From: Rhodovulum robiginosum
GTDB lineage: Bacteria > Pseudomonadota > Alphaproteobacteria > Rhodobacterales > Rhodobacteraceae
Reading direction: 5' to 3'
NCBI RefSeq assembly: GCF_003944755.1
Contig: NZ_RWGU01000050.1
Location: 62,001 to 126,000, forward strand
DNA: 64,000 nt
Under the pieces are notes generated by a model. It was not told the DNA's origin. It did no database searches and worked only from the letters and a program-made list of their open reading frames with translations. Made by a program: the position numbers and the translations under genes. Shown here piece after piece: positions 1 through 64,000 of the stretch (positions within the stretch are counted from its first letter, which is position 1; each line of letters opens with the position of its first letter).

Positions 1-1417
<1,417 letters not shown>

Positions 1418-1421
<4 letters not shown>

Positions 1422-2239
1422 CGCGCCGCCCTCCTGAGCCTTGGGTCGAGCGCATCGCGCAGCCCGTCGCCCATCAGGTTGAGCCCCAGCACCATCAGCA
1501 CGATGGCCAGCCCCGGCAGGATCGCCAGCCGCGGCGTGGTGTAGATCATCGTCTGCGCCTCGGCCAGCATCCGGCCCCAGCTGGGCGTGGGGGGCTGGGC
1601 GCCCAGGCCGACATACGAGAGCCCCGCCTCGGCCAGGATGCCGAGGGAAAACTGGATCGTGCCCTGCACGATCAAGAGGTTCGCGATATTGGGCAGGATG
1701 TGTTCGACGCTGATCCGGGCCGGACCCTTGCCGGCCACCCGCGCGGCGAGGATGTAATCCAGCGTCCAGAGGCTAAGCGCGCCGCCGCGGGTGACGCGGG
1801 CGAAGACGGGGATATTGAAGATGCCGATGGCAAGGATGGCGTTGACCGCCGAGGGGCCGAAGACGGCGGTGATCAGGATCGCGATCACCAGCGCCGGAAA
1901 GGCAAAGATCAGATCGTTGCCGCGCATTATGATCTCGTCGATCAGGCTGCCCCTGTTGGCCGCCGCGATCAGACCCAGCGGCACGCCCAGCCCCATGCCG
2001 ATGCCCACCGCGACCAGCGCCACGGCGATCGAGGACCGCGCGCCGACCATCAGCATCGACAGAAGGTCGCGCCCGAACTGGTCGGTGCCCAGCACGTAAT
2101 CGCCGCCCGGTGGCCTCAGCCGTTCGGCGATGTTCAGCGCCGCCACGTCATGGGGGACCCAGACCAGCGAAACCGCGGCGGCGACCAGGAAAACCGCGCT
2201 CAGCATGCCACCGGCGTAGAGTTGCACCCGCCCCGTCAT
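1418..2239 (-). CDS. ABC transporter permease, DppC/OppC family
   Basis: This 273-residue inner-membrane permease is one of the two channel halves of an Opp/Dpp-type importer. It has an N-terminal membrane helix, a periplasmic stretch containing the GTDQFGRDLLSM motif typical of DppC proteins, and about five further hydrophobic segments. A cytoplasmic EAA-type loop (AGKGPARISVEHILPN) is the docking site for the ATPase. It starts with ATG overlapping the stop of the DppB-like gene (ATGA) and ends overlapping the GTG start of the ATPase gene, so the three genes are translationally coupled. The family assignment is firm and the substrate is unknown. Confidence 0.92.
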
Positions 2240-3180
2240 CGCCGCCTCAGGCGTGGGTCGACGGCGGCATAGGCCAGATCGACGACAAAGGTGACGAGGA
2301 TCACCGCGAAGACCAAGAGCATCACCACGCTTTCCACCACCACCAGGTCGCGCTGGGTGATCGCCTGAAAGATCAGCCGCCCGAGGCCGGGCAGGAAGAA
2401 CACGTTCTCGATGATGATCGCGCCCGCGAGCAGGAACGAGAATTGCAGCCCCATGATGGTCAGGACCGGGATCAGCGCGTTCCTGAGCGCGTGCCGCCTT
2501 ATCGCCTGGGCGCGGCTCAGCCCCTTGGCCCGCGCCGAGCGGATGTAATCCTGCCCCAGCGTCTCGATCAGCGCCGAGCGCATGACGCGCGCCAGGATCG
2601 CGGCCTGCGGCAGGGCCAGCGCCACCGCCGGCAGGGTCAGCGCCTTGAGGCCGGGGAAAAGTCCTGCCTCCCAGCCCGGAAAGCCGCCCGCCGAGAACCA
2701 GCGCAGATTGACTGCGAAGACCAGCACCAGAAGCATCGCGAACCAGAAATTCGGCACCGCGATGCCCAGCTGAGTGGCGCCCATGATGCCGTAATCCGCC
2801 GCGCTGCCGCGCCGCGCCGCCGCCGCCAGCCCCACCGGCACGGCGATAAGGACGGTCAGCGTCAGCGCATAGGCGGCCAGCGGCAGCGACACGACGAGGC
2901 GCTGGGCCACAAGGTCGGCCACCGGCACGCGGTAGGTGTAGGACTGTCCGAAATCGCCGCGCAACATGCCGCCCGCCCAGGAGATATAGCGGTCGGCCAG
3001 GCTGCCGCTCAGCCCCAGTTCCCGCCGCAGCGACGCCACGGCCTCGGGCTCGGCGTTCAGCCCCAGCATGAACGCCGCCGGGTCGCCCGGAATCACCTCG
3101 ATCACCGCAAAGATCACGAGGCTGGCCACCGCCAGGCTGAGGCCCAGCGACAACAGCCGGAGGAGGGTAAAGCGCAGCAT
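2236..3180 (-). CDS. ABC transporter permease, DppB/OppB family
   Basis: This 314-residue inner-membrane permease pairs with the DppC-like protein. The N-terminus (MLRFTLLRLLSLGLSLAVAS) is a typical DppB first helix, followed by the VIPGDPA motif of the family, about five more hydrophobic segments and an EAA-type loop (ARAKGLSRAQAIRRHALRNA). It is the first gene of the permease-permease-ATPase operon. No binding-protein gene directly precedes it. The nearest candidate is on the same strand at 7263-8732, separated by a block of genes on the other strand. Confidence 0.92.
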   Translation of the reverse strand: MLRFTLLRLLSLGLSLAVASLVIFAVIEVIPGDPAAFMLGLNAEPEAVASLRRELGLSGSLADRYISWAGGMLRGDFGQSYTYRVPVADLVAQRLVVSLPLAAYALTLTVLIAVPVGLAAAARRGSAADYGIMGATQLGIAVPNFWFAMLLVLVFAVNLRWFSAGGFPGWEAGLFPGLKALTLPAVALALPQAAILARVMRSALIETLGQDYIRSARAKGLSRAQAIRRHALRNALIPVLTIMGLQFSFLLAGAIIIENVFFLPGLGRLIFQAITQRDLVVVESVVMLLVFAVILVTFVVDLAYAAVDPRLRRR

Positions 3181-3299
3181 CGGCGGGGCAATCTCCTGTC
3201 TCGCGCGCCCGACGTTAGGGCCGGGGCGCGCCCCGGTCCAGTGCCGGCGGCTTGCGATGCGGCGCGCGCGGCGCCAGACTGCACCGAGACGGAGGGCCC

Positions 3300-3596
3300 A
3301 TGGGACGGATGCCGGTCGCGCTGCGGTTTCTGATCATCAACGTGCTGGTGCCCTTGGCGGCGCAGCCGATCCTCGGCGCGGTGCCGGGGGCCGTGCGGCT
3401 GGGCGCGGTGCTGGCCGCCGCGCCGCTCTTGCTGGCGGCCAACCTGTGGCACATCCTGCGCTTTGCCGAATGGCGCGCGGTCTTTGTCGCAGTGGTGCTG
3501 GCCAACCTTGCGGCGACGGTTTTCCTGGGCACGCTGGCGCTGGCCACGGCGGTGCCGGCTGTGATCTGGCTGGCGGGGGGCGGCGCAGGGGGCTGA
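3300..3596 (+). CDS. Small hydrophobic membrane protein of unknown function
   Basis: This 98-residue protein is predicted to sit in the inner membrane. It has three to four hydrophobic stretches (for example VALRFLIINVLVPLAAQPIL and AAAPLLLAANLWHIL) and almost no soluble domain. I chose the ATG directly downstream of GGAGGG. A second in-frame ATG nine bases later is also possible. It is transcribed divergently from the DppB-like gene, with about 120 bases between them. I do not recognise the family. The composition fits a real membrane protein, but a chance open frame in GC-rich DNA is not excluded. Confidence 0.6.
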   Translation: MGRMPVALRFLIINVLVPLAAQPILGAVPGAVRLGAVLAAAPLLLAANLWHILRFAEWRAVFVAVVLANLAATVFLGTLALATAVPAVIWLAGGGAGG

Positions 3597-3764
3597 TTTC
3601 CTCTTGCCAGCGGGGCAGCGCCTTGCCAATCATCGCGCCGGGCCTGTGGCGATGGCGTCGCCAAGGGGCGCGCCCATGCCGCCCCCCGCCCACCTGTCTT
3701 CCTTCCTGTACGCCGGGACCCCCTTATGGCCCGGGGCGCCCGGGCCGGATGACCGGAGAGCCAC

Positions 3765-4979
3765 ATGAGCCAGACCGACCGCCCCGCCTTTTACCGTTTT
3801 CACAATGGCGATAAGGCCCCGCTGCCGTTTTCGCCGCAGGAATACGACACCCGCCTGATGGGCCTGCGCAGCGCGATGGACGCCACGGGCGCCGATGTCG
3901 CCGTGCTGACCTCGATGCAGAATATCGCCTATTACTCGGGGTTTCTCTATTGCAGCTTCGGGCGGCCCTACGCGCTGGTGGTCACCGCGTCCGAGGCGGT
4001 GACGATCAGCGCGGGCATCGACGCGGGCCAGCCCTGGCGGCGCTGTCATGGCGACAACATCACCTATACCGACTGGGCGCGCGACAATTTCTGGCGCGCG
4101 GTGGCCCATGTGGCCGGGCAGGGCCGCGCCGTGGGGTATGAGGGCGACCACCTGACGCTGGCCCAGAAAGGCAGGCTCGACGCTGTGCTCGCACCCCGCG
4201 AAACGGTCGATATCGCGCCGGCGACCATGCAGCAGCGGATGCGCAAGAGCCCTGCGGAAATCGCGCTGATCCGCGCCGGCGCGCAGGTGGCGGATGTGGG
4301 CGGCTACGCCATCCGCGACGCGGTCAGGGAGGGCGTGCGAGAGATCGACGTGGCCATGGCCGGCCGCGACGCGATGGAGCTGGAGATCGCCAAACGCTTT
4401 CCCGACGCCGAGTATCGCGACACCTGGGTGTGGTTCCAATCGGGGCTCAACACCGACGGGGCGCACAACCCGGTGACAGCGCGCAGGCTGGAACGCGGCG
4501 ATATCCTGTCGCTGAATACCTTCCCGATGATCTCGGGTTATTACACCGCGCTCGAACGCACGATGTTCGTGGGCGAGGTGGACGACGCCAGCCTTGCCAT
4601 CTGGCAGGCCAATGTCGCGGCCCACGAATACGGCATGTCGCTGTTGAAACCCGGCGTGAGCTGTGCCGACGTGACCCATGCGATCAACGCCTTCCTCGCC
4701 GAGCGCGACCTGCTGCAATACCGCAGCTTCGGCTACGGTCACAGCTTCGGGGTGCTCTCGCATTATTACGGGCGCGAGGCAGGCCTGGAACTGCGCGAGG
4801 ATATCGACACGGTGCTGGAACCGGGCATGGTCATCTCGATGGAACCCATGCTGACCATTCCGCAGGGCCGGCCCGGCGCGGGGGGCTATCGTGAACACGA
4901 CATCTTGATCGTTTCCGATGAGGGCGCCGAGGACATTACAGGCTATCCTTACGGGGTCGGTTACAATGTGGTCGGATGA
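3765..4979 (+). CDS. Creatinase (creatine amidinohydrolase, M24 fold)
   Basis: Creatinase hydrolyses creatine to sarcosine and urea in the cytoplasm. The 404-residue length matches the 403-residue Pseudomonas putida enzyme, and long blocks match it as I remember it: FLYCSFGRPYALVV near residue 60, QPWRR near 89, WFQSG and DGAHNPVT near 223-238, and GYGHSFG through EPGMV near 322-354. The catalytic His falls at 234 (His232 in P. putida) and the substrate-binding Glu residues at 264 and 359 (262 and 358). This separates it from ordinary Xaa-Pro peptidases of the same fold. No sarcosine oxidase or urease gene is in the window. It lies between the permease and binding-protein genes of an ABC importer, which might bring in its substrate, but that is inference. 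Confidence 0.9.
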   Translation: MSQTDRPAFYRFHNGDKAPLPFSPQEYDTRLMGLRSAMDATGADVAVLTSMQNIAYYSGFLYCSFGRPYALVVTASEAVTISAGIDAGQPWRRCHGDNITYTDWARDNFWRAVAHVAGQGRAVGYEGDHLTLAQKGRLDAVLAPRETVDIAPATMQQRMRKSPAEIALIRAGAQVADVGGYAIRDAVREGVREIDVAMAGRDAMELEIAKRFPDAEYRDTWVWFQSGLNTDGAHNPVTARRLERGDILSLNTFPMISGYYTALERTMFVGEVDDASLAIWQANVAAHEYGMSLLKPGVSCADVTHAINAFLAERDLLQYRSFGYGHSFGVLSHYYGREAGLELREDIDTVLEPGMVISMEPMLTIPQGRPGAGGYREHDILIVSDEGAEDITGYPYGVGYNVVG

Positions 4980-5039
4980 CACCAGCGCGGGGCGGATGAG
5001 ATGGCGCGGGCTTGACGGCCGGAACAAACCGCGCCGTTA

Positions 5040-5054
5040 CTTGTTGATAACAAG
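5040..5054. promoter_or_regulatory. 15-bp perfect palindrome, possible operator
   Basis: CTTGTTGATAACAAG has two perfect 6-bp arms around GAT. It lies 61 bases after the creatinase stop and 39 bases before the L,D-transpeptidase start, in the only AT-rich stretch of this gap. There is no T-run after it, so a regulator site fits better than a terminator. No regulator gene is nearby. Confidence 0.35.
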
Positions 5055-5092
5055 AGCTATTTGAAAGCCGCCCGAGTTTAAGGTCTCCCCTC

Positions 5093-5899
5093 ATGCCCAA
5101 ATCCAGCCCGATTGACACGCCCCGTCCCCCTGTGCGCCTGTCGCGCCGGGGGGTTCTGGGCGGCGCGCTGGCGCTGGGCGCATGTCAGGCCACACCGTAC
5201 GACGCCGCGTCGGTACCCCTGGGCCCGCCAGCCTACGTGATGCGGCGCTATGGTGAGATTTTTGACGGCGGGTTCCGCATCGCGCCCGTCCCGCAACGCT
5301 ATCTCAGCGAGCGGACCTATCGCGTGACCGTCGCCTATACCGGGCCCGAGCCGCCGGGCACCATCGTGGTCGACCCTTATGCGCGGGTTCTCTATTTCGT
5401 GACCGGCCCCAGCCGGGCGTTTCGCTACGGCATTGCGGTGGGCCGCGCCGGCAAGGGGTTTTCAGGCAACGCGGTGATCCGGCGCAAGGAGGAATGGCCC
5501 TCTTGGCAGCCAACCCAGAACATGATCCGCACCGAGCCGCAGTTTTACGCCCAGTATGCCGATGGCCTGCCCGGCGGGCCGACCAACCCGCTGGGGGCGC
5601 GGGCGCTTTACCTCTACAAGGGCAGGCGCGACACCTATTACCGAATCCACGGCACCAACGATGTGAAATCCATCGGCCACGCCACCTCGGCGGGCTGCAT
5701 CCGCCTGTTCAACCATGACATTCTCGATCTTTACGAGCGGGTACCGCTGGGCACGCCCGTGACTGTACGCTCGGCAGGCGACTCGCTCGCCTTCGAAGGT
5801 CGGTTCATCGAGGGCCCCGACGGTTTTCTCGAACGCGTGGCGCCGCCCACGGTCTGGCCCTCGGGCTGGGACCTGCCGCCGATCGAACCGGTCCTGTGA
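5093..5899 (+). CDS. L,D-transpeptidase (YkuD domain), Tat-type lipoprotein
   Basis: Proteins with this domain form 3-3 cross-links in peptidoglycan or attach lipoproteins to it, acting in the periplasm. The 268-residue protein begins with a twin-arginine and hydrophobic segment (SRRGVLGG) followed by a lipobox LGAC with Cys31, so it is probably exported by Tat and lipidated. The YkuD core spans about residues 88-230. The catalytic motif HGTND...GHATSAGCIRL supplies Cys202 with His186 and His196. It ends in a GTGA overlap with the D-lyxose isomerase gene, so the two are co-translated although no functional link is obvious. Confidence 0.9.
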   Translation: MPKSSPIDTPRPPVRLSRRGVLGGALALGACQATPYDAASVPLGPPAYVMRRYGEIFDGGFRIAPVPQRYLSERTYRVTVAYTGPEPPGTIVVDPYARVLYFVTGPSRAFRYGIAVGRAGKGFSGNAVIRRKEEWPSWQPTQNMIRTEPQFYAQYADGLPGGPTNPLGARALYLYKGRRDTYYRIHGTNDVKSIGHATSAGCIRLFNHDILDLYERVPLGTPVTVRSAGDSLAFEGRFIEGPDGFLERVAPPTVWPSGWDLPPIEPVL

Positions 5900-6582
5900 A
5901 ACGCTCTGACATCAACGCGATCGTCTCGGCGGCCGACCGGTTCATCGCCGGGTTCGGGTTCGCCCTGCCGCCCTTTGCCGGCTGGACGCCCGCGCAATTC
6001 GGCGACGAGGCGCCGAACGCGCGGCGACTGGTCGATGCGCGGCTTGGCTGGGATGTGACCGATTACGGGCAGGGCCGGTTCGACGAGCTGGGCCTCGTGC
6101 TGTTCACCCTGCGCAACGGGCGCATCGATGAACTGCAGGCGGGCCGCGGCATGGTTTATGCCGAGAAACTGTTGATCTCGCGCGTCGGCCAACTCTCGCC
6201 CATGCACCGTCATATCGTGAAAACCGAGGACATCATCAATCGCGGCGGCGGTGCTCTGGCGGTCGAGCTGTTCGCGCTGGCGCCCGACGGCGGGCTCGAC
6301 CGCGCCGCGCAGGTGCAGGTGCTGTCGGACGGGAAATGGTGCACGCTGCCGGCGGGCGGCGTCCTGCGGCTGGCGCCGGGGCAAAGCGTGACGCTGACGC
6401 CCGCGCACTGGCACGCCTTCTGGGCCGAGGGTGCGGATGTGCTGATCGGCGAGGTATCGACCGTCAACGACGACGAGACCGACAATATCTTTGCCGATCC
6501 CCTGCCACGGTTTTGCGACATCGACGAAGACGAGCCGCCGGCGCGGCTGCTGGTCTCCGACTATGCCCGTTTTTTGGGCTGA
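5896..6582 (+). CDS. D-lyxose/D-mannose-type ketol-isomerase (cupin)
   Basis: The enzyme interconverts D-lyxose and D-xylulose (and often D-mannose and D-fructose) using a divalent metal in a cupin barrel. The 228-residue protein resembles the characterised D-lyxose isomerases of Providencia and E. coli along its whole length: LPPFAxWTP near residue 24, LGWDVTDYG near 50, and the metal-binding set SPMHRHIVKTEDIINRGGG with His104, His106 and Glu111, then His171. It starts with GTG overlapping the previous stop. Its product, D-xylulose, is the substrate of the xylulokinase encoded at 59078-60529, so it could feed that pathway. Confidence 0.85.
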   Translation: MKRSDINAIVSAADRFIAGFGFALPPFAGWTPAQFGDEAPNARRLVDARLGWDVTDYGQGRFDELGLVLFTLRNGRIDELQAGRGMVYAEKLLISRVGQLSPMHRHIVKTEDIINRGGGALAVELFALAPDGGLDRAAQVQVLSDGKWCTLPAGGVLRLAPGQSVTLTPAHWHAFWAEGADVLIGEVSTVNDDETDNIFADPLPRFCDIDEDEPPARLLVSDYARFLG

Positions 6583-6670
6583 CCCGTGCCCCCGATTGGG
6601 GTTGAGATCTGCCAAAAGCGCAATAGGTGGTCTGGTGATGACATCAATCACCGCAGAACAGAGGAAGACC

Positions 6671-7201
6671 ATGTCCGACGAAGACCTGATCAGTCCCGGT
6701 AACGCGAGGTCGCTCACCACCGACTCCACGCCGCTGTCCAGCCGGATGGGCTGGCCGCTGCTCAGCGACCGCAAACCCAATGTCCAGCTCAAGACCGACG
6801 ATCCCACGCCGCTGTCGAGCCGGCTGAACTGGTCGCTGCTGAGCCGGCGAAAACCCAATGTCGAATTGACGACCAACGACCCGACACCGCTGTCGAGTAG
6901 ATTCAACTGGCCCCTGCTAAGCAATAGGAAACCCAATATGGACCTGAAGACCGACGACCCCACGCCGCTTTCGGACAAGCTTAACTTGCCGCTGTTGAGC
7001 GACCGCAACGCCAATGTCGAACTGATGACGGACAACCCGACGCCGTTTTCCGCGATGTTCGGCTGGCCGCTCTTGAAGGGCAAGAAGGCGTCCGCCAAGC
7101 CCGCCCGCGGCACCAAGACCGGCACGTCCGACGACTCGGTGAGCCGGTTCTTCCGCCAGATCGTCACCGGCGAGGTGCAAAAGCCCGCGGACGACAAGTA
7201 A
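6671..7201 (+). CDS. Unrecognised protein made of five tandem 26-residue repeats
   Basis: This 176-residue protein has a short acidic N-terminus (MSDEDLISPGNARS), then five repeats at residues 15-39, 40-65, 66-91, 92-117 and 118-143, and a basic-to-mixed tail ending in SVSRFFRQIVTGEV and PADDK. The repeat reads roughly LxTDDPTPLSSRxNW followed by PLLSxRKPNVx. The conserved TPLS, the aromatic W and the PLLS motif suggest a repeating structural or binding unit. There is no signal peptide or membrane helix. I chose the ATG at 6671 because GAGG lies six bases upstream. An in-frame ATG at 6638 with a weaker site is the alternative. Repeat 3 uses AGA, AGG and CTA codons that are rare elsewhere here. 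I do not know the family or function. Confidence 0.75.
   Translation: MSDEDLISPGNARSLTTDSTPLSSRMGWPLLSDRKPNVQLKTDDPTPLSSRLNWSLLSRRKPNVELTTNDPTPLSSRFNWPLLSNRKPNMDLKTDDPTPLSDKLNLPLLSDRNANVELMTDNPTPFSAMFGWPLLKGKKASAKPARGTKTGTSDDSVSRFFRQIVTGEVQKPADDK
6713..7099 (+). repeat. Five direct repeats of 75-78 bp inside the gene at 6671-7201
   Basis: The units begin at 6713, 6788, 6866, 6944 and 7022. The first is 75 bp and the others 78 bp, so all stay in frame. Protein identity between units is higher than DNA identity, and silent positions differ freely. This points to selection on the repeated protein motif rather than a recent slippage expansion. The fifth unit is the most diverged. Confidence 0.85.
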
Positions 7202-7222
7202 GCCGCGCAGCCGCGCGTCTAG

Positions 7223-7258
7223 AAAGGCCGGCGGCCCCGTGGGGCGCGCCGGCCTTTT
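7223..7258. terminator. Strong intrinsic terminator between two convergent genes
   Basis: AAAGGCCGGCG and CGCCGGCCTTTT form an 11-bp stem, extended by GCCCC and GGGGC with one bulged base, and followed on the plus strand by a short T-run. It lies 21 bases after the repeat-protein stop and 4 bases from the end of the binding-protein gene on the other strand. It can serve both directions, but the T-run is better for the plus strand. Confidence 0.85.
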
Positions 7259-7262
7259 GCCG

Positions 7263-8732
7263 TCAGTCCGTCCAGCGCACGCCGGTCAGATCGTTGGCTT
7301 GGGTGGGCGCGTTTTTCCACAGCCCCTCGATCTTGGCGTTGGCGACGCCGGTCTTGGCCAGTTGGAAGAGATAGCCGTTGACGTAATCCTCGGCGATCAT
7401 GCGCTGGGCGTCGTGCAGGATCTCGCGCCGGCCGGCGGCATCCGACGTGGCGTCGAGCGTCTCCATCAGCGCCTGGAATTCCGGCTTGTCATACTGGAAA
7501 TAATAGTCGGGCCGGGCATAGATGTTGATGTCCATCGGTTCGGTATGGCTGACGATGGTCAGGTCGAAATCCTTGCCGCGGAACACCTGCTCCAGCCACT
7601 GCGCCCATTCCAGGTTGGTGATCTCGGTCTCGATCCCCACGGCGCGAAGCTGTGCCGCCACGATCTCGCCGCCGCGGCGGGCATAGGTCGGGGGCGGCAG
7701 CATCAGCCGGAGCTTGAGGTCCTGCTGCCCCGCCTCGGCCAAGAGCGCCCTGGACTTGTCCGGGTCGTAGGCCGACATCTCCGTCAGGTCGAGGTAATCG
7801 GGATTGTGCGGCGCGAAATGGGTGCCGATGGGCGTGCCGTAGCCGAACATTGCGCCATCGATGATGTCTTGGCGGTTGATCGCGTGGGCGATGGCCTCGC
7901 GCACCCGCACGTCGCCGAGCGGGCCGGCCTTGTTGTTGGTCGACAGGATCGTCTCGCCCTCGGTCGAGCCCACGATGACCGCAAAACGCGGGTCGGCCTC
8001 GAACTGGCTCAGCGTCTCTGGCGCGGGAAAGACCGGGAAGGCGTCGACATCGCCGGCCATCATGGCCGCAAACGCCGCGCTGGCGTCAGAGATGAACTTG
8101 AACGTGGCGCGTTCCAGCGCGGGCGCCGTGCCCCAGTAGTCGGGGTTTCTCACGATCTCGACCCGGTCGCCCTGCACCCAGCGGGCAAAGCTGAAGGGGC
8201 CGGTGCCGACAGGGGCGGTCGCCGCCTGTTCGACGCTCTCGGGCGCCACGATCACCGCGTCGCCCCAGGCCATGTTGAAGGGGAAGTTGCCGTTGGGCGC
8301 CGACAGCGTGACCCTGAGGGTCAGCGGGTCCACCACTTCGACTGCCGCGATCCCGGCAAACAGCGCCTTTTGTGCGTTTGTGCTGTCCTCGGCGCGGGCG
8401 CGGTCGAGGCTGAACTTGACGTCCTCGGCATCCATCGCCGTGCCGTCATGGAAGCTCACGCCCTCGCGCAGGTGAAAGATATAGACGGTGGCGTCGTCGC
8501 TGACCTCCCAGCGTTCGGCGAGGCCGGGCACGATGGCACCGTCGGGGGCAAAGCGCGTCAGCCCTTCGAAGACGTTGGCATAGACCACCTCGTCGATGGC
8601 AGCGGCGGCGCCGCCGGTGGGGTCGAGGTTGGGCGGCTCGAGCTGCATGCCGATGGTGATGCTGTCCTGCGCGGCGAAGGCCGGGCCTGTCGCCAGCGCG
8701 GCAAGAACGAGGGCGGTGGGAATGAGGCGCAT
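7263..8732 (-). CDS. Periplasmic substrate-binding protein of an Opp/Dpp-type ABC importer (SBP_bac_5)
   Basis: This protein captures the transported solute in the periplasm. The 489-residue protein starts with a clear Sec signal peptide ([20 protein letters not shown], cleavage after about residue 22-23) and continues with the family pattern [44 protein letters not shown] and [15 protein letters not shown] chose the ATG at 8732 because it opens the signal peptide and follows AAAGGGAG. An upstream in-frame extension to 8894 would bury the signal sequence. The partner permeases are probably those at 1418-3180, although 4 kb of opposite-strand genes lie between. The ligand is unknown. Confidence 0.9.
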
Positions 8733-8822
8733 GCTGCGGGCTCCCTTTCGAAATGACATCCCCATCAGAGACGCGAAATGTCGCTGTGGCAAGTGGCGCC
8801 TGCCCGGAGGTGGCCGACAGTC

Positions 8823-8851
8823 TGGATTCCGCGCTGCAGCATCTCTATAAC
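8823..8851 (+). promoter_or_regulatory. Candidate sigma-70 promoter for panBC
   Basis: TGGATT and TATAAC are separated by 17 bases and end 33 bases before the panB start. The -10 box is a good match and the -35 is weak. It lies in the 152-base gap between the divergent binding-protein and panB genes. No other signal is obvious in that gap. Confidence 0.4.
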
Positions 8852-8884
8852 GCCGCCCACCTTTGGCCCAGCTGGGAGGATGGA

Positions 8885-9711
8885 ATGAGCGCAACCGGGA
8901 ACGAGCGTCAGAGCACGCCGAGCGATTTGCAGGCCCGCAAGGGCGATACGCCCCTGGTCTGCCTGACCGCCTACACCACGCCGGTGGCGCGCATCGCCGA
9001 TGCGGAATGCGACCTCGTGCTGGTGGGCGACAGCGTCGGCATGGTGCTGCACGGGCTGCCCTCGACCGTGGGCGTGACGCTGGAGATGATGATCCTGCAC
9101 GGCAAGGCGGTGGCGCGCGGGCTGACGCGGGCGCTGATGGTCGTCGACATGCCCTTCGGCAGCTACGAGGAAAGCCCCGAGCAGGCGTTCCGCAACGCCG
9201 CGCGGATCATGGCCGAGACGGGGGCCGGTGCGGTCAAGCTGGAGGGCGGCGCGTCGATGGCCGGGACGATCCGGTTTCTCACCGCGCGCTCCATTCCGGT
9301 GATGGGCCATGTCGGGCTGACGCCGCAGGCGATCAACACGCTGGGCGGCTACAAGGTGCAGGGGCGCGGCGAGGACGCCGACCGCGTGCTGGCCGACGCC
9401 GCAGCGGTGGCCGAGGCCGGGGCCTTTTCGGTGGTGCTGGAAAAGGTGCCCGCCGCGCTGGCGGACCGGATCACCGCGGCCGTGCCGATCCCCACGGTGG
9501 GTATCGGCGCCTCGGCCGGGTGCGACGGGCAGATCCTGGTGATCGACGACATGCTGGGGCTGTTCACCGATTTCAAACCGAAATTCGCCAAGCGCTATGC
9601 CGAGCTGGGCCAGGCCGCCGGCGATGCGGTGGCGGCCTATGCCGAAGAGGTGCGCGCCCGCCGTTTCCCGGGCCCCGAGCATGTCTTCGGCGAGGGTGCG
9701 AGGGCGAAATC

Positions 9712-9715
<4 letters not shown>
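8885..9715 (+). CDS. panB: 3-methyl-2-oxobutanoate hydroxymethyltransferase
   Basis: PanB adds a hydroxymethyl group from methylenetetrahydrofolate to 2-oxoisovalerate, giving ketopantoate, the first committed step of pantothenate and CoA synthesis. The 276-residue protein has the normal family length and motifs: [14 protein letters not shown] near residue 26, [14 protein letters not shown] near 44 with metal-binding Asp49, [10 protein letters not shown] near 85, VKLEGG, and [10 protein letters not shown] chose the ATG at 8885 because GGGAGGA lies about 5 bases upstream and the protein then starts as in other PanBs. Its stop overlaps the panC GTG start. Confidence 0.95.
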
Positions 9716-10563
<848 letters not shown>

Positions 10564-10583
10564 GCAGCGGGGCCGGATGCGCG

Positions 10584-11870
10584 CTAGGGCAGCAGCAGCT
10601 CGCCCAAGCTCAGCGCCATCACGCGGGCGCTGTCCACCATGTCGTCGATGCCCACCCATTCGTCGGGCTGGTGCGCCAGATCGAGGATGCCCGGGCCGTA
10701 GGCGATGCAGTTCTTCAGCTTGCCAATGCGGTCGATATGTTTCTGGTCGTAGGTGCCGGGCGAGACGACGTAATCGGGCATCCGGCCCAGAACCTTCTCG
10801 ATCGCCCCGGCGACTGTGCGCACCACGGGGGCATCCCGGTCGGTCATGGTGGGCTTTACCTCGAAGAGGTCGCGGATTTCGTAGGTGAAGCTGGGCCGGC
10901 GGTCCTTGACCCGCTCCATCAGCGCGGTCACCTCGCGTTTGACCTCCGCAAGGTCTTCCTCGACCAGAAACCGGCGGTCGATGGTGATGCGGCAGCGGTC
11001 GGGAACGCAAGGCGCGGGCAGGCCGGTATAGTCCGGCGGCTGTTCCGGCGCGCCGCCGTGGATCGCGTTGATGTTCAGCGTCGAGGCGCGCGCGCCATCG
11101 GGCACTACGGGCATCTCGGTGCGCTTGCCGGCCAGGAGCGGGAACAGCGTCTGCTCCATCTCGGCCAGCACCGCGCCCATGTGGCGCACCGCGCAATCGC
11201 CCAGGAAGGGCATCGAGCCGTGGGCGATGCGCCCATGGGTCTCGATCTCGGCCCACCAGACGCCGCGATGGCCGAGGCAGATGCGGTCCTTGTTCAAGGG
11301 CTCGGGGATGATGACGTGCTGCACGCGCGCGGGGTCGAACCAGCCACGCTCGGCCAGGTAGGCGACGCCGCCGTATCCGCCCGATTCCTCGTCCGCCGTG
11401 GCGCTGATCTCGATGGCGCCTGCGTAATCGGGGCAGGTTTCGATGAAGGCCTCGGCGGCGATCACCGCCGCCGCGATGCCGCCCTTCATGTCGCAGGCGC
11501 CGCGGCCGTAGACGCGGCCGCTCTTCACCTCGGCGCCGAAGGGGTCGACGCTCCAGCCATGGCCGACCTCGACCACGTCGTGATGGCCGTTGAAATGTAC
11601 GCAATCCCCGCTGGCGGCGCCCTCGTGCCGCGCCACGAGATTCCATCGCGGGTGGGCGTCGCTGTCGGCCGGTGCGCCCTCGGCGCGGATCATCTCGACC
11701 ACGAATCCGCGGGCCTGCAGCCGGGCGGCCAGCAGATCGCAGATTTCGCGGTAATTCAGCCCCGGCGGGTTCAGCGTGGGGATGCGGACCAGATCCTGCG
11801 TCAGCGCCACCAGCGCGTCGCGCCGCGCCGTCACGGCACTGTCGAGAGCCTGGCGAAGCTTGTGGTCCAT
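10584..11870 (-). CDS. M20 family deacylase/peptidase (ArgE/DapE-like)
   Basis: This 428-residue cytoplasmic metallohydrolase would remove an acyl group or cleave an amide with two zinc ions. Ligand motifs of the M20 catalytic domain are visible: FNGHHDVVEVG (His and Asp), GRGACDMKGG (bridging Asp), ADEESGG (catalytic and ligand Glu), and a C-terminal SPGTYDQKHIDRIG supplying the last His. A lid domain lies at about residues 200-320. It is convergent with panC (20 bases apart). Acetylornithine deacetylase and succinyl-diaminopimelate desuccinylase are both possible names. The exact substrate cannot be decided from sequence. Confidence 0.85.
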   Translation of the reverse strand: MDHKLRQALDSAVTARRDALVALTQDLVRIPTLNPPGLNYREICDLLAARLQARGFVVEMIRAEGAPADSDAHPRWNLVARHEGAASGDCVHFNGHHDVVEVGHGWSVDPFGAEVKSGRVYGRGACDMKGGIAAAVIAAEAFIETCPDYAGAIEISATADEESGGYGGVAYLAERGWFDPARVQHVIIPEPLNKDRICLGHRGVWWAEIETHGRIAHGSMPFLGDCAVRHMGAVLAEMEQTLFPLLAGKRTEMPVVPDGARASTLNINAIHGGAPEQPPDYTGLPAPCVPDRCRITIDRRFLVEEDLAEVKREVTALMERVKDRRPSFTYEIRDLFEVKPTMTDRDAPVVRTVAGAIEKVLGRMPDYVVSPGTYDQKHIDRIGKLKNCIAYGPGILDLAHQPDEWVGIDDMVDSARVMALSLGELLLP

Positions 11871-12044
11871 CGTGCCAGACTAGCGCGGCCCGGCACCGCC
11901 GGCAATCGGGGCCGATGGCGAAACGACGCGTGCGACGGGGTGCAAAGTGCCACTCGTTTCGCCTATATGTCTTTCTGAAAACCGGGTCGCCGCGCCGCGC
12001 CCGATACAGATGGGCGCGTCAGCCGGCCCGAGCGAGGAGCCGAG

Positions 12045-12311
12045 ATGATCGCCCTGTTTCGTTTCCTGGTGTTGGGCTTCGTGGCGATGACGGTCGTCTA
12101 TATCAGCCTGTCGCTTTACTCGCGCGCGGTGCGCCGTGAAAAGCTGGAGCAGGAATGGGACGACGAGGTGGGCGAGGGCGACCGCGAGTTGTTCATCCGC
12201 GAGGGACTGGAGGAATACGACCGCTCACTGCGCCGCAAACTGATCCTCGGGGTCTACGTCGTGCCGGCCATACTTGTCGGCACGATCGTCTACATCATAA
12301 ATTACATGTGA
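12045..12311 (+). CDS. Small membrane protein of unknown function
   Basis: This 88-residue protein has a hydrophobic helix at each end (about residues 4-24 and 68-87) and a charged central stretch rich in Glu, Asp and Arg, which would place the middle on one side of the inner membrane. It starts with ATG after GAGGAG and is followed 7 bases later by the DUF1523-like gene, so the two are probably an operon. I do not recognise the family. The tidy membrane topology and spacing support a real gene. Confidence 0.75.
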   Translation: MIALFRFLVLGFVAMTVVYISLSLYSRAVRREKLEQEWDDEVGEGDRELFIREGLEEYDRSLRRKLILGVYVVPAILVGTIVYIINYM

Positions 12312-12318
12312 GGCCGCA

Positions 12319-12945
12319 ATGGTTTACGTCAAATGGACCTTCTACCTGCTAATCGGGGTGCTGGTCTTCTCCTTCTTCCACTACACGCTGCCGCAACATG
12401 ACGTGGTGCGCATCACCAATACCGAAGTGCGCCGGGTCGATTTCGGGGATTACCCGATCTTCTGGTCGGACGCCGCCCCCGGCACCGAGCAGGGTGGAAC
12501 CAACCGCGACGTGCGGTTCATCGAAACCTTCCGTCCGAACGGAAAGCCCAGCATCTATCGCAACGAGGACACCGGCTGGAGCTGGCCGCCCTATTTCAAG
12601 GTCGACAGCTCGGACCTTCAGGCCGAGGCCGGCAACCTGGTTTCGACCAAGGACAACCCGGAATGGGTGGTCATCACCCATTACGGCTGGCGCGTCCAGT
12701 ATCTCTCGACCTATCCCAACGCCGTAACGATCAAGCCCGTCGCGGGGCCGGATGTGCGTATCATACCCTGGGTCAACATCATCATCCTGTCGGTGCTGGG
12801 GCTGATCGCGCTGTGGCTGTGGCGGCTGTGGTCGCGGTTCCACGAAAACCGCATCGAGCCGCTGCTGGAAAACGCCGAAGAGGCGTGGGAAAACGTCGAC
12901 CAGCGCGCCGAGGGGTTCTTTCAGCGGCTGTTCAGACGGCGCTGA
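12319..12945 (+). CDS. DUF1523-type membrane protein
   Basis: This 208-residue protein has an N-terminal membrane helix (about residues 5-23), a periplasmic-looking domain with conserved-type stretches (VVRITNTEVRRVD, NRDVRFIETFRPNGKP, DNPEWVVITHYGWR), a second helix (about 150-172) and a charged amphipathic tail. The pattern matches what I remember of DUF1523, a family of unknown function common in Rhodobacterales. It follows the 88-residue membrane protein and converges with the ALDH gene, 7 bases between stops. The function is unknown. Confidence 0.75.
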   Translation: MVYVKWTFYLLIGVLVFSFFHYTLPQHDVVRITNTEVRRVDFGDYPIFWSDAAPGTEQGGTNRDVRFIETFRPNGKPSIYRNEDTGWSWPPYFKVDSSDLQAEAGNLVSTKDNPEWVVITHYGWRVQYLSTYPNAVTIKPVAGPDVRIIPWVNIIILSVLGLIALWLWRLWSRFHENRIEPLLENAEEAWENVDQRAEGFFQRLFRRR

Positions 12946-12952
12946 GGGGTGC

Positions 12953-15325
12953 TCAGGCGCCCCAGGGAATCCAGACGGTCTTGACCTCGGTGGCGGCGCG
13001 GAGGAATTCGCGCCCCGCCCCCTCGGGGCCCGCCCAGTCGCGCGCCTTGCCGTGGTTGACCCAACTGCGTTTCAGGTTGCCCGCGGCGGCCTGCTCGATC
13101 TCGCCCGATATGTCGGACGACGAGAACGACCAGACGGCGTCAACGTCCATATGGGCGGCCAGAGTGGCGGCGAGCGGCGCGTGGGGCCCGGTGACGATGT
13201 TGACCACGCCGCCCGGGACATCCGAGGTGTCCAGCACCTGGTAGAAATCAGTGGCTGCCAGCGGGTGCGGCTCCGAGGCCACCAGCACGCAGGCATTGCC
13301 CATGGCGATGGCCGGCGCCATGACCGAGACGAGGCCCAGTAGCGGCGCCTCGTCAGGGCAGAGCGCGCCGATCACGCCCACGGGCGCGTTCATCGCCAGC
13401 GCCGTACCGCGGAGCGGTACGCCCTTGATCTGCCCATCGTATTTGTCGGCCCAGGCGGCATAGGTGAATAGCCGGTCGAGGCTTTGCTCGACCTCCGCCT
13501 TGGCGGAGGTCTTCTGCGCGCCGGTGAGCGCCGAGATTCGGGCGGCGAATTCTTCGGCCCGCGCCGAGAGGTTCTCGGCGATGTAGTACATGACCTGCGC
13601 GCGATTGTGCCCGCTCGCCGCGGCCCACGGGCCTTGCGCCTTGCGCGCGGCCTCGACCGCGTTGCGGATGTCCTTGCGGTTACCCAGCCCCGCATGGCCG
13701 GCCAGCCCCCCCCGCGCGCCGTGCACCGCACGGGAATAGCCGCTGTCGGGCCGGGCCTGCTTGCCGCCGATATACATCTTCGCGGTGCGGTCCAGCGGGT
13801 CGGCGGGCTCGGGCTCGGGCGCGCGGTCGGGCCGGGCGTAGGGCTTCAGCGCCTTGGCGGCGCGCTCGGGCCCGAGGTATTCCATCAGCCCTTCCCAGCC
13901 GCCTTCGCGCCCGAAGCCGCTTTCGCGCAGGCCGCCAAAGCCTGCGGCGGCGTCGAACATGTTCGACCCGTTCACCCAGATCACCCCCGCCGCCAGCCGG
14001 GGCGCAATGTCGAGGGCGACGTTGATGCTTTCGCTCCAGACGCTGGCGGCCAGGCCATAGCGCGTATCGTTGGCCAATTGCACCGCCTCGCCCGGCGTGC
14101 GGAAGGTGGTCGAGACGAGAACCGGGCCGAAGATTTCTTCCTGCATCAGGGCAGAGGCCGACGAAAGGCCGGAAATCAGCGTGGGCGGGAAATAGCAGCC
14201 CCGGTCGGGCAACGCCGTGTCGGGCTGGTAAACCGTGCCCTCGGCCGCCCCCTCGGCGACCATTGCGGCCACGCGGTCGCGCTGGGCCGGGTCGACCATC
14301 GCGCCGATGTCGATGCATTTGTCCAGCGGGTCGCCGATGCGCAGCCCCGCCATCCGCGCCTTGAGCCGGTCGAGAAACGCCTCGGCCACGCCTTCCTGCA
14401 CGATCAGCCGCGAGCCGGCGCAGCAGACCTGGCCCTGGTTGAACCAGATCGCGTCGACCAGCCCTTCGACCGCCGAGTCGAGATCGGCATCCTCGAAGAC
14501 GACATAGGGCGACTTGCCGCCCAGCTCGAGGCTCAGCCGCTTGCCCGTTCCGGCTGTGGCCGCGCGGATCTTGCGGCCGACCTCGGTCGAGCCTGTAAAG
14601 GCGATCTTGTCGACGCCCGGATGCGCCACGATCATCTCGCCCACCGCCCCGTCGCCGGTGACGATGTTGACCACCCCCTTGGGCAGCCCCACCTGGGCGC
14701 AGATATCGGCGAACATGAGCGCGGTGAGCGACGTCCACTCGGCGGGCTTCAGGACCACCGTGTTGCCCGCGGCCAGTGCCGGGGCGATCTTCCACGCCAG
14801 CATCAGCACGGGGAAGTTCCACGGGATGATCTGGCCGCAGACGCCGACGGGCGCATGGCCCGGCCGTTCGTCCTCCAGAAGCTGCGCCAGCCCCGCGTGG
14901 TAGTAGAAATGACGTGCGGCCAGCGGCACGTCGATATCGCGGCTCTCGCGGATCGGTTTGCCGTTGTCCAGCGTCTCCAGCACCGCCAGCAGGCGCGCGT
15001 GTTTTTGAATCTGACGGGCCAGCGCGTAGAGGTGCCGGGCGCGCTGATGCCCCGAGAGGCGCGCCCATTTTGGCTGGGCCTTGCGGGCGGCTTCGACGGC
15101 GGCGTCCACGTCCGCAGCGTTCGCCTGGGTGATCAGCGCCAGCACCTCGCCGGTGGCGGGGTTCTTCGAGTCGAAGGTTTCGCCGGGCGAGGTAAAGCCG
15201 CCGTCGATGAACTGGCCGAACCGGTCGCCCCGGTCCACCAGCCAGGCCAGCGCCTCGGCCGCGCTTTCGGGGGCGGGGCCGTACTCCATGCTGTCCATCA
15301 GGTCGGAAACGCTCATGCCGGTCAT
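12953..15325 (-). CDS. Double-domain aldehyde dehydrogenase, bacterial ALDH16 type
   Basis: The 790-residue protein carries two aldehyde dehydrogenase domains. The first (about residues 30-510) is complete: IIPWNFP near 166, FTGSTEVG at 243-250, general base Glu267 in LELGGKSP and catalytic Cys301/302 in NQGQVCCAGSRL. The second (about 535-790) keeps fold motifs such as NAPVGVIGALCPDEAPLL but I see no catalytic Cys motif, so it is probably structural. This layout is that of ALDH16; the crystallised bacterial example is from Loktanella, also a Rhodobacterales. It starts with ATG overlapping the deoC stop (an ATG at 15316 is also possible). The coupling suggests it oxidises acetaldehyde made by DeoC, which is inference. 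Confidence 0.9.
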   Translation of the reverse strand: MTGMSVSDLMDSMEYGPAPESAAEALAWLVDRGDRFGQFIDGGFTSPGETFDSKNPATGEVLALITQANAADVDAAVEAARKAQPKWARLSGHQRARHLYALARQIQKHARLLAVLETLDNGKPIRESRDIDVPLAARHFYYHAGLAQLLEDERPGHAPVGVCGQIIPWNFPVLMLAWKIAPALAAGNTVVLKPAEWTSLTALMFADICAQVGLPKGVVNIVTGDGAVGEMIVAHPGVDKIAFTGSTEVGRKIRAATAGTGKRLSLELGGKSPYVVFEDADLDSAVEGLVDAIWFNQGQVCCAGSRLIVQEGVAEAFLDRLKARMAGLRIGDPLDKCIDIGAMVDPAQRDRVAAMVAEGAAEGTVYQPDTALPDRGCYFPPTLISGLSSASALMQEEIFGPVLVSTTFRTPGEAVQLANDTRYGLAASVWSESINVALDIAPRLAAGVIWVNGSNMFDAAAGFGGLRESGFGREGGWEGLMEYLGPERAAKALKPYARPDRAPEPEPADPLDRTAKMYIGGKQARPDSGYSRAVHGARGGLAGHAGLGNRKDIRNAVEAARKAQGPWAAASGHNRAQVMYYIAENLSARAEEFAARISALTGAQKTSAKAEVEQSLDRLFTYAAWADKYDGQIKGVPLRGTALAMNAPVGVIGALCPDEAPLLGLVSVMAPAIAMGNACVLVASEPHPLAATDFYQVLDTSDVPGGVVNIVTGPHAPLAATLAAHMDVDAVWSFSSSDISGEIEQAAAGNLKRSWVNHGKARDWAGPEGAGREFLRAATEVKTVWIPWGA

Positions 15326-16329
15326 CCCATCGGGTGGCGCCAGGCGGCGGAATAGGCGCCGGTGACGTGGTGCTCGATCTGGCGTTCTATGTCGCCCAAG
15401 AGCGACGAGGCGCCGAAGCGGAAAAGCTCTGGCCGCAGCCACGGTTCGCCCAGCTCGTCCTTGATCAGCGCCAGCCAGATCAGCGCGTCCTTGGCCTTGG
15501 ATATGCCGCCGGCGGGTTTGAACCCGACGCGGTGCCCGGTGGCCCCGTGATAGGCGCGGATCGCGCGGACCATGGTCAGGCCGACGGGCAGGGTGGCGTT
15601 GACCGGTTCCTTTCCGGTCGAGGTCTTGATGAAATCCGCCCCGGCCATCATGCAGACGAGGCTGGCGCGCGCGACGTCTTTCAGCGTGCCCAGCTCGCCT
15701 GTGGCGAGGATGGTTTTCAGATGCGCCGGCCCGCAGGCGGCGCGAAAGGCGGCGATCTCGTCGTAAAGCGCCTGCCAGTCGCCGGTCAGCACGTGGCGGC
15801 GCGAAATCACGATGTCGATTTCCGAAGCCCCCGCGGCGACGCTGGCCTCGATCTCGGCCAGCCGCGTGGCGAAGGGCGAAAGACCCGCCGGAAAGCCGGT
15901 GGAGACGGCGGCCACCGGGATGCCCGAGCCCTGCAGGGCCTCCACGGCGGGGCCGATCATCTCGTGATAGACGCAGACCGCCCCGGTGGTCAGCCCCTCG
16001 ACCCCCAAGGCGGTGGCCAGATCGCTGCGCAACGGCTGGCGCGCCTTGGCGCAGAGCCGGCGCACCCGGCCGGGCGTGTCGTCGCCCGACAGCGTCGTTA
16101 GGTCGATCAGCGAGATGGCGCGGGCCAGCCAGGCCGCCTGGTGCGCGCCCTTGACCGAACGCCGTCCGGGCAGGGTGGCGCAGCGACGCTCGACCGCCGA
16201 GCGGTTGACGCGGGTGGCCCTCACCCATCCCAGATCGAGCGGCATTCCCGTATTACGGGCATGGGCCGTCTGCGGCAGGTCGGGTGTGCGCCCCTCGGTG
16301 ACGGCGCGTGTCTTTGTGTCGGTCGGCAT
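15322..16329 (-). CDS. deoC: Deoxyribose-phosphate aldolase, long form
   Basis: DeoC splits 2-deoxyribose 5-phosphate into acetaldehyde and glyceraldehyde 3-phosphate in nucleoside salvage. The protein (335 residues from the chosen start) belongs to the long class with an N-terminal extension. It shows SLIDLTTLSGDDT near the start of the barrel, VAAVSTGFPAG, EIDIVISRRHVLTGDW, KTILATGELG, and the Schiff-base region ADFIKTSTGK. The start is uncertain: I used the ATG opening MPTDTKTRA, but no strong ribosome site precedes it, and the start of MPLDLGWVRATRVNRSAVERR is an alternative. Its stop overlaps the ALDH16 start. Confidence 0.9.
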   Translation of the reverse strand: MPTDTKTRAVTEGRTPDLPQTAHARNTGMPLDLGWVRATRVNRSAVERRCATLPGRRSVKGAHQAAWLARAISLIDLTTLSGDDTPGRVRRLCAKARQPLRSDLATALGVEGLTTGAVCVYHEMIGPAVEALQGSGIPVAAVSTGFPAGLSPFATRLAEIEASVAAGASEIDIVISRRHVLTGDWQALYDEIAAFRAACGPAHLKTILATGELGTLKDVARASLVCMMAGADFIKTSTGKEPVNATLPVGLTMVRAIRAYHGATGHRVGFKPAGGISKAKDALIWLALIKDELGEPWLRPELFRFGASSLLGDIERQIEHHVTGAYSAAWRHPMG

Positions 16330-16430
16330 CGGGCGCGGTCTCGTCGCAGTGGGGCTGGTCGAGATGTCGCATGCAGGGTGCGTCCTTGGCAAGCTTGGCC
16401 CTTGTTTTCCGGGTGTGGATGACGATATAC

Positions 16431-16446
16431 ATTCGTGAACGTGAAT
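16431..16446. promoter_or_regulatory. ATTC-N8-GAAT inverted repeat upstream of the RND efflux genes
   Basis: ATTC and GAAT flank eight bases (GTGAACGT), about 70 bases before the adaptor gene start. As I recall, the ArsR-family sulfide sensor SqrR of Rhodobacter capsulatus recognises ATTC-N8-GAAT, so an ArsR-type site is one reading. A direct repeat CGTGAA also lies inside. No ArsR gene is in the window, and an 8-base consensus can occur by chance. Confidence 0.35.
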
Positions 16447-16517
16447 ATGTTGTCGCCCATTCGCACTGTCAGGCCCTTGGGGCTGTGGTAGCGTGGGGCG
16501 AGACGAAGGAGGCTCGA

Positions 16518-17501
16518 ATGACCCGTGCGAAACTGCTTGTCCTGCTGTTGCTTGTGGCCGCGCCGGGCGTGGCCTCGGCCGAGGTGCTGACGCTGGCGCC
16601 CCAGGAGATCACCGAATGGAAGGCGGTCTATGGCGAGGTCGAGACCCGCGACCGCGTGCCCGCGCGGGCCCGAATCGGCGGCACGGTGGTGTCGCTGGAG
16701 GTGACCGAGGGCGACCGGGTGAGCGCGGGCCAGACGCTGGCGCGGGTCGAGGACGACAAGCTGACCTTTCAGATGCGTGCGCTCGACGCGCAGATGCGGG
16801 CGCTGGAAACGCAGCTCGAAACCGCCCGAAACGACCTTGAGCGCGGCGAGGCGCTGCGCGAGCGTGGCGTCGTGACCGCCCAGCGGCTGGACCAGTTGCG
16901 CGCCAACGTGGACGTGCTGGGAAACCAGATCGAAAGCGCCCGGGCCGAACGCCGTGTGATCGAGCAGCAGGTCGAAGAGGGTGCGGTGCTGTCCCCCGAA
17001 GAGGGCGTCGTGCTGTCGGTGCCGGTGTCGCGCGGGTCGGTCGTGACACCGGGCGAGGCGCTGGCCGAGATCGGCGGCGGCGGCGTGTTCCTGCGCCTCG
17101 CCGTGCCCGAACGCCATGCGGCGGATCTGGTCGAGGGCGACGTGATCGCGCTTGGCGCGGGCTCGGGCATGGAAGGCCAGACCGGGCGGCTGGCCAAGCT
17201 CTATCCGCAGATCGAAGGCGGCCGGGTGATCGCCGATGTCGAGGTCGCCGGGCTCGACAACCGGTTTGTGGGCCGCCGGGTGCCGGTGCGCCTGCCGGTG
17301 GGCACGCGGCCCGCGATCCTGGTGCCCCAGGGCGCGGTGGTGCGCGAGGCCGGGCTCGATTTCGTCACCGTCGAAACCGCCGAGGGGCCGCGCCGCCGCA
17401 CCGTGGTGCCCGGCCGCGAGGTAATGCGCGAGGGCGCGCCATGGCGGGTGATCCTCTCGGGGCTGGCCGCCGGCGACAAGGTGGTGACCGACCATGAATG
17501 A
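16518..17501 (+). CDS. RND efflux periplasmic adaptor (membrane fusion protein)
   Basis: This 327-residue protein would link an inner-membrane RND pump to an outer-membrane channel. It has an N-terminal signal peptide (MTRAKLLVLLLLVAAPGVASA), a lipoyl/barrel-sandwich half (RIGGTVVSLEVTEGDRVSAGQ), an alpha-helical coiled coil at about residues 85-160 rich in Glu, Arg and Leu, then the second barrel half and a beta domain. The ATG at 16518 follows AAGGAGG by 5 bases. Its stop overlaps the RND gene start, which confirms the partnership. No outer-membrane factor is encoded nearby. Confidence 0.9.
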   Translation: MTRAKLLVLLLLVAAPGVASAEVLTLAPQEITEWKAVYGEVETRDRVPARARIGGTVVSLEVTEGDRVSAGQTLARVEDDKLTFQMRALDAQMRALETQLETARNDLERGEALRERGVVTAQRLDQLRANVDVLGNQIESARAERRVIEQQVEEGAVLSPEEGVVLSVPVSRGSVVTPGEALAEIGGGGVFLRLAVPERHAADLVEGDVIALGAGSGMEGQTGRLAKLYPQIEGGRVIADVEVAGLDNRFVGRRVPVRLPVGTRPAILVPQGAVVREAGLDFVTVETAEGPRRRTVVPGREVMREGAPWRVILSGLAAGDKVVTDHE

Positions 17502-20500
17502 GCCCGCAGAGACCCCGAAAGAGGGCGGCGGCCCGGCCCTGGGCATCGCTGGCCGGCTGACCCGCAGTTTCATCACCTCGCCGCTGACGCCGCTGTTCCT
17601 GCTGGCCGCGCTGGCCATGGGCCTGCTCGCGCTGGTCAGCCTGCCGCGCGAGGAAGAGCCGCAAATCTCGGTCCCGCTGGTCGACATCCACGTTCAGGCC
17701 GATGGGCTGAAGGCGGTGGACGCGGTCAAGCTGATCACCGAACCGTTGGAGACCATCGTCAAGGGCATCGACGAGGTCGAGCATGTCTATTCGCAGACCG
17801 CCGACGACCAGGTGATGGTGACCGCCCGGTTCGAAGTGGGACTGTCCCAGGACACCGCGATCCTGCGCGTGCGCGACAAGATCCTCGCAAATCTCGACCG
17901 CATCCCGAAGGGCATTCCGCAGCCGCTGGTGGTGGGCCGCGGCATCAACGATGTGGCCATCGTCGCGCTGACCTTCGCGCCGGCGCCGGGGCAGACGGAG
18001 ATCGGCGCCGCCGACCTGACGCGCATCGCCCGCGAGGTCGAGGTCGAGCTGGCCAAGATCGAGGATGTGGGCCTGACCTATATGGTGGGCGAGACCGACC
18101 AGGCGATCCGCGTCGCACCCTCGCCCGAGAAACTGGCGCTTTACGGCATCACCCTGCAACAGCTTGCGGGCAAGCTGGAGGGCGCCAATTCGGCGGCCCC
18201 GGCGGGGATGGTCCGCGACGGCGGCCAGCAGATCGGGCTGGTGCTGGGCCGCACGCTGGCCACCGCCGAAGAGATCGGCAACCTCGAACTCACGGCGCGG
18301 GACGGGCGCACCGTCTACATGCGGGACGTGTCCGAGATCGGGTTCGTCTCCGATCTCGACGAACATCACGTGGCAAGCCTTGCCCGAAACCCCGAGACCG
18401 GGGAAATCACGCGCCGCCCCGCCGTGACCCTGGCATTGGCCAAGCGCGCCGGGGCCAACGCGGTGGTGGTGGCCGAGAAGATCCTGCACCAGGTGCACGA
18501 GATGGAGGGGCGGCTGATCCCCGACAGCGTCGAGGTCGAGATCACCCGCGACTATGGCGAAACGGCGAACGAGAAGGCCAACGAGCTGTTGTTTCACCTG
18601 GGGCTGGCGACCGTGTCGATCGTGGCCCTGGTGCTGTTCGCCATCGGCTGGCGCGAAGCCATCGTTGTGGCCATCGTCATACCGGTCACGATCCTGCTGA
18701 CCCTCTTTGCCGCCCACCTGATGGGCTACACGCTGAACCGCGTGTCGCTTTTCGCGCTGATCTTTTCCATCGGCATCCTGGTGGACGACGCCATCGTCGT
18801 GATCGAGAACATCGCGCGCCACTGGGGCATGATCGGCAAGGACGAAAGCCGGGTAAAGGCGGCGATCCGGGCGGTGGCCGAGGTGGGCAACCCCACGATC
18901 GTGGCCACGCTGACAGTGGTGGTGGCGCTGCTGCCGATGCTGTTCGTCTCGGGGCTGATGGGCCCTTACATGAGCCCGATCCCGGCCAACGCCTCGGCGG
19001 CGATGATCTTTTCCTTCTTCGTTGCGGTCATGATCACCCCATGGCTGATGGTCAAGATCGCCGGCCGCGCGCCGGTGCACGACCATGACGGCGGCAAGGC
19101 CCATCCGGGCGGCACGCTGGGGCGGTTCTACGCCGCCATCGTCCGCCCCATCCTGTCGCGGAAATGGATCAGCCTTGCCTTCCTGCTGGCGGTGGTCGTG
19201 GTCTCGTTCGGCTCGATGGGGGCGCTTTATACCAAGGACGTGACCGTCAAGCTCTTGCCCTTCGACAACAAGTCGGAGCTGGCGGTCATCGTCGACCTGC
19301 CCGAGGGGGCGTCGCTGGAGGCCACCGACGCGGTCACACAGGACGTGGCGCGGCTGGCGCTCGATTTGCCCGAGGTAGTTTCGGTGCAGACCTATGCGGG
19401 CACCGCGGCGCCGTTCAACTTCAATGGGCTGGTGCGCCATTACTTCCTGCGCTCCAGCCCCGAATTGGGCGACGCGCAACTGAACCTGGCGCCCAAGAAC
19501 GAGCGCGAGCGCGAAAGCCACGACATCGCGCTGGACCTGCGCGAGCGGCTGCGCGCCCTCGACGTGCCGAAGGGCACCAGCCTCAAGGTGGTCGAGCCGC
19601 CTCCCGGCCCGCCGGTGATCGCCACGCTCCTGGCGGAAATCTACGGCCCCGACGCCGAGACCCGCCGCGCCGTGGCCGCACGGGTGCGCGCGGCCTTCGA
19701 AGACACGCCCTTCATCGTCGATGTCGACGACAGCTTTGGCGAACGCCCGCGCCGCCTGCGCGCCGAACTCACCCCCTCGGACCTCGCCTTTTTCCGGGTG
19801 CAGGAGGACGACGCGCTGCAAACCCTGCGCCTGCTCAACGGCGCGACCACGGTGGGCTATTCCCACCGCGGCGAGGGACGGATGCCGATCCCGATCGTGC
19901 TGGCCCGAGACCGGTCCGACCGGGTGATCGACGAGGTGGCGCTGGCCACCCCGGTGCCGGCCAACGCACTGCCCGGCGGGCGTGGCGTGGTCGAGCTGGG
20001 CGACGTGGTGACGATTTCGCAGGAACGCGCCTCTTACCCGATCTTTCGCCATAACGGGCGCTATGCCGAGATGGTGACGGCGGAACTCGCCGGCGATTTC
20101 GAGGCGCCGCTCTATGGCATGCTGGCGGTGCAGGACCGGCTGGCGGCGATGGATTGGCAGGGGCTGGAGGCGCCCGAGATACGCCTGCATGGCCGGCCGC
20201 TGAACGAGGCCAAGCCGGTGCTCTTGTGGGACGGCGAATGGGAGGTGACCTATATCACCTTCCGCGACATGGGCGCGGCCTTCGGCGTGGCGCTGGTGGG
20301 CATCTACATCCTCGTGGTGGCCCAGTTCGGATCTTTCCGCGTGCCCTTGGTGGTGCTGACGCCGGTGCCGCTGACCTTCCTTGGCATCATGCTGGGGCAC
20401 TGGCTGTTCGAGGCGCCGTTCTCGGCCACCTCGATGATCGGCTTCATCGCGCTGGCGGGCATCATCGTGCGCAACTCGATCCTGCTGGTCGATTTCATCC

Positions 20501-20730
20501 GCCATGCCGACCCAGAGGGCCGGGTGACGGTAGAAACGCTGGTCGAGGCCGGGGCGACGCGGTTCAAGCCGATCCTGCTGACGGCGATCGCGGCGATGAT
20601 CGGCGCGGCGGTGATCCTGACCGACCCGATCTTCCAGGGGCTGGCGCTGTCGCTGCTCTTCGGGCTGGCGTCGTCGACTGCGCTGACGGTGCTGGTGATC
20701 CCGGCGATCTACCGCATCTTCAAGACCTGA
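17494..20730 (+). CDS. RND family efflux transporter permease (AcrB-like)
   Basis: This 1078-residue inner-membrane protein is a proton-driven exporter. It has the RND duplication: a first helix near residues 30-50, a large periplasmic domain, a helix bundle (about 350-500), a second first-type helix near 560, a second periplasmic domain and a final bundle (about 870-1070). The proton-relay Asp pair is in SIGILVDDAIVVIENI near residue 430, and IALAGIIVRNSILLVDFI lies in the second half. The family shape is closer to multidrug (HAE) than heavy-metal pumps, but the substrate is not predictable. It is translated with the upstream adaptor (8-base overlap). Confidence 0.92.
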   Translation: MNEPAETPKEGGGPALGIAGRLTRSFITSPLTPLFLLAALAMGLLALVSLPREEEPQISVPLVDIHVQADGLKAVDAVKLITEPLETIVKGIDEVEHVYSQTADDQVMVTARFEVGLSQDTAILRVRDKILANLDRIPKGIPQPLVVGRGINDVAIVALTFAPAPGQTEIGAADLTRIAREVEVELAKIEDVGLTYMVGETDQAIRVAPSPEKLALYGITLQQLAGKLEGANSAAPAGMVRDGGQQIGLVLGRTLATAEEIGNLELTARDGRTVYMRDVSEIGFVSDLDEHHVASLARNPETGEITRRPAVTLALAKRAGANAVVVAEKILHQVHEMEGRLIPDSVEVEITRDYGETANEKANELLFHLGLATVSIVALVLFAIGWREAIVVAIVIPVTILLTLFAAHLMGYTLNRVSLFALIFSIGILVDDAIVVIENIARHWGMIGKDESRVKAAIRAVAEVGNPTIVATLTVVVALLPMLFVSGLMGPYMSPIPANASAAMIFSFFVAVMITPWLMVKIAGRAPVHDHDGGKAHPGGTLGRFYAAIVRPILSRKWISLAFLLAVVVVSFGSMGALYTKDVTVKLLPFDNKSELAVIVDLPEGASLEATDAVTQDVARLALDLPEVVSVQTYAGTAAPFNFNGLVRHYFLRSSPELGDAQLNLAPKNERERESHDIALDLRERLRALDVPKGTSLKVVEPPPGPPVIATLLAEIYGPDAETRRAVAARVRAAFEDTPFIVDVDDSFGERPRRLRAELTPSDLAFFRVQEDDALQTLRLLNGATTVGYSHRGEGRMPIPIVLARDRSDRVIDEVALATPVPANALPGGRGVVELGDVVTISQERASYPIFRHNGRYAEMVTAELAGDFEAPLYGMLAVQDRLAAMDWQGLEAPEIRLHGRPLNEAKPVLLWDGEWEVTYITFRDMGAAFGVALVGIYILVVAQFGSFRVPLVVLTPVPLTFLGIMLGHWLFEAPFSATSMIGFIALAGIIVRNSILLVDFIRHADPEGRVTVETLVEAGATRFKPILLTAIAAMIGAAVILTDPIFQGLALSLLFGLASSTALTVLVIPAIYRIFKT

Positions 20731-20734
20731 CCGC

Positions 20735-20762
20735 GGCGCGCCGGGCACAGGTCCGGCGCGCC
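20735..20762 (+). terminator. GC-rich hairpin after the RND operon
   Basis: GGCGCGCCGG and CCGGCGCGCC form a perfect 10-bp stem with an 8-base loop, beginning 5 bases after the RND stop. There is no T-run, so it is not a classic intrinsic terminator. It may act as an mRNA 3' end stabiliser or a Rho-assisted pause site. Confidence 0.4.
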
Positions 20763-20848
20763 GGCGCTGCGCCGCGGGGCGGGTGCTTGACACCCGCGCG
20801 GCGCTGGCGCACTCCGCCCCTTAAGTTGAACGAAAGAGGGTTTTTCCG

Positions 20849-22153
20849 ATGCGCATTGCGATGATCGGCACGGGTTATGTGGGCTTGGTTTCGGGCGTGT
20901 GCTTTTCCGATTTCGGGCACGAGGTCGTCTGCGTCGACAAGAACCCCGACAAGATCGCCATGCTCAACCGCGGCGAGGTGCCGATCTACGAGCCCGGGCT
21001 TGACGAGCTTATGGTGCGCAATGTCGAGGCCGGGCGGCTGTCCTTTACCGGCGATCTGGCCGAGGCGGTCGCCGGGGCCGATGCCGTCTTCATCGCTGTG
21101 GGCACGCCGACGCGCCGCGGCGATGGCCATGCCGATCTGACCTACGTCTTCGCCGCCGCCGAGGAGATCGCCAAGGCGCTGACCGGCTATGCCGTGATCG
21201 TGACCAAGTCGACCGTGCCCGTCGGCACCAACCGCAAGGTCGAAGAGGTGGTGCGCGCGGCCAATTCGGCGGCCGAGTTCGACGTGGCCTCGAACCCCGA
21301 ATTCCTGCGCGAAGGCGCGGCGATCGACGATTTCATGCGCCCCGACCGCGTCGTCGTCGGCTGCGAAAGCGCCCGCGCGCGCGACGTGATGGGCGACATC
21401 TACCGCCCGCTCTACCTGCGCGAATTTCCCGTCGTCTACACCGACCTGGAATCGGCGGAGATGATCAAATACGCGGCCAACGCGTTCCTTGCGACCAAGA
21501 TCACCTTCATCAACGAAATCGCCGCGCTCTGCGAACGGGTGGGCGCCGACATCAAGGCCGTGTCCAAGGGCATGGGTCTCGACGGGCGGATCGGCAACAA
21601 GTTTCTGCATGCCGGCCCGGGCTATGGCGGCTCCTGCTTTCCCAAGGACACCCGCGCGCTGGCCCGTATCGGGCAGGACCACGCGATGCCCCAGCATATC
21701 GTCGAGACCGTCATCGACGTGAACGAGGCCGTCAAGCGGCGCATGGTCGAAAAGCTGCTCGACCTCTGCGGCGGCAGCTTCAACGGCAAGACGATCGGCG
21801 TGCTGGGCGTGACCTTCAAACCCAATACCGACGACATGCGCGAGGCGCCGGCGCTGACCATCGTGCCCGCGCTGGTGGGCGGCGGGGCCAAGGTGCGGGT
21901 GACCGACCCGCAGGGCCGGCGCGAGGGCGAGCATCTGCTGCCCGGCGTCACCTGGTGCGCCGATGCCTACGAGGCGTGCGACAAGGCCGACTTGGTCGTT
22001 CTGCTGACCGAGTGGAACGAGTTCCGCGCGCTCGACCTCAAGCGGCTGGTCGAGGGCATGACCAAGCCCCATTTTGCCGATCTGCGCAACGTCTACGAAC
22101 GGGGCGACGTGCTGGGCGCGGGCTTTGCCACCTACGACGCCATCGGGCGCTGA
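20849..22153 (+). CDS. UDP-glucose 6-dehydrogenase
   Basis: The enzyme oxidises UDP-glucose to UDP-glucuronate with two NAD, supplying uronic acids for surface polysaccharides. The 434-residue protein has the N-terminal NAD fold motif MIGTGYVGLVSG, the VGTPTRR and TKSTVPVGTNRK segments, SNPEFLREGAA, and the catalytic Cys near residue 263 in GPGYGGSCFPKDTRAL. The C-terminal UDP-binding domain includes GVTFKPNTDDMREAPAL. It stands alone between the RND pair and the 5-oxoprolinase gene, so no polysaccharide cluster is attached here. Confidence 0.95.
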   Translation: MRIAMIGTGYVGLVSGVCFSDFGHEVVCVDKNPDKIAMLNRGEVPIYEPGLDELMVRNVEAGRLSFTGDLAEAVAGADAVFIAVGTPTRRGDGHADLTYVFAAAEEIAKALTGYAVIVTKSTVPVGTNRKVEEVVRAANSAAEFDVASNPEFLREGAAIDDFMRPDRVVVGCESARARDVMGDIYRPLYLREFPVVYTDLESAEMIKYAANAFLATKITFINEIAALCERVGADIKAVSKGMGLDGRIGNKFLHAGPGYGGSCFPKDTRALARIGQDHAMPQHIVETVIDVNEAVKRRMVEKLLDLCGGSFNGKTIGVLGVTFKPNTDDMREAPALTIVPALVGGGAKVRVTDPQGRREGEHLLPGVTWCADAYEACDKADLVVLLTEWNEFRALDLKRLVEGMTKPHFADLRNVYERGDVLGAGFATYDAIGR

Positions 22154-22258
22154 ACCGGCCGGCCGACGATTGCGTGCCGGCTTGACCGGGTCTTTGCCCC
22201 CCGATCCGGGCTGTGACATGCTGCGCGCCACGGCGGGGCGCGGCAGGCGGAGACGGCG

Positions 22259-25200
22259 ATGAGCCAAGGCGCATGGGAATTCTGGATCGACCGGGGCGGC
22301 ACCTTTACCGATGTCGTGGCGCGCGCGCCCGATGGGCGGCTGCTGACCCACAAGCTCTTGTCGGAAAACCCCGAACGCTACCGCGACGCCGCGGTGCAGG
22401 GCATCCGCGAGGTGCTGGGGCTGGGCGCGGGCGCGCCGCTGCCCACCGGTGCGATCCGCGCGGTCAAGATGGGCACGACCGTCGCCACCAATGCGCTGTT
22501 GGAACGCAAGGGCGAGCGGGTGCTGCTGATGATCACCCAGGGCTTCGGCGAGTTGCTGCGCATCGGCTATCAGACCCGGCCGCGGCTCTTCGATCTGCAC
22601 ATCGTCCGCCCCGAGCTCTTGTATGAAGACGTCGCCGAGGTGGCCGAAAGGCTGGACGCCGAGGGCGAGGTGCTGACCCCCCTCGACGAGGCCGCCGCCC
22701 GCGCTGCATTGCAGGCGGCCCATGACAGCGGCATCCGGGCCGTCGCCATCGCGCTGATGCACGCCTACCTGAACCCCGCGCACGAAGACCGCCTGGCCGA
22801 GATCGCCAGCGACGTCGGCTTTACCCAGGTCTCGGCCAGCCACCGCGCCTCTCGCCTGATCAAGCTGGTGGGGCGGGGGGATACCACCGTCGTCGACGCC
22901 TATCTCTCGCCGATCCTGCGCCGCTATGTCGACCAGGTGGCCGGCGCGCTGGATGTCGGGCAGGGCGGCGCCGACCGCCTGCTATTCATGCAGTCGAATG
23001 GCGGGCTGACCGATGCTGCGCTTTTCCAGGGCAGGGACGCGATCCTTTCGGGCCCGGCGGGCGGCATAGTCGGCATGGTGAAAACCGCCGAGGCGGCCGG
23101 GTTCGACCGGCTGATCGGCTTTGACATGGGCGGCACCTCGACCGACGTCAGCCACTATGCCGGCCGCTACGAGCGGAGTTTCGAGACCGAGGTGGCGGGG
23201 GTGCGGATGCGCGCCCCGATGATGGACATCCACACCGTGGCCGCCGGCGGCGGGTCGATCTGCAAGTTCGAGGATGGCCGGTTCCAGGTCGGCCCCGAAA
23301 GCGCGGGCGCCGATCCGGGGCCGGCCTGCTACCGCCGGGGCGGGCCGCTGACCGTGACCGATTGCAACGTGATGCTGGGCAAGCTGAACCCAGGCCATTT
23401 CCCGGCCGTGTTCGGCCCCGATGGCGACCAGCCTCTGGATGTCGAGGCCGTGCGCGCGCAGTTCGCCGCGCTGGCACAGGACATCGCCGCGGCCACCGGC
23501 GAGGCGCCCCGCACGCCCGAAGAGGTGGCCGAGGGCTTTCTGCGGATCGCGGTCGAGAACATGGCCAACGCGATCAAGAAGATCTCGGTTCAGCGCGGCC
23601 ATGACGTGACCGGCTACACGCTGCAATGCTTCGGCGGCGCGGGCGGGCAGCATGCCTGCCTTGTGGCCGACGCTCTGGGCATGAAGCGGGTCTTCCTGCA
23701 TCCCTTCGCGGGCGTGCTGTCGGCCTATGGCATGGGGCTGGCCGAGATCCGCGCGATGGAGGAATGCCAGCTCGACGCGCCGCTCGCCGAGATCGGGCAG
23801 GCGGAACGGGCGCTGGCCGACCTGCGCCGCCGGGCGGTCGACGCGGTGGCCGGTCAGGGCGTGCCCGAGGGGGCGATCCGCACCGTCGCCCGCGCCCATC
23901 TGCGCTATGAGGGCTCGCACCAGACGCTGGAGGTGACCTTTGGCCCCGCAGACGAGATGCAGGCGGATTTCGAGGCCACCCATCGCGCCCGCTTCGGTTT
24001 TGCCTCGCCCGACCGGGCGCTGTTGTTCGACATGCTCGATGTCGAGGCCATCGGTGAGACCGGCGAGGCACCCGCGGCCATGGCGCCGGCGGCCCGTCCC
24101 GAGGTCGCGGCGCGCGTGCCGGTGCATCTGGCCGGCGAGACGGTCGAACTTGCGCTTTACGACCGCGCCACGCTGGGCGCGGGCACCCGCATCGACGGCC
24201 CCGCGATCATCACCGAGCCCACGGGCACCAACATGGTCGAGCCCGGCTGGGCAGCCTCGGTCGACGAGCGGGGCAACCTGATCTTGGAAAAGGTCGCCGC
24301 GGCGCCGCGGCCCCGCGCCGCCGGCACCGAGGCCGACCCGGTCGTGCTGGAGGTGATGTCGAACCTCTTCATGTCCGTGGCCGAACAGATGGGCGCGACG
24401 CTGGCCAACACCTCGTGGTCGGTCAACATCAAGGAGCGGCTCGATTTTTCCTGCGCGATCTTCGATGCGGGCGGCGACCTCGTGGCCAATGCACCGCATG
24501 TGCCGGTGCATCTCGGCTCGATGTCGGACTCGATCAAGACGGTGATGCGGGCCTTCGCGGGCGAGTTGCGCGAGGGCGACGCCTTCATGCTGAACTCTCC
24601 CTTCGCGGGCGGCACCCACCTGCCCGATGTCACCGTTGTCACGCCGGTTTTTGTCGAGGGCGAGGCGCGGTTCTGGCTGGGGGCGCGCGGGCATCATGCC
24701 GATATCGGCGGCCGCACCCCGGGCTCGGCCCCGCCCGACTCGAGGCGGATCGAGGAAGAGGGCGTGGTGATCGAGGCGATGCGGCTGGTCGACCGCGGCG
24801 GGTTCCTGGAAGACGAGGCCCAGGCGGCGCTGACGGCAGGGCCCTACCCGTGCCGGAACGTCCCCCACAACATGGCCGACCTCAAGGCCCAGGTCGCCGC
24901 CAACGAGACCGGGCGGCGCGAGCTGTCGAAGGTGATCGCGCAGTACGGGGCCGACGTGGTGACGGCCTATACCGGCCATGTGCAGGACAACGCCGAGGAA
25001 AGCGTGCGCCGGGTGATCGACCGGCTGCGCGCCGGGCGCTTTTCGTACCCGATGGACCACGGCGCGACCATCGAGGTGGCGGTTCGGGTGGACCGTGCCG
25101 CGCGCGAGGCGGTGATCGATTTTACCGGCACCAGCGCCCAGCACGCGGGCAACTACAACGCGCCGCTCTCCATCTGCCGGGCGGTGGTGCTTTATGTCTT

Positions 25201-25855
25201 CCGCACGATGGTGGGCAGCGACATCCCGCTGAACGAGGGCTGCCTGAAGCCCTTGAAAATCGTGGTGCCCGACGGGTCGATGCTGAACCCGCGCCCGCCG
25301 GCCGCAGTGATCGCGGGCAATACCGAGGTCAGCCAGGCGGCCTGCAACGCGCTATACGGCGCGCTGGGGGTGATCGCCGGCAGCCAGGCGACGATGAACA
25401 ATTTCGTCTGGGGCAACGCACGGTTCCAGAATTACGAGACGATCGCGGGCGGCACCGGCGCGGGCCCCGGGTTTGACGGTTGCGACGCGGTGCAGAGCCA
25501 CATGACCAACACGCGGATGACCGACCCTGAAGTGCTGGAAAAGCGCTTTCCCGTGCGGCTGGAGGAATTTTCCATCCGCCGGGGGTCGGGCGGGGCCGGG
25601 CGCTGGTCGGGGGGCGACGGTGCGGTACGGCGCCTGCGGTTCCTCGACGGGGTGACAGTGACGACCCTGTGTTCCCACCGCGAGATCCCGCCATTCGGCG
25701 TCGATGGCGGTGCGCCCGGGGCGGTGGGCGAGAACTGGGCCGAGTACCCCGACGGGCGCCGGGTGCGGCTGAACGGCAATGACGAGATCGACCTGCCGGC
25801 GGACGGGCTGTTCGAGATGCGCACGCCCGGCGGCGGCGGCTGGGGCGCGGCCTGA
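22259..25855 (+). CDS. 5-oxoprolinase / fused hydantoinase A-B protein
   Basis: The enzyme opens 5-oxo-L-proline to glutamate with ATP hydrolysis in the cytoplasm. The 1198-residue chain joins a HyuA-like half (about residues 1-690) and a HyuB-like half (about 695-1195). The HyuA half has DRGGTFTDVV at the N-terminus, GTTVATNALLERKG, and FDMGGTSTDVS. The HyuB half has VHLGSMSDSIK, LNSPFAGGTHLPDV, RGHHADIGGRTPGS and the glycine-rich end TPGGGGWG. Single-chain proteins of this size are usually ATP-dependent 5-oxoprolinase, while split ones are often hydantoinases or acetone carboxylase-like, hence the choice. The ATG follows GGCGGAG. Confidence 0.88.
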   Translation: MSQGAWEFWIDRGGTFTDVVARAPDGRLLTHKLLSENPERYRDAAVQGIREVLGLGAGAPLPTGAIRAVKMGTTVATNALLERKGERVLLMITQGFGELLRIGYQTRPRLFDLHIVRPELLYEDVAEVAERLDAEGEVLTPLDEAAARAALQAAHDSGIRAVAIALMHAYLNPAHEDRLAEIASDVGFTQVSASHRASRLIKLVGRGDTTVVDAYLSPILRRYVDQVAGALDVGQGGADRLLFMQSNGGLTDAALFQGRDAILSGPAGGIVGMVKTAEAAGFDRLIGFDMGGTSTDVSHYAGRYERSFETEVAGVRMRAPMMDIHTVAAGGGSICKFEDGRFQVGPESAGADPGPACYRRGGPLTVTDCNVMLGKLNPGHFPAVFGPDGDQPLDVEAVRAQFAALAQDIAAATGEAPRTPEEVAEGFLRIAVENMANAIKKISVQRGHDVTGYTLQCFGGAGGQHACLVADALGMKRVFLHPFAGVLSAYGMGLAEIRAMEECQLDAPLAEIGQAERALADLRRRAVDAVAGQGVPEGAIRTVARAHLRYEGSHQTLEVTFGPADEMQADFEATHRARFGFASPDRALLFDMLDVEAIGETGEAPAAMAPAARPEVAARVPVHLAGETVELALYDRATLGAGTRIDGPAIITEPTGTNMVEPGWAASVDERGNLILEKVAAAPRPRAAGTEADPVVLEVMSNLFMSVAEQMGATLANTSWSVNIKERLDFSCAIFDAGGDLVANAPHVPVHLGSMSDSIKTVMRAFAGELREGDAFMLNSPFAGGTHLPDVTVVTPVFVEGEARFWLGARGHHADIGGRTPGSAPPDSRRIEEEGVVIEAMRLVDRGGFLEDEAQAALTAGPYPCRNVPHNMADLKAQVAANETGRRELSKVIAQYGADVVTAYTGHVQDNAEESVRRVIDRLRAGRFSYPMDHGATIEVAVRVDRAAREAVIDFTGTSAQHAGNYNAPLSICRAVVLYVFRTMVGSDIPLNEGCLKPLKIVVPDGSMLNPRPPAAVIAGNTEVSQAACNALYGALGVIAGSQATMNNFVWGNARFQNYETIAGGTGAGPGFDGCDAVQSHMTNTRMTDPEVLEKRFPVRLEEFSIRRGSGGAGRWSGGDGAVRRLRFLDGVTVTTLCSHREIPPFGVDGGAPGAVGENWAEYPDGRRVRLNGNDEIDLPADGLFEMRTPGGGGWGAA

Positions 25856-25919
25856 CCGCCTTTAGGCCAGGCGTGTTTCACGACGTCTTGCCAAACGACC
25901 TACGAAATCTTCGGGCGGC

Positions 25920-26735
25920 TCACTTGGGCGCCGCGCCGCCGATGGCCGCGGTCACGGTGTCGGCCGCGCGGCGCACCTCGGCGCCGATCCGGCCCGCCTC
26001 TGACACCGGCATCCGGAACGCCGGCCCCGAGACTGACAGTCCCGCCACCGGCTCGCCATAGGCGTTGAAGATCGGCGCGGCGACGCAGCGCATGCCCTCG
26101 GCGCGCTCCTGATCGTCGATCGCATAGCCCCGCTCGCGGATGCGGGCGAGGTCGCGCTTGAGGCCGATCTCGGACGTGATCGACAGCGCGGTGAAGCCGT
26201 GCAGCCCCCGTTCGGCGACGATGGCCGTGACCCGCGCCTCGGGATAAAAAGCCAACAGCGCCTTGCCGATGCCCGAGACATGCATCGGGCTTTTCGTGCC
26301 CGGCGGGAAAAAGGCGCGGATCGCCTCGTGGGTTTCGACCTGGGTCAGAAACAGCACCTCGTCGCGGTTCTCGATGCCCAGGTTGGCGGTTTCGCCGGTG
26401 GCGCGCATCAGCGCCTGCATCGGCCCGCGGGCGCGTTCGGCCACGTTGGTGCGCCTGAGAAACCCCGATCCGATGCGAAAGGCGCCGGCCCCGACATGCC
26501 AGCGCTGCGCGCCCTCCTCCGATTCGACGATGCCGCGGGTTTGCAGCGTGGTCAGCACGCGGTAGACGGTGGGGGCGCTCTGGCCCGTGCGCTCGGCCAG
26601 TTCCGACAGCGTCAGCCCGTTGGTTTCGCTCAACGAGGCGAGAATGCCCATCGCCCGGTCGAGCGAGCGCACGGTGTTCTGTTCGGTCTTGTCGTGGAAG
26701 GCGCGGGGGCGGCCACGCGGGCGGGGCTGGGTCAT
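25920..26735 (-). CDS. bhcR: IclR-family regulator of the beta-hydroxyaspartate cycle genes
   Basis: BhcR controls the bhc operon in Paracoccus denitrificans, where it is an IclR-type protein responding to glyoxylate. This 271-residue protein has the same genomic position, divergent from bhcA. A winged helix-turn-helix lies at about residues 22-80 (LSELAERTGQSAPTVYRVLTTL) and an IclR effector domain follows (about 95-262, with SPMHVSGIGKALLA and GMRCVAAPIFNAYGEPVAGLSV). A perfect 17-bp palindrome sits 22 bases upstream of its start, in the shared intergenic region, so autoregulation is likely. Confidence 0.9.
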   Translation of the reverse strand: MTQPRPRGRPRAFHDKTEQNTVRSLDRAMGILASLSETNGLTLSELAERTGQSAPTVYRVLTTLQTRGIVESEEGAQRWHVGAGAFRIGSGFLRRTNVAERARGPMQALMRATGETANLGIENRDEVLFLTQVETHEAIRAFFPPGTKSPMHVSGIGKALLAFYPEARVTAIVAERGLHGFTALSITSEIGLKRDLARIRERGYAIDDQERAEGMRCVAAPIFNAYGEPVAGLSVSGPAFRMPVSEAGRIGAEVRRAADTVTAAIGGAAPK

Positions 26736-26756
26736 GGATCGGCGTTCCGTTCAAGC

Positions 26757-26773
26757 GTGAAAACATTTTTCAC
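26757..26773. promoter_or_regulatory. Perfect 17-bp palindrome, probable BhcR operator
   Basis: GTGAAAACATTTTTCAC has 7-bp arms around CAT. It lies 21 bases from the bhcR start and about 136 bases from bhcA, in the AT-rich intergenic region. IclR regulators usually bind such short palindromes. Assignment to BhcR is by position. Confidence 0.6.
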
Positions 26774-26828
26774 ATGATGAAATATGCGAAAGCGCCCCGA
26801 TTCAAGGGGCCTGACCACTTTTTCGCCT

Positions 26829-26846
26829 GTCAAAATCATTTTTCAA
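26829..26846. promoter_or_regulatory. Second, imperfect operator-like site before bhcA
   Basis: GTCAAAATCATTTTTCAA resembles the palindrome at 26757-26773, sharing the AAAA...CATTTTTCA core with one extra base in the left part. It lies 63 bases before the bhcA start, closer to where the bhcA promoter would be. Two sites could allow cooperative binding. The match is partial. Confidence 0.4.
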
Positions 26847-26908
26847 AAAAATTGCACCACACCGGGCCCGGCGCGTACAAGACATGGCAGGAGAGAGAGG
26901 AACACATC

Positions 26909-28087
26909 ATGGCCAGCCAGAACCCCGTTTTCATTCCGGGCCCCACGAATATTCCCGAAGTGATCCGACATGCCTGCGATATCCCGACGATGGATCACCG
27001 CTCGGCCGATTTCCCGCCGATTTTCGACAAGGCGAAGTCGGGGGTGAAGGCTGTGCTGGGTTCGGCGACCGGCGAGGTCGTGCTGTTTCCCGCCACCGGC
27101 ACCGGCGGCTGGGAGGCGGCGATAACCAACACCCTGTCGCCCGGCGACAAGGTGCTGGCGGCGCGCCACGGGATGTTTTCCCAGAAATGGATCGACATGT
27201 GCCAGCGGCACGGTCTCGACGTCCATATCATCGAGGCGCCCTGGGGCGAGGGCGTTCCGGTCGCGGCTTTTGCCGAGGCGTTGGCGGCAGACACCACTCA
27301 CGGAATCAAGGCCGTTCTCGTCACCCATAACGAAACCGCCACCGGCGTCACCTCTGACGTCGCTGCGGTGCGCGCCGCGATGGATGCCGCCGGCCACCCG
27401 GCGCTCTTGATGGTCGACGGGGTCAGCTCGATCGGGTCGATCCCGTTCAAGATGGAGGATTGGGGCGTCGACCTGGCCGTTGCGGGGTCGCAAAAGGGCT
27501 TTATGCTGCCGGCGGGGCTGGCCATCGTCGGCATCAGCCAAAAGGCGCTGGCCGCGATGGAGACGAACGGCCTGCCGCGCTGCTTCTTCGATTTGCGGGA
27601 CATGCTGTCGGGCGTCTATCCCTATACCCCGCCCGTGGGGATGATCCATGGCCTGTCGGTTGCCACCGACATGCTGCTGAGCGAGGGGATGGAGGCGGTC
27701 TATGCCCGTCATCATCGCATCGCCGAAGGGGTGCGCAAGGCCGTGGCGGCCTGGGGGTTCAGCCCTTGCGCGGTGACGCCGGCGCTCTACTCTGATACTG
27801 TAACGGCGATCGTGACGCCCGAAGGGATCGATGCCGGGCGCATCGTCACCCATGCCGCAGACACCTATGGCGTGGCGTTCGGCGCTGGGCTGGGCGCGGT
27901 TGCCGGCAAGGTGTTTCGCATCGGCCATTTGGGTCAGATGACCGACGTGATGGCGCTGGCCGGCATCGCCACGGCCGAGATGGCAATGGCCGACCTGGGC
28001 CTCGACGTGGGCCTTGGCCGGGGCGTGGCGGCCGCGCAGGACTATTACCGCAGCACACATGCCGCGCCGGCGCGTGCAGCGGCTTGA
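26909..28087 (+). CDS. bhcA: L-aspartate--glyoxylate aminotransferase
   Basis: BhcA transfers the amino group of aspartate to glyoxylate, giving glycine and oxaloacetate, and so primes and closes the beta-hydroxyaspartate cycle. The 392-residue protein is a class V PLP aminotransferase: FIPGPTNIPEVI at the start, DHRSADF, FPATGTGGWEAA for PLP phosphate, DGVSSIGSIPF, and the PLP lysine in AGSQKGFMLPAG. I chose the ATG at 26909, which follows AGAGAGAGG by 8 bases. The open frame extends further upstream but through operator-like DNA. It is the first gene of bhcABCD. Confidence 0.93.
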   Translation: MASQNPVFIPGPTNIPEVIRHACDIPTMDHRSADFPPIFDKAKSGVKAVLGSATGEVVLFPATGTGGWEAAITNTLSPGDKVLAARHGMFSQKWIDMCQRHGLDVHIIEAPWGEGVPVAAFAEALAADTTHGIKAVLVTHNETATGVTSDVAAVRAAMDAAGHPALLMVDGVSSIGSIPFKMEDWGVDLAVAGSQKGFMLPAGLAIVGISQKALAAMETNGLPRCFFDLRDMLSGVYPYTPPVGMIHGLSVATDMLLSEGMEAVYARHHRIAEGVRKAVAAWGFSPCAVTPALYSDTVTAIVTPEGIDAGRIVTHAADTYGVAFGAGLGAVAGKVFRIGHLGQMTDVMALAGIATAEMAMADLGLDVGLGRGVAAAQDYYRSTHAAPARAAA

Positions 28088-28098
28088 GGAAGGGACCG

Positions 28099-29070
28099 AT
28101 GAAAGACGCAAACGAGATGTATATCCCGACCTATGACGACGTGGTGGCCGCGCATGAGCGGATCGCCCCCTACATCCACCGCACGCCGGTTCTGACCTCG
28201 TCCTATTTCAACGAGTTGACGGGGGCCGAGCTGTACTTCAAGTGCGAGAATTTCCAGAAGGCCGGCGCCTTCAAGGTGCGGGGCGCGTGCAACGCGGTCT
28301 TCGGTCTTGACGACGCGACGGCGGAAAAGGGCGTGGCGACGCACAGCTCGGGCAACCATGCGCTGTCGCTGTCCTACGCGGCCGGGCGGCGCGGCATTCC
28401 CTGCTACGTGGTGATGCCCAAGACCGCGCCGCAGGCGAAAAAGGATGCGGTGCGCGGCTATGGCGGTATCATCACCGAATGCGAACCCTCGACGTCGAGC
28501 CGCGAGGCGGTGTTTGCCGAGGTTCAGGCCGAGACCGGCGCCGAGTTCGTACACCCCTACAACGACCCGCGGGTGGTGGCTGGGCAGGGCACATGCTCGC
28601 GCGAGCTCAACGAGCAGGTGCCGGGGCTGGACGCGGTGATCGCGCCCATCGGTGGCGGCGGCATGGTCTCGGGCACCTGCCTGACGCTGTCGAACATCGC
28701 CCCCGATATCGAGATCTACGCCGCCGAGCCCGAGCAGGCCGACGATGCCTATCGCAGCCTCAAGGCGGGCCACATCATCGCCGACGATGCCCCGAACACG
28801 GTGGCGGACGGGTTGAAAGTGCCGCTGAAAGAGCTGACCTGGCATTTCGTGTCGAACCACGTGACCGACATCTTCACCGCCTCGGAAGAGGAGATCATCG
28901 ACGCGATGAAGCTGACCTGGCAGCGGATGAAGATCGTGATGGAGGCGAGCTGCGCCGTGCCGCTGGCGACCATTTTGAAGAACAAGGATGCCTTCGCGGG
29001 CAAGCGCGTCGGCGTCATCATTACGGGCGGCAATGTCGATCTGGACAAGCTGCCCTGGATCAAGAGCTAA
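28099..29070 (+). CDS. bhcB: beta-hydroxyaspartate dehydratase
   Basis: BhcB dehydrates (2R,3S)-beta-hydroxyaspartate to iminosuccinate. The 323-residue protein is a fold-type II PLP enzyme like serine/threonine dehydratases: the PLP lysine in KAGAFKVRGACNAV near residue 60, SSGNHALSLSYAAG near 88, a glycine loop PIGGGGMVSGTC near 185, and a late TGGNVDLD motif. The ATG at 28099 lies 11 bases after the bhcA stop with GAGGAAGGG between. An in-frame TTG overlapping the bhcA stop was not chosen. The cycle assignment rests on its place between bhcA and bhcC. Confidence 0.93.
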   Translation: MKDANEMYIPTYDDVVAAHERIAPYIHRTPVLTSSYFNELTGAELYFKCENFQKAGAFKVRGACNAVFGLDDATAEKGVATHSSGNHALSLSYAAGRRGIPCYVVMPKTAPQAKKDAVRGYGGIITECEPSTSSREAVFAEVQAETGAEFVHPYNDPRVVAGQGTCSRELNEQVPGLDAVIAPIGGGGMVSGTCLTLSNIAPDIEIYAAEPEQADDAYRSLKAGHIIADDAPNTVADGLKVPLKELTWHFVSNHVTDIFTASEEEIIDAMKLTWQRMKIVMEASCAVPLATILKNKDAFAGKRVGVIITGGNVDLDKLPWIKS

Positions 29071-29083
29071 GGGAGAGAACGCC

Positions 29084-30247
29084 ATGAAAGACGTAACCAC
29101 CTTTGACGGGCTGGAAGTGGGCTATGACGTTCCGGCCGTGCCGGGAATGGACGAGGCCGATATCCAGACCCCCTGCCTGGTGCTCGACCTCGACGCGCTG
29201 GAGCGCAACATCAAGAAGATGGGCGACTGGGCCAAGGAACACGGGGTACGCCACCGGGTTCACGGCAAGATGCACAAGTCGGTGGACGTGGCCAAGCTGC
29301 AGGAAGAGCTGGGCGACGCGGTCGGCGTGTGCTGCCAGAAGGTGAGCGAGGCCGAGGTCTTCGCCCGCGGCGGCATCAAGGACGTGCTGGTGTCGAACCA
29401 GGTGCGCGATCCGGCCAAGATCGACCGGCTGGCGCGGATGCCCAAGCTGGGCGCGCGCACGATCTGCTGCGTCGACGACATCGACAACGTGGCCGACCTG
29501 TCGGCCGCCGCGCAAAAGCACGGCACCGAGATCGAGTGCCTGATCGAGATCGATTGCGGCGCGGGCCGCTGCGGGGTGACCACCACCGAGGCGGTGGTCG
29601 AGATCGCCAAGGCCATCGACGCGGCGCCGGGGCTTAAGTTCTCCGGCCTGCAAGCCTACCAGGGCGCGATGCAGCATCTCGACCTCTACGAGGACCGAAA
29701 GGCCAAGATCGACATCGCCGTGGCGATGGTGCGCGACGCCGTCGAGGCGCTGAAGGCCGAGGGGCTGGAATGCGACATCGTCGGCGGCGGCGGCACCGGG
29801 TCGTATTACTTCGAGGGCAACTCGGGGGTCTATAACGAGCTTCAGTGCGGCTCTTACGCCTTCATGGATGCCGATTACGGCCGGATCCTCGACAAGGACG
29901 GCAACCGCATCGACCAGGGCGAATGGGAAAACGCGCTGTTCCTGCTGACCAGCGTGATGAGCCACGTCAAGCCCGACAAGGCGATCTGCGATGCCGGCCT
30001 CAAGGCGCAGTCGGTCGACTCGGGCCTGCCGGTCATCTATGGGCGCGACGACGTGGAATACGTCAAATGCTCGGACGAGCACGGCGTGATTTCCGACCCC
30101 GAGGGCAACCTCGAGATCAACGAGAAGCTGAAGCTGGTGCCTGGGCATTGCGACCCGACCTGTAACGTGCACGACTGGTATGTCGGCGTGCGGAACGGCA
30201 AGGTCGAGGTCGTCTGGCCGGTCTCGGCCCGCGGCAAGGCCTACTGA
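29084..30247 (+). CDS. bhcC: beta-hydroxyaspartate aldolase
   Basis: BhcC condenses glycine and glyoxylate to (2R,3S)-beta-hydroxyaspartate, the carbon-carbon bond-forming step of the cycle. The 387-residue protein is a DSD1-type alanine-racemase-fold enzyme. It has TPCLVLDLDALERNI near residue 26, the PLP lysine in HRVHGKMHKSVDVA near 60, EIDCGAGRCGV near 160, VGGGGTGSYYFE, and metal-binding residues near the C-terminus (PGHCDPTCNVHDW). The ATG at 29084 follows GGGAGAGAA, 13 bases after bhcB. Confidence 0.93.
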   Translation: MKDVTTFDGLEVGYDVPAVPGMDEADIQTPCLVLDLDALERNIKKMGDWAKEHGVRHRVHGKMHKSVDVAKLQEELGDAVGVCCQKVSEAEVFARGGIKDVLVSNQVRDPAKIDRLARMPKLGARTICCVDDIDNVADLSAAAQKHGTEIECLIEIDCGAGRCGVTTTEAVVEIAKAIDAAPGLKFSGLQAYQGAMQHLDLYEDRKAKIDIAVAMVRDAVEALKAEGLECDIVGGGGTGSYYFEGNSGVYNELQCGSYAFMDADYGRILDKDGNRIDQGEWENALFLLTSVMSHVKPDKAICDAGLKAQSVDSGLPVIYGRDDVEYVKCSDEHGVISDPEGNLEINEKLKLVPGHCDPTCNVHDWYVGVRNGKVEVVWPVSARGKAY

Positions 30248-30261
30248 CCGCCGCGCGGGGG

Positions 30262-30312
30262 AGCCGCCTTTCGGCGGCTGCCTCCGGCGGGGGTATTTTC
30301 GCCAAGAAGAAG
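30262..30312 (+). repeat. Hairpin plus dispersed GGTATTT...GAAGAAG element in the bhcC-bhcD gap
   Basis: AGCCGCC and GGCGGCT form a 7-bp stem with a TTTC loop (30262-30279). It is followed at once by the element beginning GCCTCCGGCGGGGG, then TATTTTCGCCAAGAAGAAG. Similar elements occur at 34783-34837 and 52392-52423. It may attenuate or process the bhcABC-D message. Its placement inside an operon is unusual compared with the other copies, which lie between transcription units. Confidence 0.65.
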
Positions 30313-30369
30313 CGAGGGCGCGGGGGCGCGGACCCGGCGCCCTTTTTACGGTTCAGAGGAGGGACGGGC

Positions 30370-31335
30370 ATGATCATCGTGCCGGAGAAGGAGATTGCCG
30401 GGCTGATTTCGGCTGAGGACAGTTTCGATGCGGTCGAGTCGGTGTTCGCGGCCATGGCGCGGGGGGATGCGTATAATTTCCCGGTGATCCGCGAGGCGAT
30501 CGGCCATGCCGATGCGCTTTACGGCTTCAAGTCGGGGTTCGACCGGGCGGGGCTGGTGTTGGGGCTGAAATCCGGCGGCTACTGGCCGGGCAATGCCGAT
30601 AAGGGTCTGACCAACCACCAGTCGACCGTCGTGCTGTTCGATGCCGATACCGGGCAGGCCCATGCGCTGGTGGGCGGCAACCTGCTGACCGCGCTGAGGA
30701 CGGCGGCGGCGAGCGCGGTGTCGATCAAGCACCTGGCGCGCAAGGATGCGAAGGTGCTGGGCATGGTCGGCGCCGGGCACCAGTCAGCCTTCCAGATGCG
30801 TGCGGCGGTCAAGCAGCGCGATTTCGAGAAGGTGGTGGGGTGGAACTACCACCCCGAGATGCTGCCGCGGCTGGCCGAGACGGCCGAGGAACTGGGGTTG
30901 CCGTTCGAGGCGGTCAGCCTCGAAGAGCTGGGGGCGCAGGCCGATGTGATCGTCACCATCACCTCGTCCTTCGAGGCGCAGGTGATGGACGCCCATATCA
31001 AGCCCGGCACGCACCTGGCCTGCATGGGGACCGACACCAAGGGCAAGCAGGAGGTCGACCCCGCGATCCTGGCCCGTGCGCGGGTGTTCACCGACGAGGT
31101 GGCGCAGTCGGTCAGCATCGGGGAGGCGCAGCATGCCGTGGCGGCGGGGCTGGTCGCCGAGGGCGATATCGGCCAGATCGGCGCGGTGATCGAGGGGACG
31201 GTGCCGGGGCGGCAATCGGCCGAGGAAATCACGCTGTTCGACGGCACCGGCGTGGGACTGCAGGACCTTGCGGTGGCGGCCAAGGCGGTGGAACTGGCTC
31301 GCGAGAAAGGCGTGGCGGTCGAGGTCGATTTCTAG
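30370..31335 (+). CDS. bhcD: Iminosuccinate reductase
   Basis: BhcD reduces iminosuccinate to aspartate with NADH, regenerating the amino donor for BhcA. The 321-residue protein belongs to the ornithine cyclodeaminase/mu-crystallin family: GFKSGFDRAGLVLGLKSGGY near residue 57, LTALRTAAASAVSIKHLAR near 105, the Rossmann motif LGMVGAGHQSAFQMRA near 130, and ACMGTDTKGKQEVDP near 220. It lies 122 bases after bhcC, with a hairpin and dispersed element between, and has its own GAGGAGGG ribosome site. Its stop shares CTAG with the convergent allA stop. Confidence 0.92.
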   Translation: MIIVPEKEIAGLISAEDSFDAVESVFAAMARGDAYNFPVIREAIGHADALYGFKSGFDRAGLVLGLKSGGYWPGNADKGLTNHQSTVVLFDADTGQAHALVGGNLLTALRTAAASAVSIKHLARKDAKVLGMVGAGHQSAFQMRAAVKQRDFEKVVGWNYHPEMLPRLAETAEELGLPFEAVSLEELGAQADVIVTITSSFEAQVMDAHIKPGTHLACMGTDTKGKQEVDPAILARARVFTDEVAQSVSIGEAQHAVAAGLVAEGDIGQIGAVIEGTVPGRQSAEEITLFDGTGVGLQDLAVAAKAVELAREKGVAVEVDF

Positions 31336-31820
31336 GGCAGCCGCACCGTGTGGGGCGTGTCGAACCAGTGTTCCTCGAGGTTCGCCCCCTCGCCGATGCG
31401 GTCGACCACGGCGAAGAGCCCGGGGCCGTTGAGGGGCGTCAGCACACCGTGCCAGGTGCCGCGGGCGTAGTTCACGCCCTGGGCGCCGTCGGTGAGAAAG
31501 GCCAGCGGCGTGCCCGGCACGCCGTCCGCATCCGGCGCGACCACCACGAGGAACGGATGTTCGGACATCGGCAAGAACGCCTGGCTGCCCTCGGGGTGGC
31601 GCTCGACCATGTCGAGCGTCATCGGCAATGCGCGCGGCGTGGCACGAAACACGCTGATCCCGGCGCGGCCTGTGGACCCGAACTCGAGCCCGGCCCGGTC
31701 ATGCCAGCGCCCGCAGAGCCCGCGATTGATGATCTTGTCGGGCGGGCCCGCCGTTTCCAGAACCTCGCCGAAGGGGGCGAAGGCGGCGGCCGTCAGCGCG
31801 CGGGCGAGGATCACGCTCAT
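31332..31820 (-). CDS. allA: Ureidoglycolate lyase
   Basis: AllA splits (S)-ureidoglycolate into glyoxylate and urea, the last step of urate breakdown here. The 162-residue protein has the family length and motifs FAPFGEVLE, NRGLCGRWHD, ISVFRATPRALP, MVERHPEGSQAFLPM, and NYARGTWHGVL near the C-terminus. It starts with ATG overlapping the allantoicase stop. Its stop overlaps the bhcD stop on the other strand in CTAG. Its product glyoxylate is the direct substrate of BhcA and BhcC encoded next door. Confidence 0.92.
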   Translation of the reverse strand: MSVILARALTAAAFAPFGEVLETAGPPDKIINRGLCGRWHDRAGLEFGSTGRAGISVFRATPRALPMTLDMVERHPEGSQAFLPMSEHPFLVVVAPDADGVPGTPLAFLTDGAQGVNYARGTWHGVLTPLNGPGLFAVVDRIGEGANLEEHWFDTPHTVRLP

Positions 31821-32830
31821 TCCGGGCGGCCGTAGAGGCGCAGCCGGCTGACGCCCCCGTCGGGGATGATGTTGAAGCGCACATGGGTCACGGGGCCGAA
31901 TTCGGCCAGTTCGGCGGTGAAATCGTGCAACTGGTCGGGGCCGAGGGAAACCTCGGGCAGCAGCATGTTCCAGAACATCGAGTCGGTGATCAGCGCGTCG
32001 GTCAGCCCGTCGCCGAAGTTTTTCATGTCGGCGGCCTGTATCGAACACCGGGGCGGGAAATTGCCCTTGAAATGGGCGGTGTCCACGACGACGCGGCCGA
32101 TGCGGCCCCGCGCGCCCAGCGCGAGGATCATCCAGTCGTAACCGGGTTCGCGGCGGCGCCGGGTTTCCCAGCCATCGCCCATGTTCAGCCCGCGCCCCGG
32201 CGCCAGGAGGCGCATGTAATCGCCGTAATGGGCGTCGGACACGGCCAGAACCCGTCCGCCGTTCAGCGCCGAGACCAGGTCGATCTCCCGGCCGTCCGCG
32301 ATGGTGTCGAGCTCGGGCACGCCATAGACGCGCAGCCGGGCGATGCCGCCGTCGGGGAAGATGTTCAGCCGAAGATGCGTCCAGCTTTCGTAGCTTTCGC
32401 ATTTGAAGAAATGATGGGCGTTGGGCCCCAGCGGGCGGTGCGGCAGGACCGGCACCCAGGTCGCCGCGTCGAGATTGCCATCGCTCTGGGTGCAGGCCTC
32501 GATCATGCAGGCGGGCGCGAAGTTGCCGGTGAAATGGCTGGTGTCGATGTCGAAGCCCAGGATGCGGCCCGCCGCCGCCAGCTTGATCACCGCGTGGTCG
32601 TTGCCGCCGTCGCGGCGGCGCTGGGTTTCCCAGCCGTCCATCCACTTGCCGTGATCGTCGAACTTGCCCTCGACGAAGACCGGGGCACTGTCGTGCAGCA
32701 TCCGTTCGAGCGGCGCGAAGAATTCGTCACTGGCCGCAACCGCCTGCGCGCCGAGCCCTGCCGAGGCGAGGTTGATGCCGGTGCGGGCGAAAAGCGGCGT
32801 GTCGGGGTTGAGCGACTCGATCGAGGGCAT
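31817..32830 (-). CDS. alc: Allantoicase
   Basis: Allantoicase hydrolyses allantoate to (S)-ureidoglycolate and urea. The 337-residue protein contains the family's two repeated jelly-roll domains (about residues 22-165 and 190-335). Each has a WET(Q/R)RRR motif, an ALG/AAG-RI segment, (D/V)DTxHFxGNFxP and a terminal INxxPDGGxxRLRxYG. I chose the ATG that opens MPSIESLNP; the frame extends upstream into the puuE-uraD gene. It lies 10 bases after puuE-uraD and overlaps allA. Confidence 0.93.
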   Translation of the reverse strand: MPSIESLNPDTPLFARTGINLASAGLGAQAVAASDEFFAPLERMLHDSAPVFVEGKFDDHGKWMDGWETQRRRDGGNDHAVIKLAAAGRILGFDIDTSHFTGNFAPACMIEACTQSDGNLDAATWVPVLPHRPLGPNAHHFFKCESYESWTHLRLNIFPDGGIARLRVYGVPELDTIADGREIDLVSALNGGRVLAVSDAHYGDYMRLLAPGRGLNMGDGWETRRRREPGYDWMILALGARGRIGRVVVDTAHFKGNFPPRCSIQAADMKNFGDGLTDALITDSMFWNMLLPEVSLGPDQLHDFTAELAEFGPVTHVRFNIIPDGGVSRLRLYGRPE

Positions 32831-32840
32831 GGAATATCCG

Positions 32841-34259
32841 TTACTGCGGCAAGAGGGCGTCGAGGCGCAGGCGGGCGATGCGCTCGACCTGTCGGCAGGC
32901 TTCGGCAAACTCGGTCTCGGCCTCGTTGTCAATGCGCTTGCCGAAGGCGGCGAGGATGCCGGCCTTGTCGTGATCGCGCACGGCGATGATGAAAGGAAAG
33001 CCGAACTTCGCCGTGTAGGCGTCGTTCAGCCGGGTGAACTCGGCCCGTTCGGCATCGGTCAGCGCGTCCAGCCCGGCGCTGGCCTGTTCGGCGGCCGAGG
33101 CGTCGGTCAACCGCCTTGCGGCGGCCAGCTTGCCGGCAAGGTCGGGATGGGCCCTCAGCACCTCCAGCCGGTCCTGAGGCGGGGCAGAGCGGAAGGCGCG
33201 GGCCAGCGCGGACTGCATGCCGACGGCGGTGTCATGGGCGGGGCCCAGTTCCAGCTCGAAGGCGCGTTCGGCGACCCAGGGCGAATGCTCGAAAATGCCG
33301 CCGAAGGCCGCGACGAAATCGGCGCGGCGCATCTCGGAGGGGCGGTCGAAAGAGACGGGCGGGTGCGCCGCCGCCCAGTGCCGGGCGATGTCGACGCGCC
33401 GGGCGAACCACACGCCCTCGTGGCCCCTGGCATGATCGAGGAAGCGTTTCAGCGCGGCCAGCCGTCCCGGGCGCCCGGCCAGCCGGCAATGCAGCCCGAT
33501 CGACATCATCTTGGGCGTGCCGGCCTGCCCCTCGGCATAGAGCACGTCGAAGCTGTCGCGCAGATAGGCAAAGAACTGGTCGGCCGAGTTGAACCCCTGC
33601 GGCGTGGCGAACCGCATGTCGTTGGCATCGAGCGTATAGGGCACGATCAGCTGGTCGCGGTCCGCGACGCGCATCCAGTGGGGCAGATCGTCGTCATAGC
33701 TGTCGGCCACGTAGTCGAACCCGCCCTCTTCGGCGGCCAGCCTCACCGTGTTCATCGAGCAGCGCCCGGTATACCAGCCGCGCGGCCGTTCGCCGGTGAC
33801 CTCGGCGTGCAGCCGGATCGCCTCTGCCATCTGGGCGCGCTCTTCGGCCGGGTCCATGTCCTTGTATTCGATCCATTTCAGGCCGTGGCTGGCGATTTCC
33901 CACCCCGCGGCCTGCATCGCGTCCACCTGTGCGGGGCTGCGCGCCAGCGCCGTTGCCACGCCGTAGACCGTGACCGGAACGCCTGCCCCGGTGAAAAAAC
34001 GGTGCAGCCGCCAGAACCCCGCGCGCGCGCCGTATTCGTAGATCGACTCCATGTTCCAGTGGCGCTGGTCCGGCCAAGCGGCGGCGCCGACGATTTCCGA
34101 CAGGAACGCCTCGGACGCGGCGTCGCCGTGCAGCAGGCAGTTCTCGCCGCCTTCCTCGTAATTGATGACGACCTGCACGGCGATCTTCGCGCCGCCGGGC
34201 CAGGCGGCATCGGGCGGCGTGGGGCCGTGGCCATGCAGGTCGCGGGGGTATCGGCGCAT
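32841..34259 (-). CDS. Fusion of allantoinase (PuuE) and OHCU decarboxylase (UraD)
   Basis: The 472-residue chain joins two consecutive purine-pathway enzymes. Residues 1 to about 305 match PuuE, the polysaccharide-deacetylase-fold allantoinase that opens allantoin to allantoate (YEEGGENCLLHGD, SIYEYGARAGFWRL, SHGLKWIEYKDMD, WYTGRCSMNT). Residues about 310-472 match UraD, which decarboxylates 2-oxo-4-hydroxy-4-carboxy-5-ureidoimidazoline to S-allantoin, with catalytic His in FEHSPWVAERAF, AHPDLAGKLA and FGFPFIIAVR. Pseudomonas has separate proteins. The UraD product is the PuuE substrate, so a fused protein could hand over allantoin. The start follows GGAGGAG and is divergent from uraH. Confidence 0.93.
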   Translation of the reverse strand: MRRYPRDLHGHGPTPPDAAWPGGAKIAVQVVINYEEGGENCLLHGDAASEAFLSEIVGAAAWPDQRHWNMESIYEYGARAGFWRLHRFFTGAGVPVTVYGVATALARSPAQVDAMQAAGWEIASHGLKWIEYKDMDPAEERAQMAEAIRLHAEVTGERPRGWYTGRCSMNTVRLAAEEGGFDYVADSYDDDLPHWMRVADRDQLIVPYTLDANDMRFATPQGFNSADQFFAYLRDSFDVLYAEGQAGTPKMMSIGLHCRLAGRPGRLAALKRFLDHARGHEGVWFARRVDIARHWAAAHPPVSFDRPSEMRRADFVAAFGGIFEHSPWVAERAFELELGPAHDTAVGMQSALARAFRSAPPQDRLEVLRAHPDLAGKLAAARRLTDASAAEQASAGLDALTDAERAEFTRLNDAYTAKFGFPFIIAVRDHDKAGILAAFGKRIDNEAETEFAEACRQVERIARLRLDALLPQ

Positions 34260-34372
34260 CGGCTCCTCCGTCGGGATCGGGACAGCCCCGTTATGCCGCC
34301 TCGGCCCTCGCCAGAGAAGCGGTTTCATGCCAGAACCCGGGGAAGAGGCGAGCGATGCTGAAGGAGTGAGCG

Positions 34373-34735
34373 ATGACGACCGGCGGCTACCTGACGACCC
34401 ATGTCCTCGACACCGCCCGCGGCTGCCCGGCGGCGGGGCTGAAAATCGAGCTTTTCGAGATCGAAGGCGGCGCGCGCAAACCGCTGGCCGAGGCGGTCAC
34501 GAACGCCGACGGACGCACCGCCGAGCCGATCCTGCCCCGCGGCGCCTTCCGCCCCGGGCATTACGAGCTGGTCTTCCACGCCGGGCGCTATTTCGACGCC
34601 GCCGGCAAGGCAGGCGGCACCCCGCGCTTTCTCGACGAGATCCCGATCCGTTTCGGCATCGCCGACGGGGCCGCGCACTACCATGTGCCGTTGCTTCTGT
34701 CGCCCTATGGCTATTCCACCTACCGCGGCAGCTAG
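34373..34735 (+). CDS. uraH: 5-hydroxyisourate hydrolase (transthyretin-like)
   Basis: The enzyme hydrolyses 5-hydroxyisourate, the urate oxidation product, to OHCU, which UraD then decarboxylates. The 120-residue protein has the family hallmarks: [14 protein letters not shown] at residues 7-20, a central [16 protein letters not shown], and the diagnostic C-terminal YRGS. The ATG follows GAAGGAG. It is divergent from puuE-uraD and lies 211 bases before puuD on the same strand, with a long inverted repeat between. Confidence 0.95.
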
Positions 34736-34782
34736 GGCGCACCGGCCCCGGCGGCGGCGCCTCGGGCAGGGTCGGGGATCAT

Positions 34783-34837
34783 GGGTATTTCAGCCAAGAA
34801 GAAGGCAATGCCCGCTTCTTCTTGGCAAAAAATACCC
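34783..34837. repeat. Two dispersed elements in inverted orientation forming a long hairpin
   Basis: GGGTATTT, three bases, then CCAAGAAGAAG (34783-34804) is followed by a 10-base loop and CTTCTTCTTGG, then AAATACCC (34815-34837). The arms are perfect apart from a small internal bulge. On one strand the structure ends near an AT-rich AATTA. It lies in the 211-base gap between uraH and puuD and may terminate uraH transcription. The rest of the gap is GC-rich without further signals. Confidence 0.75.
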
Positions 34838-34946
34838 AATTATGGTGCGCCGCGTGCCGCGGGCGCGGCCGGTGCGGATTTCGCGGTGCATGGTGCGCCG
34901 GCGCGCGCTATAGCGGAACGGACGGGATTTCGAGGGCCGGCGAGGC

Positions 34947-36188
34947 ATGTTCGAGAGCTACACTTTCGCCCTTTTGTGGGATTGGGCCGAGTTTGCCGCG
35001 CGCTGGCTGCACGTGATCACCGCCATCGCCTGGATCGGTTCGTCCTTCTATTTCATCGCGCTGGACCTCGGGCTGAGGCGGCGCGACGGTCTGCCCGAGG
35101 GCGTGGCGGGCGAGGAATGGCAGGTGCATGGCGGCGGCTTTTACCACATCCAGAAATACGTGGTCGCCCCCGACCACCTGCCCGACCACCTGACCTGGTT
35201 CAAATGGGAAAGCTACGCGACCTGGCTGTCGGGTTTCGCGATGATGGTACTGGTCTATTACATGGGGGCCGACCTTTACCTCGTGGACGCGGCGCGGCTG
35301 GACCTGCCGGTCTGGCTGGCGATCGGGCTGTCGGTGGCCTCGATGGTGGGCGGCTGGTTTGCCTATGACCGGGTTTGCCGTACCCGCTTTGGCGACGACA
35401 ATTTGCGGCTGATGCTGTTTCTCTTTGCCGTTCTGGTGGCGCTCAGCTGGGTGTTTGCCCAGATCTTCACCGGCCGCGCGGCGCTTTTGCACCTGGGCGC
35501 CGTCACCGGCACCTTGATGGCGGGCAACGTGTTTTTGACGATTATCCCCAACCAGAAGATCGTGGTGGCCGATCTGAAGGCGGGGCGGGTGCCCGACCCG
35601 GTTTACGGCAAGATCGCCAAGCAGCGGTCGGTGCATAACAATTACCTCACCCTGCCGGTCTTGTTCCTGATGCTGTCGATCCATTATCCGCTGGCCTTCG
35701 CCAGTCAGTGGAACTGGCTGATCGGGGCGCTGGTGTTCCTGATGGGCGTGACGATCCGGCATTACTTCAACACCCGCCACGCGCGCGCGGGCAACCCGCT
35801 ATGGGCCTGGGCGCTGACGGTGGCGATTTTCCTGGTCATCGTCTGGCTGTCGGCCCTGCCCGGGCGCGAGCCCGCGGCGGCGGCGGCGGAGGAGGCCGCG
35901 CTGCGCGGGCCGGCGCGGGCCTATGCCGCGGCCGAGGGGTTCGAGGACGTTTACTACACCGTGCTCGGGCGCTGTTCGATGTGCCACGCGCGCGCGCCGA
36001 GCTGGGACGGGATGCATTGGGCGCCCAAGGCCGTGCATCTGGAGACCGAGGCCGATGTCGCGCGCCATGCCCGGCAGATCTACCTGCAGGCCGGGGCGAG
36101 CCACGCGATGCCGCCCGGCAATGTCAGCTACATGACCGAGCAAGAGCGCGCGGCGATCGTGGCGTGGTATCGCGCGGCGCGCGGCTAG
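34947..36188 (+). CDS. puuD: Membrane-bound urate oxidase with C-terminal cytochrome c domain
   Basis: PuuD oxidises urate to 5-hydroxyisourate and passes electrons to the respiratory chain rather than to oxygen directly. The 413-residue protein starts with about eight membrane helices (residues about 10-305; WLHVITAIAWIGSSFYFIAL, HGGGFYHIQKY). After an Ala/Glu-rich linker it ends with a periplasmic cytochrome c domain whose haem motif CSMCH is near residue 345 and whose probable axial Met lies in HAMPPGNVSYM. It is the only urate-oxidising enzyme in the window. Its stop overlaps the convergent gene's stop in CTAG. Confidence 0.93.
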   Translation: MFESYTFALLWDWAEFAARWLHVITAIAWIGSSFYFIALDLGLRRRDGLPEGVAGEEWQVHGGGFYHIQKYVVAPDHLPDHLTWFKWESYATWLSGFAMMVLVYYMGADLYLVDAARLDLPVWLAIGLSVASMVGGWFAYDRVCRTRFGDDNLRLMLFLFAVLVALSWVFAQIFTGRAALLHLGAVTGTLMAGNVFLTIIPNQKIVVADLKAGRVPDPVYGKIAKQRSVHNNYLTLPVLFLMLSIHYPLAFASQWNWLIGALVFLMGVTIRHYFNTRHARAGNPLWAWALTVAIFLVIVWLSALPGREPAAAAAEEAALRGPARAYAAAEGFEDVYYTVLGRCSMCHARAPSWDGMHWAPKAVHLETEADVARHARQIYLQAGASHAMPPGNVSYMTEQERAAIVAWYRAARG

Positions 36189-37786
36189 CGCAGGGCCAGG
36201 GCCGTGCCGTCGGGCGCGACCGTGACCGCCCGGTTGACGCCGGTCTCGGCCCAGCCGCTGGCGGTGCCGTCCGGCCAGATTACCCGCACCCGGGCGGTTT
36301 GCGCCGCCCCGAGGCCGAAATGCTCGGGCCCCGCAAGTCCGCCCGCATGGCCGCCACCCACGGTGATCTCGCGCGCCTGCACGCGGCTCCCGGCCTCGAC
36401 CTCGACCCAGGCGCCGACGCCGCGCGTGTTGGGCGCATCGCTGGCCAGCGCGACGGCCAGCCAGTGGCCGGTGCCGTCGGTTCGGTTCTCGTAGATCTCC
36501 ATCGGCGCACGGCGGTTGACCACGGCGAGATCGAGCCGCCCGTCGCGGTTGAGATCGACGAGCGCCGCGCCGCGGCTGCGGGCGAGGCTGGCGATGCCGG
36601 CCGCGGCGCCGGCCTCGTCAAAACGTCCGTCCGCCGCCTGGATCAGCAGATTGTTGGGGTCGTGGATCGCGTTCGAGGGCATCTGGTCGACATTGCCCTT
36701 GGCCACGAAGATGTCGTCGCGCCCGTCGTTCTGCACATCGCCGAAGGCGACGTGCCAGCCGGTCGAGGGGCGGCCGTCATCGCCCAGGTAGGGGCGGTGG
36801 GCGGTGGTGCCCCGGTCATAGGGCGCGTCGCGGTAGACCGGGCCCCCGGCCCCCGGCACCAGCATTTGCAGACGCTGGTCGCCCATCGAGCTGAGATAGA
36901 TTTCGGGCAGCCCGTCGCCGGTGATGTCGCGGCTGGCGATGCCCATGCCCCACAGGCGGAAGCTCTGCCAGCCGTCCTCTGGACCGTAGAGCCGGGGCCG
37001 CTGATCCATCGCCCACATCTGTTCCTCGCCGCCTTTCACGTAATAATGCCGGTCGTTCGAGATGCGCAGGTCCGCGCGGCCCTGTCGGCCCCAGTCGGAA
37101 AACAGCATCGACAGCGCGCAGAAGCCCGGCTCCAGCGGCAGGGCGTGGCCGTAGCGGGCGCCCGTGGGCCGGATGAGCCGGTTGCCGTCGCAGGTGCCGA
37201 AGGGGCCCTTGGGGTCGTCGCGATCGACGTAGTTGCCGAAGGCCAGGGTGGGGCGCACCGCGCCGGCCTCCCACGTGGCGGAAAAGGCGGTGGTCCATCC
37301 GGTGCCGGGGGCGATGCCCCAGGCCTCGGTGACATCGGCAAACCGGCAGCCGGACGCGCCGCGCAGCACCCGGTTGCCACCCACGCGCAACACCACCAGA
37401 TCGAGCGGGCCGTCGCCGTCGATATCGAGAGGATAGGCCCCGGTCACCCCGGTCAGCCGCAGAGCGGCAGGCGTGTCGGCGATGAAATCGAGGGGTGCGC
37501 CGGGGGCAGGGGTGCGGTTGCGGAGCAGCACCGCGGGCGCCGTGCCGCCCGCCGCGAAAAGCTCGGGCAAACCGTCGTCGTCGCAATCGAAGGCGGCAAG
37601 CCCCCCGCCGACGAAATGCTCCCACCCGCCCGTATAGCGATGCTCGATGCCCAATGCGGCCGCGCGTTCGACGAAGTGCGGGGTCTGCGCGGCGGCCCCG
37701 CCGGCAAGCAAGAACGCAAGGCCTGCCACCGCCACCGCAAGGCGGCGCAGAACAAAATAAACATGGCCGCTTTCCGCAAACCGCAT
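36185..37786 (-). CDS. Secreted CRTAC1-like beta-propeller protein (FG-GAP/VCBS and ASPIC/UnbV)
   Basis: This 533-residue protein has an N-terminal signal peptide (RRLAVAVAGLAFLLAGGAAA). Several calcium-binding FG-GAP/VCBS blades follow, recognisable by their Asp-rich loops (DCDDDGLPELF, LDIDGDGPLDLV, DITGDGLPEIY, DLNRDGRLDLAV). The C-terminal ASPIC/UnbV part (about residues 430-530) has GVGAWVEVEAGS and a VRVIWPDGTAS strand. Such proteins are extracellular or periplasmic with unknown roles. The start is the first ATG before the signal peptide and has no clear ribosome site. Confidence 0.85.
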   Translation of the reverse strand: MRFAESGHVYFVLRRLAVAVAGLAFLLAGGAAAQTPHFVERAAALGIEHRYTGGWEHFVGGGLAAFDCDDDGLPELFAAGGTAPAVLLRNRTPAPGAPLDFIADTPAALRLTGVTGAYPLDIDGDGPLDLVVLRVGGNRVLRGASGCRFADVTEAWGIAPGTGWTTAFSATWEAGAVRPTLAFGNYVDRDDPKGPFGTCDGNRLIRPTGARYGHALPLEPGFCALSMLFSDWGRQGRADLRISNDRHYYVKGGEEQMWAMDQRPRLYGPEDGWQSFRLWGMGIASRDITGDGLPEIYLSSMGDQRLQMLVPGAGGPVYRDAPYDRGTTAHRPYLGDDGRPSTGWHVAFGDVQNDGRDDIFVAKGNVDQMPSNAIHDPNNLLIQAADGRFDEAGAAAGIASLARSRGAALVDLNRDGRLDLAVVNRRAPMEIYENRTDGTGHWLAVALASDAPNTRGVGAWVEVEAGSRVQAREITVGGGHAGGLAGPEHFGLGAAQTARVRVIWPDGTASGWAETGVNRAVTVAPDGTALALR

Positions 37787-37885
37787 GGCGATAAGGTTAG
37801 ACGCGAAAAACACGCGGTGCTAGCGTTCTTGCATCGGGGTCGATTCCGCCAAGAGAGGACCCGATGAATGTTACGGGAGGACATC

Positions 37886-38914
37886 ATGAAAAAAGTGACA
37901 GTCGCCGCGGCGGCCGTTCTGAGCGTGACGCTCGGCGCGGCGGCCTGGGCACAAGACCTCGTGGTCGGCGTGAGCTGGTCGAATTTTCAGGAAGAGCGCT
38001 GGAAGCGCGACGAAGCGGCGATGAAATCGGCGCTGGAAGAGGGAGGCGCGTCCTATATCTCGACCGATGCGCAGTCGTCTGCGGCCAAGCAGCTTTCGGA
38101 TATCGAAAGCCTGATGGCCCAGGGCGTGGACGCGCTGATCGTGCTGGCGCAGGATACCGAGGCGATCATCCCCGCGGTTCAGGCCGCCACCGACGAGGGC
38201 ATCCCGGTCATCGCCTATGACCGCCTGATCGAGGACCCGCGTGCCTTTTACCTGACCTTCGACAATGTCGAGGTCGGCCGCATGCAGGCCCGCGCCGTCT
38301 ACGCCGCCCAGCCCACCGGCAATTACGTGATGATCAAGGGCTCGCCCACCGACCCGAACGCCGATTTTCTGCGCGGCGGCCAGCAGGAGGTGCTGCAAGA
38401 GGCCATCGACAGCGGCGACATCACCATCGTCGGCGAGGCCTATACCGACCAGTGGCTGCCCGCCAACGCGCAGCGCAACATGGAGCAGATCCTGACCGCC
38501 AACGACAACGATGTCGACGCGGTGGTGGCCTCGAACGACGGCACCGCCGGCGGGGTGGTGGCCGCGCTGACGGCGCAGGGCATGGCCGGTATCCCGGTCT
38601 CGGGGCAGGACGGCGACCTTGCCGCGCTCAACCGCGTGGCGCAGGGCACCCAGACCGTCAGCGTCTGGAAGGACGCGCGCGACCTGGGCCGCAATGCCGG
38701 CGAAATCGCCGTGACGCTCGCCAACGGCGCGATGATGGCGGATATCGACGGGGCGGTCGAATGGACCTCGCCCTCGGGCACCACGATGTGGGCCAAGTTC
38801 CTGCCGCCGATCCCGGTCACGCAGGACAACCTGGACGTCGTCGTGGATGCCGGCTGGATCGACCTCGAGACGCTTTGCCAGGGCGTCAGCGACGGCCCGT
38901 CGCCGTGCAACTGA
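37886..38914 (+). CDS. xylF: D-xylose ABC transporter substrate-binding protein
   Basis: XylF binds xylose in the periplasm and delivers it to the XylH/XylG importer. The 342-residue protein has a signal peptide ([22 protein letters not shown]), then the sugar-binding type 1 periplasmic fold with [58 protein letters not shown] and [14 protein letters not shown], all close to E. coli XylF. The ATG at 37886 follows GGGAGG. The match is stronger to XylF than to ribose or arabinose binding proteins. Confidence 0.88.
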
Positions 38915-38939
38915 GGCGTCCGGCCTGACATGTGACCAA

Positions 38940-38970
38940 GCGCCTTCGCCCCATCGCGGGGCGGAGGCGC
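38940..38970 (+). other. Intercistronic hairpin between xylF and xylH
   Basis: GCGCCTTCGCCCC and GGGGCGGAGGCGC pair over 13 positions (one T-G) around a 5-base loop, with outer CCAAG/CTTGG pairing possible. There is no T-run. Hairpins in this place protect the upstream message in several binding-protein operons, letting more XylF than permease be made. That role is inferred from position. Confidence 0.6.
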
Positions 38971-38998
38971 CGACTTGGCGAGTTTCCGAAAGACTGCG

Positions 38999-40351
38999 AT
39001 GACCCATACATTCGACGAACCGGCGCGCGTCAAGAGCAAGAACCCGCTCGCCGCGCTGGAGATCGACAGCCGCCTGCTGGGGATGATCGGCGCCTTTGCC
39101 GTGATCTGCGTGGTATTCCAGGTCTGGACCGGCATCAACGCGATGACGCTGCGCGGAGATTTCGCCTGGAACCCGGCGGCCTGGCTCTTCGACGGACGCT
39201 TCCTGACGCCGCGCAACGTGTTCAACCTGACGATCCAGACCGTCTCGGTCGCGCTGATGGCCACGGGAATGGTTTTCGTGATCGTCACGCGGCATATCGA
39301 CTTGTCGGTCGGCTCGCTTCTGGCCACCTGCTCGGCGGTGATGGCGGTCACCCAGACGGTGGTCGTACCCGAATGGATGGGGCTGGGCCTTGAACACCCG
39401 GCCATCGCCCCGATCTCGATCGCCGCGGGGATGCTGACGGGCCTTCTGATCGGCGCGTTTCATGGCTGGCTGATCGGATACCTGACGATCCCGGCCTTCA
39501 TCGTGACGCTTGGCGGCCTTTTTGTCTGGCGCAACGTCGCGTGGCACCTGACGGGGGGCCAGACGGTGGGCCCGCTCGACGCCAATTTCCAGCACTTCGG
39601 CGGGATCAACGGCACCCTGGGCGTCAGCATGAGCTGGGTTTTCGGCCTGCTGGCGCTGGCGGCGGCATTCTACGGCCTGTTTTCCGCTCGCCGGGCGCGG
39701 GTGGCCCACGAGTTCCCGGTCAAGCCGGTCTGGGCCGAGTTCGCCATCGCCGGCATGATCGCCGTGGCGATCCTGGGCTTCGTGGCGGTCCTGAACGCCT
39801 ACGAAATTCCGGTGCGCCGCCTGCAGCGCATCTTCGAGGACCGGGGCGAGGTGATGCCCGAGGGCTTTACCACCGGCTACGGCTTGCCGATCTCGGTCTT
39901 CGTGCTGATCGTGGTGGCGATCGTGATGAACGTGGTGGCAAGGCGCACGCGGCTGGGCCGCTATATCTTCGCCACGGGCGGCAACCCCGAGGCGGCGGAG
40001 CTGGCGGGCATCCGCACCCGCCTGCTGACGGTCAAGGTCTTTGCCATCATGGGGCTCTTGTGCGCGATCTCGGCGGTCGTCGCCAGCGCCCGGCAGACGT
40101 TTCATTCCAACGATATCGGCACGCTGGACGAATTGCGGGTCATCGCCGCGGCGGTGATCGGCGGCACCGCGCTGTCGGGCGGGATCGGCACGATCGTGGG
40201 CGCGATCCTGGGCGCGCTGATCATGCAGTCGCTGCAATCGGGCATGGCGATGGTGGGGGTCGATGCGCCCTATCAGAACATCGTCGTCGGCATCGTGCTG
40301 GTGTTCGCGGTCTATGTCGACATCGTCTACCGCAAGCGGACAGGAGGCTGA
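38999..40351 (+). CDS. xylH: D-xylose ABC transporter permease
   Basis: XylH forms the inner-membrane channel of the xylose importer. The 450-residue protein is longer than ribose permeases, as expected for XylH, with about ten or more hydrophobic segments. Family motifs are [16 protein letters not shown] near residue 95, [19 protein letters not shown] near 165, [17 protein letters not shown] near 320, and [21 protein letters not shown] near 385. I chose the ATG opening [11 protein letters not shown]; no strong ribosome site is visible, and an in-frame start 24 bases upstream is possible. xylG follows after 2 bases. Confidence 0.9.
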
Positions 40352-40353
40352 TC

Positions 40354-41124
40354 ATGGCACCCCCGCTGGTCGAGATGCGCGATATGCAGAAAGCTTTTGG
40401 CGGCATCCGCGCCGTCGATCACGTCAATGTCGACCTTCACCCCGGCGAGGTGGTGGGGATCCTGGGGCATAACGGCGCCGGAAAGTCGGTGCTGATGAAG
40501 ATGCTGTCGGGCGCGCTGCCGCGCGACGGGGGCGAGATCTTCATCAACGGTACGCCCGCGCCGATCAACAGCCCGCGCGACGCGCGCGACTACCAGATCG
40601 AGACGATCTACCAGTACCTCGCGCTGGCCGACAACCTGGACGCCGCGGCCAACATGTTCCTCGGGCGCGAGCTGGTGACGCCGCTGGGGCTGGTCGACGA
40701 CGCAAAGATGGAGGCCGAGACGCGCAAGATCATGAAGCGGCTCAACCCCAATTTCCGCCGCTTCAAGACCCCCGTTTCCGGCCTTTCGGGCGGGCAGCGG
40801 CAATCGGTGGCCATCGCGCGGGCAGTCTATTTCCAGGCCAAGATCCTGATCATGGACGAGCCCACCGCGGCGCTGGGGGTCGAAGAGACGCGGATGGTCT
40901 CGGAGCTTATAGAAGAGCTCAAGCGGCAGGGGATCGGGATTTTCCTGATCGACCACGACATCCACCAGGTCAAGTCGATGTGCGACCGCGCCAGCGTGAT
41001 GAAGAACGGCCGGCTGGTGGGAACGGTCGATGTCGACAAGGTGACCGAGGATGACCTGCTCGGCATGATCATCGCGGGCAAGGACCCGATGACCGGCGAG
41101 ATGGTCGGCGCCGCCGAGGTCTAG
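40354..41124 (+). CDS. xylG: Xylose/sugar ABC transporter ATP-binding protein, single domain
   Basis: This protein drives the XylFH importer. It has one ATPase domain of 256 residues: Walker A GHNGAGKS near residue 37, signature LSGGQRQS near 142, Walker [12 protein letters not shown] near 164, and a switch His in [10 protein letters not shown]. coli XylG has two fused domains and about 510 residues, so this is a half-size form like FrcA of rhizobia and must act as a homodimer. The ATG follows AGGAGG by 6 bases. Its stop shares CTAG with the convergent glycerate kinase gene. Confidence 0.88.
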
Positions 41125-42392
41125 CCCAGCGGCGCGATCAGGATGGCGCGGACATCGTTGACATTGGTCAGCGTCGGCCCGGTGATGACCTGATCGCCGA
41201 GGGCTGCGAAAAACCCGTGGCTGTCATTGGCCGCCAGCGCCGCGGCCGGGTCCAGCCCCGCGTCGCGGGCGCGGGCCAACGTGTCCGGGCCGATGACGGC
41301 GCCGGCCACCTCGGCCGCCCCATCCACGCCGTCTGTGTCGCAGGCGATCCCGTAAAGTCCCGGCGCGCCGTCCAGCGAAAGCGCCAGCGCCAGCGCGTAT
41401 TCCGCGTTGGGCCCGCCGGTGCCGTCGCCGCGCCGCGTGACGGTGCATTCCCCGCCCGAAAGCAGCAACAGCGGTGCGTCGCCGCGCGCCATCGCCGCCT
41501 GCCGCGTCAGCGCGAGCGAGGCATGACCCCCCGCCAGTTCGCGCGCCTCGCCCTCCAGCGCGTCGCCCAGCACCTCTGCCCGGATGCCGGCGGCGCGGGC
41601 GACCTCTGCCGCGGCGGCGAGCGATTGCGCCGGCGCGGCGATTACCCGGTTTTCGACGCGGCTCAGCCGGTCGTCGCCGGGGTCGAGCGGGGCGCCGCCG
41701 GCCCGGAGAAAACCCGCGATCGCGGGCGGTGGTGTCACGCCCCAGCGGTCGAGCGCGGCAATCGCCCCTGCGGCGTTGCCTTCGTGGCCGACGGTGGGGC
41801 CGCTTGCGATATCGGCGGGGTCGTCGCCCGGCACGTCCGAGATCATCAGCGCCAGCATTCGGGCGGGAAACGCGGCTGCCGCCAGCCGCCCGCCCTTGAC
41901 CGCAGACAACTCCTTGCGGATGCCGTTGATCTCGCCGATGGGCGCGCCCGAGGACAAAAGCGCGTTGGTCAGCGCCTGCTTTTCGGCCAGCGTGATGCCG
42001 TCGGCGGGCGCGATCAGCAGGGCCGACCCGCCGCCCGAGATCAGCGCCAGCACGAAATCGCCCTCGCCCAGTGTGCCCAGCAGGTCCAGCATCCGGTTGG
42101 TAGCCGTCTGCCCGGCGGCATCGGGCACCGGGTGGCCGGCCTCGACGATCTCGATGCCCTTTGTCGGCCGGCCGTAGCCGTAGCGCGTGATCACCAGCCC
42201 CTCGCAAGGGCCCCAGGCGGTCTCGACCGCCTCGGCCATCCGCGCCGAGGCCTTGCCGGCGCCGACCACGACCACGCGGCCGACGGGCCGGGGGGGCAGG
42301 GCGCCGGGCACCGTGCGCATCGGGTCTGCCGCGGCGACCGCGGCGTCGAAGAGCTGGCGCAGAAAGGCTGGGATGTCGTCGGGCAGGGGCAT
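41121..42392 (-). CDS. Glycerate 2-kinase (GckA/MOFRL family)
   Basis: The enzyme phosphorylates D-glycerate to 2-phosphoglycerate. Older annotations call the same family hydroxypyruvate reductase TtuD. The 423-residue protein has the N-terminal DUF4147 domain ([15 protein letters not shown] near residue 40, [23 protein letters not shown] near 115, [25 protein letters not shown]). The C-terminal MOFRL domain has [30 protein letters not shown] and [10 protein letters not shown]. In glyoxylate-using bacteria this enzyme completes the tartronate semialdehyde route, so it may be a second sink for glyoxylate beside the bhc cycle. Confidence 0.88.
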
Positions 42393-42457
42393 GGCAGCAG
42401 CTCCGGCTGGGGTCCGTAGATCAGCCTAGCGGCCCGGCCGCGCCGCGCAAGAGGCGC

Positions 42458-42892
42458 TCATGCCAGCAGCAGGGTGTCCTCAAGCTCGGCATTGCCGGCC
42501 ACCAGGTCGGACAGGCTGATCGCGTCGAGCGTATTGTAGAATTCTGCCAGCGCCGTGACCAGCGCGCCCTTCAGCCTGCAGGAGCAGGAGATCGGGCAGG
42601 TATTGGTCTCGGGGTCGAAGCATTCGGCGAACGGCACGCCTGCCTCAAGCTTGCGAAAAACATCCCCCACGCTGATCTCCTCGGCGGGCCTGTTGAGGGT
42701 CAAGCCGCCGTGCCGGCCGCGGGTCGTGCGCACAAGCCCGTGATGGCTGAGCGTGTTGATCACTTGGGCCATATGATTTTCCGAGGTGTTGCAGGCTTTT
42801 GCAATATCCGACTTGCGCACCAGCCGCCCACCATTTACGGCACAATACATAAGGGCCCGCATGGCGATGTTGGTGCGTATCGTCAGACGCAT
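42458..42892 (-). CDS. Rrf2-family regulator with NsrR-type iron-sulfur cysteines
   Basis: NsrR proteins sense nitric oxide through an iron-sulfur cluster and repress NO-defence genes. The 144-residue protein has an N-terminal winged helix (about residues 8-65; SDIAKACNTSENHMAQVINTL) and a cysteine cluster at 91, 99, 103 and 105. ECFDPETNTCPI followed by CRLKGAL is the NsrR pattern rather than IscR. I chose the ATG opening MRLTIRTNIAMRALMYCA, as in other Rrf2 proteins. It is divergent from cydDC and cydABX, which makes the NO-resistant bd oxidase a plausible target. Confidence 0.85.
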   Translation of the reverse strand: MRLTIRTNIAMRALMYCAVNGGRLVRKSDIAKACNTSENHMAQVINTLSHHGLVRTTRGRHGGLTLNRPAEEISVGDVFRKLEAGVPFAECFDPETNTCPISCSCRLKGALVTALAEFYNTLDAISLSDLVAGNAELEDTLLLA

Positions 42893-43039
42893 CGGGGGTC
42901 CTTTCGGCTCAATGCCCGTGAAGGGTGCAATGCTCCATTGTGGATGCATGAATTATTGAGCATAGAGGCTGCACCGTGAAGGGCAAGCGCCATTTCGCGG
43001 GTCCGACATGCCCAGGCAGGGCGTAGCGCGAGGCGGAGA

Positions 43040-44737
43040 GTGAAGGGCAGACGCGCAAAAAAGACCGATCCGGCGGCGACCCGCCTGGAGCTGATGACCG
43101 AACCGGTGCGCCAGACGCTGCGCAGCGCCGGCGATCTCGGCACGCTGTCGGCCCTGTTGTGGCTGGTGCAGGCCGGTGCCGTTGCGCTGGCCGTCGGCGA
43201 CATGCTGGAGCCCGAGGGCGGACTGCCCGGCGGCGTGGCGGTCTACGCGCTGGTTTACATCCTTGTGGGGATACTGCGCGCCGCGCTCGACAGCCGCTCG
43301 GGGGCGCTGGCCTTTGCCGCGGCCGACTGGGTGCTGGCCAACGAGCGCGACCGCCTGATCGCCCGCGAAAGCCGCCGCCGCACCGACGACCCCGCGCGCC
43401 AGCCCGCCGCCAAGACCGCCACGCTGGCCGCCGAAAAGCTGGCCGCGCTCACCCCTTACCTGATCCGCTACGCGCCGGCCAAGCGCCGCGCGGCGGTGAT
43501 GCCGCCGGTGATCCTGGCGGTGTCGTTCCTGTTTTCCTGGGCGGTGGGCCTGGTCCTGCTGGTGGCCGGGCCGCTCATCCCGGTTTTCATGGCGCTTGTC
43601 GGCATCGCCGCCAAGGAGGCCAGCGAGCGGCAGATGGAAGAGCTGTCGGACATGAACGTGCTGCTGCTGGAGCGGCTGACGGCGCTGGTGGATATCCGTC
43701 TGCTGGATGCCGCCGGGCGCACCACCGCGCAATTCCAGGAGGCCGCCGACCGGCTGCGCAAACGCACGATGGAGGTGTTGCGCATCGCGTTCCTGTCCTC
43801 GACCGTGCTGGAATTGTTCGCGGCGCTGGGCATCGCGATGGTGGCGGTCTACGTGGGCTTTGCGCTGCTGGGCGAGTTGGGCTTCGGCGCCTGGGCCACG
43901 CCGCTGACCGTCAGCGAGGGGGTGTTCCTGCTGCTGCTGGCACCGGATTATTTCCAGCCGTTGCGCGACCTGGCCGCCGCCTGGCACGACAAGGCCGACG
44001 CCTCTGCCGTGGCGCGCGAGCTGTCGGCGCTGGAGGCCGAGGAGGAGACGGCGTTCCTGGGCAGCGGCACCGCCGTGGCCCCGATGTCGGCGGGCGCGCT
44101 GTCGGTGCGGGGGCTGGTGCACCGGCTGCCGGGCGGCACGCGAATCCGCTATCCCGATTTCGATCTGGAGCCGGGCGAGACGCTGGCGGTGACCGGACCA
44201 TCGGGCGTGGGCAAGTCGTCGCTGCTGCGCCTGCTGGCCGGGCTCGATGCGCCCGAGGCGGGCGAGATCAAGCTGGGCGACACGGTGCTGTCGGGCGAAA
44301 CCGCGGATGCGTGGCGCGCGCAGCTCGGCTGGATGCCACAGGCACCGCGGTTTCTGTCGGGCAGCCTTAAGGCCAACCTGACGCTGGCCGCGCGCCCGGG
44401 CGACGACCGCCCGCTCGACGCCGCGCTCGACCGGGCCGCGGCGCGCGAGGTGGTCGAAACCCTGCCGCGGGGCCTGCATACCCAGCTGGGCGAGACCGGC
44501 ATGGGCGTGTCGGGCGGCGAGGCGCGGCGGCTGATCCTTGCCCGCGCGGCCCATGCCGAGCCCGCGCTTCTGCTGGCCGACGAGCCCACAGCCGACCTTG
44601 ACGAAGAGACGGCGACGCAGGTGGCCGAGGGCCTGCTGGGGCTGGCGCGCAGCGGCGCGGCGCTGGTCGTGGCCACCCATGACGCGGGGCTCGCCAAGCG
44701 GATGGACAAGGAAATCGTGCTGGAGCCGGACCGGTGA
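43040..44737 (+). CDS. cydD: Thiol reductant ABC exporter subunit CydD
   Basis: CydD and CydC form an inner-membrane exporter of cysteine and glutathione (haem has also been proposed) needed to assemble cytochrome bd. The 565-residue protein has six membrane helices (about residues 20-310) and one ATPase domain with Walker A GPSGVGKSSLLRL near residue 390, signature VSGGEARRL near 492 and Walker B LLLADEPTADLD near 512. The GTG start follows GAGG by 6 bases. It is divergent from the NsrR-like gene and its stop overlaps cydC. Confidence 0.92.
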   Translation: MKGRRAKKTDPAATRLELMTEPVRQTLRSAGDLGTLSALLWLVQAGAVALAVGDMLEPEGGLPGGVAVYALVYILVGILRAALDSRSGALAFAAADWVLANERDRLIARESRRRTDDPARQPAAKTATLAAEKLAALTPYLIRYAPAKRRAAVMPPVILAVSFLFSWAVGLVLLVAGPLIPVFMALVGIAAKEASERQMEELSDMNVLLLERLTALVDIRLLDAAGRTTAQFQEAADRLRKRTMEVLRIAFLSSTVLELFAALGIAMVAVYVGFALLGELGFGAWATPLTVSEGVFLLLLAPDYFQPLRDLAAAWHDKADASAVARELSALEAEEETAFLGSGTAVAPMSAGALSVRGLVHRLPGGTRIRYPDFDLEPGETLAVTGPSGVGKSSLLRLLAGLDAPEAGEIKLGDTVLSGETADAWRAQLGWMPQAPRFLSGSLKANLTLAARPGDDRPLDAALDRAAAREVVETLPRGLHTQLGETGMGVSGGEARRLILARAAHAEPALLLADEPTADLDEETATQVAEGLLGLARSGAALVVATHDAGLAKRMDKEIVLEPDR

Positions 44738-46389
44738 AGCATCTGTGGCATATCCTGCGACTGATCTGGCGCAAGCAGCCCGGCGCACTGTTGCGGGGCA
44801 CGGCGCTGGCGGTGACGGTCCTTGTGGCCGGCGTGGCGCTGCTGGGCCTGTCGGGCTGGTTCATCACCGCGGCGGGCGCCGCGGGGTTGGCGGGTGCCGG
44901 CATCGCGTTCAACGTCTTTCAGCCGTCGGCGGCGGTGCGCCTGCTGGCGCTGGCCCGCACCGCGGCGCGCTATGGCGAGCGGCTGCTGACCCACGACGCC
45001 ACGCTGAAAAGCCTGACCGACATCCGCGTGGGCCTGTTGCGCGGGGTGCTGAATCTGCCCTTCGACCGGCTGTCGCGGCTCAGGGGCGCCGAGACGCTGA
45101 ACCGGCTGGTCGCCGATGTCGACGCGCTGGACGGGATCGCGCTGCGCCTGTTCATTCCGGCGGTGTCGGCGCTGATCCTCTATCTCGGTGCCTACGGTAC
45201 GCTGGCCTGGCTGACCGATCCGCTGCTGGCGGGCTGGATCATGTCGAGCTTCACCCTCGGTGTCGGCTATGTGCTGTTCTGGACCGCACGCCACGCCATG
45301 GCGCCCTCGCGCCGGGCCGAAAAGGCGCTGCAGGCCTATCGCATCCGCCTGATCGACCTGTTGCGCGCGCGCGACGATCTCTTGGTCTACGGCCGGCTGC
45401 CCGACCAGAGCTCGGCGGTGGCCGCGGCCGAAACCCGGATGCGCGAGAACCTGAACGCGACCGACCGGCTGGAACGCCGCGCCGGGCTGCTGCTGGCGCT
45501 GACGACGACGCTGTCGGGCGGTATCGCGCTGTGGCTGGGCGCGGCGCTGGCCGCGCGCGGCGAGATCACACCGGCGCTGGCGGCGCTGGGCTTTTTCGCA
45601 ACGCTGGCGCTGGCCGAGACCGTGGTGCCGCTGCGCCGTGGGCTGGCCGATATCGGCCGGATCCTCGACGCCGCGCGGCGGGTCACGGGGCTTTTGCCCG
45701 ATGACGGCGCGCCGGCCGCCCCGGCGATCGCGCCGGCGCAGCCCGCCGGAGCCGCGTCGTTGACGTTCGAACAGGTGCGCTTTGGCCATTCGGGCGCGGT
45801 GCGGCAGGTGCTCGAAGGGTTCGACATGGAGATCGCCCCGGGCGAGATCGTGGCGCTGACCGGCGCCAGCGGCAGCGGCAAGAGCACGGTCCTTGCGCTG
45901 GCCGCGCGGCTGGTGCGGCCCGACGCGGGCCGCATCCTGCTGGACGGCCAGCCGATCGAGACGCTCGACCATCCGCTCTTGCGCGCCCATGTCACCTATC
46001 TGCCCCAGCGCAGCACGCTTTTGGGAAACAGCTTTTTCGACGTGCTCGCGCTGGCCGACCCGGCCCTGACCGAGCCCGATGCCGAGGCTGTGCTGGAGGC
46101 CGTGTCGCTGAGCGAGACCGTGGCCGCCCGCGGCGGGCTGCGGTCGCGGCTGAAGGAAAACGGCGCCGGGTTGTCGGGCGGCGAGCAGCGCCGCCTGGCG
46201 CTGGCGCGCGCGCTGTTGCGCCGCCCCGGCCTCTTGCTGCTGGACGAGCCGACCGAGGGGCTGGACCGGCCCACCGCCGCGGCGGTGCTGAATGGCATTC
46301 GCCATGTCCTGCCGAACGCGACGATCCTGACCGCCTCGCACCGGCGCGTCGAAAAGGACTGGGCCCAGCGACTGGTTCGGATGCCCTAA
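44734..46389 (+). CDS. cydC: Thiol reductant ABC exporter subunit CydC
   Basis: CydC is the second half of the CydDC exporter. The 551-residue protein starts with the typical CydC opening (MKHLWHILRLIWRKQPG, then GLSGWFITAAGAAGLA), has six membrane helices and a C-terminal ATPase domain with Walker A GASGSGKSTVLAL near residue 378, signature LSGGEQRRLAL near 480 and Walker B LLLLDEPTEGLD near 500. The GTG start overlaps the cydD stop. cydA follows after 135 bases of regulatory DNA, so cydABX can also be transcribed separately. Confidence 0.92.
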   Translation: MKHLWHILRLIWRKQPGALLRGTALAVTVLVAGVALLGLSGWFITAAGAAGLAGAGIAFNVFQPSAAVRLLALARTAARYGERLLTHDATLKSLTDIRVGLLRGVLNLPFDRLSRLRGAETLNRLVADVDALDGIALRLFIPAVSALILYLGAYGTLAWLTDPLLAGWIMSSFTLGVGYVLFWTARHAMAPSRRAEKALQAYRIRLIDLLRARDDLLVYGRLPDQSSAVAAAETRMRENLNATDRLERRAGLLLALTTTLSGGIALWLGAALAARGEITPALAALGFFATLALAETVVPLRRGLADIGRILDAARRVTGLLPDDGAPAAPAIAPAQPAGAASLTFEQVRFGHSGAVRQVLEGFDMEIAPGEIVALTGASGSGKSTVLALAARLVRPDAGRILLDGQPIETLDHPLLRAHVTYLPQRSTLLGNSFFDVLALADPALTEPDAEAVLEAVSLSETVAARGGLRSRLKENGAGLSGGEQRRLALARALLRRPGLLLLDEPTEGLDRPTAAAVLNGIRHVLPNATILTASHRRVEKDWAQRLVRMP

Positions 46390-46400
46390 AGATGCATCTT
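46389..46400. promoter_or_regulatory. NsrR-like palindrome upstream of cydA
   Basis: AAGATGCATCTT is a perfect 12-bp palindrome and differs by one base from the NsrR half-site AAGATGCATTT known in enterobacteria. It begins at the last base of cydC. GATGCAT also occurs at 42943-42949, just upstream of the NsrR-like gene. The full 11-1-11 NsrR site is not obvious, so the assignment is tentative. Confidence 0.4.
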
Positions 46401-46412
46401 GAATATGTCAAA

Positions 46413-46426
46413 TTGACATAGGTCAA
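46413..46426. promoter_or_regulatory. FNR/CRP-type box upstream of cydA
   Basis: TTGACATAGGTCAA is a perfect TTGAC-N4-GTCAA palindrome, the form bound by FnrL/Dnr-type regulators in alphaproteobacteria. An overlapping TGTCAAATTGACA (46406-46418) adds a third half-site. It lies 99 bases before the cydA start. Cytochrome bd genes are commonly under FNR control, which fits low-oxygen expression. Confidence 0.7.
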
Positions 46427-46459
46427 AGAGTGCACACGGGCGGATACCTAGAACGGCTC

Positions 46460-46484
46460 TAATGTGTTTTTGAGATACACATTA
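46460..46484. promoter_or_regulatory. Interrupted palindrome TAATGTGT-N9-ACACATTA before cydA
   Basis: Two perfect 8-bp arms flank nine bases (TTTTGAGAT), 40 bases before the cydA start, probably in the 5' untranslated region or at the promoter core. No T-run follows. It could be an operator for an unknown regulator or a short RNA hairpin. The arms do not match FNR or NsrR sites. Confidence 0.5.
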
Positions 46485-46524
46485 AGGAATCGCTAGGGTA
46501 ACGGCCACAAGGAGGCCCCGCCAA

Positions 46525-48126
46525 ATGGAACTCGACATTGTCGAGCTGTCCCGGCTCCAGTTTGCCATGACAGCCATGTTTCACTTCCTCTTCGTGCCGC
46601 TCACGCTTGGTCTGTCGATCATCGTGGCGATCATGGAGACGGTCTACGTCATGACCAATCGCCCGATCTGGCGCCAGATGACGAAGTTCTGGGCCACGCT
46701 GTTCGGGATCAACTTCGTGCTGGGGGTCGCCACGGGCATCACCATGGAGTTCCAGTTCGGCATGAACTGGAGCTACTACAGCCACTATGTCGGTGACGTC
46801 TTCGGTGCGCCGCTCGCCATCGAGGGCCTGATGGCATTCTTCCTTGAGGCGACCTTCGTGGGCCTGATGTTCTTCGGCTGGGACAAGCTGTCGAAGGTCG
46901 CCCATTGCGTCGTGACCTGGCTGGTGGCGATCGGGTCGAACTTCTCGGCGCTGTGGATCCTGATCGCCAATGGCTGGATGCAAAACCCGGTCGGGGCCCA
47001 GTTCAACCCGATGTCGATGCGGATGGAGATGACGTCCTTCTTCGAGGTGATTTTCAACCACGTCGCCCAGGCCAAGTTCGTGCACACGGTCTCGGCCGGT
47101 TACGTAACGGCCTCGGTCTTCGTGCTCGGCGTTTCGGCCTGGTACCTGCTGAAGGACCGACATATCGAACTCGCACGCCGCTCTATCGCGGTGGCGGCCA
47201 GCTTTGGCTTGGCCTCGGCGCTGTCGGTGGTGATCCTGGGCGACGAATCCGGCTATTCGGCCACCCATACCCAGAAAATGAAGCTCGCCGCGATCGAGGG
47301 CATGTGGGAAACCCACGAGGCGCCCGAGCCGTTCAACCTGGTCGGCCTGCCCGACATGGAAGAACGCGAGACCCAATTCGCGGTGAAAATCCCGGTGGTG
47401 ATGGGCCTGATCGGCACACGCTCGCTGACCGAAGAGATGCCGGGCATCAACGAGTTGGTGATCGAGGCGGAAGAGCGCATCGAAAACGGGCTGGTCGCCT
47501 ATGACGCGCTGATGCAGATCCGCGCGGCGCGCGGCCAGGCCACGCCCGCGCAGACCGCACTGTTCGAAGCGCACAGCGAAGACCTGGGCTTTGCCTTCCT
47601 GCTGAAGCGCTATGTCGAGGACCCGCGCGACGCCACCCAAGAGCAGATCGAAATGGCGGCCGCCGACACCATCCCCGGCGTTCCCCAGCTTTTCTGGGCG
47701 TTCCGCGTCATGGTGGTGCTGGGCTTCGCCTTCATCGGCGTCATGGCCTACTTCTTCATCCGCGCGAACTTCTACCGCATGTCCTTCCCGCGGTGGGCGC
47801 TGCGGGCGGCAGTGATCGCCATCCCGACGCCGTGGATCGCGGCCGAGATGGGCTGGTTCGTGGCCGAGTTCGGCCGGCAGCCCTGGACGGTGGACGGCGT
47901 GCTGCCGACCGCGCTGTCGGTCAGCAATCTCAGCGTGGCGCAGGTTGCCCTGACGCTGGCGGGTTTCGTCACCTTCTACTCCATCCTCTTCGTCATCGAG
48001 ATGGGGCTGATGGTGAAATACATCCGCAAGGGCCCCTATCTCGACGTGCCGGAAACCGAGGCCTGGGTCCGCAAACATCGTGAACGGCTGGCCGGCAACG
48101 GCCCCAGCACCCAACCGGCGGAGTAA
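46525..48126 (+). CDS. cydA: Cytochrome bd ubiquinol oxidase subunit I
   Basis: CydA carries haems b558, b595 and d, oxidises ubiquinol and reduces oxygen with high affinity. The 533-residue membrane protein starts MELDIVELSRLQFAMTAMFH with the haem-ligand His20. It has a second His ligand near residue 190 (KFVHTVSAGYV), the GWFVAEFGRQPW segment and a terminal quinol-oxidase helix. Its length is close to E. coli CydA (522), suggesting the long Q-loop type. A strong AAGGAGG lies 9 bases upstream. cydB follows after 5 bases. Confidence 0.95.
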   Translation: MELDIVELSRLQFAMTAMFHFLFVPLTLGLSIIVAIMETVYVMTNRPIWRQMTKFWATLFGINFVLGVATGITMEFQFGMNWSYYSHYVGDVFGAPLAIEGLMAFFLEATFVGLMFFGWDKLSKVAHCVVTWLVAIGSNFSALWILIANGWMQNPVGAQFNPMSMRMEMTSFFEVIFNHVAQAKFVHTVSAGYVTASVFVLGVSAWYLLKDRHIELARRSIAVAASFGLASALSVVILGDESGYSATHTQKMKLAAIEGMWETHEAPEPFNLVGLPDMEERETQFAVKIPVVMGLIGTRSLTEEMPGINELVIEAEERIENGLVAYDALMQIRAARGQATPAQTALFEAHSEDLGFAFLLKRYVEDPRDATQEQIEMAAADTIPGVPQLFWAFRVMVVLGFAFIGVMAYFFIRANFYRMSFPRWALRAAVIAIPTPWIAAEMGWFVAEFGRQPWTVDGVLPTALSVSNLSVAQVALTLAGFVTFYSILFVIEMGLMVKYIRKGPYLDVPETEAWVRKHRERLAGNGPSTQPAE

Positions 48127-48131
48127 AGACC

Positions 48132-49283
48132 ATGATCCTTCACGAACTCGTGGATTTCGAAATCTTGCGCGTCATCTGGTGGGTCCTGCTGGGCGTGCTT
48201 CTCATCGGCTTCGCGTTGACCGATGGCTTCGACCTTGGCGTGGGGGCGCTTCTGCCCTTCGTCGCCAGGACGGATGTCGAGCGGCGCGTGGCGATCAATA
48301 CGGTGGGCCCGGTCTGGGAAGGCAACCAGGTGTGGTTCATCCTGGGCGGCGGGGCTATCTTCGCCGCCTGGCCACCGCTCTACGCGGTCAGCTTCTCTGG
48401 CTTTTACCTTGCCATGTTCCTGATCCTCGCGGCGCTGATCCTGCGCCCGGTGGGCTTCAAGTACCGCTCCAAGCGTGACGACGAGCGCTGGCGCACCGCC
48501 TGGGACTGGGCGCTGTTCGTCGGCGGCTTCGTGCCCGCGCTGGTCTTCGGCGTGGCGGTCGGCAACGTGTTGCAGGGCGTGCCCTTTTACCTGACCGAGG
48601 ATCTGATGCCGATGTACGAGGGCAATCTCTTCGGCCTGCTGAACCCCTACGCGCTGCTGGCCGGTCTGGTGTCGCTGTCGATGCTGGTGATGCATGGTGC
48701 GGCCTGGCTGGTGCTCAAGACCGAGGGCATCGTCGCCCACCGGGCCCGCATCTTCGGCGGCTATGCTGCGGTATCGACGATCGTGCTGTTCGTCCTTGCC
48801 GGGTTCTGGCTGGCGGCGGGCATCGACGGCTACGCCTTTGCCGGCGAGGTCGTGACCGACGGCCCCTCGAACCCGCTGATGAGCGAGGTCGAAAAGGGCG
48901 GGTCCTGGATGACGGCCTATGGCGCCCGGCCCTGGATCGCGGTTGCGCCGGTTCTGGGCATTTTGGGGGCGGGGCTGGCCTTGCTCGGCTTCAAGGCCGG
49001 CAAGGAAGGCTGGACGATGATCGCCTCGAAACTCTCGATCTTGGGCGTCATCTCCACGGTCGGGCTGACGATGTTCCCGTTCATCCTGCCCTCCAGCATC
49101 GAGCCGAACTCGTCGCTGACGGTCTGGGACAGCTCGTCCTCGCAGCTGACGCTCTTCGTGATGCTGGTCTCGGCGGTGATCTTCGTGCCGATCATCCTGG
49201 CCTATACCGCCTGGGTCTACAAAGTGCTGTGGGGCAAGGTCACGTCCGAGGACGTGTTGGACAACAGCGATTCCGTTTACTGA
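48132..49283 (+). CDS. cydB: Cytochrome bd ubiquinol oxidase subunit II
   Basis: CydB is the structural partner of CydA in the inner membrane. The 383-residue protein (E. coli 379) has about nine helices. Family motifs are RVIWWVLLGVLLIGFALTDG near the start, GPVWEGNQVWFILGGGAIFA near residue 57, FRxxxKYRSKRDDERWR near 110, and a C-terminal SSSQLTLFVMLVSAVIFVP. It lies 5 bases after cydA and 15 bases before cydX. Confidence 0.95.
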   Translation: MILHELVDFEILRVIWWVLLGVLLIGFALTDGFDLGVGALLPFVARTDVERRVAINTVGPVWEGNQVWFILGGGAIFAAWPPLYAVSFSGFYLAMFLILAALILRPVGFKYRSKRDDERWRTAWDWALFVGGFVPALVFGVAVGNVLQGVPFYLTEDLMPMYEGNLFGLLNPYALLAGLVSLSMLVMHGAAWLVLKTEGIVAHRARIFGGYAAVSTIVLFVLAGFWLAAGIDGYAFAGEVVTDGPSNPLMSEVEKGGSWMTAYGARPWIAVAPVLGILGAGLALLGFKAGKEGWTMIASKLSILGVISTVGLTMFPFILPSSIEPNSSLTVWDSSSSQLTLFVMLVSAVIFVPIILAYTAWVYKVLWGKVTSEDVLDNSDSVY

Positions 49284-49298
49284 GAAAGGAGCGACCGG

Positions 49299-49421
49299 AT
49301 GTGGTATTTTGCTTGGATGCTCGGCCTTCCGCTGGCGGCGCTCTTCGCCGTTGTGAACGCCATGTGGCTGGAGATGAACTGCGACAGCGAATACGAAAGC
49401 GGCCGGCGCAAGCCTGAATGA
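49299..49421 (+). CDS. cydX: Cytochrome bd oxidase small subunit CydX
   Basis: CydX is a single-helix subunit that stabilises the haems of cytochrome bd. This 40-residue protein starts MWYFAWMLGLPLAALFAVVN, the same opening as E. coli CydX (MWYFAWILG). A conserved WLE follows, then a charged tail with EYESGRRK. AGAAAGGAG lies about 8 bases before the ATG. It is the last gene of cydABX and is followed by a GC-rich hairpin. Confidence 0.93.
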   Translation: MWYFAWMLGLPLAALFAVVNAMWLEMNCDSEYESGRRKPE

Positions 49422-49429
49422 AGCTGCTT

Positions 49430-49455
49430 GGGCGGGGCTGGACACGGCCCCGCCC
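49430..49455 (+). terminator. Hairpin after cydX
   Basis: GGGCGGGGC and GCCCCGCCC form a perfect 9-bp stem with an 8-base loop, starting 8 bases after the cydX stop. Only a weak T-containing stretch (ACCTTGCC) follows, so termination may be partial. Confidence 0.55.
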
Positions 49456-49517
49456 ACCTTGCCAGGCGCCGTTGCGGCCCGGGCCCGAAAAATCCCCTTA
49501 CGGTAAAAGATGAGTCT

Positions 49518-49545
49518 TTGACATAAGTCATGGAATCTGTATACC
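49518..49545 (+). promoter_or_regulatory. sqr promoter region with an FNR-type box
   Basis: TTGACATAAGTCAT at 49518-49531 matches TTGAC-N4-GTCAA with one mismatch and resembles the cydA box closely. It overlaps a possible -35 TTGACA, with TATACC 16 bases downstream as -10. An AT-rich near-palindrome (ACATATGCAAATATACGAATGT) follows. Overlap of the box with the -35 element would suit either repression or class II activation. Confidence 0.55.
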
Positions 49546-49583
49546 GACATATGCAAATATACGAATGTTTAAGGAGGAGACGC

Positions 49584-50903
49584 ATGACCGACCCCCTTCA
49601 CCTTGGCGCCTCGCGCCGCGCCTTTCTTGGGCTCGCGGCCGGTGGGCTGGCGTTGGCCGGCGGCAGCGCGCCCGCCCGGGCCGAGAAGGTCAAGACGCAA
49701 GCGCGGATCGTGATCCTGGGTGCCGGTGCCGCGGGCACCGCGATGGCCAACCGCCTGGTTGACCGCCTGGACGGCGCCAAGATCACCATCATCGACGGGC
49801 GCAAGCAGCATCTCTACCAGCCCGGCTTCACCCTGATCGCCTCGGGCCTGAAACCGGCCGATTACTCGGTCTCGTCCACTGGCGAATGGCTGCCCCGCGG
49901 GGTGGACTGGATCGACGAGGCCGCGGCCGAGATCGACCCCGAGGCCAAGAAGATCGTCACCGCCGGCGGCAAGACCGTCGCCTATGATTACCTGATCCTC
50001 GCCGCTGGCCTGACGCTCGACTGGGGCGCCATCGAGGGCTTCTCGCTCGATATGGTGGGCACCAATGGCATCGGCGCCGTCTATGCCGGCCCCGAATATG
50101 CCGCGCGCACCTGGGGCGCGATGGACCGCTTCACCGACGAAGGGGACGTGGCGCTTTTCACCCGTCCGGCGACGGAAATGAAATGCGCCGGCGCGCCGCT
50201 GAAATACACCTTCCTCACCGACGATTACGCGCGCCGCAAGGGCAGTCGCGGCCGGGTGCGGATCGACTATGCCGCCCATGGCGGCAGCCTGTTCTCGGTG
50301 CCGATCGTGAACGAAAAGGTGCGGATGCTGTTCGACGACCGCGGCGTGAACGTCACCTACAACCGGGTGATGAAGGCCATCGACCCGGCCAAGAAGATCG
50401 CCACCTTCAGCTCGCCCGAGGGCGACGTCGAGATGGAATACGATTTCACCAACGTCATCCCGCCGATGGTCGCGCCCGAGGTGATCCGCAATTCGCCGCT
50501 GCCCTGGCAGTCGGGCAAGTGGGTGAACGAGGGCTGGGCCGAGGTCGACCCGCAGACCCTGCGCCACGCGCGCTACCCCGAGGTCTTCGCCGTGGGCGAC
50601 ATCGCCGGCGTGCCGAAGGGCAAGACCGCGGCCTCGGTGAAATGGCAGGTGCCGGTGGCCGAGGATCATCTGGTGGCCGATATCGCCGGCAAGATGAGCC
50701 CGGCAATCTACAACGGCTACACCTCCTGCCCGCTGATCACCCGGGTGGGCCGGGCGATGCTGGTGGAGTTCGACTACAAGAACAACCTGACCCCGTCCTT
50801 CCCCGGCATGATCGCGCCTCTGGAAGAGCTGTGGATCTCGTGGCTGATGAAAGAGGTGGCGCTGAAAGCCACCTACAACGCGATGCTGCGCGGCAAGGCG
50901 TAA
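49584..50903 (+). CDS. sqr: Tat-exported sulfide:quinone oxidoreductase-like flavoprotein
   Basis: SQR oxidises sulfide to polysulfide or sulfane sulfur and feeds electrons into the quinone pool at the membrane. The 439-residue protein begins with a Tat signal (ASRRAFLGLAAG, Arg11-Arg12), then the FAD motif ILGAGAAGTAMANRL at residues 44-58. Two cysteines lie in SQR-like surroundings: Cys201 (TEMKCAGAPLKY) and Cys382 (GYTSCPLITRVGR). VFAVGDIAGVPKGKTAASV is the second FAD site, and an amphipathic C-terminus (EELWISWLMKEVALKAT) would anchor it. The third cysteine of type I SQRs is not evident. The ATG follows AAGGAGG. Confidence 0.85.
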   Translation: MTDPLHLGASRRAFLGLAAGGLALAGGSAPARAEKVKTQARIVILGAGAAGTAMANRLVDRLDGAKITIIDGRKQHLYQPGFTLIASGLKPADYSVSSTGEWLPRGVDWIDEAAAEIDPEAKKIVTAGGKTVAYDYLILAAGLTLDWGAIEGFSLDMVGTNGIGAVYAGPEYAARTWGAMDRFTDEGDVALFTRPATEMKCAGAPLKYTFLTDDYARRKGSRGRVRIDYAAHGGSLFSVPIVNEKVRMLFDDRGVNVTYNRVMKAIDPAKKIATFSSPEGDVEMEYDFTNVIPPMVAPEVIRNSPLPWQSGKWVNEGWAEVDPQTLRHARYPEVFAVGDIAGVPKGKTAASVKWQVPVAEDHLVADIAGKMSPAIYNGYTSCPLITRVGRAMLVEFDYKNNLTPSFPGMIAPLEELWISWLMKEVALKATYNAMLRGKA

Positions 50904-50915
50904 GGAGAAAAACCG

Positions 50916-51275
50916 ATGAAAGACCTTACTCTCGAAACTTTGATCGCTGTTTTCGAAGAGATCTTCGGAACTGCGCTCTTTTGGACGATGGTTGCGGTGG
51001 CGGTAATTATTACTCTCGCATTCATCTTTGTTCTGATTCGTGACCGCAGCCTCGAAGCGCGCTACCTGGCGCGCGCCGAACTGTCGGCGCCGATCGGGGC
51101 GATCGCGGCGATCCTGTTCGTGCAATACATGACGAATTCGGGCTTTTCCGATATCGGCGGGCCGGTCGATTTGATCGTGCTGATGCTGACGGGGATCGCG
51201 GGGGCAGGCGGCCTGATCTTTCTGGCCTATGTGGTGCAGGCGCTGCTCGGACGAGACGAGGAAGAGAGCTACTGA
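50916..51275 (+). CDS. Small membrane protein in the sqr operon
   Basis: This 119-residue protein has three hydrophobic stretches (about residues 22-42, 57-73 and 84-112) and charged ends, so it should be an inner-membrane protein. It lies 12 bases after sqr and 21 bases before the SLAC1-like gene with good ribosome sites, so it belongs to one operon. Its start (MKDLTLETLIAVFEEIFGTA) uses less GC-rich codons than its neighbours. I cannot name the family with confidence, and its function is unknown. Confidence 0.8.
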   Translation: MKDLTLETLIAVFEEIFGTALFWTMVAVAVIITLAFIFVLIRDRSLEARYLARAELSAPIGAIAAILFVQYMTNSGFSDIGGPVDLIVLMLTGIAGAGGLIFLAYVVQALLGRDEEESY

Positions 51276-51296
51276 GCTGAGGAGTTTCCAAAAGAT

Positions 51297-52280
51297 ATGA
51301 GCACATCCGCCGATATCGAGCCGCAGGCGCAGGAAAGCCGCCTGGCACATTACCCGATCACCTTCTTCGCGACGGTCATGGGCATGCTGGGCCTTACCCT
51401 GGCGCTGCATGCCGGGGAACAGGCCTTTTCGGTGGGTGTGCATTATTCGCACTATGCGCTGCTGGTCTCGGCCGCGCTGCTGATCGTCGTGGCCGCTGGC
51501 TACGGGCTTAAGATCCTGACCCATTTCAAGATGGCGGCCTGGGAATGGCACCACCCGGTGCGGCTGGCCTTCTTCCCGACCATCTCGGTCTCGTTGATCC
51601 TGATGTCGATCGCGACCCTGGGCGAATACCCGGCCATCGCACAGCCGCTCTGGATCGTCGGCACGGCGCTGCAGGGGGTGCTGTCGCTTTTGGTGATCTC
51701 CGACTGGATCGGCCATCGCGACTTCAAGCCGGGGCACCTGAGCGCGGCCTGGTTCATCCCGCCGGTGGGCAACATCCTGGTGCCGATCGCCGGCGCCCAG
51801 CTGGGCTATACCGACATTTCCTGGTTGTTCTTCTCGGGCGGGTTGCTGTTCTGGATCGTGCTGCTGACCCTGGTGATGAACCGGCTGACCTTCCACGACC
51901 CGCTGCCCAGCCGGTTGCAACCCACGCTGGTGATCCTGATCGCGCCGCCCGCGGTGGGCTTCATCTCGTGGATGAAGCTGAATGGCCAGCTGGACCTTCT
52001 GGCAATGTTCCTGCTGAACTCGGCCTATGTGTTCGCGCTGATCGTGGCGACGCAATTGCCCAAGATCCTGAGGCTGCCCTTCGCGCTGTCCTTCTGGGCG
52101 CTGTCCTTCCCGCTGGCGGCGCTGACCATCGCCACGTTCCTCTATGCCGGCGAGACGCAGTCGGAGATGCACAAATACCTGGGCGGCGGGCTGCTGGCGC
52201 TGCTGGTGGTGGTCATCGCCCTTCTGCTGGCGCGCACGGCGGTGGCGATTGCCAAGCACGAGATCTGCCAGCCCGAGTGA
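51297..52280 (+). CDS. SLAC1/TehA-type anion channel or exporter (TDT family)
   Basis: This 327-residue inner-membrane protein has about ten helices and the TDT pattern: HYPITFFATVMGMLGLTLAL near residue 19, a WxHP-type segment (WEWHHPVRLAFFPTISVSL) near 82, and PPVGNILVPIAGAQLGY near 158. Family members include plant SLAC1 anion channels, bacterial TehA and the yeast sulfite exporter Ssu1. With sqr in the same operon, export of a sulfur oxyanion such as sulfite is a reasonable guess, but not shown. It is the last gene of sqr-X-SLAC1. Confidence 0.85.
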   Translation: MSTSADIEPQAQESRLAHYPITFFATVMGMLGLTLALHAGEQAFSVGVHYSHYALLVSAALLIVVAAGYGLKILTHFKMAAWEWHHPVRLAFFPTISVSLILMSIATLGEYPAIAQPLWIVGTALQGVLSLLVISDWIGHRDFKPGHLSAAWFIPPVGNILVPIAGAQLGYTDISWLFFSGGLLFWIVLLTLVMNRLTFHDPLPSRLQPTLVILIAPPAVGFISWMKLNGQLDLLAMFLLNSAYVFALIVATQLPKILRLPFALSFWALSFPLAALTIATFLYAGETQSEMHKYLGGGLLALLVVVIALLLARTAVAIAKHEICQPE

Positions 52281-52316
52281 GGCCGGTCCTATTGCGTGAC
52301 AGGGGGGCGGGCCAGT

Positions 52317-52339
52317 GGGGCGCCGCCCCTTTCCTTTTT
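52317..52339 (+). terminator. Intrinsic terminator after the sqr operon
   Basis: GGGGC and GCCCC form a short stem with a 3-base loop, followed by TTTCCTTTTT. It lies 36 bases after the SLAC1-like stop. The stem is short but GC-only, and the T-rich tail is good. Confidence 0.6.
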
Positions 52340-52391
52340 GCGGGGCGGAGAGGGAGACAGGGGGCGCTGCCCCCGGCGCCCGATTCCGGGC

Positions 52392-52423
52392 GCCTCCCCC
52401 GGGATATTTCGGGCCAGAAGAAG
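52392..52423 (+). repeat. Third copy of the dispersed element
   Basis: It begins GCCTCCCCCGGGA, followed by TATTTCGGGCCAGAAGAAG, and lines up with the copy at 30280-30312. It sits between the convergent sqr and znu operons, 7 bases from the znuB stop. Confidence 0.65.
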
Positions 52424-52430
52424 TGGGGGA

Positions 52431-53216
52431 TCAACGCAGGCGGGGCAGGACGAGGCTGGCGGCGAAGATCAGGCTGGCGGCAACGACGATCGAGGGCCCC
52501 GCCGGCGTGTCGAAGACGAGCGAGCCCCAGAGCCCGGCCAGCGCCGAGGCGGCGCCGATGGCGAGCGCGCCCAGCGCCATCGCCTCGGGCGAGCGGGCCA
52601 GCGCGCGCGCCGCGGCGGGCGGCACGATGAGCATGGCCACGATCAGCAGCGCGCCCACAACCTGCAGGGCCACGGCGACCACGAGCGCAAGCGCCAATGT
52701 TAGGATCGCCCGTTCGCGCGCGGGGTTGAGCCCGGCCGCGCGGGCGAGGTCCTCGCTCACGGTGACGGTGAGCAGCGCCGACCAGCGCCAGGCCAGCAGC
52801 CCCGCCACGATGAGCGCGCCGGCCCAGATCGTGGCGAGCTCGGCCCGGCCGACGGCAAGGATGTCACCGAAGAGATAGGCGGTGAGATCGACCCGCACCC
52901 CGCGCAGGAAGGAGACCGCCACCAGCCCGAACGCCAAGGCGCCATGGGCCAGCACACCCAGCGCGGTGTCGGCGGCAAGCCCCCGGCCGGTGAGCCCGCC
53001 CAGGGTCAGCGCCATGGCCAGCGCCGCGGCGAGCGTGCCAAGGAAAATCGAGGTCGAGAAGGCAAGCGCCAGCGCAACGCCCAGGATCGCCGCGTGAGAG
53101 GTGGCCTCGCCGAAATAGGCCATCCGCCGCCAGACCACGAAACAGCCCAGCGGCCCTGCGGCCAGCGCGACGGCCAGCCCGGCGAGCGCCGCGCGGACCA
53201 GGAAATCATCGAGCAT
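52431..53216 (-). CDS. znuB: Zinc ABC transporter permease
   Basis: ZnuB is the inner-membrane channel for zinc uptake. The 261-residue protein has about eight hydrophobic segments and family motifs GCFVVWRRMAYFGEATSHAAI near residue 27, YLFGDILAVG near 117, and VVGALLIVAMLIVPPAAARAL near 190. I chose the ATG opening MLDDFLVRAALAG, which overlaps the end of znuC by 11 bases; the frame extends further upstream within znuC. ZnuB and ZnuC are co-transcribed with zur. Confidence 0.92.
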   Translation of the reverse strand: MLDDFLVRAALAGLAVALAAGPLGCFVVWRRMAYFGEATSHAAILGVALALAFSTSIFLGTLAAALAMALTLGGLTGRGLAADTALGVLAHGALAFGLVAVSFLRGVRVDLTAYLFGDILAVGRAELATIWAGALIVAGLLAWRWSALLTVTVSEDLARAAGLNPARERAILTLALALVVAVALQVVGALLIVAMLIVPPAAARALARSPEAMALGALAIGAASALAGLWGSLVFDTPAGPSIVVAASLIFAASLVLPRLR

Positions 53217-53952
53217 GGGCGGGTTTTTCCTCGTGGGTGCAGGCGTCGTGCGCGTGGTCGTGCGCATGCTGGTAGAGCGCCATGGTGCCGTGGGTGCCGT
53301 GGCCGAAAAGCGCGCGGTATTCGGGTGCGGCGGTCACCACGCGGGGGTGCCCCTCGCAGCAGACATGGCCGTTGAGGCAGATCACGCGGTCGGACGCGCT
53401 CATCACCACGTGTAAATCGTGGCTGACCATCAGGATGGCCGCGCCGGTCTCGCGCCGAATGTCCTCGATCAATGCGTAAAAGGCGGCGGTGCCCGGCTGA
53501 TCCAGGCCCTGGGTGGCCTCGTCGAGGATCAACAGGTCCGGCGCGGCGAGCAGCGCGCGCGCCAGCAGCACCCGCTGGAACTGGCCGCCCGAGAGCGCGG
53601 TGATCTGGCGGTGCTCCAGCCCCGGCACGCCGGTGCGGGCGAGCATCGCGGCGACCTCGGGTTCGGGCCGGCGGTTGGGCAGCGACAGGAAGCGGCCCAC
53701 GCTGAGCGGCATCCGCGCGTCGACGGCGAGCTTTTGCGGCACGTAGCCGATCTTGAGCCCCGGAGCGCGAGTGATGCGGCCGGCGGCAGGGCGCACCGCG
53801 CCCAGGAGCGCGCGCACCAGGCTGGACTTGCCCGAGCCGTTGGGGCCGATCAGGGTGACGATCTCGCCCTTGGCGATGGCGATGTTCACGTTCGACAAGG
53901 CGGCGACGGGGCCATATCGCAGGCTGAGCCCCTCGGTGGCGATCAGGCTCAT
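53206..53952 (-). CDS. znuC: Zinc ABC transporter ATP-binding protein
   Basis: ZnuC powers the ZnuB channel. The 248-residue protein has Walker A GPNGSGKSSLVRALLG near residue 36, signature LSGGQFQRVLLARALL near 133, Walker B LLILDEATQGLD near 153 and a His switch in MVSHDLHVV. The C-terminus is rich in His and Asp (HAHDHAHDACTHEE), as in other ZnuC proteins. Its ATG overlaps the zur stop. Confidence 0.93.
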   Translation of the reverse strand: MSLIATEGLSLRYGPVAALSNVNIAIAKGEIVTLIGPNGSGKSSLVRALLGAVRPAAGRITRAPGLKIGYVPQKLAVDARMPLSVGRFLSLPNRRPEPEVAAMLARTGVPGLEHRQITALSGGQFQRVLLARALLAAPDLLILDEATQGLDQPGTAAFYALIEDIRRETGAAILMVSHDLHVVMSASDRVICLNGHVCCEGHPRVVTAAPEYRALFGHGTHGTMALYQHAHDHAHDACTHEEKPAHAR

Positions 53953-54446
53953 CGCGCACCCTCGCGGCAGGCGGGGCACAGGCCCGTGGCCTCGATGCTC
54001 ATCCGGTCGATGTCAAATCCGGCGCTGGCCGCGGCGGCCTGCATGGCGCGGGCCACGTCGTCGCCCGGCGCCTCGGCCAGCGCGTCGCAGCCTTCGCAGA
54101 TCAGGAAGGCGGGCACATGGGCGGTGCCCGGGTGCATGCAGGCGCAAAAGGCGTTCAGCCGGCGGATGCGGTGCGCGAGACCGTGGTCGACGAGAAAGTC
54201 GAGCGCCCTATAGGCCACCGGGGGCTGGCGGGCAAAGCCGTCCCCGGCCAGCCGGTCCAGCACCTCGTAGGCGCCCAGCGCCTTGTGGCTTTCCAGCAGG
54301 ATTTCCAGCGTGCGCCGGCGCACGGGTGTCAGGCGCAGGCCGTTGCCTGCGGCCATCGCCTCGGCGCGCGCCAGAACATTGCCGGTGCAGGCGCTGTGGT
54401 CGTGGCGGGCAAAGGCGAGCGGCGGGTCGGTTGGACGGGTTGTCAT
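53949..54446 (-). CDS. zur: Zinc uptake regulator, Fur family
   Basis: Zur represses zinc uptake genes when zinc is sufficient. The 165-residue protein has a winged helix (about residues 25-95; LRLTPVRRRTLEILLESHKALGAYEVLDRL) and a metal-binding dimer domain. The two structural zinc CxxC pairs show Zur character: CEGC and CPAC, with extra CAC. It heads zur-znuC-znuB and is divergent from znuA, with a candidate Zur box in the shared 83-base gap. Confidence 0.9.
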   Translation of the reverse strand: MTTRPTDPPLAFARHDHSACTGNVLARAEAMAAGNGLRLTPVRRRTLEILLESHKALGAYEVLDRLAGDGFARQPPVAYRALDFLVDHGLAHRIRRLNAFCACMHPGTAHVPAFLICEGCDALAEAPGDDVARAMQAAAASAGFDIDRMSIEATGLCPACREGAR

Positions 54447-54455
54447 GATTACCCC

Positions 54456-54482
54456 TTGACACGTTACGCTATAACATATCGA
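54456..54482. promoter_or_regulatory. Candidate promoter and Zur box between zur and znuA
   Basis: GTTACGCTATAACAT at 54463-54477 contains GTTA-N5-TAAC, and its right half TATAACAT is like the alphaproteobacterial Zur consensus (ATGTTATAACAT type). TTGACA lies at 54456-54461, directly left of it, with TATCGA about 15 bases further. The position suits control of both zur-znuCB and znuA. Confidence 0.55.
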
Positions 54483-54529
54483 TATCTGCCCGTCCGCTAC
54501 AACCCCGCTTGATCTTCGGGAGGTCGCCC

Positions 54530-55468
54530 ATGCGCCGCATCGCCGCTATTCTGTCGCTCGCCCTTGTCGCCATGCCGGCGCGTGCCGAGGTGCCGCGCGT
54601 CGTGACCGACATTCCCCCCGTGCATGCCCTGGCCGCGGCGGTGATGGGCGATCTGGGGGCGCCGGACATCCTGCTCGACAAGGGGGCCGACCCGCACCAT
54701 TTCCAGTTGCGCCCGTCGCAGGCGCGGGCGCTGGAGGGCGCCGATCTGGTGGTCTGGGTGGGTCCGCGGCTGACGCCGTGGCTGGACCGCGCAATCGACG
54801 GTGTGGGGCTGAGCGGCGCCTCGATCGAATTGATTTCGGCCGAGGGCATGGTGCGGCGCGACCTCGGCGAAGACAATCATGACCACGATCACGACCACGA
54901 TCACGACCAGGCCGAGGCGGGGCATGACGAGCCCGCGCATGACGGCACCGACCCCCACGCCTGGCTGGACCCCGGCAACGCCCGCCGCTGGGTCGAGGTG
55001 ATCGCCGCGGCGCTGACCGCGCTCGACCCCGACAACGCGGCGGCCTATGCGGCCAATGCCGACGCGGCCCGTGCCGCCATCGAGGCGGCCGAGGCCGAGG
55101 CGCGGGGCATCCTCGCCCCCGTGGCGGACGCGCCGGTCATGGTGTTTCACGATGCCTATGGCTATTTTGCCGATCATTTCGGGGTGAACGTTGTCGGCGC
55201 CATCGCCCTGGGCGATGCGGCCCGCCCCGGTGCGGGCCGGCTGCGCGCCCTGCGCGACACGCTTCAGGCGGCCGGGGCCGTCTGCATCTTCCCCGAGGCC
55301 CAGCACGACCCGGCCTACGTGGCCGCGCTGGTCGACGGGACCGGGGTGAGGGTGGGCGCGCCGCTCGACCCATCGGGCAGCACGCTGGATTATGGGCCCG
55401 CGCTTTACGGCGCGCTGCTGGTCGGGATGGCCGGCGCCATCGCCGACTGCGTGACAGGGACGGAGTGA
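54530..55468 (+). CDS. znuA: Zinc ABC transporter substrate-binding protein
   Basis: ZnuA captures zinc in the periplasm. The 312-residue protein has a signal peptide (MRRIAAILSLALVAMPARA), the metal site motifs PPVHALAAAVMG and GADPHHFQLRPSQ, a His/Asp-rich loop at about residues 118-142 (alternating HDHDH units), DPHAWLDPGNARRW and VMVFHDAYGYFADHF. The histidine loop marks zinc-type rather than manganese-type proteins. The ATG follows GGGAGG. Confidence 0.93.
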   Translation: MRRIAAILSLALVAMPARAEVPRVVTDIPPVHALAAAVMGDLGAPDILLDKGADPHHFQLRPSQARALEGADLVVWVGPRLTPWLDRAIDGVGLSGASIELISAEGMVRRDLGEDNHDHDHDHDHDQAEAGHDEPAHDGTDPHAWLDPGNARRWVEVIAAALTALDPDNAAAYAANADAARAAIEAAEAEARGILAPVADAPVMVFHDAYGYFADHFGVNVVGAIALGDAARPGAGRLRALRDTLQAAGAVCIFPEAQHDPAYVAALVDGTGVRVGAPLDPSGSTLDYGPALYGALLVGMAGAIADCVTGTE

Positions 55469-55469
55469 T

Positions 55470-56786
55470 CTAGTTTTCCGGCCGCTCGACAGGCAGACCG
55501 CTGGGCACCTCGTCGGGCACCCCGAGGCGTCCGGCAAGGCTGGCCCGATCGGTGAGGCTGCCTAAAAAGGCGATGAGCTGGGCGATTTCGCTGTCGCTCA
55601 GCTCTTGCAGGGCCAGTTCGTTGGCCGCGGCGATCGCGGCCAGATCCTCGGGCGTGTCCATCACCGTGAAATCGGGCGCCGCGCCGGGCAGGGGGGGCAG
55701 CACGGCCTGCGCCCGCTCATAGGCGGAAAGCGATGCCACCGGATCGAGATGGTGGCGAATGACCGCCATGAGCGTGTCATAGGCGCCGGCATGGCCATAG
55801 GGCGGGGTCGCGGTGACATTGCGCAAGGACGGCGTGCGAAACCTGTAGGCGTCTTCGGCGCGGCCGGTCACGCGCATCCGGCCGACATCGCGCTGGTGGC
55901 TCTCGAAGCGTTCCACCTTGCCGGGGCCGATCTGCGGCATCGCGATGGCGTGAAAGTCGTGATCGGTCTGGAACCGGCCCGAATGGCAATCGGCGCAGCC
56001 CGCCTTGCCGTAAAACAGCGCCATCCCGGCGGCGGCGTCCTCTGGCAGCGGCGTGCCCTTGCGCAGGTAGCGGTCGAACGGGCTGTCATCGGCACGCCAT
56101 TCCCAGGCGATGAAGGCGGCCAGCGCGTTGGAGATGTCGGTAAAGCGGATCGGCGTCTCGGCCCCGATCACCCGGTCGAACGCGGCGCGGTAGGCAGGGA
56201 TCGCCGCCACGCGTTTGGCCACGATGTCCCACGCGCCGCCCTCGCCGGTCAGCATTCCACGGCGCACCGCGACCGACACGTCGCTTTCGCCGTAATGCCC
56301 GGCCATCTCGTCGGGCGAGAGCACGGGGAACATGTTCTGCGCGGAAAGCGCACCGGAAAAGCCCTGCACCATCTCGTCTTCCAGCGGCGTGCGCAGGCCC
56401 GAGGGGCGCGCCGGGTCGACCTCGAGCCGTCCGTCATGGAACAGGTGGGTGAACTCGGCGGCGCCGAGGTTGAACAGCGCCTGCGAATTGCGCGGGATGC
56501 GCTGCTCGGGCATGTTTTCGGGGTCCGGTCGGCGGTCGGGGCCGAGGCCACGCGCCCCGTCGCCGAGCCCCAGCGACAGCGCGTCGGAGGTGCCGAAGGC
56601 GGGGTGATGGCACGAGGCGCAGGACACCTGCCGACTGCCCGACAGGATAGGGTCGTAGAACAGCAACCGGCCTAGACGGACTTGCTCGGGGTTCTGCGCC
56701 GGGAAAAAGGGCGCGTTGCCGGGCAAAGGCAGATCGCCATGCGCGGGCAGGGCGAAAAGGATCAACAGGCACGCGGCGCGGATCAT
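55470..56786 (-). CDS. Di-haem cytochrome c peroxidase family protein (CCP/MauG)
   Basis: Members reduce hydrogen peroxide or modify proteins in the periplasm with two c-type haems. The 438-residue protein has a signal peptide (MIRAACLLILFALPAHG), LGRLLFYDPILSGSRQVSC, a first haem motif CASCH at residues 56-60, LFHDGRLE, and a second motif CADCH near residue 266, then FRTPSLRNVTATPPYGHAG. It is longer than classical BccP (about 330-350). Its ATG overlaps the galM stop, making it the last gene of xylB-xylA-galM-CCP, an odd partner for sugar catabolism. The physiological substrate is unknown. Confidence 0.87.
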   Translation of the reverse strand: MIRAACLLILFALPAHGDLPLPGNAPFFPAQNPEQVRLGRLLFYDPILSGSRQVSCASCHHPAFGTSDALSLGLGDGARGLGPDRRPDPENMPEQRIPRNSQALFNLGAAEFTHLFHDGRLEVDPARPSGLRTPLEDEMVQGFSGALSAQNMFPVLSPDEMAGHYGESDVSVAVRRGMLTGEGGAWDIVAKRVAAIPAYRAAFDRVIGAETPIRFTDISNALAAFIAWEWRADDSPFDRYLRKGTPLPEDAAAGMALFYGKAGCADCHSGRFQTDHDFHAIAMPQIGPGKVERFESHQRDVGRMRVTGRAEDAYRFRTPSLRNVTATPPYGHAGAYDTLMAVIRHHLDPVASLSAYERAQAVLPPLPGAAPDFTVMDTPEDLAAIAAANELALQELSDSEIAQLIAFLGSLTDRASLAGRLGVPDEVPSGLPVERPEN

Positions 56787-57763
56787 GAAACCTCGACCTC
56801 CAGACGCTGGGCGTAGGGCGCCTCGGGGCTGCACAAGATGGGCGGGAAGCCGGGCTTGTTCAGCGCATCGGGAAAGCCCTGGGGCTCCAGGCAGAGGCCG
56901 GCGAAGGGGCCGATGGTTTGGCCCTCATGGCCGCCGTCCACGGCGCCGAGGCCGCCGGCTGTATAGAATTGCAGCCCCGGCCGGTCGGTCGTCAGCCGAA
57001 GCGTCAGCCCGTTGGGCGCGCGCACCGTCGCGGCGGGCTGGCCGCCGTCCAGAACATAGTTGAGGTCATAGCCCTGCCGGTCGGGGTCGGCCTCTGCCAG
57101 CCGCCGGGCGCTGGTGAAATCGAATCGGGTGCCCGCGACCGGGGCGATCTCGCCGGTGGGCAACAGCGTCGCGTCGGCGGGGGTATAGCGCTGCGCGGCG
57201 ATCTCGACCGCGTGGCCGTAGACATCGCCGCCGCCCATCAGGTTGTAATAGTTGTGCTGGGCCAGGTTCACCGGGGTCTCGCGGTCTGGGGTCGCCTCGA
57301 ATTCGTAAGTAAGCCGCGGCGCTTTCAGCGTGATCGTGACGGTAAACGCCACCCGCCCCGGATAGCCGTCTTCGCCGTCGGGCGAGGTGTAGCTCAGCCG
57401 CACGGCCCCGGCGCCGCTGTCGGCCTCCATCGACCAGAGCTTCGTTCCGAGGCTGCCATGCAGGTGATGGGGGGGCATGTTGACGGGCAAGGCGTACTCC
57501 TGCCCCCCGAGCGTGAACCGCCCGAACCCGGTGCGGTTGGCCACCCGCCCCACCACGGCGCCCAGAAAGCCGCTGCTGCCCGCATAGGCCATCGGGTCGG
57601 CATGGCCCAGCACCACGGGCACATCCCGGCCCCGTTGCGCCACCCGCCAATCCTGGGTGATGCAGCCGAGGTTGAGGATCGCCACGCGCATCGCGCCGCT
57701 GTCCAGCACCGCCCGCATCAGGGGCGCGCCGTTCAGGGTACCGACCTGGCGGGGCGGTTCCAT
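56783..57763 (-). CDS. galM: Aldose 1-epimerase (mutarotase)
   Basis: The enzyme interconverts alpha and beta anomers of sugars such as xylose or glucose before catabolism. The 326-residue protein shows the family layout: NLGCITQDWRV near the start, GRVANRTGFGRFTL near residue 80, HHLHGSLGTKLWSME near 105, catalytic His in NLAQHNYYNLMGGG near 180, and catalytic Glu in LCLEPQGFPDALN. The ATG opening MEPPRQVG lies 4 bases after the xylA stop. In this operon its natural substrate is probably xylose. Confidence 0.9.
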   Translation of the reverse strand: MEPPRQVGTLNGAPLMRAVLDSGAMRVAILNLGCITQDWRVAQRGRDVPVVLGHADPMAYAGSSGFLGAVVGRVANRTGFGRFTLGGQEYALPVNMPPHHLHGSLGTKLWSMEADSGAGAVRLSYTSPDGEDGYPGRVAFTVTITLKAPRLTYEFEATPDRETPVNLAQHNYYNLMGGGDVYGHAVEIAAQRYTPADATLLPTGEIAPVAGTRFDFTSARRLAEADPDRQGYDLNYVLDGGQPAATVRAPNGLTLRLTTDRPGLQFYTAGGLGAVDGGHEGQTIGPFAGLCLEPQGFPDALNKPGFPPILCSPEAPYAQRLEVEVS

Positions 57764-57767
57764 GCGA

Positions 57768-59081
57768 TCAGACGAAGCGGTTGACGAGGTTTTCGAGATA
57801 TTCCTGGCGGCCCGATTGGGGCTGCGGGTCCAGCCCCTCGGCCTCGACATGGGCGGCGATCTCGGCCAGGCTCATCTCGCCCGACAGCATCCGGCGTCCG
57901 GTCTCGCCCTGCCAGCCCGCATAGCGGTTTTCGACAAAGCCCGCGAGACTGCCCTCTTCCAGCATCGCCGCCGCGGCCTTGAGCCCGCGCGCGCAGACAT
58001 CCATGCCGCCGATATGGGCATAAAGCAGGTCCTCGGGGTCGAACGACTGGCGCCGCAGCTTGGCGTCGAAATTGGTGCCGCCGGTGGTGAAGCCTCCGCC
58101 CTTGAGGATGTGGTAATAGGCCAACGCCACCTCCGGCACGTTGTTCGGAAACTGATCCGTATCCCAGCCCGACTGATAGTCGTTCCGGTTCATGTCGATC
58201 GAGCCGAAGATGCCCAGGGCGGTGGCGAGCGCCAGCTCATGCTCGAAGCTGTGGCCCGCCAGGATCGCGTGGCCCTGTTCGATATTCACCTTGATCTCGT
58301 TTTCCAGCCCGTGCCGCTTGAGAAATCCATAGACCGTGGCGACATCGTAATCGTACTGGTGCTTGGTCGGCTCCTGCGGCTTGGGCTCGATCAGGATCGT
58401 GCCCTTGAATCCGATCTTGTGCTTGTGCTCGACCACGAGGTTCATGAAACGGCCCAGCTGGGCGTCCTCGTGCCCGATATTGGTGTTGAGCAGCGTCTCG
58501 TACCCCTCGCGCCCGCCCCAAAGCACGTAATTGGCCCCGCCCAGCCGGTGCGTGGCCTCCATGCAGCATTTCACCGTGCCGGCGGCGTAGGCAAAGACGT
58601 CAGGGTCGGGGTTGGTCGCGGCGCCCGCCATGTAGCGGCGGTTGGAAAACAGGTTCGCCGTGCCCCAGAGCAGGCCGACCCCGGTGGCCTCCATCTTCTG
58701 CCCGAAATAATCGGCCATCTCGTCCAGCCGCGCGCGGCTTTCGGCAAAGCTGTCGCCCTCGGGGCGCACATCGTGGTCGTGGAAGCAGAAGAACGGCGCG
58801 CCCAGCAGCGAAAACATCTCGAAGGCGACATCGGCCTTCAGTTTCGCCAGCTCCATCGTGTCGGCGGGAAACCACGGGCGCTGGAATGTGTCGCCGCCGA
58901 ACGGGTCGGTCCCGGTCCAGACGAAGCTGTGCCAGTAGCAGACGGCAAAACGCAGATGATCGGCCATCCGCTTGCCCAGCACCGTCTCGTCGGCGTTGTA
59001 GTGGCGAAAGGCCAGGGGGTTTGTGCTGTCCGGCCCCTCGTAGGGGATGGGGGCGGAAAGGGGAAAGAAATCGGTGCTCAT
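57768..59081 (-). CDS. xylA: Xylose isomerase
   Basis: XylA converts D-xylose to D-xylulose with two divalent metals. The 437-residue protein (E. coli 440) has the catalytic [12 protein letters not shown] near residue 100, [16 protein letters not shown] near 187, [15 protein letters not shown] near 235, [17 protein letters not shown] near 268, and [20 protein letters not shown] near 292. Its ATG overlaps the xylB stop and galM follows. It belongs to the large class II type of gram-negative bacteria. Confidence 0.95.
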
Positions 59082-60529
59082 GTCACGGCCTTCAATGCGG
59101 GGTAAAGGGCGCGGAAGCCTTGGTAGGCCTCGCGGTAGGCGGGGGTCAGGTCCGCCCGGGGCGCGACGGTACGGGCGACCGGCGGGGGGGTCATGACCTC
59201 GGCGGGCTTGGCGCCGGTGACGGCCACCATCGCCAGCCTCGCCGCGCCCAGCGCGGCGCCGTAATCGCCCTGGGCGGGCAGGTCGATGGGCAGTCCGAAG
59301 ACCGTCGCCAGCAGCTCGACCCAATAAGGCGATTTCGAACCGCCGCCGATGGCCAGCAGCCGGTCGAGCCGCGCGCCGGTGGCTTTGAGCGCCTCAAGGC
59401 TGTCGGTCAGGGCAAAGGCGACGCCTTCCATCACGGCGCGGGTCATGTCGGCACGCTCGGTCGCGATGTCGAGCCCGGCAAAGGCGCCGCGGATGGCGCT
59501 GTCGTTATGCGGCGTCCGTTCGCCCGAGAGATAGGGAAGAAAGCGCAGGGAACCTGGTGCGCCGATGGCCGTACCCAGCTCGGCCGACAGCGCGGCCGGC
59601 TTGTGCCCGGTGATCCGGGCATGCCAGTTCAGGCTGTCTGTCGCGGCCAGGATCACCCCCATCTGGTACCAGGTTTCGGGCACCGCGTGGCAAAAGGTGT
59701 GCAACGCGGTTTCGGGGGCGGGAGCATAGCGGTCGCGCGCGGCCAGCAATACACCCGACGTGCCCAGCGAAACGAAGCCCGCGCCCTCGGCCAACGCGCC
59801 CACGCCGCAGGCCGCCGCCGCGTTGTCGCCGCCGCCCCCGGCCACCGCGACCGAACCGGCAAGCCCCAACTCGGCGGCGAGATCGGCGCGCAGCCGCCCG
59901 CTGACCGCCGAGCCCTCGACCAGGTCGGGCATCTGTTCGGCCCGCATCTGCCCGGCCTCCAGCAACGTGCCGGACCAGGCCCGCGCCCCGGTGTCCATCC
60001 ACGAGGTGCCGGCGGCGTCCGACATCTCGGACACATGCGTGCCGGTCAGCCAGAGGCGCAGGTAATCCTTGGGCAGCAAAACCTTGGCGACGGCGGAAAA
60101 GACATCGGGCTCGTGCGCCGCCACCCACAGCAGCTTTGGCGCGGTGAAGCCCGGAAAGACGATGTTGCCCGACAGCCGCCGGACATCGGGCAGCGCGTCC
60201 AGCGCTGCGGCCTCGTCATGAGCGCGGGTGTCGTTCCACAGAATGCAGGGACGCAGCACCTTGTCGTCCGCGCCCAGCAGCGTGGCGCCATGCATCTGCC
60301 CCGACAGCCCGATCCCCCTGAGCGCGGCAAAGGCCTTGGGCTGAGTCCGGCGCAGCGCGGCCATCGTGCCCTGACAGGCGGCGATCCAGTCGGCGGGGTC
60401 CTGTTCGCTCCAGCCCGAATGGGGGTGGGCGACGGGGTAGCTGGCCTCGGTCGTGTCAACGATGCGACCTGCCTCGTCGACGAGGCTGGCGCGCAGGCCC
60501 GAGGTTCCCAGATCAAGGCCCAGAAACAT
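59078..60529 (-). CDS. xylB: Xylulokinase
   Basis: XylB phosphorylates D-xylulose to xylulose 5-phosphate, which enters the pentose phosphate pathway. The 483-residue FGGY kinase has [17 protein letters not shown] at residues 3-19, [14 protein letters not shown] near 73 (the xylulose-specific GQMHG), [27 protein letters not shown] near 228, and [15 protein letters not shown] near 393. It is the first gene of xylB-xylA-galM-CCP and is divergent from a sugar phosphorylase gene. It can also serve the D-lyxose isomerase product. Confidence 0.95.
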
Positions 60530-60749
60530 CGCTCCCCCCTTGGTTGCGGAGGAAGGGTTTCACGGCCCGCCCCCGCCTGTCAAAGCAAAAAAGGCGCCGC
60601 GCTGCGGCGTGGCATGCCGGGCGCGACGGCCCGTTCTCTGCCCACTTCTTGGGCATGTGCCCCTTAAATCGCCCCGGGAGCGCGGCGACCCTTGCCATTG
60701 CCGCGCCGCCGCGCAAGGGTTTGCCGAAGCACCCCAAGCCCGCGCCAGA
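60530..60749. other. Intergenic region between xylB and the sugar phosphorylase gene
   Basis: This 220-base gap should hold divergent promoters. I see a short hairpin TGCCCA-N5-TGGGCA at 60639-60655 and an A-run near 60587, but no convincing -35/-10 pair, no LacI-type palindrome and no gene. A XylR site could not be recognised. Confidence 0.5.
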
Positions 60750-62495
60750 ATGACAGAACCTTCCCAGACCCTCCGCGTAAAGCTGTCCGAACTTGTCGGG
60801 CGCATCTACCCCGACCGCGACCGGGCCGAGCTGGTCAATGCGCTCGTCGCTGCCTTCTGGCCCGAGGGCAGCCACCCGCGCAAGCGCGCGCGCACCCCGT
60901 CGAACCGGCTTTGGTCGCCGCATGACGCGATGGTCATCACCTATGGCAACACGCTGATCGACGGCGCGCACAAGCCGCTCGACCTCTTGAACGATTTCCT
61001 GCGCCGATACCTGAGAGGGACGGTCAGCAGCGTGCATATCCTGCCGTTCTTTCCCTTCACCTCGGATGACGGGTTCGCGGTGACCGACTACCGGGCGGTC
61101 AACAGCCATCTGGGCGACTGGGCCGACATCCGCCGCATCGCCGATGAATTCACGCTGATGTCCGACCTGGTGCTGAACCACGTCTCAAGCCAGTCGAACT
61201 GGTTCAGCGAATATCTTCAGGGGCACGCGCCGTTCGACCGGTTCTTTTTCGAGGCCAGCCCCGATGACGATCTCTCGCCCGTGGTACGCCCGCGTACCAA
61301 CCCGCTGCTGCGCGAGGTCGAAACGGCGAACGGCACGCGATATGTGTGGTGCACCTTCAGCCACGACCAGATCGACCTTGATTTCCGCAATCCCGAGGTG
61401 CTGCTGGAATTCCTGCGGATCATGCGACTGCACGTGGAAAACGGCATCCGTATCATCCGCCTCGATGCGGTTGCCTTCATCTGGAAGGAGGCGGGCACGC
61501 CCTCGATCCACCTGCCGCAGACCCATGCCATCGTGCAGCTCATGCGCGTGCTGTGCGATTTCGCGGTCGAGCCGCTGATCCTGCTGACCGAGACCAATGT
61601 GCCGAACATCGAGAACCTGTCCTATTTCGGCAACCGCAACGAGGCGCACGCGGTCTACAATTTCTCGCTGCCGCCGCTGATCCTTCACGCGCTCTTGTCG
61701 GGCAGCGCCGAGTATCTGCACCTTTGGCAGATGGGCATGCCGCCGGCGCAGCTGGGCTGTGCCTATCTCAATTTCACCGCCTCCCATGACGGCATCGGGA
61801 TGCGCCCGGTCGAGGGGCTGTTGCCCCATGACGAGATCGCCCGCGTCATCGAGGCGGTGCGCAGCTTTGGCGGCGAGGTGTCGATGCGCACGCTCAACGG
61901 CGGCGGCGAGGCGCCTTACGAGCTGAACATCACCTGGTTCGACGCGATGACCGGCACGCTGGAGGGCCCCGACGACTGGAAGGTGGAACGCTTTCTCTGC
62001 AGCCAGTCCATCGTGATGGCGCTGGAAGGGGTGCCGGCCTTTTACATCCATTCGCTGCTGGCCACGCCGAACGACCATGCCGGCGTGGAAAAGACCGGGG
62101 TCAAGCGGGCGATCAACCGCCACCGCTGGGATTATCCCACGCTTCTGGAACGGCTCGACGACCCGTCCAGCCCGCAGTCGCAGGTGCTGCGCCGGATGAA
62201 GCGGCGCATCGGCATTCGCTGCCGCCAACCGGCCTTCCATCCCAACGCCACGCAATTCACCCTGCATCTCGACACGCGCATTTTCGGGCTCTGGCGGCAG
62301 AGCCTCGACCGCGACCAGTCGATCTTTGCGCTGCATAACGTCAGCGGCGACACGGTGTCGGTCTCGCCGCTGTCGATCAACCTGATCGGCAGCGAGAACT
62401 GGACCGACCTTTTGTCGGGCGAGACGATTTCACCCTCGGGCACCGATATCCCGTTCAAGCCCTACCAGTGCCGCTGGATCACCAACCGGGCATAA
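60750..62495 (+). CDS. GH13 sugar phosphorylase (sucrose/glucosylglycerate phosphorylase-like)
   Basis: GH13 subfamily 18 enzymes split sucrose, glucosylglycerate or similar glucosides with phosphate, giving glucose 1-phosphate. The 581-residue protein has VHILPFFPFTSDDGFAVTDY near residue 92, LMSDLVLNHVSSQSNWF near 133, the nucleophile Asp near 238 in IIRLDAVAFIWKE, the acid/base Glu near 281 in LLTETNVPNIENLSYFGN, and the third acid in TASHDGIGMRP near 347. It is longer than true sucrose phosphorylases (about 490-505), which leans towards a glucosylglycerate-type enzyme. The ATG has only a weak ribosome site. Confidence 0.82.
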   Translation: MTEPSQTLRVKLSELVGRIYPDRDRAELVNALVAAFWPEGSHPRKRARTPSNRLWSPHDAMVITYGNTLIDGAHKPLDLLNDFLRRYLRGTVSSVHILPFFPFTSDDGFAVTDYRAVNSHLGDWADIRRIADEFTLMSDLVLNHVSSQSNWFSEYLQGHAPFDRFFFEASPDDDLSPVVRPRTNPLLREVETANGTRYVWCTFSHDQIDLDFRNPEVLLEFLRIMRLHVENGIRIIRLDAVAFIWKEAGTPSIHLPQTHAIVQLMRVLCDFAVEPLILLTETNVPNIENLSYFGNRNEAHAVYNFSLPPLILHALLSGSAEYLHLWQMGMPPAQLGCAYLNFTASHDGIGMRPVEGLLPHDEIARVIEAVRSFGGEVSMRTLNGGGEAPYELNITWFDAMTGTLEGPDDWKVERFLCSQSIVMALEGVPAFYIHSLLATPNDHAGVEKTGVKRAINRHRWDYPTLLERLDDPSSPQSQVLRRMKRRIGIRCRQPAFHPNATQFTLHLDTRIFGLWRQSLDRDQSIFALHNVSGDTVSVSPLSINLIGSENWTDLLSGETISPSGTDIPFKPYQCRWITNRA

Positions 62496-62511
62496 GGGCC
62501 CGACCGGACGA

Positions 62512-64000
62512 TCAGGCCAGAAGGTCGAACACCTCGCCGCCGATCTCGATGTTGAGGCTGTCCTGCCCGGCCCCGTCGACCAGTGCCCAGACGATGAGGC
62601 CCTCCGGACGGTAGACCACGAACGCCTCTTGAACGTCGTCGTCGCCAGAGCGCCCGGTTGCGGGCGAGGATGTGTGCGTAAAGCGCACATTGAAGTCGTC
62701 GACCGATGCCGTGGCGTCGCTGAAGAGCAGCACGTCGCCCTCGGCGGCATCGTAATCCTGCACCCAGTCCGAGCCGTGGTTGGCGATGCCGAGATGGTAG
62801 AAATCGTCGGCGCCCGCGCCGCCGTTGATCCGGTCGAAGCCGAACCCGCCGTTGACGAAGTCGTTGCCATCGCCGCCGAAGACGAGATCGGACAGCGCCC
62901 CGCCGGTGATAACGTCATTGCCGGCCTGGCCGCGCAGGTCGTCGGCGCCAAATCCGCCGGAAATCCGGTCGTCGCCGTTCATCCCGAAGACGAGATCGTT
63001 GCCGTAGCCCGCGTCGATATCGTCATTTCCGTCGCCGCCATAGATCTCATCGCGCCGGTCGGCAGAGGTCGCGCCGCCCAGCACGACGTCGTCGCCCGCC
63101 TCGGCGTTGACCGTGTCGGGGCCGTCGCCCGCCTCGATCCGGTCGTCGCCTGCGGTGCCGGTCAGGCTGTCGGCGCCGGGCGTGCCGAAGATGGTGCTGC
63201 CCCCCGCACCCTCGAAAAGTTCGCCGCCCGACAGGACGTAGACCTTTCCGTCGTCGTCGAGCGCGACCAGATCGCCGGGCGCCCCGATCAGCAGTTCGGG
63301 CGTCCCGTCGCCGTCGAGGTCGCCGCTGGCAAGGGCGTAGCCGGCCGAGTCGGCCGTAGCCCCGTCAAGCCGCAGCATTCCCGCCGTGTCGGGGTCGTCT
63401 GACACCATGCCGAGCGACGCGAACGGTGTGAGGCTGCCCTCGCCATCGCGGCCGAGCACGACATAGACCGCCCCTTTCCCGTCGCCGGCGTTCAGAAACC
63501 CGATCCCGAAATCGCCGATACCGTCGCCGTTGACATCGCCGAGGGCCGAAAGGCCAGAGGTCAGGCCGCCGGTGTCTTCGTCGACCTCTCCGTCCTCCGA
63601 AAGCAGGTCGAAGGCGGGGTCGGCCGCATCGCCTTCGGCGTTGCCCAGCAGGCGCACATCGCCGTCGCCCGCCAGCGTGCCGCGCCGCGGCAGGCCGCCA
63701 TCGAACAGCCCCTCGTCGCCCAGGATTGCGTAGACCGCCCCGACATTGGTCGCCGGGCTCACGCCGGTCCGGTCCAGCAGCGGGGCCAGCACCCCGATAT
63801 CCGACACCCCGTCGCCGTCGATATCGCCGAGATCGGAGGGCGAGAAACCGGCCGCCGTGATTTCACCCGTTACCTCGCCCTGCAGGAAATACTGGTCGCG
63901 CAGGGTGACCTCGGCGCCGGGGCTCACGCCGTCCTCGAAATGCAGCAAGAACAGGCCGCCGCTGGTGTATTGCGAGTCCTCGGGCCCGTCCTGCAGCGCG
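62512..64000 (-). CDS. Secreted FG-GAP/RTX calcium-binding protein (5' end outside window)
   Basis: The frame is open to the window edge, so the N-terminus is missing; at least 495 residues are visible. The first part has FG-GAP/integrin-type repeats (LGDIDGDGVSDIGV, LGDVNGDGIGDFGI, SGDLDGDGTPELLIG). The later part carries RTX nonapeptide repeats of GGxGxDxU type (GTAGDDRIEAGDGPDT, GGDGNDDIDAGYGNDL and more), which fold on calcium. A C-terminal domain ending in EVFDLLA resembles type I secretion signals. It would be an extracellular structural or adhesive protein. No type I secretion genes are in the window. Confidence 0.85.
   Translation of the reverse strand, partial: ALQDGPEDSQYTSGGLFLLHFEDGVSPGAEVTLRDQYFLQGEVTGEITAAGFSPSDLGDIDGDGVSDIGVLAPLLDRTGVSPATNVGAVYAILGDEGLFDGGLPRRGTLAGDGDVRLLGNAEGDAADPAFDLLSEDGEVDEDTGGLTSGLSALGDVNGDGIGDFGIGFLNAGDGKGAVYVVLGRDGEGSLTPFASLGMVSDDPDTAGMLRLDGATADSAGYALASGDLDGDGTPELLIGAPGDLVALDDDGKVYVLSGGELFEGAGGSTIFGTPGADSLTGTAGDDRIEAGDGPDTVNAEAGDDVVLGGATSADRRDEIYGGDGNDDIDAGYGNDLVFGMNGDDRISGGFGADDLRGQAGNDVITGGALSDLVFGGDGNDFVNGGFGFDRINGGAGADDFYHLGIANHGSDWVQDYDAAEGDVLLFSDATASVDDFNVRFTHTSSPATGRSGDDDVQEAFVVYRPEGLIVWALVDGAGQDSLNIEIGGEVFDLLA

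What the first reader, a model, noticed from the sequence alone, without database searches (positions are those of the whole stretch)
25920..36188. Urate breakdown and the beta-hydroxyaspartate cycle lie side by side: a purine-to-oxaloacetate route
Seen: bhcR-bhcABCD runs into allA, alc, puuE-uraD, uraH and puuD with no gene between. Known: AllA releases glyoxylate, and BhcA/BhcC consume glyoxylate and glycine to give oxaloacetate, a route described for glycolate use in marine proteobacteria. Inferred: the locus couples purine nitrogen scavenging to net carbon assimilation of the glyoxylate by-product, so both N and C of urate are kept. I know of no description of bhc as the sink for purine-derived glyoxylate. 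BhcR, which senses glyoxylate, could then respond to purines as well as glycolate.
Basis: partly seen in the sequence, partly recalled or inferred. Interest (0 to 1): 0.75.

Follow-up and report, generated by a model that had tools for sequence, protein, structure and literature searches.

The report
Purine breakdown joined to glyoxylate recovery
Many bacteria of one largely marine group keep the genes that take urate apart next to the genes that turn the leftover glyoxylate into a central metabolite, which suggests that this carbon-recovery cycle, so far explained by algal glycolate, also serves purine breakdown.

Summary
In detail: bhcR-bhcABCD abuts allA, alc, puuE-uraD, uraH and puuD, all over curated cut-offs. 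It recurs. I examined 100 of the 168 family genomes whose BhcC passes its cut-off (about one genome per genus, 9 kb each side): 34 loci hold allA (0.5 expected by chance), 41 hold some purine-catabolic gene, 1 holds glycolate oxidase. The pairing comes in several gene orders and needs at least 20 gains or losses on the bhc tree. Glyoxylate carboligase, the usual sink for allantoin glyoxylate, passes its cut-off in 0 of 394 genomes. Xanthine-to-oxaloacetate islands sit on Leisingera and Ruegeria plasmids. In Paracoccus denitrificans, model of this cycle, bhcABCD is followed on the same strand by xanthine permease, 8-oxoguanine deaminase and uraH. Corrections: in the window the two gene sets converge, so they are not one operon; its purine promoters lack a BhcR box; only 2 of 5 urate carbons reach glyoxylate; in its genus only 2 of 13 genomes with both genes pair them. 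Best reading: bhc is a sink for purine glyoxylate, coupled through glyoxylate as signal. No growth or expression data exist here, and the papers I opened do not describe the link.

The parts
25920..26735 (-). bhcR, IclR-type regulator, glyoxylate-responsive in P. denitrificans
   Evidence: NCBIfam NF045644 399.9 bits, cut-off 350; 8 of 9 ligand-site residues as in P. denitrificans BhcR
26758..26772 (.). Putative BhcR box TGAAAACATTTTTCA, the only site in the window with fewer than 3 mismatches to TGAAAANNNTTTTCA
   Evidence: best site within 2 mismatches in 143 of 160 bhcR-bhcA intergenic regions
26909..28087 (+). bhcA, aspartate-glyoxylate aminotransferase
   Evidence: NF045640 694.7 bits, cut-off 650
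28099..29070 (+). bhcB, beta-hydroxyaspartate dehydratase (open frame from 28084)
   Evidence: NF045641 608.8 bits, cut-off 550
29084..30247 (+). bhcC, 3-hydroxy-D-aspartate aldolase
   Evidence: NF045642 770.9 bits, cut-off 690; residues 4-387 match the solved enzyme 6QKB
30370..31335 (+). bhcD, iminosuccinate reductase
   Evidence: NF045643 599.3 bits, cut-off 500
31332..31820 (-). allA, ureidoglycolate lyase (releases glyoxylate and urea); its stop overlaps that of bhcD by 4 bases
   Evidence: NF002952 274.7 bits, cut-off 260; Pfam PF04115
31817..32830 (-). alc, allantoicase; ATGA overlap with allA
   Evidence: TIGR02961 425 bits, cut-off 277.9; solved relative 1SG3
32841..34328 (-). puuE-uraD fusion: allantoinase plus OHCU decarboxylase
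   Evidence: TIGR03212 536.9 bits and TIGR03164 209.2 bits, both over cut-off
34373..34735 (+). uraH, hydroxyisourate hydrolase
   Evidence: TIGR02962 133.8 bits, cut-off 87.45
34947..36188 (+). puuD, membrane urate oxidase with a weak C-terminal cytochrome c match
   Evidence: Pfam PF06181 438.6 bits; PF13442 22.4 bits, below its cut-off of 27

Best explanation
The locus is one metabolic module made of two facing gene sets. PuuD, UraH, UraD, PuuE, Alc and AllA take urate to ureidoglycolate and split it into urea and glyoxylate. Glyoxylate is both a toxic intermediate and the signal for BhcR. BhcR turns on bhcABCD, and the beta-hydroxyaspartate cycle joins two glyoxylate into one oxaloacetate without losing carbon. 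Glycolate oxidase, encoded 43 kb away, feeds the same sink. Shown here: gene identities, arrangement, recurrence, no family hit for the rival sink Gcl, BhcR residues and an operator-like palindrome. Inferred: that purine-derived glyoxylate reaches an inducing level and that the flux matters to the cell. Taken from published work on P. denitrificans: the enzyme reactions and the BhcR response.
For: Gene identities. allA beside bhcC in 34 of 100 loci (one genome each, about one per genus), 0.5 expected; any of 13 core purine-gene queries in 41 of 100; glcDEF in 1 of 100. Purine genes beside bhc in several orders: 30 of 34 convergent downstream, 3 upstream, 1 inverted downstream. At least 20 changes of the pairing on well-supported branches of the bhcBCD tree of 95 rows. 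Gcl over cut-off in 0 of 394 genomes, E. coli control positive (at most the best few first-look candidates of each genome were scored); malate synthases G and A not found in this genome, controls positive. Islands with xdhAB on Leisingera and Ruegeria plasmids. Same-strand xanthine permease, 8-oxoguanine deaminase and uraH after bhcD in P. denitrificans. A gene for a (S)-ureidoglycine aminohydrolase / bifunctional allantoicase lies in 31 of 100 family bhc loci (one member named by NCBIfam).
Against: No expression, growth or flux data. No BhcR box at the window's purine promoters (best score 2.1 against a median of 24.8 at bhc promoters). In the own genus only 2 of 13 genomes with both genes pair them. 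In the family 367 of 394 genomes have allA but only 168 have bhcC over cut-off, so many purine users need no bhc. 59 of 100 bhc loci have no core purine gene nearby. The three rows outside Rhodobacterales in the named sample are unpaired. Malyl-CoA lyase and aminotransferases were not searched and may also remove glyoxylate.
Confidence: 0.75

Rival explanations
1. The pairing is inherited gene order with no functional meaning: the two sets happened to meet once in a Rhodobacterales ancestor and drifted apart in many lines. bhc serves glycolate only.
For: 30 of 34 pairings share one orientation, which fits one ancestral order with many losses. In the own genus 11 of 13 genomes with both genes do not pair them. 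On the bhcBCD tree the label is slightly clustered: 25 of 500 shuffles need as few changes.
Against: Four pairings have other orders or sides. P. denitrificans and kin have a different, same-strand arrangement with other purine genes. The window and one congener pair bhc with a purine cluster whose proteins form a clade apart from the cluster of the 11 other Rhodovulum genomes (support 100 each). The label needs at least 20 changes on the tree. Glycolate oxidase, the supposed partner, is near bhc in 1 of 100.
Confidence: 0.15
2. bhc here is mainly a detoxification or nitrogen-sparing device: it removes toxic glyoxylate while purines are used for nitrogen, and net carbon gain is minor. This is a variant of the best explanation, not its opposite.
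For: Purines are nitrogen-rich and only 2 of 5 urate carbons reach glyoxylate (established stoichiometry, recalled). Urease is encoded. No Gcl or malate synthase hit as an alternative outlet.
Against: The cycle yields oxaloacetate by design, and purine permease genes in the same islands suggest that purines are taken up from outside. Nothing here separates the two roles.
Confidence: 0.4
3. Direct regulatory fusion: BhcR also controls purine genes, so glyoxylate switches on purine uptake and urate opening.
For: In P. denitrificans bhcABCD, xanthine permease, 8-oxoguanine deaminase and uraH lie on one strand with gaps of 41 bases, an overlap and 16 bases, and the longest G+C-rich terminator-like hairpin found comes after uraH. 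BhcR-like boxes (score 13 or more) at 6 of 49 puuE promoters of paired loci, 0 of 19 in bhc-free genomes, 0 of 11 in other Rhodovulum. A BhcR relative (349.6 bits, cut-off 350) next to allA in a genome without bhcC match.
Against: No box in the window's purine promoters. The six boxes score 13-21, below most bhc promoters, come from two overlapping samples, and may belong to the LysR regulator there. At puuD promoters the pattern is reversed: 0 of 30 paired loci, 1 of 15 bhc-free. Terminator-like sites in the P. denitrificans stretch number 8, with 4.7 expected from shuffles, and one weaker site lies inside the permease gene. The P. denitrificans bhc promoter itself scores only 7.7 with my motif.
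Confidence: 0.25

Closest known systems
Beta-hydroxyaspartate cycle of Paracoccus denitrificans (bhcRABCD)
   Same: All four enzymes, the divergent BhcR gene and a promoter palindrome
   Different: Described as the sink for glycolate and ethylene glycol (PMC11323563: one section and passages read; PMC12214560: passages read); here its neighbours are purine genes
E. coli allantoin regulon (allR, gcl and partners)
   Same: Purine glyoxylate, an IclR-family glyoxylate sensor that acts on gcl and allA promoters (statement in PMC11323563, section 5 read)
   Different: Sink is the glycerate pathway; Gcl passes its cut-off in 0 of 394 genomes here
Allantoin-inducible gcl cluster PA1498-PA1502 of Pseudomonas aeruginosa (PMC12694930, passages read)
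   Same: A dedicated glyoxylate sink induced by allantoin and needed for growth on it
   Different: Gcl, Hyi, GlxR route to glycerate; no beta-hydroxyaspartate genes (0 occurrences of the term)
Purine catabolism genes of SAR11 (PMC11698098, passages read)
   Same: puuD, hiuH, uraD, puuE, alc, ureidoglycolate lyase; purine carbon said to leave as glyoxylate
   Different: The term hydroxyaspartate does not occur in the main text
glcDEF-bhcRABCD of Rhizobium sophoriradicis plasmid pCC511_1
   Same: Same bhcRABCD order
   Different: Glycolate oxidase genes lie next to it instead of purine genes: the glycolate wiring of the same sink

Membership tests
Beta-hydroxyaspartate cycle locus | bhcA, bhcB, bhcC, bhcD all over curated cut-offs and collinear | tested here: met
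Beta-hydroxyaspartate cycle locus | Divergent BhcR with glyoxylate-binding residues | tested here: met
   NF045644 over cut-off; 8 of 9 residues as in P. denitrificans, position 143 Ala instead of Thr, positions mapped by me from the alignment to IclR
Beta-hydroxyaspartate cycle locus | Conversion of glyoxylate to oxaloacetate in vivo | not testable with these tools
   needs enzyme assays or a deletion strain
Urate-to-glyoxylate route | puuD, uraH, uraD, puuE, an allantoate-degrading enzyme and ureidoglycolate lyase | tested here: met
Urate-to-glyoxylate route | Upstream xanthine dehydrogenase in the genome | tested here: met
   xdhB 1203.7 bits, cut-off 849.5, on another contig
Allantoin-glycerate (Gcl) system | Glyoxylate carboligase over cut-off | tested here: not met
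   0 of 394 family genomes, own genome included; E. coli control passes; usually 3 first-look candidates scored per genome
Single purine-to-oxaloacetate operon | bhc and purine genes on one strand with short gaps | tested here: not met
   convergent in the window; met in sequence for part of the route in P. denitrificans and P. ferrooxidans
BhcR regulon that includes purine genes | BhcR box at the puuE-uraH or puuD promoters of the window | tested here: not met
   best score 2.1 at puuE-uraH, -7.1 at uraH-puuD; the box itself is my own motif, not tied to BhcR by experiment
Purine-derived glyoxylate sink | bhc induced by and needed for growth on allantoin or urate | not testable with these tools
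   no expression data held

The most novel reading that the evidence does not exclude
In Rhodobacterales the beta-hydroxyaspartate cycle is first of all a purine pathway and only secondarily a glycolate pathway. In its own model organism, P. denitrificans, the BhcR-controlled operon runs on into a xanthine permease, 8-oxoguanine deaminase and uraH, so glyoxylate made from purines switches on both its own recovery and more purine uptake; plasmids carry the whole module among marine bacteria.
Probability: 0.35. Interest if true: 0.8.

Novelty: new variant of a known kind. Interest (0 to 1): 0.63.

Why it matters
The cycle is presented as the marine answer to algal glycolate, yet its gene neighbourhood in 100 sampled genomes of the family holds purine genes in 34-41 and glycolate oxidase in 1. 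If purine glyoxylate is a main input, carbon budgets that read bhc expression as glycolate use need revision, and a known model species with published bhcR and bhcABCD deletion strains can test it at once. It would also fill a gap: how these bacteria, in which no glyoxylate carboligase passed its cut-off, handle glyoxylate from purine nitrogen scavenging.

Tried and rejected
Chance neighbourhood: rejected (0.5 expected, 34 of 100 seen; the model assumes random placement in 4 Mb and ignores kinship). Reading the locus as one operon: rejected for the window (convergent strands). Direct BhcR control of purine genes in the window: no box; in relatives 6 of 49 puuE promoters carry a weaker box, inconclusive. 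Glyoxylate carboligase as alternative sink: no hit over cut-off. A substitute sink beside purine genes in bhc-free genomes: in 20 allA loci that I picked from genomes without a bhcC match, the recurrent families next to allA were purine genes and their regulator; L230 has a BhcR relative and L222 a hydantoinase-type gene. Viral copies: 13 pattern matches, none a relative. Adjacency outside Rhodobacterales: the named sample has few such rows (1 Oceanospirillaceae, 2 Hyphomicrobiales), none paired; Aminobacter plasmid unpaired, Rhizobium plasmid with glcDEF instead. Ruegeria xanthine literature: the 15 papers listed of 435 gave nothing on the point. Whether P. denitrificans has allA was not settled (182 records matched, 60 shown, no Paracoccus among those shown).
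Full report
What is there. The window is contig C22, 62001-126000, of a 3.71 Mb genome. The genus is most likely Rhodovulum (inferred): the same-genus genome G363 has a bhc contig of the same length and place as R. euryhalinum DSM 4868, and R. marinum, R. euryhalinum and R. steppense share hyuAB-bhcR-bhcABCD with the window at 76-94% protein identity. bhcR (-) diverges from bhcABCD (+). bhcD ends tail to tail with allA, the stop codons overlapping by 4 bases. allA, alc and puuE-uraD form a tight set on the - strand (ATGA overlap, 10-base gap), and uraH and puuD diverge from it on the + strand. All proteins pass curated cut-offs. BhcC matches the solved aldolase 6QKB over residues 4-387. The urate-to-glyoxylate route is thus complete in the window; xanthine dehydrogenase and urease are elsewhere in the genome, and glcDEF lies on the same contig about 43 kb upstream of bhcC (GlcF over its cut-off, GlcD and GlcE below theirs).

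Is the pairing real beyond this genome? I searched 394 genomes of the family, drawn evenly, of 393 genera. BhcC passes its cut-off in 168 of 394, AllA in 367 of 394. From the BhcC places that the tool listed (a capped list, best scores first) I fetched 100, one per genome, in list order and without the own genome, with about 9 kb on each side where the contig allowed. So 100 of 168 genomes were seen, and the lower-scoring ones were not. allA lies in 34 of 100; in one more, L032, allA begins just outside the stretch that I took. At least one of 13 core purine-gene queries hits in 41 of 100, glcDEF in 1 of 100, xanthine dehydrogenase xdhB in 2 of 100. Among the 74 loci of full length the figures are allA 24, any core purine gene 31, glcDEF 0. 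Random placement predicts 0.5 of 100 with allA. A second, named sample of 80 loci from another collection, the closest of 570 to the query and partly the same genomes, has allA in 22, any core purine gene in 24 and glcF in 1. Genera with the pairing there include Leisingera, Ruegeria, Marivita, Shimia, Palleronia, Roseicyclus, Roseovarius, Aestuariivita, Paragemmobacter and Pseudotabrizicola.

Is it inherited order or renewed pairing? 30 of 34 pairings have bhcD facing allA; two have the purine set upstream of bhcR in the - orientation, one upstream in +, one inverted downstream. On a bhcBCD tree of 95 rows (14 of 108 loci left out for missing genes or short flanks, window added) the pairing needs at least 24 changes, 20 of them forced by well-supported branches; shuffled labels need 27.9 on average and 25 of 500 shuffles need as few, so the label is only slightly clustered. 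In the genus, BhcC is in 15 of 16 genomes, AllA in 13 and allantoicase in 2. The two with allantoicase, this one and G401, are the only two with the pairing; the other 11 with AllA have a different purine cluster, with an aminohydrolase and a permease gene (10 of 11 also with a LysR gene), away from bhc. In the purine-protein tree the pair and the 11 are two clades, each with support 100, while in the bhc tree the two paired genomes are not sisters. So pairing and bhc history do not go together in this genus.

Named examples. Leisingera methylohalidivorans DSM 14336 plasmid: modABC, bifunctional allantoicase/ureidoglycine aminohydrolase, bhcR, bhcABCD, NCS2 permease, ureidoglycolate lyase, puuE (with uraD), uraH, LysR, puuD, LysR, xdhA, xdhB. 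Ruegeria sp. THAF33 plasmid: the same from the aminohydrolase to xdhB. Sulfitobacter sp. OXR-159, S. faviae and Marinovum algicola plasmids carry bhcABCD, a urea-channel gene, permease, allA, puuE, uraH and more. Pseudosulfitobacter pseudonitzschiae has xdhC, a permease, guaD and the aminohydrolase before bhcR, with allA not within 9 kb but about 19 kb away on the plasmid NZ_CP086892. Paracoccus pantotrophus has uraH and puuD 4-5 kb past bhcC. Not paired: Aminobacter and Paracoccus marcusii; Rhizobium sophoriradicis has glcDEF beside bhcR instead. These records were picked from hit lists of 118 records with BhcC, not at random.

The model organism. A P. denitrificans record (strain HAMBI_2443) encodes a BhcC identical in all 387 residues to 6QKB (that 6QKB is the P. 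denitrificans enzyme is recalled). After bhcD, on the same strand, follow a xanthine permease (510.8 bits, cut-off 414.15; 41-base gap), an 8-oxoguanine deaminase (698.1, cut-off 532; overlapping start), uraH (124.3, cut-off 87.45; 16-base gap), a terminator-like hairpin and puuD (8 terminator-like sites in the stretch, 4.7 expected). P. ferrooxidans has the same order, its puuD place annotated as cysteine desulfurase, and goes on to LysR, xdhABC and guaD; Paracoccus sp. SMMA_5_TC names PuuD there. PMC11323563, which made the bhcR deletion strain and used a bhcABCD deletion strain, does not contain the word permease in its main text, and PMC12214560 contains neither purine nor allantoin.

Sinks and signal. 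Gcl passes its cut-off in 0 of 394 genomes while the E. coli control passes; each genome has weaker hits, up to 369 bits against 711, and usually 3 candidates were scored per genome. Malate synthases G and A are not found in this genome. BhcR of the window has 8 of the 9 ligand-site residues listed for P. denitrificans BhcR (Table 1 of PMC11323563, section read; alignment). 143 of 160 bhcR-bhcA intergenic regions hold a site within two mismatches of TGAAAANNNTTTTCA, 7 of 160 in one set of Markov shuffles; the window has a perfect one at 26758. The motif was found by me and has not been tied to BhcR by experiment; PMC11323563 reports a palindromic site upstream of bhcA without letters that I could read. 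The window's purine promoters have no such site.

Literature. Searches: each showing a part of its hits. No paper that I saw listed or opened joins bhc genes to purine genes. Opened, passages only: PMC12694930, PMC11698098, PMC11166783, PMC12214560, PMC8307300, PMC10878069; PMC11323563, section 5 and passages. The last states that purines and allantoin yield glyoxylate and that BhcR forms a sister group to IclR and AllR. The 2019 Nature paper is not held, so it or its supplement may mention the neighbours. PMC8307300 says that the presence of the cycle in purple non-sulfur bacteria needs study; Rhodovulum does not occur in its text.

Judgement. The link is real as genome organisation. Function is inferred. 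I rate the sink role at 0.75 and the stronger claim, that purines are the main client of the cycle in this order, at 0.35.

Noticed in passing
31817-32830: The window uses an allantoicase where many relatives have a cupin-type ureidoglycine aminohydrolase / bifunctional allantoicase; the allantoicase is in 2 of 16 genus genomes and gave no hit in 100 family bhc loci.
   Followed up: partly
22259-25855: A fused hydantoinase/oxoprolinase-type protein sits upstream of bhcR in several Rhodovulum genomes, and a relative sits beside the purine cluster of G003 (L222), which has no bhcC match; substrate unknown.
   Followed up: partly
L105 and L058 (family loci); 25 of 100 family loci: A glyceraldehyde-3-phosphate dehydrogenase-like gene lies near bhcC, often just after bhcD, in many genera; its role beside this cycle is unexplained.
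   Followed up: no
L230:7928-8908 (-): A BhcR relative (349.6 bits, cut-off 350) stands next to allA in a genome without a bhcC match, as if the regulator stayed with the purine genes.
   Followed up: partly
L263, L266, L270: An AmiS/UreI urea-channel gene follows bhcD on Sulfitobacter and Marinovum plasmids, and has a match in 1 of 100 family loci; urea is the other product of the purine route.
   Followed up: no
L262:4298-6788: Molybdate uptake genes modABC open the Leisingera purine-bhc island, fitting the molybdenum need of xanthine dehydrogenase; modABC also in L049, L114 (unpaired) and L185.
   Followed up: partly
41121-42392: A protein with DUF4147 and MOFRL domains (glycerate 2-kinase type, recalled) lies 5 kb past puuD although no glyoxylate carboligase passes its cut-off in the genome.
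   Followed up: no
50434-50448: A second BhcR-box-like site (score 18.1) lies inside open frame 49530-50903; probably chance.
   Followed up: no
36185-37813: An FG-GAP/ASPIC-UnbV repeat protein overlaps the end of puuD by 4 bases on the other strand.
   Followed up: no
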